Part shown: positions 1 to 64,000 of the stretch, in pieces
How positions within the stretch are numbered: position 1 is the first letter of the stretch
How the letters are laid out: each line of letters starts with the position of its first letter
DNA from: Streptomyces sp. AA1529
Lineage (GTDB): Bacteria; Actinomycetota; Actinomycetes; Streptomycetales; Streptomycetaceae
Reading direction: 5' to 3'
Length of the DNA stretch: 64,000 nucleotides
Assembly: GCF_000280905.1 (NCBI RefSeq)
Contig: NZ_ALAP01000078.1
Coordinates: 186,001-250,000 of the forward strand
Translations under genes and position numbers: made by a program
The notes under the pieces: model-generated
The model's input: only the letters and a program-made list of their open reading frames with translations
Told to the model about the DNA's origin: nothing
The model's database searches: none

Positions 1-1
1 C

Positions 2-514
2 GGGGACGGCGGGAGTGCCGGGTGGCCCGATGTGGTGCTGACGCCCGGGGTGCGGGTGCGGACGGCGGGGCGGGGCGGCGGGGCGCGGCTGGAGCTGGGG
101 CTGGAGCATGCCGAGCAGCAGGAGCGGGGCGTGCTGACGACGGACGCGGTGGTGCTGGCGACGGGCTACGCCGAGCGTCCGGCGGAGGGGCTGCTGGCGG
201 CGCTGGAGGGATATGTGCGCCGGGACGGCTCGGGGCGTCCGCTGGTGGACGAGGACTTTCGGCTGGTGCTGGATCCCGCGGTGGAAGGTTCGGTGTTCGT
301 GCAGAACGCGGAGCGGCACACGCACGGGGTGGGGGCACCGGATCTGGGGCTGGCGGCGCACCGCAGCGCGGTGATCCTGAACGCGGTGACGGGCCGGGAG
401 AGTTATCCGCTGCCGCGCCGTACGGCCTTCACCACGTTCGGGCTGCGGGCGGGGCCGGCTGCGGCGGACGGCGGCGCGGGCGGCGCGGGGCGGTCTGCCA
501 CAGTGTCCGTATGA
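2..514 (+). CDS. Siderophore L-lysine/ornithine N-monooxygenase, C-terminal part (cut by window edge)
   Basis: This is the last 170 codons of an FAD/NADPH-dependent N-hydroxylating monooxygenase of the IucD/SidA/PvdA family. These enzymes hydroxylate the side-chain amine of lysine, ornithine or a diamine to make hydroxamate siderophores. The visible part has the family's ATGY motif (VVLATGYAERP) and the late block FVQNAERHTHGVGAPDLGL, followed by the conserved PLPRRTAFTTFGL tail. The FAD- and NADPH-binding domains lie off the left edge. The frame is open from base 2. Its TGA overlaps the ATG of the next gene by 4 bp, so the two are probably co-translated. The family is clear; the exact substrate is not visible. 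Confidence 0.85.
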   Translation, partial: GDGGSAGWPDVVLTPGVRVRTAGRGGGARLELGLEHAEQQERGVLTTDAVVLATGYAERPAEGLLAALEGYVRRDGSGRPLVDEDFRLVLDPAVEGSVFVQNAERHTHGVGAPDLGLAAHRSAVILNAVTGRESYPLPRRTAFTTFGLRAGPAAADGGAGGAGRSATVSV

Positions 515-1329
515 CGCAGATACCCGGGACTCCGCCGATTCCTCCTCCGCCGCCGCCCCCGCCGCCGCACGGTGCGGACTCCGGCGGTCCGGGTGCGGGC
601 CCGGAGGCGGGTGCGGGTTTCGGTCCGGTGCCGGGGGATGCGGGGGCGGCGCCGTTCGGCACTCCCGAGGCGCCGCGGGTGGCGGTGCGCGGGGAGGCGA
701 GCCTGGAGTTCGACCCGGAGTACGCGCGGATCGGCGTGCTGGTCTCGGCGCGGGGCCGGGACCGGCGCGGGGCGCTGGAGGATCTGACCCGGCGGAACGC
801 GCAGGCGCTGGAGTTGGTCAGGAGCTACGGCGACGCGGTGGAGAAGCTGTCGACGGGGGCGTTCAGTGTGCAGCCCGAGATGGTGGACGGCAGCCGGCGG
901 GAGCGGGTGCACGCGTACCACGGGCGGGTGCGGCTGCAGGCCACCGTCACGGACTTCACGGTGCTGGGCGAGTTGACCACGCGGCTCGCCGACCTGGAGC
1001 TGACGCAGGTCGAGGGGCCGTGGTGGGGGCTGTGGCGGAACTCGCCCGCGCACCGTTCGGCGCGGCAGCAGGCGGTGCGGGAGGCGGTGACCCGGGCGCG
1101 GGAGTACGCGGAGGCGCTGGGCGCGCGTCTGGTGGCGCTGGTGGAGCTGGCCGATCTGGGCGCGGAGGGCAGTGGTCCGCCGCGGCTTCCGGCGGCGCCG
1201 GGCGGGATGCGGGGGTTCTCCGGGGCGCCCGCGGGTCCGCCGCCCGAGCTGGATCTGGAGCCGCAGGTGCAGACGGTGTCGGCGCAGGTGAATGCACGGT
1301 TCGTGATGAGTCCGCCGCAATTGGGCTGA
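511..1329 (+). CDS. SIMPL (DUF541) domain protein
   Basis: This is a 272-residue protein that starts with a proline-rich segment (about residues 5-45, including nine consecutive prolines), followed by a SIMPL/DUF541 domain from about residue 50. Family members are small periplasmic or cytoplasmic proteins, often linked to stress tolerance, with no defined catalytic reaction. The start ATG overlaps the stop of the siderophore hydroxylase gene (ATGA). There is no clear signal peptide. The assignment rests on the pattern RVAVRGEASLEFDPEYARIGV near the domain start and on the length. Its function is unknown. Confidence 0.75.
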   Translation: MTQIPGTPPIPPPPPPPPPHGADSGGPGAGPEAGAGFGPVPGDAGAAPFGTPEAPRVAVRGEASLEFDPEYARIGVLVSARGRDRRGALEDLTRRNAQALELVRSYGDAVEKLSTGAFSVQPEMVDGSRRERVHAYHGRVRLQATVTDFTVLGELTTRLADLELTQVEGPWWGLWRNSPAHRSARQQAVREAVTRAREYAEALGARLVALVELADLGAEGSGPPRLPAAPGGMRGFSGAPAGPPPELDLEPQVQTVSAQVNARFVMSPPQLG

Positions 1330-1527
1330 GGCGCGAGGAGCGCGCGAGGTCCGCCGGGGTGTTCCGTCTCGACGGGTGGGACGGAAGGGCCTGGCGGACG
1401 CTCATCAGAGCGAATGCACGCCCACTTTATTAGTTGTCCTCGGGATTCAATGGCTATTCGGTAAAGGGCGGTTGCACAAATCTCCGGCGGCGGTTCTTTA
1501 CGCGTCGGTAAGTCTTAGGCTCGGGCT
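1330..1527. other. Intergenic leader before pyruvate kinase
   Basis: These 198 bp hold no gene I can support. The stretch is AT-richer than its surroundings (around 1420-1520) and must hold the pyruvate kinase promoter. A TTGCAC at about 1470 could be a -35 element, but no convincing -10 is visible. There is no strong Shine-Dalgarno sequence directly before the next ATG. Confidence 0.4.
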
Positions 1528-2955
1528 ATGCGCCGAGCAAAGATCGTCAGCACCCTGGGCCCGTCCACCGACTCGTACGAGCAGATCAAGACGCTCGTGG
1601 AGGCGGGAATGGATGTCGCCAGGTTCAACATGAGCCACGGCACGCACGCCGAGCACGAGGAGCGCTACCACCGGGTGCGCGCCGCCTCGGAGGAGACGAA
1701 GCGGAACGTGGGGGTGCTCGCGGACCTTCAAGGTCCGAAGATTCGGCTGGGCCGCTTTCAGGAAGGCCCTGTATTCCTTGAACGGGGCGACGAGTTCGCC
1801 ATCACGGTCGAGGACATGGAGGGTGACCGCGCGATGTGCGGCACCACCTATCCGGGTCTGGCCGCCGACGTCACGGCGGGCGAACGCATCCTGGTGGACG
1901 ACGGCCGGGTCACCCTGGAGGTGGCCCGGGTCGAGGGGCCCGTGGTGCACACGAAGGTCGTCGAGGGCGGCATGGTCTCCGACCACAAGGGCCTCAACCT
2001 GCCGGGGGTGGCCGTCTCGGTGCCCGCGCTCTCCGAGAAGGACATCGAGGACCTGCGCTGGGCGCTGCGCACGGGCGCGGACCTGATCGCGCTGTCCTTC
2101 GTCCGCAGCGGGCACGACATCAAGGAGGTGCACCGCGTCATGGCGGAGGAGGGCCGCCGGCTGCCCGTCCTCGCCAAGGTGGAGAAGCCGCAGGCGGTGG
2201 CGAACCTGGAGGCCATCGTCGACGCCTTCGACGGGATCATGGTCGCCCGCGGCGACCTGGGTGTGGAGATGCCGCTGGAGCAGGTGCCGCTGGTGCAGAA
2301 GCGGGCCGTCAAGCTGTGCCGCAGGAACGCCAAGCCGGTGATCGTGGCGACCCAGATGCTGGACTCGATGATCGACGCGTCCCGGCCCACCCGGGCGGAG
2401 GCCTCGGACGTCGCGAACGCGGTGCTGGACGGCACCGACGCGGTGATGCTCTCGGGCGAGACGAGTGTGGGCAAGTATCCGATCGAGACGGTGCGCACGA
2501 TGGGCCGGATCGTCGAGGCGGCCGAGGAGGACATTCTCGCCAAGGGGCTGCCGCCGCTGACCGAGCGCGGCAAGCCCCGGACGCAGGGCGGCGCCGTGGC
2601 CCGGGCCGCCGCCGAGATGGGCGACTTCCTGGGCGCCAAATATCTGGTGGCCTTCACCCAGTCGGGGGACACGGTGCGGCGGCTGTCGCGCTACCGCTCC
2701 CCCATCCCCGTGCTGGCCTTCACCCCGGACCCGGCCACCCGCGCGCAGCTCAACCTCACCTGGGGCGTGGAGGCGTTCCTCGGTCCGATGGTGTCGAGCA
2801 CCGACGAGATGGTGGACCAGGTCGACGAGATGCTGCTGAAGCTGGGCCACTGCGAACAGGGCGATCTGGTGGTCATCACCGCCGGCTCGCCGCCCGGCGT
2901 GTCCGGCTCGACGAACCTGGTGCGGGTGCACCGGCTGGGCGAGGAGGATTCCTGA
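1528..2955 (+). CDS. pyk: Pyruvate kinase
   Basis: This 475-residue protein converts phosphoenolpyruvate and ADP to pyruvate and ATP in glycolysis and works in the cytoplasm. It is full length for the family. It begins MRRAKIVSTLGPSTDSYEQI, typical of the N-terminal barrel. It also has the FNMSHG motif, the KVEKPQAV stretch with the catalytic lysine region, the MVARGDLGVE magnesium-binding site and the ATQMLDSM motif. The C-terminal allosteric domain follows from about residue 350. Streptomycetes usually carry two pyk genes; the sequence does not show which paralog this is. A hairpin at 3010-3053 follows the stop. Confidence 0.97.
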   Translation: MRRAKIVSTLGPSTDSYEQIKTLVEAGMDVARFNMSHGTHAEHEERYHRVRAASEETKRNVGVLADLQGPKIRLGRFQEGPVFLERGDEFAITVEDMEGDRAMCGTTYPGLAADVTAGERILVDDGRVTLEVARVEGPVVHTKVVEGGMVSDHKGLNLPGVAVSVPALSEKDIEDLRWALRTGADLIALSFVRSGHDIKEVHRVMAEEGRRLPVLAKVEKPQAVANLEAIVDAFDGIMVARGDLGVEMPLEQVPLVQKRAVKLCRRNAKPVIVATQMLDSMIDASRPTRAEASDVANAVLDGTDAVMLSGETSVGKYPIETVRTMGRIVEAAEEDILAKGLPPLTERGKPRTQGGAVARAAAEMGDFLGAKYLVAFTQSGDTVRRLSRYRSPIPVLAFTPDPATRAQLNLTWGVEAFLGPMVSSTDEMVDQVDEMLLKLGHCEQGDLVVITAGSPPGVSGSTNLVRVHRLGEEDS

Positions 2956-3009
2956 GCCCGGCGTCCGCGGGTCCGGTCCCGGCCGGGCGCGGGCGGGGCC
3001 GGATGTCGG

Positions 3010-3053
3010 CGGGCGCCGCCCGGCAGGGCATGCCCGCCGGGCTGCGGCGCCCG
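3010..3053 (+). terminator. Hairpin between pyk and the convergent chorismate mutase gene
   Basis: Outer arms CGGGCGCCGC (3010-3019) and GCGGCGCCCG (3044-3053) pair perfectly, and an inner CCGGC/GCCGG stem encloses a GGGCATGCCC palindrome. There is no U tract, as is usual in streptomycetes. The position between convergent genes supports a bidirectional terminator. Confidence 0.6.
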
Positions 3054-3095
3054 GTTCCGCCGGCCGGCTGAGCGGTCGGTCGGCCCGCTGAGCGG

Positions 3096-3428
3096 TCAGT
3101 CGGTCCGCTGTCGGGTGCCGCCCGCGAGCTGCTCGTGGTGGCGGATCACCTCGGCGATGATGAAGTTCAGCAGCTTCTCGGCGAAGGCCGGATCCAGCTT
3201 CGCGTCCTGGGCGAGTTCCCGCAGCCGGGCGATCTGCCGTGCCTCGCGGGCCGGGTCGGCGGGAGGCAGCCGGTGGTCGGCCTTGAGCCGGCCGACCCGC
3301 TGGGTGCACTTGAACCGCTCGGCGAGCATGTGCACCACAGCGGCATCGATGTTGTCGATGCTGTCGCGGAGCGCGCTCAGTTCCGCGCGCACGGCCTCGT
3401 CGGGCCCGGGGTTGCTGCTGCTGGTCAT
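3096..3428 (-). CDS. Chorismate mutase (AroQ class)
   Basis: This 110-residue all-helical protein is predicted to rearrange chorismate to prephenate for phenylalanine and tyrosine synthesis in the cytoplasm. It has the AroQ pattern: an N-terminal helix ELSALRDSIDNIDAAVV, then R-VGRLKA, then a C-terminal helix with the FNFIIAEVI-like segment (LLNFIIAEVIRHHE). It has the size of a monofunctional mutase, with no fused prephenate dehydratase or dehydrogenase domain. It converges on pyk and is separated from the AraC-type gene by about 140 bp. The start MTSSSNPGP is the first in-frame ATG. Confidence 0.88.
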   Translation of the reverse strand: MTSSSNPGPDEAVRAELSALRDSIDNIDAAVVHMLAERFKCTQRVGRLKADHRLPPADPAREARQIARLRELAQDAKLDPAFAEKLLNFIIAEVIRHHEQLAGGTRQRTD

Positions 3429-3569
3429 CGCCCGACCCTATCCGTCCGCCGCATCCGTCCGCGGCGGCGGACCGGGCCGCGGTACCGGGCCCGCGCCGGG
3501 GCGCGGTTCGGGGACCGGCGCCCGGCACTGCGCGGCCCGGCCGGACGGCAGCACACGCCGGTGCGGGTC

Positions 3570-4532
3570 TCAGCGGTGGTCCGGCGCGGTGGTCCGGGCC
3601 GCGGGCGGCCGACGGTGCGGGGCCGCATCCCGTCCGCGGGACAGGATCGGCGGACGGTCCGGGTCGGGGACGCGGCCGGCGTATCCGCCGGGGACCGTAC
3701 GGGACTGGATCGCGCGGAAGCGGACCGGGGGCGTGCCCACCCGGCGGGTGAACAGCCGGGAGAAGTAGGCCGGGTCGTCGTAGCCCACGCGCCGGGCGAC
3801 GGTGGCGACCGGCAGATCCGTCGCGGTCAGCAGCTCCTTGGCGCGGCCGAGGCGGATGCCCAGCAGATAGTCCTTGGGGCTGCATCCGGCGCTGCGGCGG
3901 ACGGCGGCGCGCAGCGTCGCGGGGGTCATGCCCTGCCGGGCGGCGTGGTCGGCGACGGAGAGCGGGCGGAAGGCGTCCCGGGCCAGGGCCTCCAGCACGG
4001 GCGCGCCGCCGGAGGTGGTGTCGGCGCGGGCCCGGCGCAGGGCGACGAGGAGTTCGTGGACCGCCGCCGCGGCCTCCACCTCCAGCAGCGGGTTGCCGGG
4101 GCGCGCGGCCCGGGCGACGCGGGCGATGGCGGCGCGGGCCGGTTCGGCGTCGGTGAGGGGGACGAGGGGGCGGTCGGGTTCGATGCAGCCCAGTTCGGTG
4201 TAGGCGGTCACGGCGGAGCCGGTGAAGTCGACGAAGCTCTCGTCCCAGCCGCGTCCGGGGCCGGCGCCGAAGTGGTGCCGCACTCCGGGGGTGAGCCACA
4301 GCAGCGCGGGGGCGACGACCTCGTGCCGGGGACCCTGCGGTGCGCCGGGGTCGGTGCACCAGCCGCGGCCGCCGCTGATGACGACGGCGACGTGGTGGTC
4401 CAGGGTGCGGGGGCCGACCGGGGGCAGCGCGCCGTGCTGCATCCCGACGCCGAGGCAGACCAGGCCGAGCCGGTGGTGGACGGGGCCCGGGGTGAAGTAC
4501 CGCATCCAGGACCGGTACCGGTGCTCGGCCAC
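3570..4532 (-). CDS. AraC-family transcriptional regulator
   Basis: This is a protein of about 320 residues with an N-terminal cupin-like sensing domain and a C-terminal AraC/XylS double helix-turn-helix. The second helix-turn-helix signature is visible around VATVARRVGYDDPAYFSRLF, followed by the usual GTPPVRFR. The N-terminal half (ISGGRGWCTDPGAP, then LLWLTPGVRHHFGAG) resembles the sugar or small-molecule sensing barrel. A GTG at 4532 is preceded by a GAGGGG about 10 bp away; an ATG at 4505 is the alternative. The ligand and targets are not evident. It ends with a basic, probably disordered tail of about 50 residues. Confidence 0.88.
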   Translation of the reverse strand: MAEHRYRSWMRYFTPGPVHHRLGLVCLGVGMQHGALPPVGPRTLDHHVAVVISGGRGWCTDPGAPQGPRHEVVAPALLWLTPGVRHHFGAGPGRGWDESFVDFTGSAVTAYTELGCIEPDRPLVPLTDAEPARAAIARVARAARPGNPLLEVEAAAAVHELLVALRRARADTTSGGAPVLEALARDAFRPLSVADHAARQGMTPATLRAAVRRSAGCSPKDYLLGIRLGRAKELLTATDLPVATVARRVGYDDPAYFSRLFTRRVGTPPVRFRAIQSRTVPGGYAGRVPDPDRPPILSRGRDAAPHRRPPAARTTAPDHR

Positions 4533-4648
4533 CGCACGCACTCCCCTCACTCGTCCAGGGGAGCAGCGTACGGTGAGCGCACCGCGCCGGTCACCGGTGC
4601 CGCACGCGGTCGGGGTCCGGCGTCCGGGCCTCGGTGCGGGGCGGCTGC

Positions 4649-5680
4649 CTACGGACGAGCGTGCGGGGGTGTTGGACGTCCCACCGCGGCGGGCGGGTCC
4701 GGCAGGGGCGGGTGGCCGGCGCCGGGCGAGTGGTCGGCGCCGGGCGAGTGGCCGCGGAGCGCGTCGCGTTCGAGCTGGTGGATCAGGACGCCCTCGCGCA
4801 GCGCCCAGGGGCACAGTTCCAGTGTCGGCAGCTCCAGCAGCGCCATGGTGGTGTGCGCGACGACGGCTCCGGCCAGGGCCTGGCCCGCGCGGGACGGTGA
4901 GATGCCGGGCAGTGCGGCGCGTTCGGCCGCAGGCAGCCGCGCCAGCCTGCGCAGTTCGCCGCGGAGCCGGGCGCGGTGCAGGTAGCGGGGCGTGAAGGGG
5001 CCTTCGCGTCCGGGCGGTGCCCCGCACAGCCGGGCCAGCTGGTGCAGGGTGCGCGAGGTGGCCACGGCGGTGTGCGGCCGCTCCCAGCGGATGCGGGCGG
5101 CGACGTCGCGCAGCTCGTGCCGCACCAGCCGCCGTACCGTCCGGAGCTGTTCGGCCGGGGGCGGGTCGGCGGTGCCGAGGTACTCGCGGGTGAGCCGGCC
5201 GGCACCCAGGGGGAACGAGAAGGCCAGATCGGGTACTCCGGCGCGGCCGAAGGCCACTTCGGCCGAACCTCCGCCGATGTCGAGGAGCACCATGGGCCCG
5301 GCCCGCCATCCCATCCAGCGCCGCGCGGCGAGGAAGGTCAGTTCCGCCTCCCGGCGACCGGACATCAGGCGGAGTTCCAGCCCGGAGCGTTCGCGTACGG
5401 CCGCGAGGATGCGGGCGCGGTCGGGGGCCTCCCGCACGATGGCCGTGGCGAAGGCGGTCAGCCGGGCCACCCCCCAGTCGTCGGCCTCCTGCCGGGCGGC
5501 GGCGGCCGCCTCGGCGAGCCGCCGCACGGCGGGTTCGGGCAGCCGTCCGGTGCTGTCCACGTCGTCGGCCAGCCGCAGCCGGTATTTGACGGTGTGCACG
5601 GGGAGCGGGACCGCGCCTCCGGCGTCGGCGATCTCCAGCCGTACGGTGTTGGAGCCGACGTCGAGAACCCCCACGCGCAC
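4649..5680 (-). CDS. Exopolyphosphatase, Ppx/GppA family
   Basis: This 343-residue member of the Ppx/GppA phosphatase family (ASKHA fold) hydrolyses inorganic polyphosphate or pppGpp. The phosphate-1 motif DVGSNTVRL is at residues 6-14 and the phosphate-2 motif LLDIGGGSAEVAF lies near residue 130. The length matches the short actinobacterial form (Ppx1-like). The GTG start is supported by GGAGGT six bases upstream. The C-terminal 30 residues, rich in His, Pro and Gly, are not conserved. It lies upstream of the AraC gene on the same strand, with a gap of 116 bp. Confidence 0.9.
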   Translation of the reverse strand: MRVGVLDVGSNTVRLEIADAGGAVPLPVHTVKYRLRLADDVDSTGRLPEPAVRRLAEAAAAARQEADDWGVARLTAFATAIVREAPDRARILAAVRERSGLELRLMSGRREAELTFLAARRWMGWRAGPMVLLDIGGGSAEVAFGRAGVPDLAFSFPLGAGRLTREYLGTADPPPAEQLRTVRRLVRHELRDVAARIRWERPHTAVATSRTLHQLARLCGAPPGREGPFTPRYLHRARLRGELRRLARLPAAERAALPGISPSRAGQALAGAVVAHTTMALLELPTLELCPWALREGVLIHQLERDALRGHSPGADHSPGAGHPPLPDPPAAVGRPTPPHARP

Positions 5681-5769
5681 TTCGGACCTCCGGCCGGCCG
5701 CGTCCCGCCCCGGCGCGGTCCGCGGGGCGTGCGGGGGCCGGGCCGTGTGCGCCCCGCAGCGGGAGTCTC

Positions 5770-6081
5770 TCAGAGGGTGGACACCCGTCCCGTCGCGTGG
5801 GGCCGCGAACCGGTGCGGTGCCCGGCTGTGCGGTGCCGCCCCACGGCGCAGCGGCCGTGCAGGGCCTGCAGTCCGGCCCGCACTTCCTCCCCGGTCAGCC
5901 CGGTGTGCCGGGCGATCAGCTGCACGGTGGCGGCGGTGCCCGGGGCGCCGGTCAGCTCCAGGACGGCGGCGCGCACCCGGTCGCGCAGCTCGACCGGCTG
6001 TTCGCGCAGCGCGTCCGTCCCGGGGTGCGGGTGCGCGTACGGGACACGGTCGTGGATGTGGCGGTGGGGTGCTGCGCACAT
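5770..6081 (-). CDS. Small hypothetical protein, possibly winged-helix
   Basis: This is a 103-residue protein of unknown function. The central part (LRDRVRAAVLELTGAPGTAATVQLIARHTGLTGEEVRAGLQAL) looks like a winged-helix fold, in which a helix-turn-helix of the marR/dnaD kind reads 'TVQLIARHTGLTGEEVRAGL'. Both ends are low in complexity and rich in His, Pro and Arg. The chosen ATG at 6081 has GAGGAG about 10 bases upstream. A longer reading up to 6237 is possible but has no better ribosome site. It is a candidate small DNA-binding protein. Confidence 0.55.
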   Translation of the reverse strand: MCAAPHRHIHDRVPYAHPHPGTDALREQPVELRDRVRAAVLELTGAPGTAATVQLIARHTGLTGEEVRAGLQALHGRCAVGRHRTAGHRTGSRPHATGRVSTL

Positions 6082-6357
6082 GGGTACTCGCTCCTCCGAG
6101 TCGTGGTGTGGCTGTCCGGCGACCGCGGGAAGCGACTCGGGTGGCACACCCGTGGTGGTCTGCGCGACCACCTCCCGCGGATGTGCCTGTCCTCCCAAGC
6201 ACTTGGCATCTCGTATTACCGACACCTCGGGCCGCAAACCCCGGCTGTGAGGCCCACTCGCCGGGCGGGCCCGTCGCTGCCCCGCCCGGGACCCGGTGCG
6301 GCGCTATGGTGGCGGTGAGCCGTGTGCCGGGGTGCCGCGGGTTGTGGGGGTGTGGCG
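6082..6357. other. Divergent promoter region
   Basis: This 276-bp region lies between a minus-strand small gene and a plus-strand HExxH gene. It includes an AT-richer patch around 6205-6240 that may hold promoters. I see no repeats or RNA gene. Confidence 0.35.
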
Positions 6358-7248
6358 ATGGGCGGACCGGCGACCGACCCCGTGGAACGGGGTTTTCCGC
6401 ATCTGGAGACGGTGCGCGAGGCGATCACCGCGCTCTACCGGAGGCTGTCGGCGGAGGGGGTGCGCGGCTTCGCCTCCGATGTCGCGCCCGGCGACGTGGC
6501 CTTCGCCGACGCCGACGACCTGTACCCGGGCACGCAGCGCATCGCGGGGGTGATGGTGGCGCACCTGCGGTTGCCGGAGGCCCGGGTGATCGTCAGCTTC
6601 CGGGAGGGGATGACCCACGCGGCGAACGTCGAACTGGAGGCCGGGCCGGAGTATTTCGTCGAGCTGAACGCCCGGTTCAAGCAGCACCGCCGGGACATCG
6701 GGGCCGCCCTCGCGCACGAGGTGACGCATGTGTGGCTGCACCGCCTGGGGCTGGCCTTCGAGGGCACCCGGGCCAACGAGATCCTCACCGACACGGCCGC
6801 CGCCTATCTGGGCGCGGGCTGGCTGCTGCTGGACGCCTTCCGGCAGGACGCCCTCACCTCGCAGAAGCTCGGCTACCTCACGCCGGAGGAGTTCGGCTAC
6901 GTGCTGGCCAAGCGCGCCCAGGTCTGCGGCGAGGACCCGGCGGTGAAGTTCACCAGCCCGCAGGCATACGAGGCCTACGTACGGGGCCGCCGCGTCGCGG
7001 ACCGGGACGAGGAGATGCCCCCGCTGGCAGCGGCCCCCTGGGTGGAGCGGCGCCGCTATGTGCGGGACCGGCGGCACGGCGCGGCGCGCGGCGGCACGGC
7101 GGGGTACGCCTTCGAGCCGGGCGGCGGCCAGGGACCGCGGGTGTCCTTCCCCTGCCCCACCTGCCGGGTGCGGCTGCGGGTTCCGGTACGCGGCCGGGTC
7201 CGCGCCCGGTGCCGGCTGTGCGGCGCGGTGTGGTCCTGCGACACCTGA
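6358..7248 (+). CDS. HExxH zinc metallopeptidase-like protein with C-terminal zinc ribbon
   Basis: This 296-residue protein has an HEVTHVWLH motif at about residues 120-128 and a downstream Glu (NEILTDTAAAYLGAG) in the position of the third zinc ligand of gluzincin-like peptidases. The C-terminus carries CPTC and CRLC pairs, which form a zinc-ribbon module. There is no signal peptide, so it should act in the cytoplasm. No family name is certain; it resembles bacterial 'Sprt-like' or anti-restriction-type peptidases only at the level of motif plus zinc ribbon. The ATG at 6358 follows a GGGGG stretch; a GTG or ATG further upstream is possible. Confidence 0.7.
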   Translation: MGGPATDPVERGFPHLETVREAITALYRRLSAEGVRGFASDVAPGDVAFADADDLYPGTQRIAGVMVAHLRLPEARVIVSFREGMTHAANVELEAGPEYFVELNARFKQHRRDIGAALAHEVTHVWLHRLGLAFEGTRANEILTDTAAAYLGAGWLLLDAFRQDALTSQKLGYLTPEEFGYVLAKRAQVCGEDPAVKFTSPQAYEAYVRGRRVADRDEEMPPLAAAPWVERRRYVRDRRHGAARGGTAGYAFEPGGGQGPRVSFPCPTCRVRLRVPVRGRVRARCRLCGAVWSCDT

Positions 7249-7270
7249 ACCCGGCTCCGCTCCGCCGGCC

Positions 7271-7304
7271 GGATCCGCTCGTCGGATCCGCTCGTCGGAT
7301 CCGC
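7271..7304. repeat. 13-bp tandem repeat, 2.6 copies
   Basis: GGATCCGCTCGTC occurs at 7271-7283 and 7284-7296, with a partial third copy at 7297-7304. It lies between the metallopeptidase-like gene and the PPOX gene. Confidence 0.8.
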
Positions 7305-7353
7305 GGGGCGCCGAGCGCTCCCGGGGGCGCTTCGATGGCGTAGGTTCGGGGGT

Positions 7354-7818
7354 ATGGCTCCCTCGATCGCTACCAACACCCGGGTCGGACTCGACGAGCT
7401 GCTGGAGTTCGTACGGCCCCGGCACCGGGCCATCCTGCTCACCCGCCGCGCGGACGGCACTCCGCAGGCGTCACCGCTGACCTGCGGGGTCGACTCCGCG
7501 GGACGGATCGTGGTCGCGACCTACCCGGAGCGCGCCAAGACGCACAACGCGCGCCGGGAGGCCGAGGTGAGCGTGCTGGTGCTGTCCGACGAGTGGAACG
7601 GGCCCTGGGTGCAGGTCGACGGTGCGGCCGAGGTGCTGGACGTGCCGGAGGCGGTGGAGCCGCTGGTCGAGTATTTCCGCGCCGTCTCGGGCGAGCACCC
7701 GGACTGGGACGAGTACCGCTCGGCCATGGTCAAGCAGGGCAAGTCGCTGATCCGGGTGACGCCGCAGCGCTGGGGCCCGATCGCCACGGGCGGCTTCCCC
7801 GCCCGCCTCGCCTCCTGA
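7354..7818 (+). CDS. PPOX-class (probably F420-dependent) oxidoreductase
   Basis: This 154-residue split-barrel flavin/F420-binding protein belongs to the pyridoxamine-phosphate-oxidase-like superfamily. The features are LLTRRADGTPQASPLTCGVD, VATYPERAKTHNARREAEVS and VLSDEWNGPWVQVDGAAEV, which match the common actinobacterial 'PPOX class F420-dependent' group. It probably catalyses a cytoplasmic redox reaction; the substrate is unknown. It ends 8 bp before the end of the convergent SCP2 gene. A hairpin at 7833-7861 that could terminate it lies inside that gene's 3' end. Confidence 0.85.
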   Translation: MAPSIATNTRVGLDELLEFVRPRHRAILLTRRADGTPQASPLTCGVDSAGRIVVATYPERAKTHNARREAEVSVLVLSDEWNGPWVQVDGAAEVLDVPEAVEPLVEYFRAVSGEHPDWDEYRSAMVKQGKSLIRVTPQRWGPIATGGFPARLAS

Positions 7819-7825
7819 CGGGAGA

Positions 7826-8278
7826 TCACGCCGGTTCCGCGTCCGGTCCGGACGCGGAACCGCTGCGGGCGCCGGACCACTCGATCCAGCTCATCGCGAA
7901 GAACACGTCGCCCGAGATCTTCAGCCGGCCGCCGACGAAGGCGTCGGTGCCCTTCGACTCCCCCGCCGCCAGCGCCACCAGGTCCGCGAGCGTCACCCCG
8001 ATCGTGGCGTCCGCGGGGCCGTCGAGGGCGGCGGAGGTGGTGGTGCAGCTTCCGCCGCCGACGGCCACGTAACGGTGCCGGACGCCGTGCGGGGTGTCGA
8101 TCTCGTAGTGGAAGACGCCGGAGGCGAGTGCGGCGCGCCGGGGGCCGAACCGGGCGCGGAAGCACTCGAAGACCAGGTCCAGCAGCGCCTCGGTCGCCTC
8201 GGGCGGCAGGACCTCGACGGTTCCGCCGGTGCGGGCGGGATCGCGGAGCCGGTGGGGGGCCGTTTCGCGCCCGGTCAC
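7826..8278 (-). CDS. SCP2 sterol-binding-domain-like protein
   Basis: This 150-residue protein has an SCP-2-type hydrophobic-ligand-binding fold. The block VTLADLVALAAGESKGTDAFVGGRLKISGDVFFAM is diagnostic of this domain. Such proteins bind lipid-like or polyketide-like ligands, and some act in antibiotic clusters. Its GTG overlaps the stop of the ABM-dehydrogenase gene (GTGA), so the two form an operon. That operon has a candidate SARP operator upstream, which would make this the left edge of the cluster. Binding of the polyketide intermediate is inference only. Confidence 0.78.
   Translation of the reverse strand: MTGRETAPHRLRDPARTGGTVEVLPPEATEALLDLVFECFRARFGPRRAALASGVFHYEIDTPHGVRHRYVAVGGGSCTTTSAALDGPADATIGVTLADLVALAAGESKGTDAFVGGRLKISGDVFFAMSWIEWSGARSGSASGPDAEPA
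7833..7861 (+). terminator. Hairpin terminator inside the 3' end of the convergent gene
   Basis: GGTTCCGCGTCC (7833-7844) and GGACGCGGAACC (7850-7861) form a perfect 12-bp stem with a 5-base loop. It sits 15 bp after the PPOX stop but within the last codons of the SCP2 gene. Confidence 0.6.
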
Positions 8279-9552
8279 GACGCGTCCCGGGTGCCGTCGT
8301 GCGGGACGGTGTGCTCCAGCAGGACGGAGGCGTCCTTGTCCCCGTCGCCCGCCGCGTTGACGGCGGCGAAGCGTTCGCGCACCGCGTCCAGTACGGGCAG
8401 CGGCGCCCCGGCCTCCGCCGCGTCGCCCAGGGCCAGGCGCAGGTCCTTCTCCATCAGCGTCGACCGGAAGAAGGCGGGCTCGTAGGCGCCCTTGCGCATC
8501 AGGTCGGCGCGGAAGCGCAGCACCACCGAGCTGAAGCCGCTCTCCGCGACGGAGGCCAGCAACTGGTCGCGGTCCAGCCCGGCGGCGACGCCGTAGGCGA
8601 CCGCCTCGGTGAGGGAGGCCACCTGTGCGCCGAGCAGCAGGTTGAAGATCAGCTTGAGGGTGGCGGCGGTGCCGGGCTCGCCGAGGTGGACGACCTGGCT
8701 GCCGAGGGTCTCCAGGAGGTCGCCGACGCGGGCGATGTCGGCCTCGTCGCCGCTGGTGTACACGCGCAGCTTGCCCTCGCGGGCCTGGAAGGGGTTGCCG
8801 ACGACGCACGCCTCCACCCGGCGCAGTCCGAGCCCGGCCAGCCGCCGGGCGCACTCGCGGGCGTAGGCGGGGGAGACCGTCGAGGTGTCCACGACGACGG
8901 CGCCGGTTACCAGCACCGGGGCCACCTGTCCGAACAGCACGTCCTCGACGGCGGCCTCGTCGGCCAGGCTGAGCAGCACCACGGAGCGGCCCGCCGCGGC
9001 CTCCGCGGGGCTCGCGGCGACGGTGGCACCCGCCTCGGCCAACGGCACGGCCTTGGCCGCGGTGCGGTTGTGGACGGTCAGGGGATGTCCCGCGTCCAGC
9101 AGGCGGCGGGCCATGCCGCCGCCCATGTTGCCCAGTCCGATGAAGGCCGGCGGTTCGCGGTCCGCGGCGGCGGGCCCGGGGGCGGCGGTTCCTCCGGCGG
9201 CGGCAGCGGGCGTCTCGTGCCGGGCCGGCGCGGAGGCCGGCGGCAGTTCGTGGACGGTCTCGGTGACGGCCATCTCCCCGCCCCTGCGGAACGGCTGGAG
9301 CCTGCGCCGGTTCTCGACATGCGCCTCGCTCAGCTCGAACGCGCGGAAGGAGGGCTCGTCCGTCCAGTCGGTGAGGACGTGGTAGACGCTCTTGTCCTCG
9401 ACCGAACGCAGCAGCTTCTGGCCCCGGTTGGCGGGCTCGCGCGCGATGCCGGTGGCCACCTGTCGCCAGGTCTCCTCGAACTCCTGCTCCTTGCCGGGAT
9501 GGATCTCCATCCGCAGCATGACGCGGAACGGTGGCCGCGAATCAGCCTGCAT
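8275..9552 (-). CDS. Fusion of an ABM-type monooxygenase domain and a 3-hydroxyisobutyrate-dehydrogenase-like domain
   Basis: This is a 425-residue two-domain protein. Residues 1-95 form an antibiotic-biosynthesis-monooxygenase (ABM) domain that closely resembles the free-standing protein at 48136-48480: both contain FRV-LRM-I-PG-E--FE-TW and DW-DEP-FR-FE-S-AH. After an Ala/Pro-rich linker (about 100-130), the rest is an NAD(P)-dependent beta-hydroxyacid dehydrogenase. It has the nucleotide motif GLGNMGGGMARRLL, the substrate loop VVDTSTVSP and the catalytic lysine in TLKLIFNLL. The GTG/ATG choice is settled by GGAGG eight bases before the ATG. A plausible role is coupling an oxygenation or ring-forming step to reduction of a polyketide intermediate. 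No characterised protein with this architecture comes to mind. Confidence 0.88.
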   Translation of the reverse strand: MQADSRPPFRVMLRMEIHPGKEQEFEETWRQVATGIAREPANRGQKLLRSVEDKSVYHVLTDWTDEPSFRAFELSEAHVENRRRLQPFRRGGEMAVTETVHELPPASAPARHETPAAAAGGTAAPGPAAADREPPAFIGLGNMGGGMARRLLDAGHPLTVHNRTAAKAVPLAEAGATVAASPAEAAAGRSVVLLSLADEAAVEDVLFGQVAPVLVTGAVVVDTSTVSPAYARECARRLAGLGLRRVEACVVGNPFQAREGKLRVYTSGDEADIARVGDLLETLGSQVVHLGEPGTAATLKLIFNLLLGAQVASLTEAVAYGVAAGLDRDQLLASVAESGFSSVVLRFRADLMRKGAYEPAFFRSTLMEKDLRLALGDAAEAGAPLPVLDAVRERFAAVNAAGDGDKDASVLLEHTVPHDGTRDAS

Positions 9553-9601
9553 GGTGTCCGCCTCCAATGCGTGGGAACGGCCCCCACGGTCACCATCCGC
9601 G

Positions 9602-9630
9602 CTCGACATCCGATCGAGGTCCGCTCCGGC
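9602..9630 (-). promoter_or_regulatory. Candidate SARP operator (11-bp heptamer repeats) for the ABM-dehydrogenase operon
   Basis: Read on the minus strand, heptamers GCCGGAG, CCTCGAT and TGTCGAG are each separated by the same spacer CGGA, giving exact 11-bp spacing. They lie 50-78 bp before the start at 9552. Confidence 0.6.
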
Positions 9631-9728
9631 GGGGGGCCGGCGCCCGGTGCCGCCCCGGCCGGGGGACCTGCGGGCGGCGCCTCCCGCAGGAGCCCGGACG
9701 GGTGCGCGTCGGCCGCGCGGAGACGGCG

Positions 9729-9757
9729 GCTCAAGTCCTGCTCGAGCGGCGTCTGCC
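9729..9757 (+). promoter_or_regulatory. Candidate SARP operator for the membrane protein/multicopper oxidase operon
   Basis: GCTCAAG, GCTCGAG and GTCTGCC begin at 9729, 9740 and 9751, an exact 11-bp spacing. They end 40 bp before the ATG at 9797. The first two fit the recurring xxTCxAG pattern of this window. Confidence 0.65.
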
Positions 9758-9796
9758 TACGCTCGGGCCAGACCCCGACCCCGGAGAGATCACGCC

Positions 9797-10312
9797 ATGG
9801 CACACAATCCCGACGGGGGCCTCGCCGGCGCCCCGGACGCTGCTCGCGGGCCCGCCCCGGGACCGGCCCCGCCTCCCTCCCCCGCGCCCGGGCCGGACGG
9901 CTCCGCCGCCGGAGCCGCCGCGCCCCGGGTGCGCCGCTGGCCGATCGTGCTGATGCGCGCGGTGGTGACGCTCTTCCTCCTCCTGCTGCTGGTGCAGCCG
10001 GTGCTGGCGGGCATGTTCATCAGCGGCGACGTGGACCTGCTCGAACTGCACGAGATCAACTCCCACACCATCACCTTCACCGGCTGGGTCCTGGTCCTCG
10101 CGGCGGTCCTGGTGTGGCGGCCCGGACGCGGGCCGCTGTGGCCGGCGGTGCTGGCGCTGCTGCTGAGCTTCGTCATCTCGATGCAGGCGGGCTGGGGGTA
10201 CGCGCGGGAGCTGGAACTGCACATCCCGATGGGCGTGTTCCTCGTCTCCGCCGGTACCGCGCTCGTCCACTGGGCGTACGCGTACCGCCCGGGCCGCGGG
10301 AGGCGGGGATGA
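9797..10312 (+). CDS. Four-helix integral membrane protein next to a multicopper oxidase
   Basis: This 171-residue protein has a Pro/Ala-rich cytoplasmic N-terminus (about 1-50) and then four predicted transmembrane helices. Histidines occur in conserved-looking places (LHEINSHTITF and ELELHIPMGVF), which recalls small cytochrome-b561-like or DUF6220-type proteins that bind haem. It overlaps the multicopper oxidase start by 4 bp (ATGA), so the two are co-translated. It may act as a redox partner or anchor for that secreted oxidase; this is inference. Confidence 0.75.
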   Translation: MAHNPDGGLAGAPDAARGPAPGPAPPPSPAPGPDGSAAGAAAPRVRRWPIVLMRAVVTLFLLLLLVQPVLAGMFISGDVDLLELHEINSHTITFTGWVLVLAAVLVWRPGRGPLWPAVLALLLSFVISMQAGWGYARELELHIPMGVFLVSAGTALVHWAYAYRPGRGRRG

Positions 10313-11964
10313 GCGCGCCGCACGAGGGCAGCGGCGACGGGCCTCCCGCGCCGCGCCGCGGCCCCGGGCGGCGGCGGCTGCTGGCGCTGGCCGGCGGAGC
10401 GGGCGCCGCCGCGGCACTGGGCGGGGCGGCGGGCTGCGGGGCGCCGCGGGCCGGTGACGGGATCTCCGGCGAACTGCTGCGCAGCACCGCACGGCTGCCC
10501 GAGCCGTTCCAGGTGCCGCTGCCGGTGCCGCCGGTGGCCGAGCCGGTGCGCACCCGGGGCGGTGCCGCGGTGTACGAGGTGGAGCAGCGCGCCGTCCGGC
10601 AGGAGATCCTGCCGGGCCTCAGGACCGAGGTGTGGGGCTACGACGGGCGGTTCCCCGGCCCCACCTTCGTCGGCGAGTCGGAGCGCGAACTGCGACTGCG
10701 GGTGCGCAACGCGCTGGAGATGCCGACCTCCACCCATCTGCACGGCGGTGTGCAGCGGCCGGAGTCCGACGGGCATCCCACGGATCTGGTGCTGCCCTCC
10801 GGCTTCCCCGATCCGCGGCACCCCGAGCAGGCCGGGAAGGGCGAGTACAGCGGCTCGGAGATGGTGAAGCCCTCGGAGTGGACGGTCTCACGCGGGCACA
10901 AGGAGTACGTCTATCCGCTGAAGCAGCGGGCGACCACGCTGTGGTACCACGACCACCGGATGGACTTCAGCGCCCCGCAGGTGTGGCGCGGTCTGGCCGG
11001 GATGTTCCTGGTGCACGACGACGAGGAGAGCGGGCTGCCGCTGCCCGAGGACTCCCGGGACATCCCGCTGATGATCTGCGACCGGGCCTTCGAGGAGGAC
11101 GGCTCGTTCCGCTACCCGTCGCTCGACCCCTCGCTCGCGGGGAAGCCCGGGGTGCGCGCGCAGTACATGGAGGGGGTGACGGGCGATGTCATCCTGGTCA
11201 ACGGCGCGCCCTGGCCGGAGCTGGAGGTCAGCGCCGAGCGGTACCGCTTCCGTGTCCTCAACGCCTCCAACGCGCGCCGCTTCCGGCTCGCGCTGGATCC
11301 GGGGCCGCGGGAGGGCGCCGCGTTCGTCCAGGTCGGCAGCGACGGCGGGCTGCTGGACGCGCCGCGCGAGCACGAGGAGCTGCCGGTCTCGCCCGCCGAA
11401 CGGTTCGACGTCGTCATCGACTTCGCGGCGTTCCCGGTGGGTTCGGAGGTGCGGCTCGTCAACACGCTGGGGCAGGGCCGCACCCGCGACGTGATGCGGT
11501 TCCGGGTGACGCGGCGGGCGAAGCGGGGTGCGGGCGCTCCCCGGGTGCCGCGGCGGCTGGCGGACGTGCAGCGGCTGAAGGCCGGGCAGGCGGTCGTCGA
11601 CCGGCAGTTCGACTTCCGGCAGAAGCAGGTGCACGGCATGCGGATGTGGACCGTCAACGGAAAGCCGTACGATCCCGGGGCGCCGCTGGCCTCGCCCCGG
11701 CTGGACTCGGTGGAACGCTGGCGCTTCACCAGCGACTTCCACCATCCGGTCCATGTCCATCTGGCCCACTTCCAGGTGCTGTCGCGCAGCGGGAAGGCGC
11801 CGCTGGACTCGGACGCGGGCTGGAAGGACACGGTGGACGTGCGGCCGTTCGAAGTCGTGGACGTCCTCATCCGGTTCGCCGGTTTCCGCGGGATGTACAT
11901 GCTGCACTGTCACAACCTGGAGCACGAGGACATGGCCATGATGGCGGACTTCCGCATCGTGTGA
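10309..11964 (+). CDS. Secreted multicopper oxidase 1 (laccase/CotA/phenoxazinone-synthase-like, Tat lipoprotein)
   Basis: This 551-residue laccase-type oxidase couples one-electron oxidation of phenols to reduction of O2. All four copper-ligand regions are present: HLHGG, WYHDHR, HPVHVHL and the C-terminal HCHNLEHEDMAMM with the type-1 copper Cys, His and Met. The N-terminus has a twin-Arg stretch (RRGPGRRRLLALAGG), a hydrophobic core and a lipobox-like GAAGC. It is therefore probably exported by Tat and lipid-anchored outside the membrane. It is the first of three multicopper oxidases in the cluster. A likely role is oxidation or coupling of the polyphenol product; the substrate is inferred. 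Confidence 0.92.
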   Translation: MSAPHEGSGDGPPAPRRGPGRRRLLALAGGAGAAAALGGAAGCGAPRAGDGISGELLRSTARLPEPFQVPLPVPPVAEPVRTRGGAAVYEVEQRAVRQEILPGLRTEVWGYDGRFPGPTFVGESERELRLRVRNALEMPTSTHLHGGVQRPESDGHPTDLVLPSGFPDPRHPEQAGKGEYSGSEMVKPSEWTVSRGHKEYVYPLKQRATTLWYHDHRMDFSAPQVWRGLAGMFLVHDDEESGLPLPEDSRDIPLMICDRAFEEDGSFRYPSLDPSLAGKPGVRAQYMEGVTGDVILVNGAPWPELEVSAERYRFRVLNASNARRFRLALDPGPREGAAFVQVGSDGGLLDAPREHEELPVSPAERFDVVIDFAAFPVGSEVRLVNTLGQGRTRDVMRFRVTRRAKRGAGAPRVPRRLADVQRLKAGQAVVDRQFDFRQKQVHGMRMWTVNGKPYDPGAPLASPRLDSVERWRFTSDFHHPVHVHLAHFQVLSRSGKAPLDSDAGWKDTVDVRPFEVVDVLIRFAGFRGMYMLHCHNLEHEDMAMMADFRIV

Positions 11965-12008
11965 CCGGCGCCGGGCCCCGGGCCCGGTACCCGGCCGACC
12001 GGCCGGCC

Positions 12009-12053
12009 GAAGCCCTCGGGGCCCCCGCGTAGGCGGGCGGCCCCGAGGGCTTC
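12009..12053 (+). terminator. Strong hairpin terminator after multicopper oxidase 1
   Basis: GAAGCCCTCGGGGCC (12009-12023) pairs perfectly with 12039-12053 (15 bp). A smaller CCCGC/GCGGG stem forms inside the loop. Confidence 0.8.
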
Positions 12054-12080
12054 CGGCTGCCCGCTCCCCCGCCGTCCCGC

Positions 12081-12132
12081 TGCCCCGCTGCCCCGCTGCC
12101 CCGCTGCCCCGCTGCCCCGCTGCCCCGCTGCC
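12081..12132. repeat. 8-bp tandem repeat (TGCCCCGC), six copies plus partials
   Basis: Six exact copies run from 12081 to 12128, followed by TGCC. The array lies in the 316-bp non-coding stretch between the multicopper oxidase and the glycosyltransferase, just after the terminator. It encodes nothing recognisable. Confidence 0.9.
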
Positions 12133-12183
12133 TGCGCATCGAAGCGCCCGCGGAGCGGAGTGCGGGACAGCGGGCCGCGCCTG

Positions 12184-12212
12184 GCACGGCGGCGCCTCGA
12201 GCGAGCAGCGAC
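12184..12212 (+). promoter_or_regulatory. Possible SARP operator for the glycosyltransferase-P450 operon (weak)
   Basis: CCTCGAG (12195) and CAGCGAC (12206) are 11 bp apart; a preceding GCACGGC fits poorly. They lie 69-97 bp upstream of the ATG at 12281, matching the geometry of the better sites. Confidence 0.4.
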
Positions 12213-12280
12213 CCGCCCCCTAGCCCCCTCCGGCACCGTCGGCCACGTCAAGGTTGGCGGCGGAAAGGGTTGGGGCTGCG

Positions 12281-13477
12281 ATGCGGGTACTGTTCACGAC
12301 CTGGGCCTGGCCCTCTCATCTGTACGCGCTGGTGCCACTGGCCTGGGCCTGCCGCAGCGCGGGGCACGAGGTGCTGGTCGTCAGCCAGCCGGAGTTGCTG
12401 CCGCTCATCGAGCGGACCGGGCTGCCGGGCGCCGCCGTCGGCAAGGACGTCGACGGGGCCGGCATGGTGCGCGGCTATGTGCTGCCCAGCGAGGACGACC
12501 CCACGGCCGACCGGCGGGCGCCGCGCGCCGGGAAGGGGCCGCGGGCGCTGCGGATGTTCACCGCGCACGCCGACTCGATGGTCGAGGGCACCGCCGAGAC
12601 GGCCCGGCGCTGGCGGGCCGATGTGGTGGTGTCCGAACCCACCGCGCTGGCCGGTCCGCTGGCCGCCGCCGCTGCCGGGATTCCCGCGGTACGGCTGCTG
12701 TACGGCGCCGATCTGATGGCGCGGGCCCGCCCGCTGCTGCCGGAGGCGCTGGCGCCGCTGGCCGAGCGGGTGGGCGTGGACCCGGAGGGCTACGACCCGT
12801 TCGGCGCGGTCACGATCGACCCGTGTCCGCCGGGGTTCCAGGCGCCGGACCCGGCCGGGCATCCGCGGCTGCCCATGCGGTACGTGCCGTTCAACGGGCC
12901 GGGCACGCCGCCCGATCCGCCGCTGCCGCCACCGGCACCCGGGATCCGCCGGGCCGTGGTGACCTGGGGGCACACGATGGCGCGGCTGGACCCGGCGCTG
13001 TTCCTCGCCGGGCACGCCGCGCGGGCACTCGCCGCGCTGCCGGGGACCGAGACGGTACTGGCGGTCACGGCGGCGCAGCGGCCGCTGCTGGGCGAGGTGC
13101 CCGACGGTGTGCGGGTGGTCACCGACGCGCCCCTGCACACGGTGCTCGGCGACGCGGACCTGGTGGTCGCGCACGGCGGGGCCGGCACGGTGCTGACCGG
13201 GCTGCGCGCGGGCGCACCGCTGCTGCTGGTGCCGCAGTTGCCGGACCACGCCGGGCACGCCGCCCGGGTGCTGGCGGCCGGTGCGGGTGAGGTCCTCACC
13301 CGCGACGAGGCGGACGCGGAGCGGCTGCGGGACGCCGCGGCCGGGCTGCTGGACCCCGAGCGGGGTGCGGAGCGGCGCGCGGCGGCATGGACGCTGCGGG
13401 ACGGGATGCTGGCGCAGCCCGCGCCCGCGTCGCTGGTCGGCGAGCTGGAGGAGCGGGTGGTCGCATGTGCGGCATAG
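12281..13477 (+). CDS. GT1-family glycosyltransferase
   Basis: This 398-residue GT-B glycosyltransferase should transfer an activated sugar to the polyketide. The N-terminus FTTWAWPSHLYALVPLAWA is the acceptor-domain signature of macrolide/aromatic-polyketide transferases. The donor-site segment VVAHGGAGTVLTGL, with PQLPDHAGHA nearby, is typical of the nucleotide-sugar domain. No deoxysugar genes are present in the window, so the sugar is either common or made elsewhere. The gene begins an operon (glycosyltransferase, amidotransferase, TenA-like, P450, ferredoxin) and overlaps the next gene by 13 bp. Confidence 0.88.
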   Translation: MRVLFTTWAWPSHLYALVPLAWACRSAGHEVLVVSQPELLPLIERTGLPGAAVGKDVDGAGMVRGYVLPSEDDPTADRRAPRAGKGPRALRMFTAHADSMVEGTAETARRWRADVVVSEPTALAGPLAAAAAGIPAVRLLYGADLMARARPLLPEALAPLAERVGVDPEGYDPFGAVTIDPCPPGFQAPDPAGHPRLPMRYVPFNGPGTPPDPPLPPPAPGIRRAVVTWGHTMARLDPALFLAGHAARALAALPGTETVLAVTAAQRPLLGEVPDGVRVVTDAPLHTVLGDADLVVAHGGAGTVLTGLRAGAPLLLVPQLPDHAGHAARVLAAGAGEVLTRDEADAERLRDAAAGLLDPERGAERRAAAWTLRDGMLAQPAPASLVGELEERVVACAA

Positions 13478-15321
13478 CGGGCTGGATCGACTTCGCGCGG
13501 GAGATGCGCGAGGAGGGCAGCGTCGTCCGGTCGATGGCCGCCACCCTCGCCAACCGCGGGCCGGACGACGAGTCGGTGTGGACCGACGCGGACGCCGCGC
13601 TGGGGCATCGCAGGCTCGCCGTCATCGACGTGGACGACTCCGTCCAGCCGATGACCGCCGAGCACGACGGGCGCACCCTGGCCGTGCTCGTCCACAACGG
13701 CGAGATCTACAACTACCGGGAGCTGCGTTCCCGGTTGACGGCTCTGGGCCACCGGTTCCGTACGGCCGGGGACACCGAAGTGGTGCTGCGCGCCTACCTG
13801 GAGTGGGGTCCGGAGTGCGTGGAGCGGCTGGACGGCATGTTCGCGTTCGCCGTGTGGGATCCGCGCAGCAGGCAGCTGCTGCTGGCCCGCGACCGGCTGG
13901 GGATCAAGCCGCTGTACTACGCGCGGACCGCGGACGGTCTGCTCTTCGGCTCCGAGCCCAAGGCGCTGCTGGCCCACCCGTCGCTGGAGTGCGTGGTGGA
14001 CGCGGAGGGGCTGGCCGAGCTGCTGGCCTACATCGCGACCCCGGGGCACGCCGTCTACCGGGGGATCCGGGAGCTGCCCGCCGGGCACACGGCGCTGCTC
14101 AAGCAGGGTGCCGGCGGTGCGGTGCTGACCGAGTCGCGCTACTGGTCGCTGCCCGACCGCGAACACCCCGACACGCTGGAGCGGACCGTCGAGACGGTGC
14201 GCGGGCTGCTGCAGGACGCGGTCGGCAGCCACCTGGTCTCGGACGTCCCGCTGTGCACCCTGCTGTCGGGCGGGGTGGACTCCAGCGCGCTGGCGGCGTT
14301 CGCCGCCCGCGCCGGCGGCGGGCGGCCGCGCACCTTCGCGGTGGACTTCGAAGGGCACACGGAGCGGTTCCGCAAGGACTTCTGGCACGAGGACCCGGAC
14401 GCGCCCTACGCGGCCGAGGTCGCCCGGCATGTGGGCACCGACCACGAACCGGTGGTGCTGCGCACCGCGGACCTGGCCGACCAGGTCGTCGACGCGGCGG
14501 CGCTGCGGGCCCAGGACCTGCCCCGGCCGATCCCGGACATGGACCGCTCGCTGTATCTGCTGCTGCGGGCGGTACGGCAGCGCTCCACGGTGGCGCTGAT
14601 GGGCGAGGTCGCCGACGAACTGTTCGGCGGCTACCAGTCCTTCCGCGACCCGACGCTGGTGGACACCGCGAACTTCCCCTGGGTGACGATGGGTCTGCGG
14701 GTGGCGCCGCACGGGATGAGCACCGGGCTGCTGGACCCCGGTCTGCTGCGCAAGATCGACGTGCCGGGCTACTCGGCGCAGCGCTGGGCGGAGACGGTGG
14801 CCGAGGTGCCCGCGGTGCCGGGCGAGTCGGAGACCGAGCGGGTGATGCGGCGGGTCGGGCACGCGCATCTCACCCGCTGGCTGCCGCTGCTGCTCTCCCG
14901 CGACGACCGGCTGAGCATGGCGGTCGGCCTGGAGCTGCGGGTGCCCTACTGCGACCACCGGCTGGTCGAGTACGTCTACAACATCCCCTGGTCGATGAAG
15001 ACGGCCGACGGCCGTGAGAAGAGCGTGCTGCGCTCGGCCGTCGCCGATCTGCTGCCCGACTCGGTGACCCAGCGCCGCAAGAGTCCCTTCCCGATCACCC
15101 AGGACCCGCGCTACGGGCAGGTGCTGCGGCAGCGCTTCGACGCGGTCGTCGCCGACCCCGCCAGCCCGGTGCGGCCGCTGCTGGACGGCCCCGCCTGCGC
15201 GGAACTGGCCGCCGAGGACCGGCCGATCGCGGTCGACGGGTGGGGCGAGCGCCGCAACGTCGAGATGGTCCTCCAGCTCGACGCGTGGCTGCGCCACTAC
15301 CGCGTCCGGCTGGATCTGTGA
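13465..15321 (+). CDS. Asparagine-synthase-type glutamine amidotransferase
   Basis: This 618-residue AsnB-like enzyme has an N-terminal class II glutaminase domain with Cys2 as nucleophile (MCGIAGWI, then NRGPDDES and HNGEIYNYRELR). It also has a C-terminal ATP-pyrophosphatase-type synthetase domain with the SGGVDSSALAAF loop and the DNELFGGY-like EVADELFGGYQ motif. Members of this family in aromatic polyketide clusters amidate a carboxyl group of the chain; the amide can then cyclise to a lactam or isoquinolone. That role here is inference from context, since primary asparagine synthesis is not excluded. It is full length with both active sites intact. Confidence 0.9.
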   Translation: MCGIAGWIDFAREMREEGSVVRSMAATLANRGPDDESVWTDADAALGHRRLAVIDVDDSVQPMTAEHDGRTLAVLVHNGEIYNYRELRSRLTALGHRFRTAGDTEVVLRAYLEWGPECVERLDGMFAFAVWDPRSRQLLLARDRLGIKPLYYARTADGLLFGSEPKALLAHPSLECVVDAEGLAELLAYIATPGHAVYRGIRELPAGHTALLKQGAGGAVLTESRYWSLPDREHPDTLERTVETVRGLLQDAVGSHLVSDVPLCTLLSGGVDSSALAAFAARAGGGRPRTFAVDFEGHTERFRKDFWHEDPDAPYAAEVARHVGTDHEPVVLRTADLADQVVDAAALRAQDLPRPIPDMDRSLYLLLRAVRQRSTVALMGEVADELFGGYQSFRDPTLVDTANFPWVTMGLRVAPHGMSTGLLDPGLLRKIDVPGYSAQRWAETVAEVPAVPGESETERVMRRVGHAHLTRWLPLLLSRDDRLSMAVGLELRVPYCDHRLVEYVYNIPWSMKTADGREKSVLRSAVADLLPDSVTQRRKSPFPITQDPRYGQVLRQRFDAVVADPASPVRPLLDGPACAELAAEDRPIAVDGWGERRNVEMVLQLDAWLRHYRVRLDL

Positions 15322-15347
15322 GAGCGAACGGAGAGGGGCGAGAATCG

Positions 15348-16016
15348 ATGCTGCTGAGCGATCAGCTCAAGGAGCTGGCCGCGCCGGTGCTGGAGAAGGT
15401 GCAGGCCCACCCGTTCTGGTCGGGGCTGCGGGACGGCTCCCTGCCGGGCGAGTCACTGGCGTATTTCGTGGAACAGGACACCGGGCACCTGCTGCCCGCC
15501 TACGCACGGGCGCTGGCGCGCACCGCCGCCGCCGCCGAGGCGGACGCGCACACCGCGCTGCTGGGCCGCTCGATCACCGGGACGCTGGAGGCGCGGGACC
15601 GGCTGCGCCAGAAGTACGCCGAATGGGCGGCGGGTGCGGGGCTGCCCGCGGCCGGTACGCCGCAGGCGAGTCCGGTCACCCATGCGCACTGCGCGTTCTT
15701 CAACGCCTCCAGCGCCGCCTCCTTCACCGCCGGGGTGGGGGCGCTGCTGCCGATGGTGTGGTTCAACTTCCGGGTCTCCGACGACCTGCTGGAGCGGCAC
15801 ACCGCCGGATCCCGGTACGCGGAGTGGATCGAGGCGTACCACCCCGGCGCGGGATACGGCTACGCGGTGCGGGCCTTCCTGGGGCTGGCCGACGAGCTGG
15901 GCGAGACGTCGTCGCCGGCCGGACGCGACCGGCTGGTCGAGCACTTCCGCACCGGCATCCGGCACGAGTGGGCGTTCGCCGAGGCCGCCTGGGACCGCCC
16001 CGAGTGGCCGGTGTGA
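15348..16016 (+). CDS. TenA/thiaminase-II-like protein lacking the nucleophilic Cys
   Basis: This 222-residue all-helical protein has the TenA (haem-oxygenase-like) fold. Family marks are FVEQDTGHLLPAYARAL, the YAEWIEAYH segment and the C-terminal EWAFAEAAWDRPEWPV. At the usual active-site Cys (in the LLPCYWIY-like segment) the sequence reads LLPMVWFNF, so the thiaminase nucleophile is absent. This argues against thiamine salvage. It sits 26 bp after the amidotransferase and 52 bp before the P450. A role in cofactor-free or metal-dependent tailoring is possible but unproven. Confidence 0.82.
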   Translation: MLLSDQLKELAAPVLEKVQAHPFWSGLRDGSLPGESLAYFVEQDTGHLLPAYARALARTAAAAEADAHTALLGRSITGTLEARDRLRQKYAEWAAGAGLPAAGTPQASPVTHAHCAFFNASSAASFTAGVGALLPMVWFNFRVSDDLLERHTAGSRYAEWIEAYHPGAGYGYAVRAFLGLADELGETSSPAGRDRLVEHFRTGIRHEWAFAEAAWDRPEWPV

Positions 16017-16068
16017 CCGGCCCGCTTCCGTCTCCCCCACCTGATCACCGCAACCCGAAGGGACAACC

Positions 16069-17268
16069 GTGAGCACTCAGACCCCGCCCAGGTATCCGTT
16101 CGCCTGGACCCCGCCCATGCAGGTGCCCGAAGCGCTGCGGCATGTGCACAGCAGCTCCGCGATGGAGGTGACGCTGCCGAGCGGGGACGTGGCGACGCTG
16201 GTGACCCGCTACAAGGACGTGCGCGCCCTGTTCGCGGACAAGCGTCTCTCGCGCAACATCGCGCGCCCCGACTGCGCACGCATCTCCGCGGACAACGACC
16301 TGTTCATGGACCCGGAGATCGACCCGGATCCGCCCAAGCACACCCAGGTGCGCTCGCTGGTGACCAAGGCGTTCACCGCCCGCCGGATCGAGGCGCTGCG
16401 GCCGTATGTGCAGCGTGTCGCCGACGAGCTGCTGGACGAAATGGCGGCCGGGCCGCGCCCGGTGGAGCTGAACGAGGCGCTGGCGTTCCCGCTGCCGATC
16501 ATGGTGATCTGCAAGCTGCTGGGCGTGCCGGCCGAGGACCGCGACCAGTTCCGCGAGTACGTCGACGGCTTCCTGTCGGTCACCAAGCTGCCGCCCGAGG
16601 AGGTCGGGCAGTGCCGGCAGAACCTGTGGAAGTACCTGGGCGACCTGATCGACGCCAAGCGCGAGAAGCCCGGGGACGACCTGGTGAGCGAGCTGATCCG
16701 GGTCCGCGACGAGGAGGACAACCGGCTCAACGACCACGAGCTGCACTTCTGGTGCCAGGGGCTGCTGATCGCCGGGTACGTCACCACGGCCAGCCAGATC
16801 GGCACCGGCACGGCCGTGCTGCTGCACCACCCGGAGCTGGTGCGCGAGATCCAGGCGGACTGGTCGCTGGTGCCCTCCACGGTGGAGGAGCTGCTGCGCA
16901 CCCAGATCATGGGCTCCTCGGTGGGCACCATGCGGTACGCCGTCGACGACATTCCTCTCTCGGACGGTTCGGTCATCAAGAAGGGCACCAGCGTGCTGCT
17001 GTCGGAGGAGGGGGCCAACATGGACCCCGAGGTCTTCGACCAGCCCTTCGAGCTGGACATCCGCCGCCAGGAGAACCACCACATGACCTTCGGCGCCGGC
17101 ATCCACTACTGCGTGGGCGCCGCACTGGCGCGGATGGAGCTGCAGGTGGCCACCGAATCGCTGCTGCGGCGCTTCCCCGACATCAGGCTCGCGGCCCCGG
17201 CCGAGGAGCTGCCGCGGGCGCTGGGCGGGTTCATGGAGGGCTTCACCGAGATCCCCGTGGAGTGGTGA
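16069..17268 (+). CDS. Cytochrome P450
   Basis: This 399-residue soluble P450 (CYP105/107-like in size) should hydroxylate or cross-link the polyketide scaffold using electrons from the next-door ferredoxin. The haem-Cys loop FGAGIHYCVGAALARMEL and the ExxR motif (VEELLR) are present. The I-helix oxygen-binding segment reads AGYVTTAS, slightly different from the usual AGxET. The start is a GTG with a GAAGGGA Shine-Dalgarno. The ferredoxin gene begins 3 bp after its stop. Confidence 0.95.
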   Translation: MSTQTPPRYPFAWTPPMQVPEALRHVHSSSAMEVTLPSGDVATLVTRYKDVRALFADKRLSRNIARPDCARISADNDLFMDPEIDPDPPKHTQVRSLVTKAFTARRIEALRPYVQRVADELLDEMAAGPRPVELNEALAFPLPIMVICKLLGVPAEDRDQFREYVDGFLSVTKLPPEEVGQCRQNLWKYLGDLIDAKREKPGDDLVSELIRVRDEEDNRLNDHELHFWCQGLLIAGYVTTASQIGTGTAVLLHHPELVREIQADWSLVPSTVEELLRTQIMGSSVGTMRYAVDDIPLSDGSVIKKGTSVLLSEEGANMDPEVFDQPFELDIRRQENHHMTFGAGIHYCVGAALARMELQVATESLLRRFPDIRLAAPAEELPRALGGFMEGFTEIPVEW

Positions 17269-17270
17269 GC

Positions 17271-17468
17271 ATGCTCCGCGTGACCGCGAATCCGGAGACC
17301 TGCGCGGTCAGCAGCCTGTGCGTGTACCGGCTCCCCGCTGTCTTCGACCAGGACGAGGACGGTCTGGTCGTCGTCCTGGACGAGACGCCGGAGGGGCGGC
17401 TGCACGAGGAGGTCCGCCGGGCGGCCCGCGGCTGTCCGACGAAGTCCATCCACGTCACCGAGGAGTGA
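17271..17468 (+). CDS. 3Fe-4S ferredoxin partner of the P450
   Basis: This 65-residue ferredoxin should pass electrons to the adjacent P450. The cysteines are arranged as CAVSSLC and CPTKS, with the usual central acidic region (DQDEDGLVVVLDE). This pattern is typical of small 3Fe-4S (CxxxxxC...C) ferredoxins of actinobacterial P450 operons. Start and stop give a normal length. Confidence 0.92.
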   Translation: MLRVTANPETCAVSSLCVYRLPAVFDQDEDGLVVVLDETPEGRLHEEVRRAARGCPTKSIHVTEE

Positions 17469-17477
17469 CCCCCGGAC

Positions 17478-17517
17478 CGGTCCCGGCGCCCGCCTCCCCG
17501 CGCGCACCGGGACCGGC
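17478..17517. terminator. Hairpin between ferredoxin and the convergent YgiC-like gene
   Basis: CCGGTCCCGG (17478-17487) and CCGGGACCGG (17508-17517) pair perfectly across a 20-base loop, in the gap between two converging genes. Confidence 0.5.
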
Positions 17518-17552
17518 CGCTCCGCGGCGGGCCGACGGTCACGGACCTGCGG

Positions 17553-18740
17553 CTAGCGGATGACGTGCGGTACGAACCGCGCGTACTCGTCGGTGACGGG
17601 GCCCGCGGACTCGCGGATGCCCAGACCGGCGGCCTCCCCGTCCACCACCCAGGTGCCCAGCACCGTGCGGTTGCCGTCGAACTCCGGCAGCGGGCACAGC
17701 GCCTGGTAGCAGCACGGCTCGTCACGCACCGACGGCTCGGTGCCCGGCTCGTGCAGCGTGACGCCGGCGCCCTCGCGGCCCAGCAGCGGCTTGGCCGCCC
17801 ACCCGGTCGTGCCCGCCAGCTCCCGGGGCCCGTCCAGATAGGCGGGCAGCAGATTCGGATGGCCGGGGAAGAGCTCCCACAGGATCGCCAGCAGCGCCTT
17901 GTTGGACAGCAGCATCTTCCACGCCGGTTCGATCCACAGCGTGCTGCCGGTGCCACCGCCGTTGTCGAGGGTCTCCAGCACGTGCGGACCGAACCGGTCG
18001 GAGGCCAGCCACTCCCACGGGTAGAGCTTGAAGCAGGCCCGGACGAACTTCAGCCGCTGGTCGACGAACCGGCCCGCGAGCCGGTCCCAGCCGATCTCCT
18101 CCACCGGTATCGCGACGGTCTCCAGGCCGGCCTGCTCGGCGGTCTCCTGGAGGTAGGCCACCGTCATCAGGTCCTCGCCCAGTTCGTCCCGGGCCGAGTG
18201 GGCGAAGTGCACCGGAGCGCCCGGCGGCAGCAGCGCGGCCTGCTTGCGCCATACGCCGACCAGCCGCTCGTGCAGCGAGTTCCACTGGTCGGCGCCGGGG
18301 AAGCGGTCCTCCATCCAGAACCACTGCGGGGACGCCGCCTCCACCAGCGAGGTGGGGGTGTCCGCGTTGTACTCCAGCAGTTTCGCCGGCCCGCCGCGCC
18401 CGTCGTGGCGCAGATCGAACCTGCCGTAGAGGCTGGGCAGTTCGGCACGCCGCCGCCAGCTCTCGGACACCCGGTGCACCAGGGCCGGGTCGGTGATGCC
18501 CAGGTCCGCGAACCGGTCGGCGGCCACGATGTGCTCCGCGGCCCGCAGGCACATGGCGTGCAGCTCCTCCACGACCTCCTCGAGGTCCTCCACCTCGGGC
18601 AGCGTGAGGGCGTAGTAGGCGCTCTCGTCCCAGTAGGGGCGCAGCGAGCCGTCCGGGTAGCGGGTCAGCGGGTAGATGCAGCCCTGCTCCTCGACGGTCT
18701 GCTGCCAGCCGGGGCGCGGGGTGAGGGTGTGGCGTTCCAC
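17553..18740 (-). CDS. YgiC-like glutathionylspermidine-synthase-family ATP-grasp protein
   Basis: This 395-residue protein belongs to the C-N ligase family related to the synthetase half of glutathionylspermidine synthase. Diagnostic segments are YWDESAYYAL, KLLEYNADTPTSLVEA, WIEPAWKMLLSNKALLAILWELFPGHPNLLPAY and KPLLGREGAGV, which form the substrate and ATP site. Family members join a peptide-like carboxylate to an amine; the true substrate of YgiC proteins is unknown. The start is a GTG. It follows a YgiB-like lipoprotein-type gene by 30 bp, as in other bacteria. It has no obvious connection with the polyketide. Confidence 0.88.
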   Translation of the reverse strand: MERHTLTPRPGWQQTVEEQGCIYPLTRYPDGSLRPYWDESAYYALTLPEVEDLEEVVEELHAMCLRAAEHIVAADRFADLGITDPALVHRVSESWRRRAELPSLYGRFDLRHDGRGGPAKLLEYNADTPTSLVEAASPQWFWMEDRFPGADQWNSLHERLVGVWRKQAALLPPGAPVHFAHSARDELGEDLMTVAYLQETAEQAGLETVAIPVEEIGWDRLAGRFVDQRLKFVRACFKLYPWEWLASDRFGPHVLETLDNGGGTGSTLWIEPAWKMLLSNKALLAILWELFPGHPNLLPAYLDGPRELAGTTGWAAKPLLGREGAGVTLHEPGTEPSVRDEPCCYQALCPLPEFDGNRTVLGTWVVDGEAAGLGIRESAGPVTDEYARFVPHVIR

Positions 18741-18770
18741 GCGGGCCTGCTCCTCTCGTCCGCGCCCGCC

Positions 18771-19196
18771 TCAGCCGCCGTACCCGCCGCCGGTGCCGTA
18801 GCCGTCATCGTCGTCGTCGCAGCCGAAGCCGGCCCGCTCGACGGCCGCCGCGTGCACGAAGGTGCCGCCCTTGGCGCGGCCCTCGTCCTCCCGGCCGCCG
18901 TAGTACCAGACGCTGCCCGCGCGCCCGTCCCGCTGCCCCGCGGTCCGGGCGGCGGGGAGGGCGGCGGTGGCCGCGCCCCGGGTGCCGCACTGGCTCGGGG
19001 GCAGGATGCGGTAGCCGCGCACGGCGTCGTAGCTGTCGGGGTCCACGCACCGCCGGTCCGGCTCCGAGGAGTATCCGGACAGCGCGACGGCCAGCGCGCC
19101 CATGCTGCCGAGCACCACGGTCGAGGAACGCAGCCTGCGCCGCCGCCCCCGGGCGGCTTCCCGGTCGCTGCTCGCTGGATTCGGCGTGGTGGTCAT
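18771..19196 (-). CDS. YgiB-like secreted/membrane-anchored protein
   Basis: This 141-residue protein has a basic N-terminus (RGRRRRLRSS), a hydrophobic segment (TVVLGSMGALAVALSGY) and an extracytoplasmic part that ends in Asp/Gly runs (DDDDDGYGTGGGYGG). Pairs of this kind next to YgiC occur in many bacteria. The mature part has three Cys (RRCVDP, SQCGTR and GFGCDDDD). It is probably located at the cell surface. Its function is unknown. Confidence 0.72.
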   Translation of the reverse strand: MTTTPNPASSDREAARGRRRRLRSSTVVLGSMGALAVALSGYSSEPDRRCVDPDSYDAVRGYRILPPSQCGTRGAATAALPAARTAGQRDGRAGSVWYYGGREDEGRAKGGTFVHAAAVERAGFGCDDDDDGYGTGGGYGG

Positions 19197-19366
19197 GCGG
19201 TCCCCCTGGATAACTGAATGCCTGGACGTCCGAATGCGACGTCGAGATTCGAACTGCGCACACCCTAATGGGTGGCGCGCGGCGCCGGGGCGGGCCCCGG
19301 CGGAGGGGCCGGGTCCGCGCGGTTCCCCGTTTTCCGCGTGCTCGGGCGGCTGTCGGGGCACGCGAA

Positions 19367-19398
19367 CGGGCCCGGCGGCTCTCCGGCCGCCGGGCCCG
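19367..19398 (-). terminator. Hairpin terminator of the FAD-monooxygenase operon
   Basis: CGGGCCCGGCGGC (19367-19379) and GCCGCCGGGCCCG (19386-19398) form a perfect 13-bp stem with a 6-base loop. It lies 28 bp after the stop of the minus-strand FAD gene. Confidence 0.7.
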
Positions 19399-19425
19399 GT
19401 GCGCGTCCCGCCGCCGCGGGCCGGG

Positions 19426-21057
19426 TCAGCGGGGCGGGTACAGCTCCCGCACCGCCGTCCGCAGGGCCGCCGCCGGGTCGGTGGCAGCGCCCTCGGAGCG
19501 CCAGGCGACGAACCCGTCCGGGCGGACGAGGACGGCGCCGTCGGCCGCGATGCCGTGCTGCTCGGCCACGGCCCGGTCGTCCGCCGCGGTCAGGGTGGCT
19601 CCCGGACCGCCCACCCGGTGGGCGTCGATCCGCACGCCGGTGTCCGCGGACACGGCCGCGGCCGCCTCCACCCACGCCTGGCCGTCCTGCGCGGTCAGCA
19701 GCACCGGCGCCCGCCCGTACAGGTCCAGGGCGGAGATGTCCTCCCCGGCCCGGTCCAGCCCGATGTGCGGGGCGCGGGTGCCCGGCTCGCCGCGCAGCGC
19801 GTGCGGCGGCACCGGCGGGCCGTCCCCGTACCGGTAGCCGAAGACGGTGGTGCTGTACGCCTCGGCGGGGTCCGGGCCCTCCCCTTCGCCGTCGCCGTCC
19901 GGGCCGGTGCGCTCCTGCATCATCCCGAGGGCCTGCTGGAGGGTCATCCAGGCCACCGGGTGGCGCTCGGTCTGGTAGGTGTCCAGCAGTTCGGGCCCGG
20001 ACTCGCCGTCCAGGACGGCGGCCAGCTTCCAGGCCAGGTTTCCGGCGTCCTGGATGCCGAGGCTGGCGCCGAACCCGCCGGTGGGCGGCACCAGATGGGC
20101 GGCGTCGCCGACCAGGAAGACCCGGCCGCGCCGGTACTCGCGGGCGACCTGGGCGCCGATGATGAAGCTCAGCCATTTGGCGCCGCCGGCCGGGAGCTGC
20201 GGAACGATGCGCACGTCCAGGTCGGGCTGGCCGATGGCCGCGCGGACCAGTTCGACCGCCTGCTCCTCGGTGACCGTCTCCAGTGTCTCGCCCTCGGGCA
20301 TGGCGGTGGCGAAGATCCACCGCTGCTTGCCGTCGTGCGCGAACAGGATGGTGGAGGGCGCGGGTTTGTCGAGGTAGCAGACGCCGACGTCGCGGCCCCG
20401 GGCGGCCCGGCTCAGGTCCGCCTCGAAGAGCACCGAGAGGGTGGTGGCGAACTCGCCGGGTCCGTCAGTCTCGATGCCCAGCTCGCGCCGGACGGGGCTG
20501 CGGCTGCCGTCGGCCGCGACGAGGTAGGCGGCGCGCACGGTGCGCTCCTCGCCACTGGCGGTGTCCCGGAGCACGGCGGTGACTCCGCCGTCCTCGCCCT
20601 CGCCGCTCTCCTCGAAGGACACCAGTTCGGTGCCGAAGGCCAGTTCGGCACCGAGTTCGGCGGCGCGGCCGCGCAGCAGGTGCTCGAGCCGGTCCTGGTC
20701 GATGGGGGCCCACTCGCAGGGGCTGACGCCGCCGGTGGGGTCGGGCTGGTCGGTGGGGCCGCTGAACATCTCGGGCCCGGCGAGGGTCTCGGCCCGGATC
20801 ATCAGCAGCTTGCTGAAGTCGGTGGCGAGACTGGCCTCGGACCAGATGGGCCCCTCCAGCCCGACCTGCCGGTAGAGCTCGACGGTCCGCGGGTTGACGC
20901 CGCGCGAGCGCGGGTGGCTCAGCGTGTCGGGGTGGCGCTCGACGACGAGCGAGGGGATGCCGTGCCAGCCGAGGAAGACCGCGGTGGACAGCCCTGTCAC
21001 CGCCCCTCCGACGATCAGTACCGGAACCTGCTGCGGGGCCTGCTGGTTAGCGCTCAT
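19426..21057 (-). CDS. FAD-dependent aromatic polyketide hydroxylase (PgaE/RdmE type)
   Basis: This 543-residue flavoprotein monooxygenase is the size of angucycline and anthracycline ring hydroxylases (NADPH and O2 dependent). It shows the FAD motif VGGAVTGLSTAVFLG, the VAADGSRSPVRR (DG) motif and the second FAD block VFLVGDAAHLVPPTGGFGASLGIQDAGNLAWKL. The C-terminal thioredoxin-like domain typical of this subfamily follows from about residue 400. It is preceded by an O-methyltransferase gene (gap 31 bp), so the pair should act in sequence. It is a paralog of the gene at 22315. Confidence 0.93.
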   Translation of the reverse strand: MSANQQAPQQVPVLIVGGAVTGLSTAVFLGWHGIPSLVVERHPDTLSHPRSRGVNPRTVELYRQVGLEGPIWSEASLATDFSKLLMIRAETLAGPEMFSGPTDQPDPTGGVSPCEWAPIDQDRLEHLLRGRAAELGAELAFGTELVSFEESGEGEDGGVTAVLRDTASGEERTVRAAYLVAADGSRSPVRRELGIETDGPGEFATTLSVLFEADLSRAARGRDVGVCYLDKPAPSTILFAHDGKQRWIFATAMPEGETLETVTEEQAVELVRAAIGQPDLDVRIVPQLPAGGAKWLSFIIGAQVAREYRRGRVFLVGDAAHLVPPTGGFGASLGIQDAGNLAWKLAAVLDGESGPELLDTYQTERHPVAWMTLQQALGMMQERTGPDGDGEGEGPDPAEAYSTTVFGYRYGDGPPVPPHALRGEPGTRAPHIGLDRAGEDISALDLYGRAPVLLTAQDGQAWVEAAAAVSADTGVRIDAHRVGGPGATLTAADDRAVAEQHGIAADGAVLVRPDGFVAWRSEGAATDPAAALRTAVRELYPPR

Positions 21058-21088
21058 GGGTACGGACTCCTCTCTCGGACGGGCCCGC

Positions 21089-22105
21089 TCAGGCGGCCTT
21101 GCGGCAGATCACGAGCGTGTCGTAGTCGCTCAGCGGCAGTACCTCGGTGGAGGCGAACCCGGCGCGCTCGGCGTGCGCGACGGCCTCGGAGACCGGGTAC
21201 TCGGAGCCGCCGTCGGTGACCAGCAGCATGTCGAGGCTGATGACCAGGTTCTCGACGTGGTCGGGCTGGTCGTCGAGCATCCGGTCGTAGATCAGCAGCG
21301 CGCCGCCGGGATTGACGGCGTGGAAGGCCTTGGTGACCAGTTCGCCGCGCTGCTGCTCGTCCCAGTCGTGCAGCACGTGCCCGAGGGTGACCACGTCGGC
21401 GCTGGGCAGCGGGTCGGTGAAGAAGCTGCCGCCGTGGAAGGTGACCTTGCCGGTCAGCCCGTAGGAGGCGACGTGCTCCTCGAACAGCGGCTCCATCGGC
21501 GGCAGGTCGAAGACGTGCCCGGCGAGGTGCGGCTGCGCCTTGACGATGATGGAGCACAGGTTGCCGCGGGCGCCGCCGATGTCGAGCACGGAGTCGTGGC
21601 CGCTCCAGTCGAACTTGCCCACCAGTTCGGGGCCGACGACGTGGGTGAGCGCGTCCATCATGCCGACGAACTGCCGCAGGATGTGCGGGTTGCGGGTGAC
21701 CTCCTCGAAGTCGCTGCCCGACTGCTGCTCACCGGTGCGCAGCGCCTCGGTGAGCTTGCCCCAGGCGGGGTAGAGGTTGCGGTTGGAGCGCTCCAGGAAG
21801 CCGCCCACGTAGCGGTTGCTGCCGCGCACCAGGTAGGTGCCGGCGCCCTCCGCGTTGCCGAACCTGCCGCCCTCCTCGCGGGTGAGCAGGCCCAGCGCCG
21901 CCAGCAGGTCGAGCCAGTCGCCCAGTCCGCGGCCGTGCAGGCCCAGCTCCTTGCGGATCTCCTCCTCGGTCGCGGGGCCCTTCTGGTCGAGGGTGGTGAA
22001 CAGACCCAGTTCGACAGCGGTCAGCAGCGCCTTCGCGTCGCAGAACGCGTTGCTCAGCCGGATGATTCCGGCCGGGGTGCTGACATCCAGGCTGGTGTGC
22101 GTCAT
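21089..22105 (-). CDS. SAM-dependent O-methyltransferase 1
   Basis: This 338-residue class-I methyltransferase belongs to the O-methyltransferase family 2 group that methylates phenolic or carboxyl oxygens of aromatic polyketides. It has an N-terminal dimerisation/winged-helix domain (LGLFTTLDQKGPATEEEIRK), the SAM site VLDIGGARGNL and the late catalytic helix with HVLHDWDEQQR. It is the first gene of the operon with the FAD hydroxylase. Candidate SARP repeats lie 59-87 bp before its ATG. It is related to the proteins at 23968 and 31735. Confidence 0.93.
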   Translation of the reverse strand: MTHTSLDVSTPAGIIRLSNAFCDAKALLTAVELGLFTTLDQKGPATEEEIRKELGLHGRGLGDWLDLLAALGLLTREEGGRFGNAEGAGTYLVRGSNRYVGGFLERSNRNLYPAWGKLTEALRTGEQQSGSDFEEVTRNPHILRQFVGMMDALTHVVGPELVGKFDWSGHDSVLDIGGARGNLCSIIVKAQPHLAGHVFDLPPMEPLFEEHVASYGLTGKVTFHGGSFFTDPLPSADVVTLGHVLHDWDEQQRGELVTKAFHAVNPGGALLIYDRMLDDQPDHVENLVISLDMLLVTDGGSEYPVSEAVAHAERAGFASTEVLPLSDYDTLVICRKAA

Positions 22106-22163
22106 GCGCAGGACTCCTTCCGAAACGGCACATGGCCTGGCGCCAGGGCCGCTCCGGGAGGGT

Positions 22164-22192
22164 CACACCGCGAAGTTGAGCGCCCCTCGAAC
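22164..22192 (-). promoter_or_regulatory. Candidate SARP operator for O-methyltransferase 1
   Basis: On the minus strand GTTCGAG, GCTCAAC and CGGTGTG are 11 bp apart (spacers GGGC and TTCG), 59-87 bp before the ATG. Confidence 0.55.
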
Positions 22193-22232
22193 CGCGGTGG
22201 GGACGGCGTCGGAGCCGTGCGCCCCCGCCGGA

Positions 22233-22261
22233 TCTCCAGTGGCCCTCAAGGGGCCGTGGCT
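22233..22261 (+). promoter_or_regulatory. Candidate SARP operator for FAD monooxygenase 2
   Basis: TCTCCAG (22233), CCTCAAG (22244) and CGTGGCT (22255) are at 11-bp steps. The first lies 82 bp before the ATG at 22315. Confidence 0.55.
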
Positions 22262-22314
22262 ACTCATCAGGGGTGCCGAAACCGGCCAAGCCCAGTTGTT
22301 CAGAGGGGACATGC

Positions 22315-23949
22315 ATGTATGACGTGAAGATCCCGGTGCTGATCGTCGGCGGTGGTCCCGTCGGGCTCTCCACCGCGCTGTTCAGCGGGCGGCGCGGCGT
22401 CCGCACGATGCTGCTGGAGAAGCGGGACAGCACCTCCATGCTCCCCCGCGCCCCGGGCCTGCAGGCCCGCACGATGGAGCTGTTCCGCGCCGCGGGGCTC
22501 GGGAAGGAGATCCGCGCCCTGGAGAAGGGGAACTCGCACGCCTACTTCGAGGGCGGGATCATCAAGGTCGACACCTTCTCCGACATCGACAACGCGGAAC
22601 TGCTGGAGTCCCCGTCGCTGGACGGCCCGACGGTCAGCCCGGAGCGGGTGATGGGCTGCGGGCAGGACCGGTACGAGAAGGTGCTGGTCGCCAAGGCCCG
22701 GGAGTACGGCGCCGATGTCCGTTTCAACACCAGGCTGGTCTCCTTCGAGGCCGACGAGGAGGGCGTCACCGCCGTGGCCGAGGAGGCCGCGACGGGGAAC
22801 CGGATCACCATCCGCGCCGACTACCTGGTCGGCGCCGACGGCGCGGGCAGCCGCGTCCGCAAGGCGCTGGGTGTCGAGCGGACCGGCCGCGGGACCGTGT
22901 TCAACGCGCTGAGCATCTACTTCCGGGCGCCGGAGCTGGAGACGCTGCTCAAGGACCGCAAGTTCATCCTGTGCTACGCCTCGGCGGGCGGCTCGCTGAT
23001 GGGCCTCTCCCGGCTGCACGGCTGCGACCCGTGGCTGGCGGCACCCATCTACTACCCGGAGAAGGGCGAGACGCCGGACGACTACACCGACGAGCGCTGC
23101 GTGGAGATCGTCCGCCGCGCGGCCGGCAAGGACATCGACGTCGAGATCATGGACAAGGTGCCCTGGCAGGGTGCCCAGCTGGTCTCCGAGACCTTCCGCG
23201 TGGGCCGGGTCTTCCTGGCGGGCGACGCCGCGCATGTGCACCCGCCCGCGGGCGGCTTCGGGGCCAACACCGGCATCCACGACGCGCACAACCTGTCCTG
23301 GAAGCTGGCGGCCGTGCACGACGGCTGGGGCACCGACGCGCTGCTGGACACCTACGACGCGGAGCGCCGTCCGCTGGGCACCGCCATGTCCGAGCAGGCC
23401 CTGGTGCGCAACCGGATCCGGCACGGCTACGCGACCGAGCAGGACCGGAAGGACTTCGTCGACGACGTGATCATCACGCTCGGCTACCGGTACCGTTCCG
23501 CGTCCGTCGTCGGCGCCGAGGGCTCCAGGGTGCTCACCCCCGATCTGGAGCTGACGGGCGAGCCGGGCACCCGTGCGCCGCACGTGTGGCTGACCCGTTC
23601 GGGCACCGACGGCGCCGAGGGCGCTGAGCGGATCTCCTCCATCGACCTGTTCTGGGACGGCTTCGTCCTGCTGCACGGCCCGGACGGCGGTGCCTGGGCG
23701 AAGGCCGCGGTCAAGGCCGCCGAGCGGCTGGGCGTGCCGCTGCGCACCCACGCGGTGGGCCCGGAGGAGGAGCTGCGGCCCGAGGACCGCGACTGGGCGG
23801 CCGCCTACGGGGTGGGGCCGGGCGGCGCCGTGCTGGTGCGGCCGGACGCGTTCGTGGCCTGGCGCTCGGCGGAGGGCACCGCGGCGGTGGCGGACCCGGA
23901 CGCGGTGCTCGACGACGTGCTGGCGCGCGCCTCGGCGGCGGCCTCGTGA
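22315..23949 (+). CDS. FAD-dependent aromatic polyketide hydroxylase 2
   Basis: This 544-residue paralog of the 19426 protein has GGGPVGLSTALF, VGADGAGSRVRKALG and VFLAGDAAHVHPPAGGFGANTGIHDAHNLSWKL. It should insert oxygen into the aromatic nucleus or open a ring in a Baeyer-Villiger manner; both reactions occur in this family. The start ATG follows GAGGGG by 6 bases. An O-methyltransferase follows after 18 bp, mirroring the divergent pair to its left, so this block looks like a duplicated hydroxylase/methyltransferase module. Confidence 0.93.
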   Translation: MYDVKIPVLIVGGGPVGLSTALFSGRRGVRTMLLEKRDSTSMLPRAPGLQARTMELFRAAGLGKEIRALEKGNSHAYFEGGIIKVDTFSDIDNAELLESPSLDGPTVSPERVMGCGQDRYEKVLVAKAREYGADVRFNTRLVSFEADEEGVTAVAEEAATGNRITIRADYLVGADGAGSRVRKALGVERTGRGTVFNALSIYFRAPELETLLKDRKFILCYASAGGSLMGLSRLHGCDPWLAAPIYYPEKGETPDDYTDERCVEIVRRAAGKDIDVEIMDKVPWQGAQLVSETFRVGRVFLAGDAAHVHPPAGGFGANTGIHDAHNLSWKLAAVHDGWGTDALLDTYDAERRPLGTAMSEQALVRNRIRHGYATEQDRKDFVDDVIITLGYRYRSASVVGAEGSRVLTPDLELTGEPGTRAPHVWLTRSGTDGAEGAERISSIDLFWDGFVLLHGPDGGAWAKAAVKAAERLGVPLRTHAVGPEEELRPEDRDWAAAYGVGPGGAVLVRPDAFVAWRSAEGTAAVADPDAVLDDVLARASAAAS

Positions 23950-23967
23950 CCGGGGCGGAGCGGGCCG

Positions 23968-24993
23968 ATGACTGACGAGGTGACGGCCCGGGCCGGACAG
24001 GTGCTCGGCCAGGCCATGGCCTTCCAGCCGGCGAAGCTGGTGCTGGCCGGGGTGCGGCTGGGGCTGTTCGCGGCGCTGGCCGAGGGGCCGCTGCCGGAGG
24101 AGGGGCTCCGCGAGCGGCTGGAGCTGGGCCGGCGCGGCTGCGACCACTTCCTCGCCGCGCTGGCCGAACTCGGCTTCCTGGAGCGCACGGCGGACGGCGC
24201 CTGGGCCAACGCGCGGGTGTCGGAACAGTTGCTGGTGCCCGGCGATCCGGCCTCGCTCAGCGGGTTCCTGCAGCTCGCCGACCGGGTGATGTATCCGGCG
24301 TGGGACCGGCTGGCCGAGGGGCTGCGCAGCGAGGAGCCGCAGGCGGCGACCTACTCCGGCGAGGACATGTTCGATCAGCTCTACGACAGTGAGGAGAAGA
24401 AGGACGGGCTGGTGCGGATGGCCGAGGACGCCAGCAGGCCGCTGATCCCCGCGCTGGCGGAGGTCTTCGACTGGGCGTCCTACGGCTCGGTGCTGGAGCT
24501 GGGCGGCTGCCGGGGCAATGTGCTGGCCGGTCTGGTGGGCGCGCATCCGCATCTGGAGGCGCGGGTCTTCGACCTGCCGCAGCTGGAGGAGGACTTCGAC
24601 GCGCACATGGCGGCGCTGGGGACGACCGGCAAGCTCGGCTTCCACGGCGGTGACTTCTTCGCCGGGCCGCTGCCCGAGGCCGATGTGCTGATGCTGGGGC
24701 ACGCGCTGGTGGACTGGAACGACGACCAGCGCGCCCAGTTGGTGAAGAACGCCTTCGCCGGAGTGCGCCCCGGCGGCGCCTTCCTGGTGTGGGACCCGGT
24801 GATCGTCCCGGGTGAGGAGAGCTATCTGCGCAATCTGCTGCGCAGCCTCAACCTCCAGTTGATGACCCCGCACGGGAAGGGGTACACGCTGGCCCAGTGC
24901 ACGGGGTGGATGCACGACGCGGGCTTCGCCCGGGTCGAACACCGCTCGCTGGGCCACGACGTCACCCTGGTGATCGCCCACAAGGGCGGCTGA
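23968..24993 (+). CDS. SAM-dependent O-methyltransferase 2
   Basis: This 341-residue O-methyltransferase has the same domain plan as the one at 21089: a helical dimerisation domain, then the SAM motif VLELGGCRGNV and the AHALVDWNDDQR segment with the catalytic His/Asp region. It is co-transcribed with FAD monooxygenase 2 and probably methylates the hydroxyl that enzyme creates (inference). It is followed 11 bp after its stop by an exceptionally strong hairpin. Confidence 0.92.
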   Translation: MTDEVTARAGQVLGQAMAFQPAKLVLAGVRLGLFAALAEGPLPEEGLRERLELGRRGCDHFLAALAELGFLERTADGAWANARVSEQLLVPGDPASLSGFLQLADRVMYPAWDRLAEGLRSEEPQAATYSGEDMFDQLYDSEEKKDGLVRMAEDASRPLIPALAEVFDWASYGSVLELGGCRGNVLAGLVGAHPHLEARVFDLPQLEEDFDAHMAALGTTGKLGFHGGDFFAGPLPEADVLMLGHALVDWNDDQRAQLVKNAFAGVRPGGAFLVWDPVIVPGEESYLRNLLRSLNLQLMTPHGKGYTLAQCTGWMHDAGFARVEHRSLGHDVTLVIAHKGG

Positions 24994-25004
24994 CCCGCGG
25001 TCCT

Positions 25005-25050
25005 CGCCCGTCCGCCCGCCCCCCGTGCGCCGGGGGCGGGCGGACGGGCG
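25005..25050 (+). terminator. 19-bp perfect hairpin terminator
   Basis: 25005-25023 pairs perfectly with 25032-25050 around an 8-base loop. It lies directly after O-methyltransferase 2 and just before the GGGCT array. Confidence 0.85.
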
Positions 25051-25075
25051 TGCGCGCTCGCGGGGGTCCGAGGCT

Positions 25076-25120
25076 GGGCTGGGCTGGGCTGGGCTGGGCT
25101 GGGCTGGGCTGGGCTGGGCT
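25076..25120. repeat. GGGCT tandem repeat, nine copies
   Basis: Nine exact GGGCT units fill the gap between O-methyltransferase 2 and the stop of the oxidoreductase, with partial units at both ends. Such arrays vary in length between strains by slippage. No function is visible. Confidence 0.95.
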
Positions 25121-25123
25121 GGA

Positions 25124-26059
25124 TCACTCCATGGTGAGCACCAGTTTGCCGTCCAGTCCGCCGGCTTCCCCGGCCCGGTGCGCCTCGGCCGCCTCGGCGA
25201 GCGGGAAGGGCGCGTGGAGCGGCACCTCGAGGGTGCCGCGCCGCAGCAGGGCCAGGGCCTGGTCGAGCGCGGCTCCGGTGCGCCGGAGGCCGTCCCCGCC
25301 GCCGGAGAACCTGGCCCCGTGTGCCTGCGCGGCCTGCGGGGAGGCGAGGGTGAGGACCCGTGCGGCGCCGCCGCGGGCGAGCCGTACCGAGTCACCGAGC
25401 ACGTCGGCTCCCGAGACGTCCAGTACCGCGTCCACCCCGTGCGGCGCGGCGGCCGCCACCCGCTCGGGCCAGCCCTCGCCGTAGCGGACGGGTACGGCCC
25501 CCAGCCGGCTCAGCCGCTGGTGGACCCGCTCCGCCGCGGTGCCGACCAGCTGCGCGCCCCGGGCGAGCGCGAACTGGACGGCGAGGTTGCCGACGGCGCC
25601 GCCCGCGCCGTGCACGAGCAGGGTCTCCCCCGCGGCGACGTCCAGTTCCTCCAGGGCGCGGTAGGCGGCCTCCGCGGCGGAGGGCAGCCCGGCGGCGCGG
25701 TGCACGTCCAGGTCGCCGGGGCGCAGCCGCAGCATGTCGAGGTCGGCGACGAGCAGCGTGGCGTAGGCCTGCGAGGCGTGGCCGAAGACCTCGTCGCCCG
25801 GCTCCAGGCTGCTGACGCCGTCGCCGACCGCCTCGACGGTGCCCGCGAACTCCGACCCGGGGATGTGCGGCAGCGGCACCGGCATGACGGCGGCCAGGGC
25901 GCCGCTGCGCAGCTTCCAGTCCAGCGGGTTGACGCCCGCGGCCCGGACGGCGACGCGGACCTGGTCGGGGTCCGGTTCGGGGACGTCGATACCGGTGAGC
26001 CGGAGCACTTCGGGGCCGCCGTACGCGGCGAAGGCGATGGCCTCGGGCATGGCGAGCAC
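25124..26059 (-). CDS. NADP-dependent quinone oxidoreductase-like (MDR family)
   Basis: This 311-residue zinc-independent medium-chain dehydrogenase/quinone-oxidoreductase-like protein has AYGGPEVL at the N-terminus, PGSEFAGTVEAVGDG, and a nucleotide-binding segment LLVHGAGGAVGNLAVQFA. No zinc-ligand Cys/His set is visible. It is probably a cytoplasmic NADPH-dependent reductase of quinones or enones. A GTG at 26059 has AGGA five bases upstream; an ATG at 26050 is the alternative. It lies downstream of a MarR gene on the same strand and may be its target. Confidence 0.85.
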   Translation of the reverse strand: MLAMPEAIAFAAYGGPEVLRLTGIDVPEPDPDQVRVAVRAAGVNPLDWKLRSGALAAVMPVPLPHIPGSEFAGTVEAVGDGVSSLEPGDEVFGHASQAYATLLVADLDMLRLRPGDLDVHRAAGLPSAAEAAYRALEELDVAAGETLLVHGAGGAVGNLAVQFALARGAQLVGTAAERVHQRLSRLGAVPVRYGEGWPERVAAAAPHGVDAVLDVSGADVLGDSVRLARGGAARVLTLASPQAAQAHGARFSGGGDGLRRTGAALDQALALLRRGTLEVPLHAPFPLAEAAEAHRAGEAGGLDGKLVLTME

Positions 26060-26186
26060 CTGCTTCCTGTGCGTGGGGGGAACGGAACTCCCCGCCCCGC
26101 GTTCCCGGCACGCCTCCTCCCATGCCCGCCGGCCGGGTTCCGCACCGGTCGTCTCCGACCGGCGGGCTTCCGGGCCGGCGGGGGGC

Positions 26187-26681
26187 TCAGTCGGCCTCCT
26201 CCCGCAGCCGCCGCAGGTGCCGCTCCTGGAGTTCGCGGCTGCGCCGGGCGAAGTCCAGCAGGAGCTCCAGTTCGGGCAGCGAGTAGCGCTCCAGGAGGGC
26301 CGCGCCCTCCTGCGCGAGCGGGCCGTAGAGGTCGCCGGCGCCGCGCTGGGTCCGCTCGGTGGCGCGGACGACGGACTTGCGGCGGTCGCGCGGGTCCGGC
26401 TCGCGGGTGAGGTAGCCGAGCCGGGCCAGCCTGTCGAGCATCGCGGTGACGCTGCCGGTGGTCAGGCCGAGCGCGGCGCCCAGCTGGCTGGGGGTGGCGC
26501 TGTCGCGCTGGGTGAGGACGTCGAGGCAGTGCAGGTCGGTGCGGTTGATGCCGAGCCGGTCGGCGGCGGCGGCGTCCACCGCGTCGGTCGCGCCCTGCAG
26601 GGCGCGGACCTCGGCGCCGAGCTGCTGTCGCAGCGCGTTCTCCTTCGGTTCGCGCGGCGGAGCGTCCTGGTCACTTGACAT
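26187..26681 (-). CDS. MarR-family regulator
   Basis: This 164-residue winged-helix repressor of the MarR family has the recognition helix region QLGAALGLTTGSVTAMLDRLARLGYLTREPDPRDRRKS, followed by VVRATERT, which is typical of the wing and dimer domain. Such proteins repress themselves and neighbours until an aromatic ligand binds. Inverted repeats at 26673-26687 and 26718-26752 around its start are likely operators. Divergent or adjacent targets would be the hypothetical gene at 26799 and the oxidoreductase. Confidence 0.9.
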   Translation of the reverse strand: MSSDQDAPPREPKENALRQQLGAEVRALQGATDAVDAAAADRLGINRTDLHCLDVLTQRDSATPSQLGAALGLTTGSVTAMLDRLARLGYLTREPDPRDRRKSVVRATERTQRGAGDLYGPLAQEGAALLERYSLPELELLLDFARRSRELQERHLRRLREEAD

Positions 26682-26687
26682 ACAAGT
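26673..26687. promoter_or_regulatory. Candidate MarR operator overlapping the marR start
   Basis: ACTTG-N5-CAAGT forms a perfect inverted repeat that covers the marR ATG. Binding would block translation initiation or transcription start. Confidence 0.5.
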
Positions 26688-26717
26688 ATCTCGACTCTCA
26701 AACTAAAGGCGTCCGGT

Positions 26718-26752
26718 TACCTTGGCTTCCAAGATAACCGGTTTCCAAGGTA
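26718..26752. promoter_or_regulatory. Second MarR-type palindrome cluster
   Basis: CTTGG-CTT-CCAAG (26721-26733) is nested in a wider TACCTTGG / CCAAGGTA pair (26718-26725 and 26745-26752). It sits in the divergent promoter region. Confidence 0.5.
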
Positions 26753-26798
26753 TTCCCACCATCGGGTTGTTGCCCGGGTTCCAGAGAGGAACACTGCG

Positions 26799-27296
26799 AT
26801 GAGCAACCAGCACACGGAACACACACCGGACCGTCCAGAGGAGCAGGTCGAGCAGGTCGAAGCCTTCTACACCAATGTGAAGCGGCTGGGCCACTGGACC
26901 CGGTCCCGCACCATCGAGGTGCGCACCCGGCGCTCCTCCGTCCACCTCGACCTGCGCTCCGCCCAGCTCCCCGAGGGCGAGATCGAGCTGCGGCTGCACA
27001 GCGAGCGCAGCACCCTCAAGCTCCTGCTCCCCGAGGACGCGGTCCTCCAGGAGTCCGAGCTGACCCTGGTCGGACGCTGCAAGGTCAAGGACCGCGAACG
27101 GCACAACGAGCACCGCGGCCGCGTCGTGCGGCTCACCGGGACGCTCCAGCACGGCGAGATCCGCGTCGCCCGCGGCGGAGTCGCCACGCTCAGCGCGATG
27201 TTCTCCCGCGAGTTCCTCGACGACGCCCGCACCGCGCACCGGGACGGCACCGAACCGGTACTGCCCGACCCCGGCAAGGAGCACGGGACACCGTAG
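26799..27296 (+). CDS. Hypothetical protein, beta-rich
   Basis: This 165-residue protein has no signal peptide or membrane segment. After an acidic N-terminus (EHTPDRPEEQVEQVEAFY) it shows short alternating strands (RTIEVRTRRSSVHLDLRSA, EIELRLHSERSTLKLLLPED) like a small beta-helix or LiaF/DUF1707-style sheet. It starts at an ATG with GAGAGGA eight bases upstream, divergent from marR, with the palindromes between them. It is a possible target of that regulator. Function unknown. Confidence 0.7.
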   Translation: MSNQHTEHTPDRPEEQVEQVEAFYTNVKRLGHWTRSRTIEVRTRRSSVHLDLRSAQLPEGEIELRLHSERSTLKLLLPEDAVLQESELTLVGRCKVKDRERHNEHRGRVVRLTGTLQHGEIRVARGGVATLSAMFSREFLDDARTAHRDGTEPVLPDPGKEHGTP

Positions 27297-27487
27297 ACCG
27301 GGCACCAGCGCGGGCCGCGGACGAGCCCGCCGGCCCGAGCTCTCCAACCGCCCTCGAGCACGCGCCCGTAGCCTGCCCCTCCGGCACCGGAACCTGCCGG
27401 TCATGGCGGGTGCGGCCGGTCGTCCGGACGACCGGCCGCATCGCCGGTACCGCCCGGTACCGCCCGGCACGCGCAGGGGGCGCCCGC

Positions 27488-27723
27488 ATGACTCCGGAGC
27501 AGGTCCAGTCCTTCTTCGCGGCGCTCGCCGCCGTCCTGGTGCTCGGCCGGCTGCTGGGCGCGGCGGCGCGCCGGCTCGGACAGCCCCCGGTGGTGGGCGA
27601 ACTGCTCGCCGGGGTGCTCCTGGGGCCCACCCTGTTCGACGGCGCGGCGGCCCGCTTCCTCTTCCCGGCCGACATCCGGCCCCTGCTCGCGGCACTGGCG
27701 GACCTGGGGCTGGTGCTGTTCAT
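27488..27723 (+). pseudogene. Cation/proton antiporter, 5' part (split by insertion)
   Basis: These are the first 78 codons plus two bases of a CPA2-type Na+(K+)/H+ antiporter. The sequence begins MTPEQVQSFFAALAAVLVLG and contains the family's RLGQPPVVGELLAGVLLGPTLF loop. The reading frame breaks at base 27723 inside a membrane helix (DLGLVLF). Joining it to 29109 restores an ATG codon and an open frame of 438 residues. The separate 5' part would make a truncated, non-functional fragment. Confidence 0.92.
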
Positions 27724-29108
27724 CGTGACTCCTTCGTGGATATCCCCACCTTCAGGTGGGGAGGAAGCGGAGCACCTGCGAAGCAGGGCAACGGGCTGTG
27801 ATTCGCCCCCAGGGCGGACCGCAGTGCTCTGACCCGCAGGTTTGATCTCCACCTGCGTCTGGCTAGTTTGTGAGCCATGACCACGGCTCACGTGAAGCGG
27901 GCGTTCAAGTACCGCTTCTACCCGACGGATGCGCAGGCAGCAGAGCTGTCGCGCACCTTCGGGTGTGTGCGGAAGGTCTACAACCTGGCGCTCGCGGCCC
28001 GCACCGAGGCGTGGGCGCGGGGTGAGCGGGTCAACTACAACCAGACGTCGGCGCTTCTGACCGTGTGGAAGAAGACTGAGGAGCTGGCCTACCTGTCCGA
28101 GGTGTCCTCGGTGCCGTTGCAGCAGACGCTGCGGCACTTGCAGGTGGCGTTCACCAACTTCTTCGGGAAGCGGGCCAAGTACCCGCGTTTCAAGTCCCGC
28201 AAGAAGTCCAGGAAGTCCGCCGAGTACACGACCAGTGCGTTCCGGTACCGGGACGGCAGGATCACCCTGGCCAAGATGACCGAGCCACTGGACATCGTGT
28301 GGTCCCGGCCACTGCCCGAGGGTGTGTCTCCGTCCACGGTCACCGTGTCGCAGGACAGCGCGGGACGTTGGTTTGTGTCGATACTGTGCCACGACCCGGC
28401 CGTGAAGCCGCTGCCCGCCACCAGGTGCGGCGGTCGGCATCGACGTGGGCCTGACCCACCTGCTGACCCTCTCAACCGGCGAGAAGCTCGCCAACCCCCG
28501 GCACGAGCGCCGCGACCGTGCACGTCTCGCCCTGGCCCAGCGCCGCCTGGCGAAGAAGGCCAAGGGCGACGGCGCCAACCGGGCCAAGGCCCGGCGCAAG
28601 GTCGCCAGGATCCACGCCCGGATCACCGACCGGCGCCGTGACCACCTGCACAAGCTGACCACTCGACTCGTGCGTGAAAACCAAACGCTCGTGATCGAGG
28701 ACCTGACCGTGCGCAACATGGTCAAGAACCGCAGCCTGGCCCGCGCCATCTCCGACGCCGCATGGTCCGACTTCCGGAACATGCTGGAGTACAAAGCTGC
28801 CTGGTACGGGCGGGAAGTGGTCGCGGTGGACCGCTTCTTCCCCTCCTCCAAGCTGTGCTCCGCCTGCGGCACTATCGCATCGAAGATGCCCCTGCACGTC
28901 CGCACCTGGACGTGCGGCTGCGGAATCACCCACGACCGCGACGTGAACGCGGCGAAGAACCTGCTGGCGGCCGGGCTGGCCGTGTCTGTCTGTGGAGCTG
29001 GTGTAAGACCTCAACGGAGTTCTCCGGGCGGGCAGTCGGCGGCGAAGCAGAAAACCCCACGGCGCGAGCCGTAGGAATCCCCTCCCTTCAGGGAGGGGAG
29101 GATGTCAA
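27724..29108 (+). mobile_element. IS200/IS605-family element carrying only tnpB (1,385 bp)
   Basis: The element lies directly after TTCAT (27719-27723), the probable insertion target, and ends in TCAA (29105-29108). Hairpins lie near both ends: CCCCACC-TTCA-GGTGGGG at 27744-27761 and CCCCTCCC-TTCA-GGGAGGGG at 29079-29098. A GAAT directly precedes the right hairpin, as in IS608, where GAAT pairs with the TCAA cleavage site. There is no target duplication, as expected for single-strand transposition. No tnpA is present, so movement would need a transposase in trans. Removing it restores the antiporter exactly. Confidence 0.9.
27877..29074 (+). pseudogene. tnpB: tnpB RNA-guided nuclease gene with a frameshift
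   Basis: This gene would encode a TnpB protein of about 399 residues, the IS605 accessory nuclease and Cas12 ancestor. The first 182 or so residues (MTTAHVKRAFKYRFYPTDAQ...) read in one frame; the rest needs the +1 frame. The change can be placed at about 28423, where one extra A lies between ACC and GGT. Without it the junction reads PATGAAVGIDVG, the normal RuvC start. Downstream, RuvC Asp (GIDVG), Glu (VIEDLT) and Asp (HDRDVNAAKNLL), and the zinc finger CSACG...CGCG, are all intact. It is likely inactive unless the shift is a sequencing error. GC is lower than in its neighbours. Confidence 0.9.
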
Positions 29109-29128
29109 GTTCCTGGTCGGCTACGAGT
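28960..29128 (+). ncRNA. Predicted omegaRNA (reRNA) at the tnpB 3' end
   Basis: In IS200/IS605 elements the tnpB 3' end plus right-end hairpin gives an RNA whose guide begins exactly at the element border. Here the guide would start at 29109 (GTTCCTGGTCGGCTACGAGT) and match the host antiporter that follows TTCAT, the presumed target-adjacent motif. The 5' boundary is only approximate. Expression is not shown. Confidence 0.4.
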
Positions 29129-30189
29129 TGGACCTGACCCGGCTGCGCGGCACCGAACGCCTCGCGGTCTCCGTGTCCCTGTGCTCGGTGCTGGTGCCGC
29201 TGCTGCTGGGCGGGCTGCTGGCGCTGCACCTCGCCGACCGGCACGCCACCGGCGGCCGCGCCGCGTTCGTGCTCTTCCTCGGCGCCGCGATGGCGGTCAC
29301 CGCCTTCCCCGTGCTGGCCCGCATCCTCGCCGACAGCGGGCTGGGGCGTACCCGGATCGGCGGCATCGCGCTCGCCTGCGCCGCGCTCGACGACGTCCTC
29401 GCCTGGTCCCTGCTGGCGGTCGTCGCCACCGTCGCGGGCGGCGGCGGCCAGTGGCGGATGCTGCTGGCGCCCGGCTATCTGGCCCTCATGCTGTGCGTCG
29501 TACGGCCCGGCCTGCGGTGGCTCTTCCACCGGCCCGGCACCGCGCGACGGGCCGGGTGGCAGGGGTGGACGCGCGACCATGTGACCGCCGACCAGCTCGT
29601 CGTGGTCCTGGCCGGGCTGCTGCTCTCGTCCCTGGCCACCGCCTGGCTGGGCGCCCACTTCGCCTTCGGTGCCTTCCTGTTCGGCGCCGTGCTGCCCCGC
29701 GACACCTCCCGGCAGCTGCGCCTCCAGCTCACCGACCGGCTGGAATACCTCACCCGGCTCCTGCTGCTGCCGGCCTTCTTCGTCGTCGCCGGGCTCCAGG
29801 TGGACCTCTCCCGCACCGGAGTCCGCGGCCTGGGCGAACTCGGGCTGATCCTGCTGACCGCGGTGACCGGCAAGTTCGCCGGCGCCTACGCGGGCGCCCG
29901 GCTCAACCGGGTGCCGCCCGTGCAGAGCGGACTGCTGGCCGCGCTGCTGAACACCCGCGGCCTGACGGAGCTCGTCATCCTGACCGTAGGACTGCAACTG
30001 GGCGTCCTGGACCGCGAGCTGTACGGCCTGCTGGTCGTCATGGCCCTGCTCACCACCGTCATGACGGGACCGCTGCTGCGGCTGCTCGGCCGCCGCCGCG
30101 GCGGCCCGACGGCGCTGGGCGACTTCGACCACCCGGCGGAGCGCCCCCGGCGCACCCGCGCCACCCCGGCGACCGCCCGGAAAGGCTGA
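29109..30189 (+). pseudogene. Cation/proton antiporter, 3' part
   Basis: This is the remaining 360 codons of the antiporter. It continues FLVGYELDLTRLRGTERLAV and then about ten hydrophobic helices up to the last (VVMALLTTVMTGPLLRLL). It contains the conserved stretch LAGLLLSSLATAWLGAHFAFGAFLFGAVLPRD of CPA2 transporters. Without the 5' part it has no start of its own; any GTG inside would make a fragment lacking the first helices. The reconstructed protein would exchange H+ for Na+ or K+ across the membrane. Confidence 0.92.
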
Positions 30190-30319
30190 GCGGGTGATGT
30201 CCTCCAGGTCGGCCGCCGATCCCCGCCGCCCGCCCTCGGCGGATCGCGGGCCATGGTTCCGTCCCGCTCTTCCTGCCAGACTGGCCGCGGAGTCGGCCTG
30301 AGACCGGGGGGGAACAGGT

Positions 30320-30760
30320 GTGAACGCTGTGTGGGCGAGTGTGGTCGCAGTGATCGGGACGCTGCTGGGGGCCCTCACCACTGGTCTGTTGCAGCGCTGG
30401 GTGTCCTCCCGTGCCGAGCACACGGCCCGGATCCAGAGACTTCAGGACGCTGCGACCAGCCTGGCGGACGCGTTGACGGACTATCGCGGGCGGCTCTACT
30501 GGGAGACACGTCTGGCCACGCAGGACGAGGGGACGCCCGAGCAGGAGGAGGCCACCCACGAGAGCTGGGCGGCCCGGTCACGGGTGAACTACGCCATCAA
30601 CCGGCTGCTCCTGGCCACGCAGGACGAACGCATCCTCCGGCTCGCGACCGAGGCCCGCAACGCGACATTCGACGTGCAGACCGGCACGTGCGCGCCGCCT
30701 GATGCCCGGGAGCAGCAGTTCGCCTTCCTGACGGCGGTCGCCGAGGCGTCGCGGAGCTGA
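30320..30760 (+). CDS. Small membrane-anchored hypothetical protein
   Basis: This 146-residue protein has one N-terminal transmembrane segment (VWASVVAVIGTLLGALTTGLLQ) followed by a charged helical domain rich in Arg, Glu and Ala. Start GTG with GGGGGGG upstream. The helical part (RIQRLQDAATSLADALTDYRGRLYWET) could form a coiled coil. It resembles small streptomycete membrane proteins of unknown role. A strong hairpin follows. Confidence 0.72.
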   Translation: MNAVWASVVAVIGTLLGALTTGLLQRWVSSRAEHTARIQRLQDAATSLADALTDYRGRLYWETRLATQDEGTPEQEEATHESWAARSRVNYAINRLLLATQDERILRLATEARNATFDVQTGTCAPPDAREQQFAFLTAVAEASRS

Positions 30761-30795
30761 GGGGCTGCCGGTGCGGCCGGGCCGACGGCGGTCAG

Positions 30796-30838
30796 CCTGC
30801 TCGGGCCCGTCCCGGGTCCGGGGACGGGCCCGAGCAGG
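30796..30838. terminator. 18-bp bidirectional hairpin
   Basis: 30796-30813 and 30821-30838 are perfectly complementary with a 7-base loop, between convergent genes. Confidence 0.85.
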
Positions 30839-30848
30839 CAGCGCGGCG

Positions 30849-31715
30849 TCAGCCCAGTGCGGCCTCCGCCAGCAGGTCGAGCTGTTCGGGTGCGGCGGTG
30901 CAGGGGAAGACCAGCAGCTCGTCGCAGCCGGCCGCGGCGTAGGCGGCGGCCGTCTCGCGCAGGGAGTCCGCGTCGGTGAGGACGGCCTTGGCCGCCATCT
31001 CGGCCTTGGGGCCGATGAACGCGTAGTAGGCGCGCAGATAGCGCTCGGCGGTGGCGCGTGCCTCCGGACCCAGGCAGGCGTAGACCAGCGCGACCAGTCG
31101 CGGACTGTCGGTGCGGCCCTCGGCGCGCCAGGCGGCGCGGGCCTGCTGCGCCAGGTCGGCGTAGGCCGTGGCCGAGCTTCCGCCCGCGATCCAGCCGCCC
31201 GCGTGCCGCGCTGCCCGCCGCATCGCCGCCGGAGTGTGGCCGCCGACGATCAGTTCCGGGCCCGGCGCCGCCGGGAAGGGCCCGATGCCCGCGACACCGG
31301 TGTCGGTCTGCTTGCCGTCCCAGACGTTGCGCAGTTCGGTCAGCAGCGCGTCCAGCCGGCGCCCCCGGTCGTGGTATGCGGCACCGGTCGCCTGGAAGTC
31401 GTCCTCGCGGCCGCCCGCCGCGGCGCCGACCACCAGCCGGCCGCCGGAGATCTCGTGCAGGGTGGCGAGCTGCTTGGCCAGCAGCGCGGTGCCGGGCCGG
31501 TAGGCGGCCAGCAGGACGCTGGTCGTCAGCCGGATCCGTTCGGTGACGGCCGCGGCCGCGGTGAGCGCGGTGAGCGGTTCGTAGCTGTCGTAGACGAGCC
31601 GGTCCAGGACGCCCAGCGTCGAGAAGCCGTGCTCCTCGGCGCGGGCCGCCCACCGGACGAGGCGCCGCCCGTCGACGTCGGGCACGGTGGTGGGCAGACC
31701 CACTCCGATCTCCAC
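30849..31715 (-). CDS. LLM-class (luciferase-like, F420-dependent) oxidoreductase
   Basis: This 288-residue TIM-barrel protein of the bacterial-luciferase-like family contains MEIGVGLPTTVPD at the N-terminus, RLVVGAAAGGREDDFQATG and LIVGGHTPAAMRRAARHAGGWI. Actinobacterial members mostly use F420, some FMN. It may reduce or oxidise a polyketide intermediate. It is the last gene of the minus-strand operon halogenase-POT transporter-O-methyltransferase-LLM and starts 20 bp after the methyltransferase stop. Confidence 0.87.
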   Translation of the reverse strand: MEIGVGLPTTVPDVDGRRLVRWAARAEEHGFSTLGVLDRLVYDSYEPLTALTAAAAVTERIRLTTSVLLAAYRPGTALLAKQLATLHEISGGRLVVGAAAGGREDDFQATGAAYHDRGRRLDALLTELRNVWDGKQTDTGVAGIGPFPAAPGPELIVGGHTPAAMRRAARHAGGWIAGGSSATAYADLAQQARAAWRAEGRTDSPRLVALVYACLGPEARATAERYLRAYYAFIGPKAEMAAKAVLTDADSLRETAAAYAAAGCDELLVFPCTAAPEQLDLLAEAALG

Positions 31716-31734
31716 AGTCGGTCTCCTTGTGTCG

Positions 31735-32781
31735 TCAGGACGTGACGGCCGTCGGCTTGCGGGCGGCCAGGAGCGTGTTGCCCAGCGGCAGCGGCCGGGA
31801 GGTCACCCCGGTGAATCCGGCCTGCTCCATCCACCCGGCGCAGTGGTCCGGGTGGTATCCGGCTCCCGCCGGGGTCATGACCAGCATGTGCAGGCTGGCG
31901 ATCAGCGAGGCCAGTTCGGGCTTGTCGCCGTTCATCGGGTCGTAGACGAGCAGCGCCCCGCCCGCGTGCACGGCCGCGTACGCCTTTTCGATCAGCGCGC
32001 GGCGCTCGTCGCGGGAGAAGTCGGCCAGGACATGGCCGATGACGACGACGTCGGCGGGCGGCAGCGGGTCGGTGAAGAAGTCGCCGCCGACGAAGCCGGT
32101 ACGGTCGGCCACCCCCAGGTCCGCGGTGTGCTCGGCGCAGGGTCCGGCGTTCTGCGGCCGGTCGAAGACGGTGGCCGTCAGCCCGGGGCGCTCGCGCACG
32201 ATGCGCGCCGCCAGGTTGCCGCGGGCGCCGCCCACGTCGGTGAGGGTGGCGTATCCGGACCAGTCGAGCGCCGCCAGCAGATGCGGGATCAGCGGCTGGC
32301 TGAGCGAGTCCTGCATGGCCAGGAACATCCGGCGGGCCTGCGGGTCGCTGAGCATGGCCTCGAAGTCGCCCTCGGCCTGCGGTTCCCCGGTGCGCAGCGC
32401 CTCGGTGAGCCGCCCCCAGGCGGGGTAGAGGACGAACCCCGCGCCCTCCAGGAAGCCGCCCTGGTAGTCGGGGCCGCGGACCAGGTGCCGCTGGGCGGTG
32501 TCGCTGTTGCGGTAGCGGCCGTACTGCCGCTCCAGCAGGCCGACGGCGGTCAGCGCGTCGAAGAAGTCGGAGGCGGCCCGCGGGTGCAGACCCAGCGCGG
32601 CGCGCAGTTCCTCGGCCTCCGCACTGCCGTCGGCGGTCTGCGCGAGGGCGGAGAAGACGCCCAGCTCCAGCGCGCTCAGCAGCAGTTTGGAGGCCGCGAA
32701 GCCGAGCCCCAGCCGGGCCAGCTCCGAGGTCTGGGGGGTGTCGAGGGTGGCGGACTCGGGTGCCGGGGGCAGCGAGGTCAT
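31735..32781 (-). CDS. SAM-dependent O-methyltransferase 3
   Basis: This 348-residue methyltransferase has the same family plan as those at 21089 and 23968. Motifs include SRLGLGFAASKLLLSALELGVF (as LARLGLGFAASKLL), the SAM site LTDVGGARGNL and HVLADFSRDERRA. Its ATG overlaps the transporter stop (ATGA). Three related methyltransferases in one cluster suggest methylation at several phenolic positions. Confidence 0.92.
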   Translation of the reverse strand: MTSLPPAPESATLDTPQTSELARLGLGFAASKLLLSALELGVFSALAQTADGSAEAEELRAALGLHPRAASDFFDALTAVGLLERQYGRYRNSDTAQRHLVRGPDYQGGFLEGAGFVLYPAWGRLTEALRTGEPQAEGDFEAMLSDPQARRMFLAMQDSLSQPLIPHLLAALDWSGYATLTDVGGARGNLAARIVRERPGLTATVFDRPQNAGPCAEHTADLGVADRTGFVGGDFFTDPLPPADVVVIGHVLADFSRDERRALIEKAYAAVHAGGALLVYDPMNGDKPELASLIASLHMLVMTPAGAGYHPDHCAGWMEQAGFTGVTSRPLPLGNTLLAARKPTAVTS

Positions 32782-34331
32782 GCGCGGTCTCCTTCCTTGA
32801 CGGTCGCGGGCGCGGTGCCCTCGGGCGGTTCCTCGGTGTCCGCGCCCTCGGGGGCCAGGCCGCGGGCCACGGCGTGCCGCCGCAGGGCCAGGGCGCCGCC
32901 GACGGACAGCGCCAGCACCGCGAGCAGCAGGTAGTACAGCGCCTCGGGAATCACGTCGATCAGCCGGACCAGGCCGCTGCCGGCGCCGCCGCCGAGTGCC
33001 GCGAACAGCCAGAGCAGTCCCAGCATGTGCGCGATGAACCGGCGCGGCAGGACGTCGGCCACGGCGGCGATGCCCACGGCGGCGACGATCAGTTCGCCGC
33101 AGGCGTGCATCAGATAGACCACCAGCAGCCACAGCGGGGAGACCTTGGTGTCGCCGGAGGCCAGCCCGGCGGCCACCGCCATGATCAGGAAGCTGACGCC
33201 GGTCAGCAGCAGGCCGGCGGAGAACTTGGCCGGGACGCCGCCGCGTCCGCCGCTGTGCTTGAGCAGCAGCCAGGCGAACACCGGCGCCAGCACCAGGATG
33301 AACAGCGGGGTGGCCGACTGCAGCCAGCTGACCGGGACTTCGAATCCGAGCACGTCGCGGTCGGTGGAGTTCTTGGCGAACAGCGTGAGCGAGGAGCCGT
33401 CCTGGGCGATGAGGGACCAGAACAGCGTCGATCCGAGGAAGATCCACAGGAAGGCGCGCAGCCTCCTGCGGTCCGGCGGCCCCAGTTCGGGGCTGCGGTA
33501 GAGCACGGTGTAGGCGACGACGGGTGCGACGATGGTGACCATGCCGACGAGGGCGATGCCGCTGCCCGCCGTCAGCGCTCCGCCCGCGGCCATCCCGGAC
33601 AGCAGCAGCACGAGGACGGCCGCGACGGCGCCGGTCCGGCGCTTGACGCGGCGGGCCGATGCCGCGTCCAGCGGCCGGCCGGGCAGGTCGCCCACCCCCT
33701 GGAACTGCGGCCGGGCCAGCGCCACCTGAATGGTGCCGATCAGCATCGCGGTGCCCGAGACGGCGAAGCCGAGCCGCCAGTCGACGCGCTCGCCGAGGAA
33801 TCCGGCGATCAGCGGCGAGGTGAGCGCGCTGACCTGGATGCCGACGTAGATCAGCGAGATGCCGGCCTCGCGGCGGCCGCCGTCCTTGAACATCAGGTTG
33901 AGCAGGGCCTGGTGGTTGGGCTTGTAGAGGCCCATGCCGACGGCCAGCAGGACGAGCGCGAGCGGCGTCAGCCACAGCAGCGGGGTGGCGAGCGCGAAGT
34001 GGCCCGCGGTGGTGACGGCGGCGCCGAGCACCAGGGTGCGCCGCGGGCCGAGCAGCCGGTCGGCGACCCAGCCGCCGGGCAGGCAGAGCATGAACGCCAG
34101 CCCGATCCAGGCGCCGAACAGCGCGGCGGCGTCCGTCTTGGCGAGCCCGAGCCCGCCCTCGTCGCGGGGCGCGACGGCGAACAGCACGAGGATCGCCTGC
34201 ATGCCGAAGAAGCCGAAGCGCTCCCACAGGTCGCTCATGAACAGGGTGCGGAACCAGTTGGGCCAGGGCCGCAGCGAGGTGGTGGCGGCCGGTGCGCCGT
34301 CCGCCGCGGGGGCCGGTTGCTGTGCCGTCAT
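32778..34331 (-). CDS. POT-family (peptide/MFS) transporter
   Basis: This 517-residue transporter of the proton-dependent oligopeptide transporter group of the major facilitator superfamily has WPNWFRTLFMSDLWERFGFFGMQAILVLF at the start and then about 12-14 predicted helices. Family marks include FLGERVDWRLGFAVSG and MGLYKPNHQALLNLMFK. These transporters normally import di- or tripeptides. Here it is translationally coupled (ATGA) to the halogenase, so a role in product or precursor transport is plausible. Confidence 0.88.
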   Translation of the reverse strand: MTAQQPAPAADGAPAATTSLRPWPNWFRTLFMSDLWERFGFFGMQAILVLFAVAPRDEGGLGLAKTDAAALFGAWIGLAFMLCLPGGWVADRLLGPRRTLVLGAAVTTAGHFALATPLLWLTPLALVLLAVGMGLYKPNHQALLNLMFKDGGRREAGISLIYVGIQVSALTSPLIAGFLGERVDWRLGFAVSGTAMLIGTIQVALARPQFQGVGDLPGRPLDAASARRVKRRTGAVAAVLVLLLSGMAAGGALTAGSGIALVGMVTIVAPVVAYTVLYRSPELGPPDRRRLRAFLWIFLGSTLFWSLIAQDGSSLTLFAKNSTDRDVLGFEVPVSWLQSATPLFILVLAPVFAWLLLKHSGGRGGVPAKFSAGLLLTGVSFLIMAVAAGLASGDTKVSPLWLLVVYLMHACGELIVAAVGIAAVADVLPRRFIAHMLGLLWLFAALGGGAGSGLVRLIDVIPEALYYLLLAVLALSVGGALALRRHAVARGLAPEGADTEEPPEGTAPATVKEGDRA

Positions 34332-35752
34332 GCCGTCGGGCCTCCCTGCGGAGCCGCCTCGGCGGCGCCGGCGCGTGCCAGCCGCAGCTGAGGGTGGAAG
34401 GCGAGGTAGAGGCCGCCGACGGCGTTCTGCTCGCTCATCGGGGCCTGCTTCTGCTCGTGGACCTTGTTCAGGTTGGCGAGCGGGTTGGGGTCGCCGCTCT
34501 CGGCGCCGTTCAGATGGGCGTGCACGCTGGAGTACACGTCCTGCGCGTCCTCCATGTCGGCGATACCGGTGATGATCCGGTCGAAGGCGTCCTGGAGGTT
34601 GAGGTTCTCGCGCTGCGCGGAGGTGAGCTTCTGCGCGTTGTAGAAGTGGTGCTCCTTGCCGCGGTAGCTCTCGTAGAAGACCGAGACCAGCACCAGCAGC
34701 CGCTCGTAGGCGTGCTGGTAGACCGTGTTGAAGAACTGCCAGGCCTCTTCCTCCTCGGCCTCGCCGCGGATGACGCTGCCGAGTGCGGCGCTGGCCAGCA
34801 TCGCGCTGTAGGTGGCCAGGTGGACTCCGGTGGACAGCAGCGGGTCGAGGAAGCAGGCGGCGTCGCCGCACATCAGATAGCCCGGGCGGCCGAAGTCCTG
34901 CGCGGTGTAGGAGTAGTCCTGCTCGACCTTCATCTCGCCGACCTGCTCGGCGCCGCCGAGCAGGTCGGTGACGGCCGGGCAGTCGGCCAGCACCTGGTCG
35001 TAGACCTCCTGGACGCCGCCGAGGCGGTTGCGCTTCTCGTTGAAGATGTCCCGCCCGGTGACCAGGCCGATGCTGGTGGTGCCGTCGTGCAGCGGGATCA
35101 CCCAGAACCAGCCGTCGGGTGCCGAGCAGACGGCGATGGCGCCCTCGGGGCCCCGGTCGAGCGGCTTGACGTTCTTCCAGTACGACCAGGCGGCCACGTT
35201 GCGGAAGATCTCGTGGTACTGGCGGTTCTTGACGTGCCGCGCCGCCAGGACGCCGCCGCGCCCGGAGGCGTCGATGACGTAGTCGAAGGCGATGCGGCCG
35301 CTCCGGTCCGGGTCCTTGGTGCCGGCCCAGCGGGCGGCGACCGGCCGCTCCCCCGCGAACTCCAGCTCCTTGACGGTGACGTTCTCCACCACCTCGACGC
35401 CCAGCGAGGCGGCGTGCCGCAGCAGCAGTTCGTCGAACTCGGAGCGGACGACCTGCCAGGCGTTGGTGCCGTCGTCGCCCAGGCTGTCGAACTTGACCTC
35501 CCACTCCTCCGGGCCCCAGAAGAAGTAGGCACCGCCCTTGGGCTGGAAGCCGTGGGACTGCACCTTGTCCCAGACGCCGAGGAGTTCGAGTATCGGGCGG
35601 CACGAGGGGAGGATCGACTCGCCGATGTGGTAGCGGGGGAACTGGTCCCGTTCCAGCAGGGTGACCTCGAAGCCCTGCTTGGCCAGCAGTCCGGCCGCCG
35701 TGGACCCGGCAGGCCCGCCCCCGATGACGAGGATCTGGGTGGAACCGCGCAT
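34328..35752 (-). CDS. FADH2-dependent halogenase
   Basis: This 474-residue flavin halogenase of the aromatic-polyketide type would chlorinate the polyketide. It has the GGGPAGSTAAGLLAKQGF FAD motif, GESILPSCRP, the lysine in QPKGGAYF, the halogenase hallmark WFWVIPL (WxWxIP) and FLDPLLSTGVHLATYSAM. These marks match phenolic-polyketide halogenases such as the chlortetracycline type. A flavin reductase must supply FADH2; none is obvious nearby. The ATG at 35752 has GGAG six bases upstream; an ATG at 35764 directly adjoins GGAGGA and is less likely. Confidence 0.9.
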   Translation of the reverse strand: MRGSTQILVIGGGPAGSTAAGLLAKQGFEVTLLERDQFPRYHIGESILPSCRPILELLGVWDKVQSHGFQPKGGAYFFWGPEEWEVKFDSLGDDGTNAWQVVRSEFDELLLRHAASLGVEVVENVTVKELEFAGERPVAARWAGTKDPDRSGRIAFDYVIDASGRGGVLAARHVKNRQYHEIFRNVAAWSYWKNVKPLDRGPEGAIAVCSAPDGWFWVIPLHDGTTSIGLVTGRDIFNEKRNRLGGVQEVYDQVLADCPAVTDLLGGAEQVGEMKVEQDYSYTAQDFGRPGYLMCGDAACFLDPLLSTGVHLATYSAMLASAALGSVIRGEAEEEEAWQFFNTVYQHAYERLLVLVSVFYESYRGKEHHFYNAQKLTSAQRENLNLQDAFDRIITGIADMEDAQDVYSSVHAHLNGAESGDPNPLANLNKVHEQKQAPMSEQNAVGGLYLAFHPQLRLARAGAAEAAPQGGPTA

Positions 35753-35830
35753 GAACTTCTCCATTCCTCCGGGGCCCAGGACAGATCGGGTGGAAGGCTC
35801 GGACCCTCCCGGGCACGGTGCGCCGGGCTG

Positions 35831-35859
35831 CCGGAGGAGCGGTGGAGACGGCCTCAATG
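35831..35859 (-). promoter_or_regulatory. Candidate SARP operator for the halogenase operon
   Basis: Minus-strand heptamers CATTGAG, TCTCCAC and CCTCCGG at 11-bp spacing, 79-107 bp before the start at 35752. It is one half of a 307-bp divergent region (35753-36059) that contains no gene. Confidence 0.5.
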
Positions 35860-35976
35860 TCCGGCGGCATCCCCCGCGACACCGCGCGCCCCGCGATCCC
35901 GGGCGTTCCCCCGCACCGCGCGGGTGCCGCGGTCGGGCACAACCGGTTCGAGAGCCGGTGGAGGCGGAGCGGGGCC

Positions 35977-36005
35977 GCTCCAGCGGGGCTCGAGCGGGGT
36001 GGAGT
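35977..36005 (+). promoter_or_regulatory. Candidate SARP operator for the secreted VOC gene
   Basis: GCTCCAG, GCTCGAG and GTGGAGT with identical CGGG spacers, at exact 11-bp steps. The first lies 83 bp before the ATG at 36060. Confidence 0.65.
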
Positions 36006-36059
36006 CTGCTGGGCGGCGCCCGGGAGCGGCCCGGGTCAGTCGAAGCGAAGGAGACCACC

Positions 36060-36590
36060 ATGCGTGCAAGAGCCATCCGCACCCTGGCCGTCAGCACGGC
36101 GAGCGCGGCGGTGCTGTCCGTCGGGCTGGTGGCGGGCGCCCCGAGCAGCGGTGCGCAGCCGGCGGCGGCCGAGGCGCCGTCGACGGCCGAGATCGTGCGG
36201 TACGGGCAGCCGAGCCTCTACACCAGGAACATCGACAAGATGCTGGACTTCTACCACGAGGCGTTCGGCTTCCAGGTCGACTTCCGCTTCCCCGCCGAGG
36301 GGGACGCCGTCTTCGGCACGGTCAGCCTCGGCGACAGCTACTACCTCACCTTCGCCACCTACGACGTGATCAAGCAGTCCACGCCGCTGCGGCACATCGG
36401 CCGGTCGCTGCGCAAGCAGTCCGAGATCGTGGTGATCACCAGCGATGTGGACGCGCTGTACGCGAAGGCCCGGCAGGCGGGCGCGCGGGGCCTGATGGCG
36501 CCCAAGGACCAGCCGTGGGGCGAGCGTTCGGCCTACGTCGCCGACCCGGAGGGCAACCTGGTGCAGCTCTCCACGCACAACGAGTCCTGA
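36060..36590 (+). CDS. Secreted VOC (glyoxalase/extradiol-dioxygenase fold) protein
   Basis: This 176-residue protein has an N-terminal export signal (basic start, then a hydrophobic stretch TLAVSTASAAVLSVGLVAG). A likely cleavage lies before the Ala/Pro-rich linker. One VOC domain follows, marked by LYTRNIDKMLDFYHEAFGF and YVADPEGNLVQLSTH. VOC proteins bind metal or sequester ligands and catalyse isomerisations, oxygenations or resistance by binding. Secreted forms are uncommon. It has its own candidate SARP operator, so it probably belongs to the cluster. Confidence 0.85.
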   Translation: MRARAIRTLAVSTASAAVLSVGLVAGAPSSGAQPAAAEAPSTAEIVRYGQPSLYTRNIDKMLDFYHEAFGFQVDFRFPAEGDAVFGTVSLGDSYYLTFATYDVIKQSTPLRHIGRSLRKQSEIVVITSDVDALYAKARQAGARGLMAPKDQPWGERSAYVADPEGNLVQLSTHNES

Positions 36591-36600
36591 TCCGCGCCGC

Positions 36601-36668
36601 GCGGTCCGGGACAGCGGCGGAGGGGGTACGCGGACCGGGCGTACCCCCTCCGGCTGTCCGGGACCGCA
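36601..36668. terminator. Bidirectional hairpin between VOC and FAD monooxygenase genes
   Basis: The core stem GGAGGGGGTACG (36619-36630) pairs with CGTACCCCCTCC (36640-36651). Outer arms around GCGGTCC and GGACCGC extend it. Confidence 0.75.
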
Positions 36669-36671
36669 CGT

Positions 36672-37883
36672 TCAGGCCGCGCGGCCCGCGGGCGCGGGCC
36701 GGACCTCCTCGTCCCAGTCGACGCGGTAGGAGTAGACCGGCTCGGTCGCCTTGACGCCGAGCTTGAGGAAGAACGGCAGCACCAGGTCGCGCAGGGCGCG
36801 CTGGAAGCCGTTGGCCGCCGCCTTCTGGTTGCCGGTCCGGCGCCCCTCCTTGATGATCTTCTCGACCCGGTCCTTGCGGATGTCCTGGAACGCCGCGAAG
36901 GCCCGCTCCACCTGCGGGATGTCCCGCAGGCACTTGGCCAGCACGATCGCGTCCTCCATCGCCATCGACGCGCCCTGGCCGACGTGCGGCGAGGTGGCGT
37001 GCGCGGCGTCGCCGACCAGGCAGACCCGCCCCTTGTGCCAGGTAGGCAGCGAGGGCATGTCGTAGATGGGGTAGCCGATGATGCCGTCGGCGGTGTCCTC
37101 GATCAGCTGCGGCACCGGGTAGTGGTCCTTGCGGTGCCGCTCCAGCAGCCGGCGCTGCCACTCCTGGTGCTCGACGGCCTCGATCTCACCGCGTGCGGGC
37201 TCCCGCTCGTGGTGGTAGTTCTCGAACCAGTAGATCTCCCCGCCGGGGGTGGTCTGGTGGCCGAAGAACCCCTCCAGGCAGAACGACATCCGCATGGTGC
37301 CGTCCTCGGGAGCCCCGTGCCGGGAATGGGTGTACCCGGCGGTGCCGATCACTCCGGTGTAGGCGGGCTTGGGGGCGTTGGGCAGCACGGTGTAGCGGGT
37401 CTTGGAGTGGATGCCGTCGCAGCCGACGAGGAAGTCGCCCTCGGCGGTGGTGCCGTCGCGGAAGCGGACCGACACGCCCTCGTCCGTCTCGGTGACGCTC
37501 TCGAAGAACTTGCCGAACTCCATCGGCACGCCGCGCTCGACGGCCGCCTCGCGCAGCGCCTGGTTGAGCCGTCCCCGCGTCAGCAGCACGGTCTCGGCCG
37601 GGTTCTGGCCGAGCTGCCGGCCCTTGTGGTTGAGGAAGGCGGTGTTGCGGGTGAGGGTTCCGCTGCCGGAGACCTCCTCGGCGATGCCCAGGGTCTCCAG
37701 GACGGCGATCCCGTTGGGCGCCAGGTTCAGAAAGGCCCCCGCGTCGTCCCTCGGCTTCTCGCTGCCCTCGTAGACGACGGCGTCCACGCCGATGCGCTGG
37801 AGGAACATGGCCAGGACGGGCCCGGCGATACCGCAGCCGATCAGCAGCGCTCTGCGGGGTCGTACGGACTGGGTGCCGCTCAT
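36672..37883 (-). CDS. FAD-dependent monooxygenase 3 (TetX/UbiH type)
   Basis: This 403-residue flavoprotein hydroxylase has LLIGCGIAGPVLAMFLQRIG, VGCDGIHSKTRY and VCLVGDAAHATSPHVGQGASMAMED. It is smaller than the other two FAD enzymes and lacks the C-terminal thioredoxin-like domain. It could be a ring hydroxylase acting late, or a resistance-type modifying enzyme. It lies 88 bp downstream of the MMPL transporter on the same strand. A weak heptamer series (37921-37949) suggests a promoter of its own. Confidence 0.88.
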   Translation of the reverse strand: MSGTQSVRPRRALLIGCGIAGPVLAMFLQRIGVDAVVYEGSEKPRDDAGAFLNLAPNGIAVLETLGIAEEVSGSGTLTRNTAFLNHKGRQLGQNPAETVLLTRGRLNQALREAAVERGVPMEFGKFFESVTETDEGVSVRFRDGTTAEGDFLVGCDGIHSKTRYTVLPNAPKPAYTGVIGTAGYTHSRHGAPEDGTMRMSFCLEGFFGHQTTPGGEIYWFENYHHEREPARGEIEAVEHQEWQRRLLERHRKDHYPVPQLIEDTADGIIGYPIYDMPSLPTWHKGRVCLVGDAAHATSPHVGQGASMAMEDAIVLAKCLRDIPQVERAFAAFQDIRKDRVEKIIKEGRRTGNQKAAANGFQRALRDLVLPFFLKLGVKATEPVYSYRVDWDEEVRPAPAGRAA

Positions 37884-37971
37884 GGATCAACCTCGTTCTC
37901 TGCGGGGTGCGTTGATGTGCGGGTCGGTGCGGTCGTGCAGGTTTCGAGTGTCGCCGATCGATGCCCGTCCG

Positions 37972-40152
37972 TCAGTCGATATCCAGACGTGGCAGGATTC
38001 GTTCCACCGGACGCGGCAGCCACCAGGCGCGCGGCCCCAGCAGCCGCAGCACGGCGGGGACGAGCAGGCAGCGGATGACGACGGCGTCCATGAAGATCGC
38101 GACGGCCAGCCCGAAGCCGAACTGGCGCAGCATCCGGTCGTCGCTGAGGAAGAACGAGCCGAAGACCACGATCATGATGGCTCCGGCCGCGGTGACGACG
38201 GCGCCGGTGCGGGCCAGTCCCTCGCGGACGGCCGCGGTGTGGTCGCCGGTGCGCAGCCACTCCTCGCGCATCCGGGAGAGCAGGAAGACCTCGTAGTCCA
38301 TGGAGAGCCCGAAGACGATCGCGAAGATCATCACGGGCAGGTAGGCCTCGATGGGCCCCGCCTGCTCGCCCAGCCAGCCGTTCTGGAACACCAGGGTGAT
38401 GGCACCCAGCGCGGCGCCGATGGACAGCAGGTTGAGCAGCGCGGCCTTCAGCGGGATCAGCAGCGAGCGGAAGACGGCGGCCAGCAGCAGCATGGACAGC
38501 CCCACGACGATGGCCACGAACAGCGGCATCCGCGCTGCGACCGTGTCGGAGTAGTCGATGACCGAGGCGGTGGCGCCGCCCAGCAGATAGTCGGCGCCGG
38601 TGCGCTCCGAGAGGCCGGGCAGCACCTCCTCGCGCAGCTGGTGCACCAGGTCGGTGGTCGCCTCGTCCTGCGGCGCCGTCTTCGGATAGGCCAGCACGGT
38701 GGCCGCCTCGCCGTCCCCGGTCGGGATGACCCCGCTGCTGCCCGCGATGCCGGGGGTGTCGCGCAGTGCCGTCGTCAGGGAGCGGGCCGCCGCCCGGACG
38801 TCGCCGTCCTCCGGCGGGGCGACGGCGATCACCAGCGGGCCGTTGACGCCGGGGCCGAATCCGTCGGCGAGCCGGTCGTAGGCCTCCCGGCTGGTGCTGC
38901 CCTGCGGGTCGTTGCCCGCGTCGGCGAAGCCGAGCCGCATGCCGAGCATCGGCGCGGCCAGCGCGCCGAGCGCGACCACGGCCAGCACCAGTACCGCGAC
39001 CGGCCGGCGCTGCACGGCCGCGCCCAGCCGGCGCCAGCCCGCGCCCTCCTCGGACTTGCCCCGCTCGGCGCGCTTGGCGGCGCGGGCCCGGAACTGCCGC
39101 TCGAAGCGCTTGCCGAAGACGGCCAGCAGCGCCGGCAGCAGGGTCAGCGAGGCGAGCATCGTGACCAGGATGGTCAGCGCCACCGCCAGGGCGGCCCCGC
39201 GCAGCGCGCCCAGGCCCAGCGCGACCAGCCCCAGCAGAGCGATGATCACGGTGCAGCCGGCGACCGCGACGGTCCGCCCGGCGGTCTGCAGGGCCCGCCG
39301 CGCCGCCTCGGCGGTCTCGGCGCCGCTGGTGAGTTCGGTGCGGTACCGGGCGAAGACGAGCAGCGCGTAGTCGATGCCGACGCCGAGCCCGACGAGCATC
39401 ATCACGTACGGCGCCCAGGTGGCGACGGTGAACAGGTGGGAGACGAGCACGATGGCGCCGAGGGTGGTGCCCACGGCGAACAGCGCGGTGATGACGGGCA
39501 GTCCGGCGGCGACCACGGTGCCGAACATGAAGACGAGGATGACCAGCGCCGCGAGGATGCCCGCTCCCTCCGCCGCACCGCCGGAGTCGGCCGCCAGTTC
39601 GCCGGCCGCCTCGCCGCCGAGCTCGACGCGCACGCCGTCGCCCGCCGCGGTCCGGGCGGTGTCCAGGATGCGCCGGGTGTCGGAGACCTCCATCTCCTCG
39701 GCGGGCCGGTCGAGGGTCACGGTGGCGAAGGCCGTGGTGCCGTCCGGGGAGAGCGAGGAGGGGTCGGCGAAGGCGCCGCGCACCTCGTCGACCGCGGGCA
39801 GGCCGGCGACCTTCGCCTCCATGGCGCCGACCGCCTGGCGGACCGCCTTCCCGCGCAGCCCGTCCGGGTCGTGCAGCACGATCTCCAGCGAGCCGCCGCC
39901 CTGCCCGGAACCGTGCTCCTCCAGCAGCTCGACGGTGCGCTGGGTCTCGGTCCCGGGGATGGAGTAGTCGTCCCGGTAGCGGTCCCCGGCGCTGGAGGCC
40001 GCAGCCCATATCCCGGCGAGCACCACGGCCCACAGGACCAGCGCGGTCCATCGGTGGCGGTGCGCGAAGACGGCGGATCTGGCGAACAGTCCACCGCTGT
40101 CCGGCTGCGCTGCCGGGGCGGTGGAGTGCGTACGGGGTGGCGTGCCGGTCAC
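37972..40152 (-). CDS. MMPL-family RND transporter
   Basis: This 726-residue, 12-helix transporter of the MMPL (actinobacterial RND) family has two repeats, each with one helix, a large outside domain and five helices. The segment GLGVGIDYALLVFARYR holds the GxGxDYxxxxxxR motif, and the second repeat has the counterpart FGLSMDYEVFLLSRMREEW. Such proteins export lipids, polyketides and antibiotics. It is probably the product exporter of this cluster. The GTG start has GAGGAGGA five bases upstream. An operator of the SARP type lies 63-91 bp upstream. Confidence 0.93.
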   Translation of the reverse strand: MTGTPPRTHSTAPAAQPDSGGLFARSAVFAHRHRWTALVLWAVVLAGIWAAASSAGDRYRDDYSIPGTETQRTVELLEEHGSGQGGGSLEIVLHDPDGLRGKAVRQAVGAMEAKVAGLPAVDEVRGAFADPSSLSPDGTTAFATVTLDRPAEEMEVSDTRRILDTARTAAGDGVRVELGGEAAGELAADSGGAAEGAGILAALVILVFMFGTVVAAGLPVITALFAVGTTLGAIVLVSHLFTVATWAPYVMMLVGLGVGIDYALLVFARYRTELTSGAETAEAARRALQTAGRTVAVAGCTVIIALLGLVALGLGALRGAALAVALTILVTMLASLTLLPALLAVFGKRFERQFRARAAKRAERGKSEEGAGWRRLGAAVQRRPVAVLVLAVVALGALAAPMLGMRLGFADAGNDPQGSTSREAYDRLADGFGPGVNGPLVIAVAPPEDGDVRAAARSLTTALRDTPGIAGSSGVIPTGDGEAATVLAYPKTAPQDEATTDLVHQLREEVLPGLSERTGADYLLGGATASVIDYSDTVAARMPLFVAIVVGLSMLLLAAVFRSLLIPLKAALLNLLSIGAALGAITLVFQNGWLGEQAGPIEAYLPVMIFAIVFGLSMDYEVFLLSRMREEWLRTGDHTAAVREGLARTGAVVTAAGAIMIVVFGSFFLSDDRMLRQFGFGLAVAIFMDAVVIRCLLVPAVLRLLGPRAWWLPRPVERILPRLDID

Positions 40153-40213
40153 GGTTCCTCCTCGGGCACGCGGTCGGCTGGTCCGCGGCCGTGCGTACAG
40201 CCTGGCCAGAGCC

Positions 40214-40243
40214 GCTGGAGAACGGCTCGAGCGAGGTTGTAGC
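40214..40243 (-). promoter_or_regulatory. Candidate SARP operator for the MMPL operon
   Basis: On the minus strand GCTACAA, GCTCGAG and TCTCCAG are 11 bp apart (40215-40243), 63-91 bp before the MMPL start. Owing to the palindromic core the plus strand also reads GCTGGAG, GCTCGAG and GTTGTAG. Confidence 0.55.
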
Positions 40244-40280
40244 CGCTCCGGGACGTGCCGGGCAAGGGGCAGCGGCACGC

Positions 40281-40309
40281 GCTCCACCGCCACTCCAGGG
40301 ACAGTCGAG
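40281..40309 (+). promoter_or_regulatory. Candidate SARP operator for multicopper oxidase 2
   Basis: GCTCCAC (40281), ACTCCAG (40292) and AGTCGAG (40303) are at exact 11-bp steps. They end 44 bp before the ATG at 40353. Confidence 0.6.
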
Positions 40310-40352
40310 TCAACGGCCGGACGCTGGCCGGATGACCGGCCACCATGGTCCG

Positions 40353-41987
40353 ATGACCAGCGAACCGGACAACGAGCAGCGGCCGCGCCGGGCCGGGAAG
40401 AACAAGCGCGACGCCGACGGCCGACCGCCCTCGCGCGGCCGGCGGATCCGCCGCCGCGCCCTGCTGGCCGCGGGCGGCACGCTGGGCGCGGGAGTGGTGG
40501 TGGGCGGTGCCTATGCCGTCAACTTCGCGGTCGTCTACGGCAACCGCAAGCTGACCAACGTCGGGGAGCTGACGTTCGAGAACCCGCTGCGCGTCCCCCG
40601 GCTGCTGGAGGGGCGCAGGAGCGGCGGGGACCGGCTGTTCGAGCTCACGGCGCGGCCGGGCAGGAGCGAGCTGCTGCCCGGCAGGCAGACCCCGACCTGG
40701 GGCATCAACGGGCCGTTCCTGGCGCCCACGCTGCGGGCCCGGCGCGGGGAGACGGTGCGGGTCGCCTACGACAACCGGCTGCCGGAGGCCACCACACTGC
40801 ACTGGCACGGCATGCACCTGCCGGCGGTGATGGACGGCGGCCCGCACCAGACGGTGCAGCCGGGCGCCGTCTGGAAGCCGCACTGGAAGATCGAGCAGCC
40901 CGCCGCGACGCTCTGGTACCACCCCCATCCGCACGGAGCCACGGCCGAGCACGTGACCCGCGGCATCGCGGGCATGTTCCTGGTGGACGACGAGAAGGAC
41001 GCCGAGGAGCGCACGGGACTGCCGCGCGACTACGGGGTGGACGACATCCCCCTGATCGTGCAGGACCGCAGCTTCGCGGACGACGGCACGATGGAGCTGC
41101 GCGGGGCCTCCACCCTGGAGAGCTTCGCCGGGGTGGGCAGCGTGGGCGTGCTGGGCGACACGATCCTGGTCAACGGGGTGCACGACCCGCATCTGAAGGT
41201 GAGCACCACGCTGGTGCGGCTGCGGGTGCTGAACGCCTCCAACGCGCGCGTCTACAACTTCGGCTTCACCGACAACCGCGAGTTCCACCTGGTGGCCCAG
41301 GAGAACGGGCTGCTGGAGCGGCCGGTGCCGCTGCGCCGGCTGCAGCTCATGGCCGCCGAGCGCGCCGAGATCGTGGTGCGGATGGAGCCGGGCAGGACCG
41401 CGCTGCTGCGCAGCTTCCCGCCCGACCTGGGGCTCGGCTTCCCCACCGACCGGATGGACGGCGGCCAGGACACCTTCGACATCCTCCAGCTGCGCCCCGC
41501 GGCGAAGCTGACCAGGTCGCAGCCGCTGCCCGAGCGGCTGCGGGACGTGCCGCGCCCGGTCGAGGTGCCGAAGGGCGCGACCGTGCGCAGGTTCCGGATG
41601 AACGGGACCCAGATCAACGGCAAGGCCATGGAGATGGCGCGGGTGGACGTGGTCGCCCCCGCCGAAGCGGTGGAGGTGTGGGAGTTCACCGGTTCGAGCG
41701 ATGGGATGCACAGCATCCATGTGCACGGCACCGGCTTCAACGTCCTGGAGTACCGGGGGCGGAAGCCGCCCGCGCGACTGCGGGGGCAGAAGGACACCGT
41801 CCACGTCCCGGCCGGCGGCACGGTGCGGCTCGCGGTCCCGCTGCCGCGCTGGGTGGACACCGTGTACCCCTACATGTACCACTGCCACGTCCTCACCCAT
41901 GAGGACCAGGGCATGATGGGGCAGTTCACGATCGCCCGGCCCGGCTCCGAGTCCCAGGCCCCGCGCTGGATCTCCGACCACCACTGA
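40353..41987 (+). CDS. Multicopper oxidase 2 (bilirubin-oxidase/CotA-like, Tat-exported)
   Basis: This 544-residue laccase-type enzyme contains HWHGMHLPAVMDGG, WYHPHPHG, HSIHVHGTGFN and the type-1 copper tail YHCHVLTHEDQGMMGQF. The N-terminus (RGRRIRRRALLAAGGTLGAGVVVGGAYAV) is a twin-Arg signal, perhaps retained as an anchor. It should oxidise phenols at the outside of the membrane. It is clearly different from multicopper oxidases 1 and 3. It leads an operon with an SDR. No strong Shine-Dalgarno is visible; an ATG at 40332 is possible. Confidence 0.93.
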   Translation: MTSEPDNEQRPRRAGKNKRDADGRPPSRGRRIRRRALLAAGGTLGAGVVVGGAYAVNFAVVYGNRKLTNVGELTFENPLRVPRLLEGRRSGGDRLFELTARPGRSELLPGRQTPTWGINGPFLAPTLRARRGETVRVAYDNRLPEATTLHWHGMHLPAVMDGGPHQTVQPGAVWKPHWKIEQPAATLWYHPHPHGATAEHVTRGIAGMFLVDDEKDAEERTGLPRDYGVDDIPLIVQDRSFADDGTMELRGASTLESFAGVGSVGVLGDTILVNGVHDPHLKVSTTLVRLRVLNASNARVYNFGFTDNREFHLVAQENGLLERPVPLRRLQLMAAERAEIVVRMEPGRTALLRSFPPDLGLGFPTDRMDGGQDTFDILQLRPAAKLTRSQPLPERLRDVPRPVEVPKGATVRRFRMNGTQINGKAMEMARVDVVAPAEAVEVWEFTGSSDGMHSIHVHGTGFNVLEYRGRKPPARLRGQKDTVHVPAGGTVRLAVPLPRWVDTVYPYMYHCHVLTHEDQGMMGQFTIARPGSESQAPRWISDHH

Positions 41988-42053
41988 CCACGTGCAGAGC
42001 GTCCGCGGCGACCGGCCGCGGCACGCGCATCCGTCGAGATCCCGGAGGCCGAG

Positions 42054-42758
42054 ATGAACAGCAGCAGCACTCCCCCGCCCGGACCGCGCACCGCGCTGGT
42101 GACCGGGGCCAACCGCGGACTCGGGCAGGCGGTGGCCGCCGCGCTGCACGAGGCCGGGCATCGCGTGGTGGTCGCCGCCCGGGACGCGGAGGCCGCCGCG
42201 AAGGCGGCCGCCGAACTGGGCGAGGGGGTACGGTCCGCGGTGCTGGACGTGACGGATGCCGGGGCGGCCGAGCGGGCCGCCGCGCGGCTGGGCCCGGTCG
42301 ACATCCTGGTCAACAACGCGGGCGTGCAGCTGGACTGGGGGGAGCGGCCCTCCGCGCTGGACCTGTCGCTGGTCGAGCGCACCCTGGAGGTGAACCTGCT
42401 GGGCACCTGGCGGGTCTGCCAGTCCTTCGTCCCGGGCATGGTGGCACGGGGCTGGGGGCGGGTGGTCAACATCTCCAGCGGTACCGGCTCGTTCAGCAAC
42501 GGGATCGCCGCGATGTGCCCGGCCTACTCGGTCTCCAAGACATCCCTGAACGCGCTGACCGTGATGCTCGCCGAGGAGACCCGGGACACGGGGGTGCTGG
42601 TCAACGCGATCAACCCGGGGCTGGTGCGCACCCGGATGCGGCCGACGGCCGAGCAGAGTCCGCAGCAGGCGGCGCGGGACGTGCTGCGCGCCGCGACGCT
42701 GCCGGACGGCGGGCCCTCGGGGGTGTTCTTCCGCCGGGACGCCGTCATCGGCTGGTAG
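42054..42758 (+). CDS. SDR-family oxidoreductase
   Basis: This 234-residue short-chain dehydrogenase has the TGANRGLGQAVAAAL cofactor motif, the VNNAG motif (LVNNAGVQLDWGE), and the catalytic Ser with YSVSK (Tyr-x3-Lys). The Arg-rich segment after beta-2 (VVVAARDAE) suggests NADPH. It is co-directional with multicopper oxidase 2 (gap 66 bp). It probably reduces a ketone or quinone of the polyketide. Confidence 0.9.
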   Translation: MNSSSTPPPGPRTALVTGANRGLGQAVAAALHEAGHRVVVAARDAEAAAKAAAELGEGVRSAVLDVTDAGAAERAAARLGPVDILVNNAGVQLDWGERPSALDLSLVERTLEVNLLGTWRVCQSFVPGMVARGWGRVVNISSGTGSFSNGIAAMCPAYSVSKTSLNALTVMLAEETRDTGVLVNAINPGLVRTRMRPTAEQSPQQAARDVLRAATLPDGGPSGVFFRRDAVIGW

Positions 42759-42832
42759 CGCTGCCCGTTTCCTGCCCGTTTCGGTGCCGGTTGCGCTGCC
42801 CATCCGGGGGCCGATGCCACCTCTGCCATCAC

Positions 42833-42861
42833 ATTTGACACATCCTTGAGCCCGTCGCGGG
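42833..42861 (+). promoter_or_regulatory. Possible SARP operator before the Tat-secreted protein
   Basis: ATTTGAC (42833), CCTTGAG (42844) and TCGCGGG (42855) are 11 bp apart and lie 57-85 bp upstream of 42918. The first overlaps a TTGACA hexamer. Confidence 0.4.
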
Positions 42862-42917
42862 CGGTCACTTGTTCGCTGGGGACCGGAATTGCCCGTTCGA
42901 CACGAGGAAGTGTCCGT

Positions 42918-43847
42918 ATGCGCAACTGGAACAGGCGTCGGTTCATCAGCACGGCAGGCGGGGCGGCCGGTGCGGCTCTGCTCGCCGGGGCCGCACCGGC
43001 CGCCGCCGCTCCGGCCCAGCAGGCCGACTCGGCCGAACCGCTCCGCATCGTGACCGGCGAGGAGGACTTCGTCTGCCCGAGCACGGCTCCCCCGGGGGCG
43101 ACCGTCTTCCAGGTGACCGCCACCAGCTACCGGACCGGGTTCCTCGGACTGGTCCGGCTGCGTGACGGGCACGAGGAGAGCGCCTTCCGCGAACTGCTGT
43201 ACGCGCTCTTCTCGGCGCGGACCCCGCAGGAGAGCATCGAGGCCACCCGTGGCCTGATGGACACCGCCGAGCTGTACGGCGGGGCCGCCGTCCATCCGGG
43301 TGCGGTCTCCTACATCACCCCGGTGCTGGAGCCGGGCAGCTATCTGGTGCTGGAGTACCGGGACTTCCAGGGGCCGCTGGGCCGCCAGCCGGAGCGGGGG
43401 CGGGAGCACGTGCGGACGCTGACCGTCACGGAGCCGGTCACCGCCACGGACGCCGCCGCGGCGGCGGGGAGCGCGGCCACGCTGACCACCCGGGAGACCG
43501 CGGAGGGGCCGCGGTTCGAACTGCACGGACAGCCCAGGGCCGGATCCACGGTCCGGTGCGTCAACCAGGTGACACAGCCCGACGAGGCGATCATCTACCG
43601 CGTCCGGGACGACTCGGTCACCGAGGAGGACGTACACGCGTTCTTCAATAGTGACATGAGCATGACACCTCCGTTCGGCATCGACGCCCCCCTGGGCACA
43701 CCGCCGATCTCCCCCGGCGGAGACCTCTGGGTCACCATGCCGACCGAGCCCGGCCGCTATGTGGCCGCCTCCTGGGTCAGCAGCCTGGAGGACGGCCGGC
43801 CGATGGCCGCGCACGGCCAGCATCTGATCTTCCACGTCACGGCCTGA
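42918..43847 (+). CDS. Tat-secreted two-domain beta protein, possibly cupredoxin-like
   Basis: This 309-residue protein has a clear Tat signal (NRRRFISTAGGAAGAALLAG...AAAAPA). Two similar beta-rich segments follow, about residues 40-170 and 180-309. Each begins with a PP/PG-AT-F-V-type strand and ends with an EPG-Y--L/A- strand. Near the end HGQHLIFHV could hold metal ligands, but no full copper site is visible. It does not match a family I know. Location next to a multicopper oxidase operon and a possible SARP site suggests a role outside the membrane with the oxidases. Confidence 0.7.
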   Translation: MRNWNRRRFISTAGGAAGAALLAGAAPAAAAPAQQADSAEPLRIVTGEEDFVCPSTAPPGATVFQVTATSYRTGFLGLVRLRDGHEESAFRELLYALFSARTPQESIEATRGLMDTAELYGGAAVHPGAVSYITPVLEPGSYLVLEYRDFQGPLGRQPERGREHVRTLTVTEPVTATDAAAAAGSAATLTTRETAEGPRFELHGQPRAGSTVRCVNQVTQPDEAIIYRVRDDSVTEEDVHAFFNSDMSMTPPFGIDAPLGTPPISPGGDLWVTMPTEPGRYVAASWVSSLEDGRPMAAHGQHLIFHVTA

Positions 43848-43973
43848 GCCCGCACGCGGAAGGCGGCGGCCGCACCCGGCGACCGCCGCACCCGGCCACG
43901 GAGCCGCACCGCCGGACCGGAACACCGGACCGTACGCCGCACTCCGCGGCACGGCTCCCGCGGCCGGAACATG

Positions 43974-44019
43974 CGGGAGCCCCGGCCCCCGATCGGCGGA
44001 TCGGGGGCCGGGGCTCCCG
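43974..44019. terminator. 21-bp perfect hairpin
   Basis: 43974-43994 pairs completely with 43999-44019 (loop GGCG). It lies between the ends of the Tat protein gene and the carboxylase operon. It also marks the end of the large PKS operon. Confidence 0.88.
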
Positions 44020-44052
44020 GCATACGCGGTCAGCCGCGCGCGGCGCGGCGCC

Positions 44053-45402
44053 TCATGCGCGGGTGTCCAGGAAGGAGGTGATGTGCCGGCCCGCCCGGAA
44101 GACCGGGTCGGCGACGATCTCGCGCAGCAGCGGGATGGTCGTGTGCACCCCCGGTCCGGCGATCCGGAACTCGGCCAGCGCCCGGTCCATCCGATCCAGC
44201 GCCTCGTCGCGCTCGGGTGCCCAGCAGACGACCTTCGCCAGCAGCGAGTCGTACTGCGGCGGCACCTTCCAACCGGCCCGGCCGTGGGTGTCCACCCGCA
44301 CGAACGGGCCGCCCGGCGGGACGAACTCCGCCAGGGTGCCGGGCGCCGGCGCGAAGTCCCGCGCCGGATCCTCCGCGTTGACCCGGCACTCGACCGCGAC
44401 GCCGCGCGGCACCAGATCCTCCTGGGACATCCGCAGCGCCTCCCCGGAGGCGACCCGGATCTGCTCGGCGACCAGGTCGACCCCGTACACCGCCTCGGTG
44501 ACCGGATGCTCCACCTGGATGCGGCAGTTCATCTCCATGAACGAGAAGCCCTCGTCGTGCACCAGGAACTCGAAGGTCCCCGCACCCGTGTAGCCGATGG
44601 CCCGGGCCCCGCGCACCGCGGCACGCGCCATGGCCGAGCGCAACTGCGGATGCAGCCCCGGCCCGGGGCTCTCCTCGACCAGCTTCTGGTGCCGCCGCTG
44701 CACCGAGCAGTCCCGCTCGCCCAGGTGCAGCACCGTGCCGTGCCCGTCGGCCAGCACCTGCACCTCGATATGGCGGGCACTGTCGCAGTACCGCTCCATG
44801 TAGACGCGGTTGTCGCCGAAGACGGCCTGCGCGGTCGCCCGCGTCTGCCGGTAGGCGGGCAGCAGGTCGGAGGCGCCGCGCACCACGGTCATCCCGCGCC
44901 CGCCGCCCCCGGCCGCGGCCTTGATGATGAGCGGGTAGCCGATCCGGGACGCCAGGTCGGACGCCTCGGCGGCGCTGTCGACGGTGCCGGGGCTGCCGGG
45001 CAGCACCGGCAGCCCCGCGTCCGTCATCAGAGACCGCGCGACGGCCTTGTCGCCCAGCCTGGCCAGCACCTCGGGACGCGGCCCGATGAAGGTCAGCCCG
45101 TTCTCCGCGCAGATCTCCGCGAAGTCCGGGTCCTCGGAGAGGAAGCCGTACCCCGGGTGCACCGCGTCGGCGCCGGTGCGCAGCGCCGCCTCGACCACGG
45201 CGGGCGCCGAGAGGTACGACTTGCGCGGCGCCCCGGGCCCGATCTGCACGGCGGCGTCCGCCGCGTGCACATGGCTGCTGTCCCGGTCGGCCGTCGAGTG
45301 CACGGCCACGGTGCGGATACCCAGCTCGCGGCAGGTCCGCATGACACGGATCGCGATCTCGCCCCGGTTGGCCACCAGGACGGTGCCGAATCCCACCGTC
45401 AC
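44053..45402 (-). CDS. accC: Acetyl-CoA carboxylase, biotin carboxylase subunit
   Basis: This 449-residue ATP-grasp enzyme carboxylates biotin on the neighbouring carrier protein. Motifs are VLVANRGEIAIRVMRTCREL, KAAAGGGGRGM (ATP-binding glycine loop), EMNCRIQVEHPVTEAV and RVNAEDPARDF. It is a stand-alone subunit (not fused to a carrier domain), as in plant and Gram-negative carboxylases; streptomycete housekeeping carboxylases use a fused alpha subunit. The GTG overlaps the stop of accB. It ends the long operon, and a 21-bp hairpin follows. Confidence 0.94.
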   Translation of the reverse strand: MTVGFGTVLVANRGEIAIRVMRTCRELGIRTVAVHSTADRDSSHVHAADAAVQIGPGAPRKSYLSAPAVVEAALRTGADAVHPGYGFLSEDPDFAEICAENGLTFIGPRPEVLARLGDKAVARSLMTDAGLPVLPGSPGTVDSAAEASDLASRIGYPLIIKAAAGGGGRGMTVVRGASDLLPAYRQTRATAQAVFGDNRVYMERYCDSARHIEVQVLADGHGTVLHLGERDCSVQRRHQKLVEESPGPGLHPQLRSAMARAAVRGARAIGYTGAGTFEFLVHDEGFSFMEMNCRIQVEHPVTEAVYGVDLVAEQIRVASGEALRMSQEDLVPRGVAVECRVNAEDPARDFAPAPGTLAEFVPPGGPFVRVDTHGRAGWKVPPQYDSLLAKVVCWAPERDEALDRMDRALAEFRIAGPGVHTTIPLLREIVADPVFRAGRHITSFLDTRA

Positions 45403-45953
45403 ACCCCCTCGTCCGAGCCGTCGGCGGCGGTGTCGTCGGGGTCGATCAGTACCAGCGGCTCGCCGTACTCGACGGGCTCGCCGTCCCCGACCAGCACCTC
45501 CACCACCCGGCCGCGCCGGGTGGCCGCCAGCGGGTTCATCAGCTTCATCGCCTCGATGATGCCGAGCTGCTGGCCCTCCTCCACATGGTCGCCCGGCTGG
45601 ACGAAGGCGGGTGCGCCGGGCGAGGGAGCGGCGTAGAAGGTGCCGACGAGCGGCGCGCACTCCCGGTGCCCCTCCAGGACCTCCTCCCCGGCGCCCCCCG
45701 CGGCGCCGGGGTCGCCGTGCGGACCGAGCACGGCCTGGGCCGCCGCGGGGGCCCGTTCGTTGTCCCACTCGACCTCGACGCTGGCGGCACCGAGCGCGAT
45801 CCGCACCCGGCGGGGTTTGTCGGGCCCTACGCGGACCACTTCGGCGAGGCTCCGGCAGATGTCGGTCAGGGCCAGGCCGCTGTTGTCGTAGTCCAGGCCG
45901 GCGAGCGCATCGTCGGTCTGGGCGCGCGGACTGTCCTGGGTGAGTTCACTCAT
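45399..45953 (-). CDS. accB: Acetyl-CoA carboxylase biotin carboxyl carrier protein
   Basis: This 184-residue carrier has a C-terminal biotinyl domain with the EAMKLMN attachment site (Lys biotinylated) and the usual VGTFYAAPSPGAPAFV entry to the domain. The N-terminal half has a short acidic, Ala/Pro-rich linker. It works with AccC and the fused transferase. The start ATG follows GAGGCA. Co-location with the minimal PKS suggests a dedicated malonyl-CoA supply. Confidence 0.93.
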   Translation of the reverse strand: MSELTQDSPRAQTDDALAGLDYDNSGLALTDICRSLAEVVRVGPDKPRRVRIALGAASVEVEWDNERAPAAAQAVLGPHGDPGAAGGAGEEVLEGHRECAPLVGTFYAAPSPGAPAFVQPGDHVEEGQQLGIIEAMKLMNPLAATRRGRVVEVLVGDGEPVEYGEPLVLIDPDDTAADGSDEGV

Positions 45954-46108
45954 GAGTGCCTCTCGGTAGTACGTTGCCTTGCGACCTGTGTGCGCCGCGA
46001 TGGGGCCGGGCCACGGCGGCGGCGGGTGGAGGGCGCCGCCCGGCCAGGGCCCGAGGGAGCCGTCCCGGCCGTCGTGCCCGGCGCGTTCGAGTGGCCCGCC
46101 GGACACCG

Positions 46109-47800
<1,692 letters not shown>

Positions 47801-47834
47801 GGGTGTCCCTTGCGTTCGCGGCGGCGCGCGGCGG

Positions 47835-48146
47835 TCAGTAGGTGGCCTCTACCTCGTAGATGCCGAACGGGACCTGCAGGCGGGTGTCCCGGTAGGGGCG
47901 CAGCGGCGCCGTGTCGTCCTTGTGCCCGGCGCCCTCCTCCCAGGCCCGGAAGGCCGCCGTGTCCGACCAACGGCTGACGACGACGAGCGCGGTGGGGTCG
48001 GCGGGGGAGCGCAGCAGCTCGTTGCCGAGCATCCCGGGCACCTCCGCCATCCGCTTGCTGACCCGGTGGTACGCGGCACGCACCGCGGCCAGCTGCTCGT
48101 CGTCGTAGGCCGCCTGGTACACCAGTACACGGACCTCAGTGGGCAT
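47835..48146 (-). CDS. ABM-fold monooxygenase-like protein
   Basis: This 103-residue ferredoxin-like alpha/beta-barrel dimer subunit belongs to the antibiotic biosynthesis monooxygenase superfamily. Features are [24 protein letters not shown], then [20 protein letters not shown] and FRAWEEG. Small ABM proteins in pentangular polyphenol clusters oxidise anthrones to quinones without a cofactor or help fold the chain. It overlaps the next ABM gene by 11 bp. Confidence 0.85.
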
Positions 48147-48480
48147 CCGTGCCCGCCTTGCCCGGTACGTGGGCGACGACGGTCATCGTGTTGAAGGAGC
48201 CCTGGGAGCGGAAGGGGTGCAGCCGCTCGCGGTGGGCGAGATGCGCGTCGCTGGTCTCGAACTCCCGGAACCCGGGCTCGTCCACCCAGTCGCTGACGAT
48301 GTAGTAGGTGGACTCCTCGTCTGCCGACTTGGACAGCCACTGGCCCAGGCAGGCGGGGTGGCCGGTGACGGCCTCGGTGCTGCCCCGCCACGTCTTCTCG
48401 AAGTCGGCCTCCATACCGGGGTTGATCTGCATCCGCAGCAGCACCCGGAACTGGCCCTCGGTCCTGGCTTCCGTGCTCAT
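48136..48480 (-). CDS. ABM-fold protein, paralog of the fused domain at 8.3-9.6 kb
   Basis: This 114-residue ABM protein contains FRVLLRMQINPGMEADFEKTW, VSDWVDEPGFREFETSDAHL and RERLHPFR. The same pattern is seen in the N-terminal domain of the protein at 8275-9552, so one arose from a copy of the other. It probably has cofactor-independent oxygenase or cyclase activity on the nascent aromatic polyketide. Its start overlaps the SDR stop by one base. Confidence 0.87.
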   Translation of the reverse strand: MSTEARTEGQFRVLLRMQINPGMEADFEKTWRGSTEAVTGHPACLGQWLSKSADEESTYYIVSDWVDEPGFREFETSDAHLAHRERLHPFRSQGSFNTMTVVAHVPGKAGTDAH

Positions 48481-49232
48481 CAGGAAATCCCTCCGTCCAC
48501 GCCGATGGTGGCGCCGGTCACGTAGCGGGAGAGGTCGCTGGCCAGCCACAGGATCGCGCCGGCGACCTCGTCGGGGGTGCCGAGCCGGCCCAGCGCGGTC
48601 TTGGCGCTGTACCGCTCGATCATGAGTTTCTGCTGTTCCTCGGGCATCTTGTGCAGGTTCTCGGTCTCGATGACGCCGAGCGCGACCACGTTGAAGCGGA
48701 TGCCCTTGCTGCCGAACTCCTTGGCCAGCGAGCGGTTCAGGCCGACCAGGGCGGCCTTGGTCGCGGTGTAGTGGGAGCGCAGCGGGATGCCCGCCTCGAC
48801 GGCCTTGGAGCCGATGCTGACCACCGAAGCGCCCTCGTCCAGCAGCGGCAGCGCCGCCTGGATGACCAGGTGGACGCCGGTGAGGTTGGTGTCGACGATG
48901 CGCCGCCACTCCTCCAGCGGCAGTTCGGTGTAGGGGATGTGGCTGATGGCGCCCGCGTTGTTGACCACCAGGTCGAGGCGGCCCCAGCGGGTGCGGGCCT
49001 CGTCGATCAGCGCGCCGACGCTGTCGGGGTCGGAGACGTCGGCGCAGACCACGTGGTGGTCGCCGTCGGTCTCCTTGAGCGCGGCCTCCAGCGAGGCCAC
49101 GGCCTCGCTCTCGTTCCGGTAGCAGGTCAGCACGTCGGCGCCGGCCTCGGCCAGGGCGAGCGCGACGCCCCGCCCCACTCCCCTGGTACCTCCGGTGACC
49201 AGGGCCTTCTTGCCCTTGAGGCCGAGATCCAT
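48480..49232 (-). CDS. SDR ketoreductase (FabG-like) 1
   Basis: This 250-residue short-chain dehydrogenase has [32 protein letters not shown], and [15 protein letters not shown]. It should reduce a keto group of the carrier-bound or cyclised polyketide with NADPH. It lies in the core operon next to cyclase and ABM genes. It is related to the SDR at 56508 (same TGGTRGxGR, same YxAxKAALVG). Confidence 0.92.
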
Positions 49233-49266
49233 GGGTTCCTCCTTGAACGGGTCGGACGGTGGGATG

Positions 49267-50249
<983 letters not shown>

Positions 50250-51554
50250 TCACTTCTCGTTGTCTCCCGGCACGTCCTGCTGCGGGTGGCCCAGCACGAG
50301 CGCCGCGTTGAAGCCGCCGTGACCGCGCGCGACGACCAGCGCGGTGCGCAGTCCGGCCCGGCGGGGCTCGCCGAGCACCAGGTCGATCTCGTATCCGGAC
50401 GCGGGTGCCGCGGGGCCCACGGTGTGCGGGACGACCTGGTCGCGCAGCGCCAGCAGCGCGGTGGCGGCGTCCAGTGCCGCACCGCCGCCGTAGAGCCGTC
50501 CGGTCAGCGTCTTGGGCGCGGTCACCGGCACCCCGCGCGGCCCGAACACCTCGGCCAGCGCCGCGGCTTCGGCACGGTCGGCGTCCGGGACGCCCAGCGC
50601 GTCGGCGAAGACCACGTCCACCGCGGCCGCGTCCAGCCCGGCGTCCGCGAGCGCGGAGCGCACGGTGCGGGCCAGTACGGGTCCGCGGTCGGAGCCCGGC
50701 GGCGGGTCGAACGCGGCGGCGTAGCCCAGCACCCGGCCGTAGCCGGGTCCGGCGCCGCGGGCCTCGGCCGCGTCGGCGTCCTCGACGACCAGCAGCGCTC
50801 CGCCCTCGCCGGGCAGATATCCCGACGCTTCCGCGTCGAAGGGCAGATAGGCGCGCGCCGGATCCTGCACGGTGGACAGCCGGCCGGTGGTCAGCTGCGC
50901 GGTCAGCCCGTAGGGGCAGAGCGAGGCGTCGGTGCCGCCCGTCATCACCAGCTTGGCGCCGGTGCGGATCAGCCGCCGGGCCTGCCCGATCGCGTCCAGC
51001 CCGCCGGCCTGTTCGCAGCACAGCACCCCGCAGGGTCCGCGCAGCCCGTGCCGGATGGAGATCTGGCCGGTGGTGGCCGCGTAGAACCAGGCGATGGACT
51101 GGTAGGCGCCCACCCAGTCGGGGGCGTGCTGGTAGAGGTTCTCCATCTCGTGCTGGCCGAACTCGGTGCCGCCGGAGGAACTGGAGGTGACCACGGCCAT
51201 CTCGTACTCGGGCAGTTCGGCGGGGACGACCCCGGCATCGGCGATGGCGGCCTCGGCGGCGGCCAGTCCCAGGTGCGTCCAGCGGTCGGTCTGCGAGATG
51301 AGCCTGCTGGGGACCCGCTCCTTGGCCACGAACCCGGGCACCTGGCCGGCATGCTTCACCGGATAGGGCGCCGGGTCGAACAGGGTGATCCGGTCGATGG
51401 CGGAGCGGCCTGCCAGCACCGCGCTCCAGTGCTCCTCGGTGCCGATGCCGGTGGGCGCCAGGATGCCGAGCCCGGTGACCACGGGGGCGCGGACCGGGGT
51501 GGTGACGCCGGTCGCGGAGACCGGCGCCTGGCTGGTGGCGGTCGGAGGGGTCAT
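50250..51554 (-). CDS. Ketosynthase chain length factor (KS-beta)
   Basis: This 434-residue partner of KS-alpha sets chain length. The active-site Cys is replaced by Gln in CEQAGGLDA, the mark of KS-beta. The N-terminus has [15 protein letters not shown] and the C-terminus [12 protein letters not shown]. The ATG overlaps the KS-alpha stop (ATGA), giving coupled translation and 1:1 expression. The pair makes the backbone from malonyl units. Confidence 0.97.
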
Positions 51555-52858
51555 GCCGCTCTCCCCTCCCCCTGGTGGTCGACGACTCCGGGACGGGCCA
51601 GCACGGTGGCGCTCTGGAAGCCGCCGAACCCGCTGCCGACGCTGAGCACCACGTCCATGGGGTGTTCGCGTGCGGTCCGCGGGACGTAGTCCAGGTCGCA
51701 CTCGGGGTCGGGGTGGTGCAGGTTGGCGGTGGGCGGCACGACCTGCCGGTCGAGCGCCAGCGCGCAGGCCGCCACCTCGATCGAGCCGATGGCGCCCAGC
51801 GAGTGGCCCACCATGGACTTGATGGAGCTGACCGGGATCCGGTAGGCGTGCTCCCCGAGGCTGCGTTTGAAGGCGGCCGTCTCGTGCCGGTCGTTCTGCT
51901 TGGTGCCGGAGCCGTGCGCGTTGATGTAGTCGACGGCGGTCGGATCGAGCCGGGCCCGGTCCAGGCAGACCCGGATGGCCTCGGCCATCTCGCGTCCGTT
52001 GGCCTTCAGCCCGGTCATGTGGAAGGCGTTGCTGCGGCCCGCGTAGCCGACGATCTCCCCGTAGACGCGCGCCCCGCGCGCCTCGGCCGCCGACTTCTCC
52101 TCCAGGACGAGCACGGCGGCGCCCTCGCCCAGGACGAAGCCGTCCCGCTGGGCGTCGAAGGGGCGGGAGGCGTGCTCGGGATCGTCGTTGTTGGGCGAGG
52201 TGGCCTTGATGGCGTCGAAGCAGGCGGAGGTGATCGGGGAGAGCGGCGCGTCCGTCGCCCCGGCCAGCACCACGTCGGAGCTGCCCTCCTCGATGAGCTG
52301 CACGCCGTGCCCGATGGAGTCCAGACCCGAGGTGCAGCCGGTCGAGATCAGCGCGACCGGCCCCTCGGCGGCGACCTCCCAGGCCACCTCCACGGCGAGG
52401 GTGGAGGGCACCATGTAGCCGTACAGGTGCGGCATCCCGTAGGTGTGGTCGACCAGCCAGTGCTTCCCGGCGTCGCTGAGCAGGACGTACTCCTCCTCCA
52501 GGCCCATGGTGCAGCCCACGGCGCTGCCGATGCTCACCCCGGTGCGGGCCGGGTCGGCGGCGGCGAAGTCGTATCCGCTGTCCTCGACGGCCTCCCGGGC
52601 GCTGACGACGGCGAACTGGGCGGCCCGGTCCATCCGCCGGATCTGCCGCGCGTCCAGCCCGGCGGCCACCGGGTCGAAGTCGGCCTCGGCCGCCATCCGG
52701 GAGCGGAAGCCGGCGGGGTCGAACAGAGAGATCCGGCGGGTGGCGGTGCGGCCGTCGGACAGCAGCTTCCAGAACGCCTCCCGGCCCACTCCGCCGGGCG
52801 CGACCACGCCGACCCCGGTGACCACCGCGCGGCGGCCGGCGGCTGTCCCGGTGGTCAC
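51551..52858 (-). CDS. Ketosynthase alpha (KS-alpha)
   Basis: This 435-residue beta-ketoacyl synthase has the catalytic Cys in [12 protein letters not shown] and the two active-site His in [11 protein letters not shown] and [13 protein letters not shown]. It condenses malonyl units on the acyl carrier protein. The GTG overlaps the cupin stop (GTGA). Gene order cupin-KS-alpha-KS-beta-cyclase follows the spore-pigment (whiE) arrangement and pentangular clusters, except that the ACP is missing here. Confidence 0.98.
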
Positions 52859-53289
52859 GAGGCACCGCCGACCGGCGGGTTGGGCTGCTGGGGCCGGGCC
52901 ACCTGCTCGGTGTCCACATGTCCCAGGTCGGGGCGGGGCGCCAGCGGCGAGAGGTGGAAGGCGGCGTGCGCGCTCTCGGTGCCGGTGTTCACCAGCCGGT
53001 GGCGCACCCCGATGGGCACCAGCAGCGAGTCGCCCGGCCCGAGCTGCACGACCTGCCCGTCCATCGTCATCTCCAGCCGCCCGGTGACGACGTGCAGGAA
53101 CTCCTCGGAGTAGGGGTGGTAGTGCTCGGTGACGTGCTCGCCCGGCGCCAGGTTCAGCACCCCGCCGAATCCGCTGGTGCATCCCGTGGTCTTCGGGCTG
53201 AGCGTGGTCCTGATGTCGCCGCCGCGCCGGGTGTTGGCCTCGACGTCGTCGGCGTGCACCCGGACGGTGCGCGTGATCTCGGTGGTCAC
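52855..53289 (-). CDS. Cupin protein (WhiE-ORFII type)
   Basis: This 144-residue cupin has a metal-binding barrel: [21 protein letters not shown] (His, His, Glu) and later [13 protein letters not shown] (His). Proteins of this type take part in later cyclisation or modification of pentangular polyketides and spore pigments. The GTG at 53289 has GGAGG eight bases upstream; an ATG at 53316 has none. It is the first gene of the long operon. Confidence 0.9.
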
Positions 53290-53398
53290 TGACCCCGCCT
53301 CCTCATCGGCTGTCATGGGCTGGCGTTCCGCCTGGCGGCCGGTGTCTCGCCCCCGGCGTCCCGCGGGTCCGCAGCGCGGTGCACCGTCGCAGCCGGGC

Positions 53399-53427
53399 CT
53401 AGACGGCTGCTCGAACCGGCGTCGACG
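53399..53427 (-). promoter_or_regulatory. Candidate SARP operator for the PKS core operon
   Basis: Minus-strand CGTCGAC, GTTCGAG and CGTCTAG at 11-bp steps, 110-138 bp before the cupin start. It lies farther away than at the other promoters. Confidence 0.5.
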
Positions 53428-53480
53428 CGGCGGAGCCGCACGGGGGTGAGAGCGGTGGAGCCGCGCGGGGGTGCCGGCGG

Positions 53481-53509
53481 GTGCGAGGAGCCCTCGAGCC
53501 ACCGGCGAG
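53481..53509 (+). promoter_or_regulatory. Candidate SARP operator for the SchA/CurD-multicopper oxidase 3 operon
   Basis: GTGCGAG, CCTCGAG and CGGCGAG start at 53481, 53492 and 53503, 11 bp apart. All three end in GAG. They lie 65-93 bp before the ATG at 53574. Confidence 0.65.
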
Positions 53510-53573
53510 CGCGGTGCGGCGAGATGGCGCCCGCGGGGGACTCCCCGCGTCCGCGACCTGCGAGGAGCAGCCC

Positions 53574-53951
53574 ATGCCGTTCGCCGCCATCACCTACGAC
53601 ATCAAGGCGGGCCACGAGAAGGAGATCTCGGAGATCTTCGGCAACTTCCGGCGGGTGAGCTCACCCGTGGTGCGGGACGGTGCGGGCGGCGAGACCGCGC
53701 GCATCCTGTCCACCGCGGTCTTCATCCGGGACGCCACGATGGTGCGGGTCATCGAGTACGAGGGCGACCTGGACGCCGTCGCCCGCCACATGGCCACCCA
53801 GCCCGGGGTGCGGGAAGTGGAGGAGAAGCTGGCCCCGTACCTGTCCCGGCCCCGTACGACCGACACCGTCGAGGGCTTCGTCGCCACGTTCCGCCGCTCC
53901 CTGCTGACCTGCATGGCGCAGATGTCGGTCCGGGACCTCCCCGCTTCCTGA
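53574..53951 (+). CDS. SchA/CurD-like protein 1
   Basis: This 125-residue protein belongs to the SchA/CurD family first seen in spore-pigment clusters (whiE-ORFI relatives). It has a ferredoxin-like fold related to ABM proteins and begins MPFAAITYDIKAGHEKEISEIF. Its exact activity is not settled; a role in cyclisation or oxygenation is likely. It is divergent from the PKS operon and is followed by multicopper oxidase 3 (gap 76 bp). A paralog lies at 56128. Confidence 0.9.
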   Translation: MPFAAITYDIKAGHEKEISEIFGNFRRVSSPVVRDGAGGETARILSTAVFIRDATMVRVIEYEGDLDAVARHMATQPGVREVEEKLAPYLSRPRTTDTVEGFVATFRRSLLTCMAQMSVRDLPAS

Positions 53952-54027
53952 TCCGGCCGCCCGGGACCTGCTTCGACCCGCATGCGACCCACACGACGTA
54001 CGAGACGTACAACGGGAGGAACTCTCC

Positions 54028-55476
54028 GTGCCCACACGCAGAAACCTGCTCCGGGCCGCCACCGCGGCCGGGGTGCTGGCGGCCGCACCGGGCGGTCCCG
54101 CCACCGGGGCGCAGGCCGCGGCCCCGCGCCTGCGCGGCCGGACGGCCGGGAAGGCCCCGTCGGCCGGGGCGCCGTTCACCGTGCCGCTGGAAGTGCAGCG
54201 GCCCATCCGGCCGTTGCGGCTGGCGGGCCACGACTTCTACCGGCTCACGACCCGGGAGGCGGACGTCGGTCTGCTGCCGGGCACCGCGACCCGGATCCGC
54301 TCCTTCAACGGCCGGATCAGCCCGCTGATCATGGCCGAACGGGGCAGGCCCGTGCTCGTCGAGCAGGTCAACCGGATGGACGTGCCCTTCTCGATGCACC
54401 TGCACGGCGGGCACACCCCGCAGCGCCACGACGGGCACCCCATGTACCAGCTCGAACCCGGTGAGCGGCGGATCTTCCGCTACCCGAACGAGCAGGACGC
54501 GGCGACGCTGTGGCTGCACGACCACTCGCACGAGCAGCACGCGGAGAACATCTACCGCGGGCTGGCGGCGACCTACCTGCTCACCGACGAGTTCGAGCGG
54601 CGCCTCCCGCTGCCCAAGGGGCGCTACGACGTGGCGCTGCAGCTGCGCGACGCGCAGTTCGCGGACGACGGTGCGCTGGTGTGGGATCTGCACGGCTTCC
54701 GGGAACGGCACACGGTGCTGGTCAACGGGCGGCCCCGGCCCTACTTCGAGGTGGCGGCACGCAAGTACCGGCTGCGGCTGGTCAACACCTCCAACGAGCG
54801 GGTCTTCAGCCTCCGGCTGGGCGAGGACGAGGAGTTCACCCACATCGGGACCGACGGGGGGCTGCTCCCCGCGCCCGTCCCCACCCGGATGCTGCAGCTG
54901 TGGCCCGGCGAACGGCAGGAGATCGTCGTCGACTTCGCCCGCTACGGGGTGGGCCGCCGGCTGGTGCTCGGCAACGCCCACCCCTACGAGGGCGAGGCGC
55001 CGGAGGTGATGCGGTTCGACGTGGTCCGCCGGGCCGGCGACCCCAGCGAGGTGCCCGAGACGCTGCGGCCGGTACCGGACCTGGGGACCTCCGCCGTCGA
55101 GCGGGAGTTCGTCATGGCCTTCGATCCGACGACCGGCCAACACCTGATCAACGGCAAGCCGTTCGACATGCACCGGGTGGACATCCGGCCCCGGCTGGGT
55201 GTCGCCGAGACCTGGAAGATCGTCAACGGCGACGGCGAACTGGGCATTCCGCACTCGATGCATCCCCACCTGGACGGGTTCCGGATCCTGGACCGGAACG
55301 GGAAGCCGCCCGCGGCCGGCGAGGCCGGACTGAAGGACGTGGTCGCGGTGCCCGCGGGCGAGTCGGTGCGGATCCAGGTGCGCTTCACCGAGCACACGGG
55401 GCTGTACATGTACCACTGCCACATGCTCAGCCACGCGCAGATGGGCATGATGGGCCAGATGGAGATCGTCCGCTGA
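54028..55476 (+). CDS. Multicopper oxidase 3 (Tat-secreted)
   Basis: This 482-residue laccase-family enzyme has a Tat signal (TRRNLLRAATAAGVLAAAPGG...AAAP). It contains HLHGGHTPQRHDGHP, LWLHDHSHEQH, HSMHPHLDGF and YHCHMLSHAQMGMMGQM, so all four copper regions are present. The C-terminal block has Ala-Gln in place of the usual Glu-Asp after the last His. It should oxidise the polyphenol outside the cell membrane. The GTG start follows GGGAGGA by 7 bases. Hairpin after the stop. Confidence 0.93.
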   Translation: MPTRRNLLRAATAAGVLAAAPGGPATGAQAAAPRLRGRTAGKAPSAGAPFTVPLEVQRPIRPLRLAGHDFYRLTTREADVGLLPGTATRIRSFNGRISPLIMAERGRPVLVEQVNRMDVPFSMHLHGGHTPQRHDGHPMYQLEPGERRIFRYPNEQDAATLWLHDHSHEQHAENIYRGLAATYLLTDEFERRLPLPKGRYDVALQLRDAQFADDGALVWDLHGFRERHTVLVNGRPRPYFEVAARKYRLRLVNTSNERVFSLRLGEDEEFTHIGTDGGLLPAPVPTRMLQLWPGERQEIVVDFARYGVGRRLVLGNAHPYEGEAPEVMRFDVVRRAGDPSEVPETLRPVPDLGTSAVEREFVMAFDPTTGQHLINGKPFDMHRVDIRPRLGVAETWKIVNGDGELGIPHSMHPHLDGFRILDRNGKPPAAGEAGLKDVVAVPAGESVRIQVRFTEHTGLYMYHCHMLSHAQMGMMGQMEIVR

Positions 55477-55520
55477 CGGTGCCCTCCGGGGATCCTCCCG
55501 GCCCCGGCACCCGCGATACG

Positions 55521-55558
55521 CCCGCAGCGCCCCGGACCGAGGTCCGGGGCGCTGCGGG
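55521..55558 (+). terminator. 17-bp hairpin after multicopper oxidase 3
   Basis: 55521-55537 pairs perfectly with 55542-55558, loop CGAG. It lies between convergent genes. Confidence 0.8.
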
Positions 55559-55661
55559 ATTCCGGTTCCGGACGGACGCCGGCCCGGCGCGGGGCCGCCG
55601 GGCGGGCCGCGGCCGGGGAGGCGGGAGGCCGCGACCCGGGGGTCCGGGCCGCGGCCGAAGG

Positions 55662-56123
55662 TCACAGCGCCGTCACCGCCACCGCGTTCAGCAGCAGCGC
55701 CGCCACCGCCAGCGCGGTGCGCAGCAGATGCCAGCGGCGCCACAGCGGCCGCGGGTCCTCCCAGTCCGCGGGCAGCACCCGCGGGTCGTCGACTGCCTTG
55801 ACCCGGCGGTTGATGGGGACGTTGCACAGGTGGGAGACGGCGGAGACGCCCAGCAGCAGGACCGCGGCGGCGGCGAACAGCCCCCGGGCCGCACCGTCGT
55901 CGGCGATCAGGGCCAGCGCGACGGCGAGCCCCGTGGAGGAGAGGACGACGACCGGCATCGTCGGGTCCCAGTTGCGGCCCAGCAGCTTGTGGGCGTGCAC
56001 ATAGGTGCCGGTCTCCATGGCGAACAGCGCCGGAAGGACGCTGAGCGCCACGGCGAAGAGGACCCCCGCCGTGACGCCGCTGCCGAGGAGGACGGCCACT
56101 CCGAGGACAGCGTCCACCCTCAT
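55662..56123 (-). CDS. DUF1772 (anthrone oxygenase family) membrane protein 2
   Basis: This 153-residue four-helix membrane protein is equal in length to the one at 49267 and shares YVHAHKLLGRNWDPTMP and LCNVPINRRVKAVDDPRVLPADWEDP. It is the last gene of the ACP operon. The two copies may act on different intermediates or form a hetero-oligomer. Confidence 0.85.
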   Translation of the reverse strand: MRVDAVLGVAVLLGSGVTAGVLFAVALSVLPALFAMETGTYVHAHKLLGRNWDPTMPVVVLSSTGLAVALALIADDGAARGLFAAAAVLLLGVSAVSHLCNVPINRRVKAVDDPRVLPADWEDPRPLWRRWHLLRTALAVAALLLNAVAVTAL

Positions 56124-56127
56124 CGGG

Positions 56128-56508
56128 TCAGCTCCCGGCGGGGTGCGTGTCCACCGTCAACTGCGCGACGGACCGCATCGTGGCGTCGCGGAAGTAGGCC
56201 GCGAACGCCTCGGGAGAGGCCGTGTCGCGCCGCTCGGCGAGGTAGGGCTGGAGCTTCTCCTCCAGGACGTGGACGCCCTTCTGCCGGGCCATGTGGGCAC
56301 CGACGGCGGCGAAGTCGCCCTCGTAGTGGATGACGCGCACCATCACGTCGTCCTTGATGAAGACGCCGGTGCCCAGCAGCCGTCCGGCCGCCTCGCCGTC
56401 GTCGCCGGCCAGGTCGGGTGTGTCGACGCGCTTGAAGTGGGCGAAGATCTCCGCGATCTCGTCCTCGTACCCGGGCTTGACCCGGTAGGTGATCGCCGCG
56501 TAGGGCAT
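56128..56508 (-). CDS. SchA/CurD-like protein 2
   Basis: This 126-residue paralog of the 53574 protein starts MPYAAITYRVKPGYEDEIAEIF, with GVFIKDDVMVRVIHYEGDFAAVGAHMARQKGV also matching. Its start overlaps the SDR stop by one base. See 53574 for the function. Confidence 0.9.
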   Translation of the reverse strand: MPYAAITYRVKPGYEDEIAEIFAHFKRVDTPDLAGDDGEAAGRLLGTGVFIKDDVMVRVIHYEGDFAAVGAHMARQKGVHVLEEKLQPYLAERRDTASPEAFAAYFRDATMRSVAQLTVDTHPAGS

Positions 56509-57284
56509 CAGATTCCTCCATCGACTGTGAGCGTGGCACCGGTGACATAGCGGGCGGTGTCCCCCGCGAGGTAGAGGACCGCGCCGGCCACGTCCGCCGC
56601 GGTGCCCAGCCGGCCCAGTGCCGTCATTCCGGCGAGGCGCTCGACGAGCTGCGGGGGCAGCCCCGCGCCCGGCTCGTCCTCGGTCGCGGTGACGCCGGGC
56701 GCGACGGTGTTGACCCGGATCCCCCGGTCGCCGACCTCCTTGCTCAGCGCCCGGCCGAAACCCACCAGCGCCGCCTTGGAGGCGGAGTAGTGGGTGCCCA
56801 GCGGGCGCCCGCGCAGCGCCACCGAGGCACCGACGTTGACGATCGAGGCGCCGTCGGCCAGCAGGTCGTGCACCGCCCTGGTGACCAGATAGGCGGAGGT
56901 GACGTTGGAGTCCATCAGCCGGTGCCACTCGGCCTCGTCCAGGTCGGCGAACTTGCTGTGGCCGTCGACGCCGACGTTGTTGACGAGCACGTCCAGGCCG
57001 CCCAGGTGCGTGTGGCACTCCTCGGCGAGCCGGGCGGCGTCCTGCCCGTCGGTGACGTCGGCGGCCACCAGGTGGTGTCCGGCGCCCCGGGCCGCCAGCG
57101 CGGCCGCCAGGCTGCGCGCGTCGTCACCGGTGGTGCGGTGGGCGACGACGGTCCGGGCGCCCGCCTCGGCGAACGCCAGGGCCGTGGTCCGGCCGATGCC
57201 CCGGGTGCCGCCGGTGACCAGGACCCGCTTGCCGGCCAGCCCCGGCCCCGGCAGCACACCGGTGGCCGTACCGGCGGCGCTCAT
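56508..57284 (-). CDS. SDR ketoreductase 2
   Basis: This 258-residue FabG-like reductase has VTGGTRGIGRTTALAFAEAGA, VLVNNVGVDGHSKF and YSASKAALVGFGRALSKE. It is translationally coupled to the ACP gene upstream (4-bp overlap). It is the counterpart of the SDR at 48480. Two such reductases may reduce different keto groups or pair as heteromers. Confidence 0.92.
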   Translation of the reverse strand: MSAAGTATGVLPGPGLAGKRVLVTGGTRGIGRTTALAFAEAGARTVVAHRTTGDDARSLAAALAARGAGHHLVAADVTDGQDAARLAEECHTHLGGLDVLVNNVGVDGHSKFADLDEAEWHRLMDSNVTSAYLVTRAVHDLLADGASIVNVGASVALRGRPLGTHYSASKAALVGFGRALSKEVGDRGIRVNTVAPGVTATEDEPGAGLPPQLVERLAGMTALGRLGTAADVAGAVLYLAGDTARYVTGATLTVDGGI

Positions 57285-57541
57285 ACCGCATCGGGCAGGT
57301 TGGCATTGATCATCTTCAGCAGCAGCCGCGGCGTCTCGGCCTCCACCACGGCGTCGTCGGACAGTTCGACGCCGTACTCGCGCTTGATGACGCCGGTCAC
57401 CTGGAGCAGCGCGAGCGAGTCGTAGCCCAGTTCGAGGAACGGGGTGTCCAGGACCGCCTCGTCGGAGACGTCCGCGTCCTCGGCCTCGCCCGCGCACTCC
57501 AGCAGCTTCTCGGCCAGCTCACGCTGGGTGAACTCGCTCAC
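57281..57541 (-). CDS. Acyl carrier protein of the type II PKS
   Basis: This 86-residue ACP carries the growing chain on a phosphopantetheine attached to Ser of ELGYDSLALLQ. Length and the helix-2 motif fit PKS (not fatty-acid) carriers. It lies 6.0 kb from KS-alpha/KS-beta, across two other transcription units, whereas nearly all type II clusters keep the ACP next to them. Start GTG overlaps the TcmI-type cyclase stop by 4 bp. I see no other ACP gene in the window. Confidence 0.95.
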   Translation of the reverse strand: MSEFTQRELAEKLLECAGEAEDADVSDEAVLDTPFLELGYDSLALLQVTGVIKREYGVELSDDAVVEAETPRLLLKMINANLPDAV

Positions 57542-57876
57542 TGGATCCTCCCTCCGTCTTTCGTCCACACGTAGAACGGGTTCGCCATCGCGTCCTTGGG
57601 TTCCTTCCAGTTCGGGTCGTAGGGCGACACGCACTGCGCGAGGCGGGTGTTGATGTCGTCGTAGAGAGGGTGACTGCGGGCGCGGTAGAGGTTGGGGGTG
57701 ATGTCCTCGTCCGCCTCCACGAGGTGGAAGTACAGGTCGTGGAAGCTGAAGAGCGTCCGCCGCGCGACCCCCACCATGTGGGGCAGCTCGGTCCCGTCCG
57801 ACTCCTCGAAGATGCTGGCGATGGAGTCGGCCCTGCCCGGCTCCATCCGCGCCACTATGAGCGTCCGGTGTGCCAC
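57538..57876 (-). CDS. TcmI-type polyketide cyclase
   Basis: This 112-residue cyclase belongs to the TcmI family (ferredoxin-like dimer). It has TLIVARMEPGRADSIASIFEESDGTELPHMVGVARRTLFSFHDLY and SPYDPNWKEPKDAMAN, which are close to characterised TcmI/WhiE-ORFVII-type cyclases. It should form the last rings of the polyphenol. The GTG start has GGAGG six bases upstream and begins the operon with the ACP. Confidence 0.95.
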   Translation of the reverse strand: MAHRTLIVARMEPGRADSIASIFEESDGTELPHMVGVARRTLFSFHDLYFHLVEADEDITPNLYRARSHPLYDDINTRLAQCVSPYDPNWKEPKDAMANPFYVWTKDGGRIQ

Positions 57877-57944
57877 CGTCGGCCTCCTTGGGGAAGGTGT
57901 GGAGCAGCCCGTCCCGGTCGGTCGGCGGGCCTGGCGGGCAGCGT

Positions 57945-57973
57945 GCCAGCGGCCTCTGGAGCCCCGCTCAATC
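57945..57973 (-). promoter_or_regulatory. Candidate SARP operator for the ACP operon
   Basis: On the minus strand GATTGAG, GCTCCAG and CGCTGGC are 11 bp apart, 69-97 bp before the cyclase start. The GCTCCAG copy is identical to one at 35977. Confidence 0.55.
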
Positions 57974-58057
57974 CCGCCGCGACCCCGGTGCGCGCCCCGC
58001 CGCCCCGCGCCGTCCGCCTCCCGCGGGGCCGGGGCCGGGCCGCCCGGTCCGGCGCGG

Positions 58058-59311
58058 TCAGCGCAGCGGGCCGGTGGCCACCGTGTTCCGCAGCGCCGCC
58101 TCCTGCGAGAGCAGCAGCGGCCTGCCGACCATCCGGCCCGCCCGGCGGACACCGCTGGCGTGCGCGCCGTATCCGCCGCAGGGCAGATTGCCGTCCTCGG
58201 TGTCGAAAGGGGTGGCGTCGCGCAGCACGACGGCCGTGCCCAGCGTCCGCCCGGTCAGCCGCGGCTCGCCGAGGACCGCCGCGTACATCCCGCGCTCCAG
58301 CTCCAGGGGGTGCCGGGCCCAGCAGCGCAGCATCTCCGGGTCCTCGTAGGGGACGACGCAGAACAGCGGCCCGGAGAGGGCGGGCGGATGGAAGCCGGGG
58401 TCCTCGTCGAAGACCAGCAGGGAGGGCTCGACCTGCATCCGCTCCGGGTCCGCCCCGCCCCCGGCCACCACCCGGTCGGCGTGCTCGGTCAGGAAGCGGG
58501 CCGCGCCCTCCACGGCCTCGCCGTAGGTGAGGGCGGTGAGCACGGCGTCGGGCCAGCTGCGGGCGCCCACCGTCAGCACGGACAGTTCGGCACGCAACCG
58601 CTCGACCAGCGCGTCCAGCCGCAGCCGGTGGACGAACAGCACGTCGGGGCAGAGCCGGTGCTGACCGGAGTTGTAGAGCCGGGCGCGCAGCACCGCCCGG
58701 CAGGCGGCGTCCGGTTCGGCCCGGGGGCCGACGACCAGCGGATTGGGCGCGGGCCCGGACAGCAGGAAGAGCGGGCCGTCGCCGATCTCGGTCATCAGCT
58801 TGCCGGCCGCCGTGGCGGAGCCGGTGAAGACGACGGCGTCGGACTCCGCGCAGACCGGCGTGAAGTCGTGCTGCGCGGCGTCGGTGAAGCGGATCCGGGC
58901 GGCCAGCGCGGGGTCGAGGCCGCGGCTGACGGTGCGGTGCACCTCCAGGGCCGTCTCCCGGATCCGGGGCGTGGGCCGGACGACGACCTCGTCGCAGTAG
59001 AGCGCGGGCACCAGGCAGTGGCGGACGTAGGAGTAGAGCGCGGTGTCCTGCGGAAGCACGACCGAGACCCGGGCCAGCTGCGGCACTCCGGTACGGGCCA
59101 GCTCCCACGGCGCCCCGGCCACCGCACGCAGCGAGCGCAGCAGTTCGTCGCGGGCACTGGCGCAGGTGGCGAGCCGGGTCAGGGCGGCCAGCAGCTCGGC
59201 GCGGCCGTCCAGCAGCGCGGCCGCCGCGCCGGTGGCCCTCTCGTGCGCCGCCTCGAGATCGGGCCACGGGCGGGTGACGGATTCCAGCACGGGCATGGAG
59301 GGCTGGGTCAT
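58058..59311 (-). CDS. Aldehyde-dehydrogenase-like protein with altered active site
   Basis: This 417-residue protein keeps the aldehyde dehydrogenase fold: VSVVLPQDTALYSY, FTGSATAAGKLM (nucleotide loop) and LYNSGQHRLCPDVLFVH. In normal enzymes the catalytic Cys lies two residues after the Gln (GQxC); here that place is Arg and the Cys comes two residues later. The general-base Glu of LELGG is replaced (FLLSGPAPNP). It therefore either uses shifted residues, acts as an acyl-transferring reductase, or is catalytically silent. It is divergent from the gene at 59536. Confidence 0.75.
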   Translation of the reverse strand: MTQPSMPVLESVTRPWPDLEAAHERATGAAAALLDGRAELLAALTRLATCASARDELLRSLRAVAGAPWELARTGVPQLARVSVVLPQDTALYSYVRHCLVPALYCDEVVVRPTPRIRETALEVHRTVSRGLDPALAARIRFTDAAQHDFTPVCAESDAVVFTGSATAAGKLMTEIGDGPLFLLSGPAPNPLVVGPRAEPDAACRAVLRARLYNSGQHRLCPDVLFVHRLRLDALVERLRAELSVLTVGARSWPDAVLTALTYGEAVEGAARFLTEHADRVVAGGGADPERMQVEPSLLVFDEDPGFHPPALSGPLFCVVPYEDPEMLRCWARHPLELERGMYAAVLGEPRLTGRTLGTAVVLRDATPFDTEDGNLPCGGYGAHASGVRRAGRMVGRPLLLSQEAALRNTVATGPLR

Positions 59312-59343
59312 GGAGGACTCCTCGGGCACGGGCGGGTCCGCTC

Positions 59344-59372
59344 CCACCGGCTGCTTCAACCGGCGCTCGACC
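59344..59372 (-). promoter_or_regulatory. Candidate SARP operator for the aldehyde-dehydrogenase-like gene
   Basis: Minus-strand GGTCGAG, GGTTGAA and CCGGTGG at 11-bp steps, 33-61 bp before the ATG at 59311. A single good heptamer (TGTCGAG, 59484) sits on the other side of the 224-bp divergent region. Confidence 0.45.
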
Positions 59373-59535
59373 CCGCCGGGTTACCTTTCCCTGCGGCTCA
59401 CCGCCGCATTTCCGAGGAATCACCGATTTCGTGTATGTCAGCTCTGTGACGGTGATTTCAGCGTAGGGGGGACGGAGGCGGGGTGTCGAGAGGGCCGCCT
59501 CGGACCGGGCGGCCGGACCAGGAGGGGACCCGTCC

Positions 59536-61008
59536 ATGACGCTGACCACCCGCACCGGACCCGCCGACCGCACCGGAACCGCGGAACCATCCGGGGAGAC
59601 CGCGCCCTGGGAGGGGCGGCCGCTGACCGACCACTGGGACACCGTCCGCGCCCTGGTGCGCGACGCGCACCCGCGTCAAGCCGGACCGGCCCCCGGCGAC
59701 GGGGATCCGGCCGGCGCGGATCCGGCCGGCTTCGCACCGGACGGCGAACTCCCCGCCCTCGACGGCCCGCTGCGCGGCTACCTGGCGGCGGCCGGGACGC
59801 GGGTCACCCGGCTGCCCGACCACCGCGGCGTCCGCTGGCAGCTGTTCGACCACTGCGCCGCCGCCGGGAGCCGCACCGCGCAACCGGACACGGCACTGCT
59901 GCTCGTCGCGCGGGCCGTGCAGCACACGCGGCGCACCGGCCGGCGGATCGCACTGCTGGCGCCCTCGTCCGGCAACCTGGCGAGCACGCTGCGGGACGCG
60001 CTGCTGCGCGCCCACCGGTACGGACTGGCCCACCCGGACCAGGTGCGGGTGATCGCGCTGGTGCCCGCCGCCGCCCGGCACAAAGTGGCCGACTCGCCGC
60101 TGGCCCGCCACCCGGAGCTGCGGCGGCGCAACCCCCTGGTCGTCCACCACGGTGCGGAGCCGGGTGCGGTGCACGAACTGGCCGCCGCCTACTGCCGGGC
60201 GCACGCCCGGGCGCTGCGCACCGGGACGGGAACCGCGCTGTGGTATGTCCGCGACCCCGTCGAGCACCGGGCCGCGGCCGCGCTGCGCGCGTTCGTGGAG
60301 CGGGACGCGCTGGGCGCGGCGCCCGCGGCCGGCCGGGTGCACGCGCAGACCGCCGACACCGGATCCGCGGCGCTGGGGCACCGCGCGGGCAGCGCCCTGG
60401 CGGCGGACGGCGCCGCCGACGCGGCCGGGCCGCGCCCGCTGCTGGTGCAGCAGCCGCGCACCTGCGGCCTGGCGCTGCATCTGCTGACCGGATCGTGCTC
60501 CCGGGAGGGCGCACCCCGGTACCGGTACGACGCGGCGCGCCGCCTGCACCACCAGGCGGCCGGCAGCCCCGACCCGCACTTCCCCCGCACGGCGCACCAC
60601 CCCGAAGAGGTCGTCGAGCCCGCCTTCTTCACCCGCGCACCCGGCACGGCGCCGGAGGTGAGCGCGCTGCTGCGCGCCCACGGGGGCACCGGGATCGTCG
60701 TCTCCCGCTACGAGTGCCTGGCCCGCTATCCGTCCCTGCGCGCCCTGCTGGCCCCGGCCGGTGTCGCCCTGCCCGCCGACCCGGCCCGGTTGGCCGACTG
60801 GTCGCTGGTGATGGCGCTGACCGGAGCCCTGAACGCGGCGGAGCGCGGCCTGCCGGCCGGTCCGGAGGTGGTGGTGCACCGCACCGCCGCGCACGGCGCG
60901 GCGGACCGCGCCCCGGTACCCGGCGCGCTGGCCCGGTACGCGGACTCCGCGGACGAACTGCACGCCGTACTGACCGGGGCGCTGGACGACCGCGGGCGGT
61001 CGCGGTGA
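59536..61008 (+). CDS. PLP-fold-type-II-like protein (DUF6002-like), no clear catalytic Lys
   Basis: This 490-residue protein contains LLAPSSGNLASTLRDALLRAH, which recalls the phosphate loop of threonine-synthase-like PLP enzymes. Its late segment AFFTRAPGTAPEVSALLRAHGG, then GIVVSRYECLARYPSLR and LADWSLVMALTGALNAAERG fits a family I recall as DUF6002 (not checked). The usual Schiff-base Lys before the SGN loop is not obvious (HRGVRWQLFDHC). It overlaps the ATP-grasp gene by 4 bp. Function is unknown; an amino-acid-type substrate is possible. Confidence 0.7.
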   Translation: MTLTTRTGPADRTGTAEPSGETAPWEGRPLTDHWDTVRALVRDAHPRQAGPAPGDGDPAGADPAGFAPDGELPALDGPLRGYLAAAGTRVTRLPDHRGVRWQLFDHCAAAGSRTAQPDTALLLVARAVQHTRRTGRRIALLAPSSGNLASTLRDALLRAHRYGLAHPDQVRVIALVPAAARHKVADSPLARHPELRRRNPLVVHHGAEPGAVHELAAAYCRAHARALRTGTGTALWYVRDPVEHRAAAALRAFVERDALGAAPAAGRVHAQTADTGSAALGHRAGSALAADGAADAAGPRPLLVQQPRTCGLALHLLTGSCSREGAPRYRYDAARRLHHQAAGSPDPHFPRTAHHPEEVVEPAFFTRAPGTAPEVSALLRAHGGTGIVVSRYECLARYPSLRALLAPAGVALPADPARLADWSLVMALTGALNAAERGLPAGPEVVVHRTAAHGAADRAPVPGALARYADSADELHAVLTGALDDRGRSR

Positions 61009-62291
61009 CGGGCGCCGGAAGCCGGCCCGCCACCGGCGGGCCGGGCCGGCGGCCCACCGCCCCGGTGCCGGGCGAGGCGGTGCGCGCCCGGCGGGCCGCC
61101 GCCGGCCTCCCCGCGCAGGGACCGCTGCCCGCACGGCCGTTCGTGCTGCCGCGCGGCCGCTACGACGAGCTCTTCCGGACCGCGGCGGCGCTGCTGGCGC
61201 TGGTGCGCCGGGCGGTGCTGGCGCTCGGACCCACCTGGCCCGAACGGCTCGTCGCGCTCGGCGCCGACCCCGCCGACCATCCCCCGTACTCGGGGCTGGA
61301 GAGGGTGGAGACCGACTGCTGTGCCCTGCTGGCCGGTGCCGACTTCCTGGTCGGTGCGGGCGGGCCGCAGCTGCTGGGCCTGGACACCGGCGGGACGCCC
61401 GGCAGCCCGCGGGAGACCGGGGTGCTCACCCGCGCGTGGCAGCGCGCCGCGGCCGGGCTGCCGGAGGCGCCGCTGTTCGGGCACGATCCGCTGACGGTGC
61501 GTGCCGCCGCGCTCGCCGATTTCTGCGCCCGGCGGGGACTGCCGCGCACGGTGGCCCTCATCGGTCCCGGCTTCCACCCCGACGAACAGCGCGAGCTGCG
61601 GGCGCACGGCTTCGCCGCCGACCTGCTGTCCTGCGCCGGCCCCCGGGACGGACCGGGCCGGCAGAGTTACGCGCTGGGGCTGCTCGGCGGCGCGCACCCG
61701 GCGGGCGGCGGGGCCTCCGGCCTGCCCCGGACCCACCGGGCGGGCCTGCTGCTGCCGCAGCCGAGCAGCGGGCTGCTGGCCGACAAGCGGGCCCTCGCGC
61801 TGGTCTCCGAAGGACTGCCCTGGATGACCCGGGGCGAGCGGCGGCTGGTGGAGCGCCGGCTGCCGTGGACCCGGATCACGCTGGCCGGGCGCACCACCTG
61901 GCACGGCACCGAGCGGGATCTGCCGGGCCTGGTGCTCGCCGAGCCCGAACGGTTCGTGCTCAAGCGGGCGGTCGCGGGAACCGGGCCGGTCGTGGCCGGT
62001 CACGCGACGGAGCCGGAGGTCTGGGCGGCGGCGGTGCGGCGCGCCTTCGGCCTCGGCGACAGCGTGGTGCAGGAGTACGTGCGACCGGCGCCCCACCCGG
62101 TGGAGCTGAGCGACGGCGCTGCCGTGCGGACCGTGCACGGCGCCGCTGCCGTGCTCAGCCCGCTGCTGTTCGCCGGGCGGCCGGGCGGGTGCCGGGTCAG
62201 CTTCCCGGCATCCGGCGTCCCGGCGTCCGGCGCCGGCCCCTCCCGTCTCCCGGCCGACGCCGTGCTGGCGGGCCGGGAGACGTCCGGCTGA
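61005..62291 (+). CDS. ATP-grasp/glutathionylspermidine-synthase-like protein
   Basis: This 428-residue protein resembles circularly permuted ATP-grasp enzymes and shares features with the YgiC-like protein at 17553 (LADKRALALVSEGLPWM for its SNKALLAILWE region, and FVLKRAVAGTGPVVAGH as the glycine-loop region). It could form an amide or ester with ATP. It is coupled to the PLP-fold-like gene by GTGA overlap. It ends 5 bp from the convergent SARP gene. No substrate can be named. Confidence 0.7.
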   Translation: MTGAGSRPATGGPGRRPTAPVPGEAVRARRAAAGLPAQGPLPARPFVLPRGRYDELFRTAAALLALVRRAVLALGPTWPERLVALGADPADHPPYSGLERVETDCCALLAGADFLVGAGGPQLLGLDTGGTPGSPRETGVLTRAWQRAAAGLPEAPLFGHDPLTVRAAALADFCARRGLPRTVALIGPGFHPDEQRELRAHGFAADLLSCAGPRDGPGRQSYALGLLGGAHPAGGGASGLPRTHRAGLLLPQPSSGLLADKRALALVSEGLPWMTRGERRLVERRLPWTRITLAGRTTWHGTERDLPGLVLAEPERFVLKRAVAGTGPVVAGHATEPEVWAAAVRRAFGLGDSVVQEYVRPAPHPVELSDGAAVRTVHGAAAVLSPLLFAGRPGGCRVSFPASGVPASGAGPSRLPADAVLAGRETSG

Positions 62292-62296
62292 GACCG

Positions 62297-63151
62297 TCAG
62301 CCGCCGCGCAGCGCCCTCAGCGGCCCCCCGCTGCCGCTGAAGGCCGCGTCGCGTGCGGCGCCGGTCAGCTCCAGTTCGACCGAGGAGTCGAGCACGGCGC
62401 ACTGGAGGCGCTGCAGGTCGGGTGAGGGGTCCAGGCCCAGCTCGCGGGAGAGGACGCCGCGCAGCCGCTGGTAGACCTCCAGTGCGTTGCCGCGTCTGCC
62501 CGAGCGGTAGAGCGCGAGCATGAGCTGCGCCTGGATGCCCTCGTGCAGCGGATGCTGGGCGGCGAGCCCGGAGAGTTCGCCCACCAGCTCGTGGTGCCGG
62601 CCCAGGCTGAGGTCGACCTCGATGCGCTGGTTGAGGATGCCCAGCCGGGATTCCTCCAGCCGGGTCGCCTCGATCTCCAGCAGCGGACCGCACTGCACGT
62701 CCACCAGTGCGGGCCCGCGCCACAGTTCCAGGGCCCGGCGGAAGGAGGCGGAGGCGCCGACGCAGTCGCCGGCCTCCAGCGCCCGGTGTCCGGCGCCGGA
62801 GAGCCGCTCGAACTCGCAGACGTCGACCATCCCGCCCTGGGTGTCGAGCAGATAGCCGCCGGACTCGGTGATCAGCACGCTCTTGGCGCCGTGCGGCAGA
62901 TCGGGGTGGTGCCGGTCGCCCAGGGCGGCCGCTATGAGGTTGCGCAGCTGGAGCACGTACGTCTGGAGCGTGGTCTGCACGCTGCGCGGCGGGGCCTCCC
63001 CCCACAGTTCCTCCACCAGGGAGGCGACGGAGACCACTTGGTCCGGGTAGAGCGCCAGCAGGGCCAGCACCTTTCTCGGTTTGACCGCGGTCGGGACGAC
63101 GGAGACCCCCGACTGGACGACCCGGCAGGGTCCCAGCACACTGATGTCCAT
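62297..63151 (-). CDS. SARP-family pathway activator
   Basis: This 284-residue regulator has an N-terminal OmpR-type winged helix (KPRKVLALLALYPDQVVSVASLVEELWG, then SVQTTLQTYVLQLRNLI) and a C-terminal bacterial transcriptional activation domain (GRRGNALEVYQRLRGVLSRELGLDPSPDLQRL). SARPs activate antibiotic clusters by binding heptamer direct repeats at 11-bp spacing near -35. Repeats of that form occur before most operons here, so this is the likely activator. It is 39 bp downstream of the thioesterase gene and may be co-transcribed with it. Confidence 0.95.
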   Translation of the reverse strand: MDISVLGPCRVVQSGVSVVPTAVKPRKVLALLALYPDQVVSVASLVEELWGEAPPRSVQTTLQTYVLQLRNLIAAALGDRHHPDLPHGAKSVLITESGGYLLDTQGGMVDVCEFERLSGAGHRALEAGDCVGASASFRRALELWRGPALVDVQCGPLLEIEATRLEESRLGILNQRIEVDLSLGRHHELVGELSGLAAQHPLHEGIQAQLMLALYRSGRRGNALEVYQRLRGVLSRELGLDPSPDLQRLQCAVLDSSVELELTGAARDAAFSGSGGPLRALRGG

Positions 63152-63190
63152 CTCTCGCTCCCTTCGGGTGCGTTCTCGGACTGTTTCGGG

Positions 63191-64000
63191 CTAGGTGGAC
63201 GGCTCGGACAGTGGTGCGGCGCCCTGCTTCGGGCCGCTGCGGCGCAGTTGTGCCGCCAGCAGGCCGGGCAGCGCGGTGTCGCGTACGAAGAAGTGGCCTC
63301 CGGGGACCGGGTGCTGCGCGAACGGCCCGCTCGCCCAGCGGCGCCACTCGGCGACGGCGGCGGCCGGGGCCGCCTCGTCCCGGGTGCCGGCGAACACGTG
63401 CACGGGGCAGTCGAGCGGGGTGTCCCAGGCGGGGTCCGCCGCGCCGCCGAGCGCGCGCAGACTGGCGGCGAGCCGCAGGTCGTCGCGCATCGTGGAGAGC
63501 AGGGTGCGCAGCCACTCCGGACGCTCGAACATGTACGGGGGCAGCGTGCCGTACCGGTTGAGCGCGGCCAGCAGCGCCGTGTCGGGCAGGTCGTGCTGGT
63601 CGGTCAGCGGGGTCGGCAGGTGCGGCGGCGGGCAGGCTCCCAGCCCGACCAGCACCGGCGCCGCCCGGCCCGCGCGGCGTATCCGCTGCGCGAAGCGGTA
63701 GGCCACCAGCGCGCCGAGGCTGTGCCCGTAGAGCGCGTAGGGCTGGTCCAGCAGCGGGCCGAGCTGCGCGTCGAGTTCGTCCAGCAGCACGGGCGCCTCG
63801 GTGATGCGCGGCTCACGCAGCCGGGTCTCCCGGCCGGGGAGCCGGACGGGCAGCACGCACACGCCCGGGTCGAACCCGCGGCGCCAGCGCGCGAAGGTGA
63901 GCGCGCCGGCGCCCGCATGGTGGAAGCAGAACAGCCGCAGTCCGCCGTCGGCGGGCTCCCGCCCGGTGGCGGGTGAGCCGTCCGTCGTGCGTGGTTCGGG
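63191..64000 (-). CDS. Type II thioesterase (5' end outside the window)
   Basis: This alpha/beta-hydrolase of the GrsT/type II thioesterase group removes aberrant acyl chains from carriers. It has FCFHHAGAGALTFARWR, RLPGRETRLREP, the nucleophile motif GHSLGA (YGHSLGALVAYRFAQ) and the catalytic His in GGHFFVRD. The frame is open to base 64000 with no start, so the first residues lie to the right. It is uncommon in type II PKS clusters, though known in some. Confidence 0.93.
   Translation of the reverse strand, partial: PEPRTTDGSPATGREPADGGLRLFCFHHAGAGALTFARWRRGFDPGVCVLPVRLPGRETRLREPRITEAPVLLDELDAQLGPLLDQPYALYGHSLGALVAYRFAQRIRRAGRAAPVLVGLGACPPPHLPTPLTDQHDLPDTALLAALNRYGTLPPYMFERPEWLRTLLSTMRDDLRLAASLRALGGAADPAWDTPLDCPVHVFAGTRDEAAPAAAVAEWRRWASGPFAQHPVPGGHFFVRDTALPGLLAAQLRRSGPKQGAAPLSEPST

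Follow-up and report, generated by a model that had tools for sequence, protein, structure and literature searches.

A conserved fusion of an ABM domain with an NADP-dependent dehydrogenase in a xantholipin/lanthomicin-like type II polyketide cluster of Streptomyces sp. AA1529

In the 64,000-nucleotide stretch of Streptomyces sp. AA1529 DNA analyzed here (the window), a single gene on the minus strand (8275..9552) encodes a 425-aa protein composed of an ABM domain, a linker, and an NADP-dependent dehydrogenase (HAD), as supported by the single open frame, Pfam matches, and the occurrence of the same gene in five further genomes. The gene lies in a type II PKS cluster of the pentangular kind that resembles those for xantholipin and lanthomicin. 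Judged from sequence, it unites two known pathway genes in a conserved fusion and is a lead to a step to which no role has been assigned. On balance, its product is probably bifunctional and takes part in tailoring in a pentangular-polyphenol (xantholipin/lanthomicin-type) pathway, the gene being derived from two pre-existing genes of the cluster. The fusion ties a third ABM gene to the xantholipin-type dehydrogenase that has no assigned role, and the combination in one gene makes the step testable.

The fused open reading frame extends from an ATG at 9552 to 8275 with no internal stop codons or frameshifts, and a GGAGG sequence is located approximately 8 bases 5' of this ATG; an upstream in-frame ATG at 9609 was rejected as the start, being without a ribosome-binding site. 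Pfam analysis, performed on the 444-aa ORF (subtraction of 19 gives the numbering of the 425-aa protein), identified ABM (PF03992) with 50.6 bits against a gathering cut-off of 23.1, as well as NAD_binding_2 (PF03446; 126.2 bits) and NAD_binding_11 (PF14833; 75.9 bits), both above their cut-offs. The GC content by codon position is coding-like in the ABM and HAD domains (0.92 and 0.96, respectively, in the third position), and the linker is GC-rich at all three positions. The AlphaFold model comprises two confident domains with a disordered stretch (103–131) between them. The ABM domain (residues 1-102; 9247..9552, minus strand), which belongs to the ABM3 lineage, is modeled with pLDDT values of 84-94 for residues 11-90, the Ala/Pro/Gly-rich linker (residues 103-131; 9160..9246, minus strand) with values below 50, and the HAD domain (residues 132-425; 8278..9159, minus strand) follows. 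The linker, which the preliminary description had termed an Ala/Pro linker, is indeed a low-complexity, Ala/Pro-rich stretch; it varies in length in frame between species, with differences that are multiples of three among four aligned fused genes. In each of the five fused genes scanned, the stretch from residue 104 to the Rossmann motif is devoid of start codons, and production of a separate HAD from an internal start within the linker proper was rejected on this basis; the nearest candidate internal start in the window gene is Met94, with GGAG directly abutting. A 1278-aa open frame (8128-11964, plus strand) runs antisense across the fusion and is attributable to the high GC content, only its 3' part (a multicopper oxidase) being gene-like.

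The same fused ORF was identified in S. qinglanensis (L010), S. oryzae (L009), Streptomyces sp. MUM 178J (L012), and two further Streptomyces genomes (G130 and G139). Genome samples of 99-140 were searched, and six fused genomes is a lower bound because the contig scan was seeded with short peptides. One intact ORF and the full-length architecture in five more genomes confirm the fusion proposed in the preliminary description. In comparisons of the window gene with three relatives, dN/dS amounted to 0-0.48 for the ABM domain and 0.18-0.36 for the HAD domain, values which indicate purifying selection on both domains; the linker exceeded the domains in two of the three comparisons. Across the six genomes, the HAD domains of the fused genes show identities to the window HAD down to ~77%.

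Pentangular clusters are recognized by a ketoreductase gene followed by two adjacent ABM genes, accompanied by a minimal PKS and cyclases (PMC4383371). The window contains this arrangement, with the ketoreductase (48480..49232, minus strand; SDR/FabG matches, order as in Table 1 of PMC9127795), ABM1 in the PdmH/LtmG1 position (48136..48480, minus strand), ABM2 in the PdmI/LtmG2 position (47835..48146, minus strand), a KS at 51551, and cyclases at 49725 and 57538. The gene order at ~44–50 kb parallels lanthomicin ltmD3–E–F2–G1–G2–H1 (PMC9127795), and the carboxylase at 46 kb was assigned from the ORF reading and this synteny. The cluster also carries carboxylase genes, an asparagine-synthase-like amidotransferase, a P450, methyltransferases, a halogenase, an F420-type oxidoreductase, and flavin monooxygenases that are most closely related, among PDB entries, to GrhO5 and RubL. 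Directly downstream of the fusion, an SCP2-domain gene (7826..8278, minus strand; PF02036, 45.5 bits) starts within the fusion stop codon through a GTGA overlap. An SCP2 gene is likewise present downstream in L009, L012, and L125 and near the HAD gene in L089, and in S. qinglanensis it is reduced to a short 5' remnant (L010 11300-11400).

Several other genes of the window deserve mention. Three multicopper oxidase genes (10318-11964, 40137-41987, and 54028-55476), which look unusual for a type II PKS cluster, possibly encode phenol-coupling or oxidation enzymes. A GSP_synth (glutathionylspermidine-synthase-like) ligase gene (17553-18740, minus strand) lies beside P450 and flavin monooxygenase genes, and a TENA/THI-4/PQQC-family protein, possibly an oxygenase of the heme-oxygenase-like fold, is encoded between the asparagine-synthase-like and P450 genes (15240-16016, plus strand). 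Beside the PKS genes, an aldehyde-dehydrogenase-family gene is divergent from a DUF6002 gene (58058-61008).

The preliminary description had recognized a complete dehydrogenase with a dinucleotide-binding motif and a catalytic Lys, and all of these elements were found. Along with PF03446 and PF14833, the HAD domain, whose nearest solved relatives by sequence are 3pef and 3pdu, contains the GxGxxG-type motif GLGNMGG (residues 139-145; 9118..9138) and the catalytic pair Lys300 and Asn304 (8641..8655), both, like the motifs below, located by alignment on the minus strand; these are the features of the beta-hydroxyacid dehydrogenase superfamily. The best Foldseek matches of the fused-protein model were all HAD-family proteins. 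After strand beta2, the NADP-type sequence NRT (residues 162-164; 9061..9069) is conserved in all pathway HADs shown, whereas most of the other HADs compared have D-L at this position. The window HAD and its near relatives retain GLGNMGG, NRT, Lys, and Asn, and the catalytic Lys and Asn occur throughout the pathway HADs shown and in nearly all other HADs compared. The substrate-binding motif D-A-P-V-S-G-G is replaced by EACVVGN (residues 247-253; 8794..8814): the 17 pathway HADs shown all have GN, versus SGG in 74 of the 76 ordinary HADs compared, so that the window HAD is without the carboxylate-binding SGG of dehydrogenases acting on hydroxyacids. A hydroxyacid substrate is therefore unlikely; an ordinary beta-hydroxyacid was rejected as substrate on this motif evidence, and the name beta-hydroxyacid dehydrogenase, given earlier, holds for the superfamily and is probably wrong for the substrate. 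The absence of SGG speaks for a substrate that lacks the usual carboxylate, as a polycyclic ketone would. In imine reductases the catalytic Lys is replaced, and such an identity was rejected given the presence of Lys300. A second, paralogous HAD with GN instead of SGG is encoded on another contig of this genome (L002; G000:C65:19273-20142).

The fused ABM domain is 47% identical over 92 aa to the free ABM protein at 48136-48480 (E 3e-33), in agreement with the paralogy noted earlier, and just 32% identical over 62 aa to the ABM protein at 47835. In the tree, it clusters with the free ABM3 proteins, apart from ABM1 of the PdmH position (89/99; bootstrap not fully settled). The ABM3 domain shares with ABM1 a long conserved run of residues, Trp included. 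The catalytic residues of ActVA-Orf6-type ABM proteins are an Asn and a Trp (N62 and W66 in ActVA-Orf6); the ActVA-Orf6 sequence used for comparison is matched over its full length by PDB 1lq9. In the fused domain the Trp is kept as Trp63 and the Asn is replaced by Val, so that it lacks the Asn–Trp pair of ABM quinone-forming monooxygenases (ActVA-Orf6/SnoaB type), and its oxygenase activity is uncertain because of this substitution. ABM proteins of this type can serve as cyclization partners or fidelity factors (PMC6689052), ForS behaving as a fidelity factor, and ring formation depends on PdmH, the counterpart of ABM1 (PMC4383371); oxygenation, cyclization, and a non-catalytic role of the ABM domain are thus all possible. 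Given the missing Asn and the cyclization or fidelity functions of other ABM proteins, we do not consider the oxygen insertion suggested in the preliminary description to be established.

Unfused counterparts of both parts occur in related clusters. In Streptacidiphilus (L014 and L016), ABM and HAD are adjoining genes with a 4-bp GTGA overlap, and in other Streptomyces and in Kitasatospora, ABM3 and HAD are separate genes. At seven unfused loci the ketoreductase gene is followed by ABM1, ABM2, and HAD in a row; ABM3 lies just past a flavin (FAD) monooxygenase gene in four of the seven (L011, L013, L126, and L127) and ~12 kb further on in L015, and at L130 and L131 HAD likewise follows ABM2. 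HAD and ABM3 are non-adjacent in many unfused clusters, and ABM3 was not detected in the HAD-bearing clusters L089, G061, G018, and G075, nor in the set of more distant HAD-bearing clusters L089, L093, L095, and L096; ABM3 and HAD are therefore not obligate partners, and their pairing is not universal. These arrangements indicate that both parts of the fusion are pre-existing, ordinary genes of related clusters, with nothing new in either individually. In the HAD tree the fused HADs form one clade (96/87), which supports a single fusion event as the simplest history.

Natural fusions point to proteins acting together, and the fusion here and in five further genomes suggests that ABM and HAD may act in one step. 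The sequences are best read as a Rosetta-stone fusion that unites two tailoring functions, which are probably consecutive steps; we infer their coupling from the fusion and from gene adjacency. The ABM domain, of an ActVA-Orf6/PdmH-like fold, would bind the polycyclic intermediate and oxygenate, cyclize, or hold it; HAD would then employ NADP(H), together with Lys300 and Asn304, to reduce (or oxidize) a carbonyl (or alcohol) of this non-acidic polyketide, and the flexible linker would enforce 1:1 stoichiometry and proximity. These steps may lie near that of the flavin monooxygenase encoded between HAD and ABM3 in several unfused clusters. One form of this proposal, which we put forward tentatively, is a channeling bifunctional enzyme whose PdmH-like ABM domain would oxygenate or cyclize a pentangular intermediate and whose HAD, from a new subfamily that does not reduce acids, would immediately reduce it with NADPH; if true, it would give a role to two xanthone-pathway genes that have so far been without one.

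Less probable, with perhaps one chance in a few, is a non-catalytic ABM domain, with HAD as the sole enzyme; the ABM domain would then be a chaperone or a docking element that brings the dehydrogenase into the PKS/cyclase complex or improves fidelity. Deletion data place ForS, itself an ABM protein, in such a role (PMC6689052), and the missing ActVA-Orf6 Asn is consistent with it; however, ABM3 is under purifying selection with its Trp-containing run common to ABM1, and the ABM1 counterpart PdmH is required for ring formation (PMC4383371). It is rather improbable that the fusion is neutral, i.e., that a lost stop codon merged the frames of two co-translated genes whose activities are uncoupled and that the product was kept by descent. 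Such a history would fit a single origin, the fast-evolving linker, and the 4-bp overlap in Streptacidiphilus, since a pair of this kind needs just a small indel to become fused, but the fusion has been retained in six genomes over the HAD divergence given above, and a linker without a start codon in the fused genes scanned means that separate expression was apparently not kept. An assembly artefact, the possibility that the preliminary description itself had raised, or an annotation error has virtually no likelihood, given that the identical fused frame, free of stops and frameshifts, recurs in separately sequenced genomes, six in total.

Returning to the bifunctional tailoring protein, its parts can be set beside several known systems. 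HAD shares with 3pef, GLYR1, and HIBADH the fold, the Rossmann motif, and the catalytic Lys and Asn, and differs from them in having GN for SGG and in its polyketide cluster context. The "dehydrogenases" LtmK, XanS1, and Arx13 (lanthomicin, xantholipin, and arixanthomycin, respectively) come from the same kind of cluster, are of similar size (292 aa), and adjoin a CurD-like gene, as does HAD in L089, L093, L094, and L096; unlike the window protein, they stand alone. Judged from size and neighbors, not from sequence, HAD is probably their equivalent. The XanS1 homolog has no assigned role in the MBL-AB01 paper, and in the literature searched for HADs in type II PKS clusters, only LtmK/XanS1 entries without an assigned role were found. 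PdmH, LtmG1, and XanO7 are ABM family proteins, and the fused domain, which shares 47% identity with the protein occupying this position in the window cluster, differs from them in belonging to the separate third lineage, ABM3. In agreement with the preliminary description, to which no characterized enzyme of this architecture was known, neither the PDB search nor the papers searched yielded an ABM-HAD fusion; in aromatic polyketide biosynthesis, ABM fusions and fusions of oxygenases with reductases both have precedents. PgaM, UrdM, and LugOII are likewise single proteins of aromatic polyketide (angucycline) tailoring in which an oxygenase-type domain is joined to a reductase, but the two are a flavoprotein monooxygenase and an SDR, with neither ABM nor HAD. 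The authors of the ForS study note that an ABM domain may be attached to either end of PKS cyclases (PMC6689052); in ABM-cyclase fusions of type II PKS clusters (including 9lmn), an N-terminal ABM is also joined to another domain, whereas the partner is of the cyclase type and not a dehydrogenase. The fusion described here extends the range of ABM fusions in aromatic polyketide clusters by one domain combination and marks out a HAD subfamily whose substrate motif is altered.
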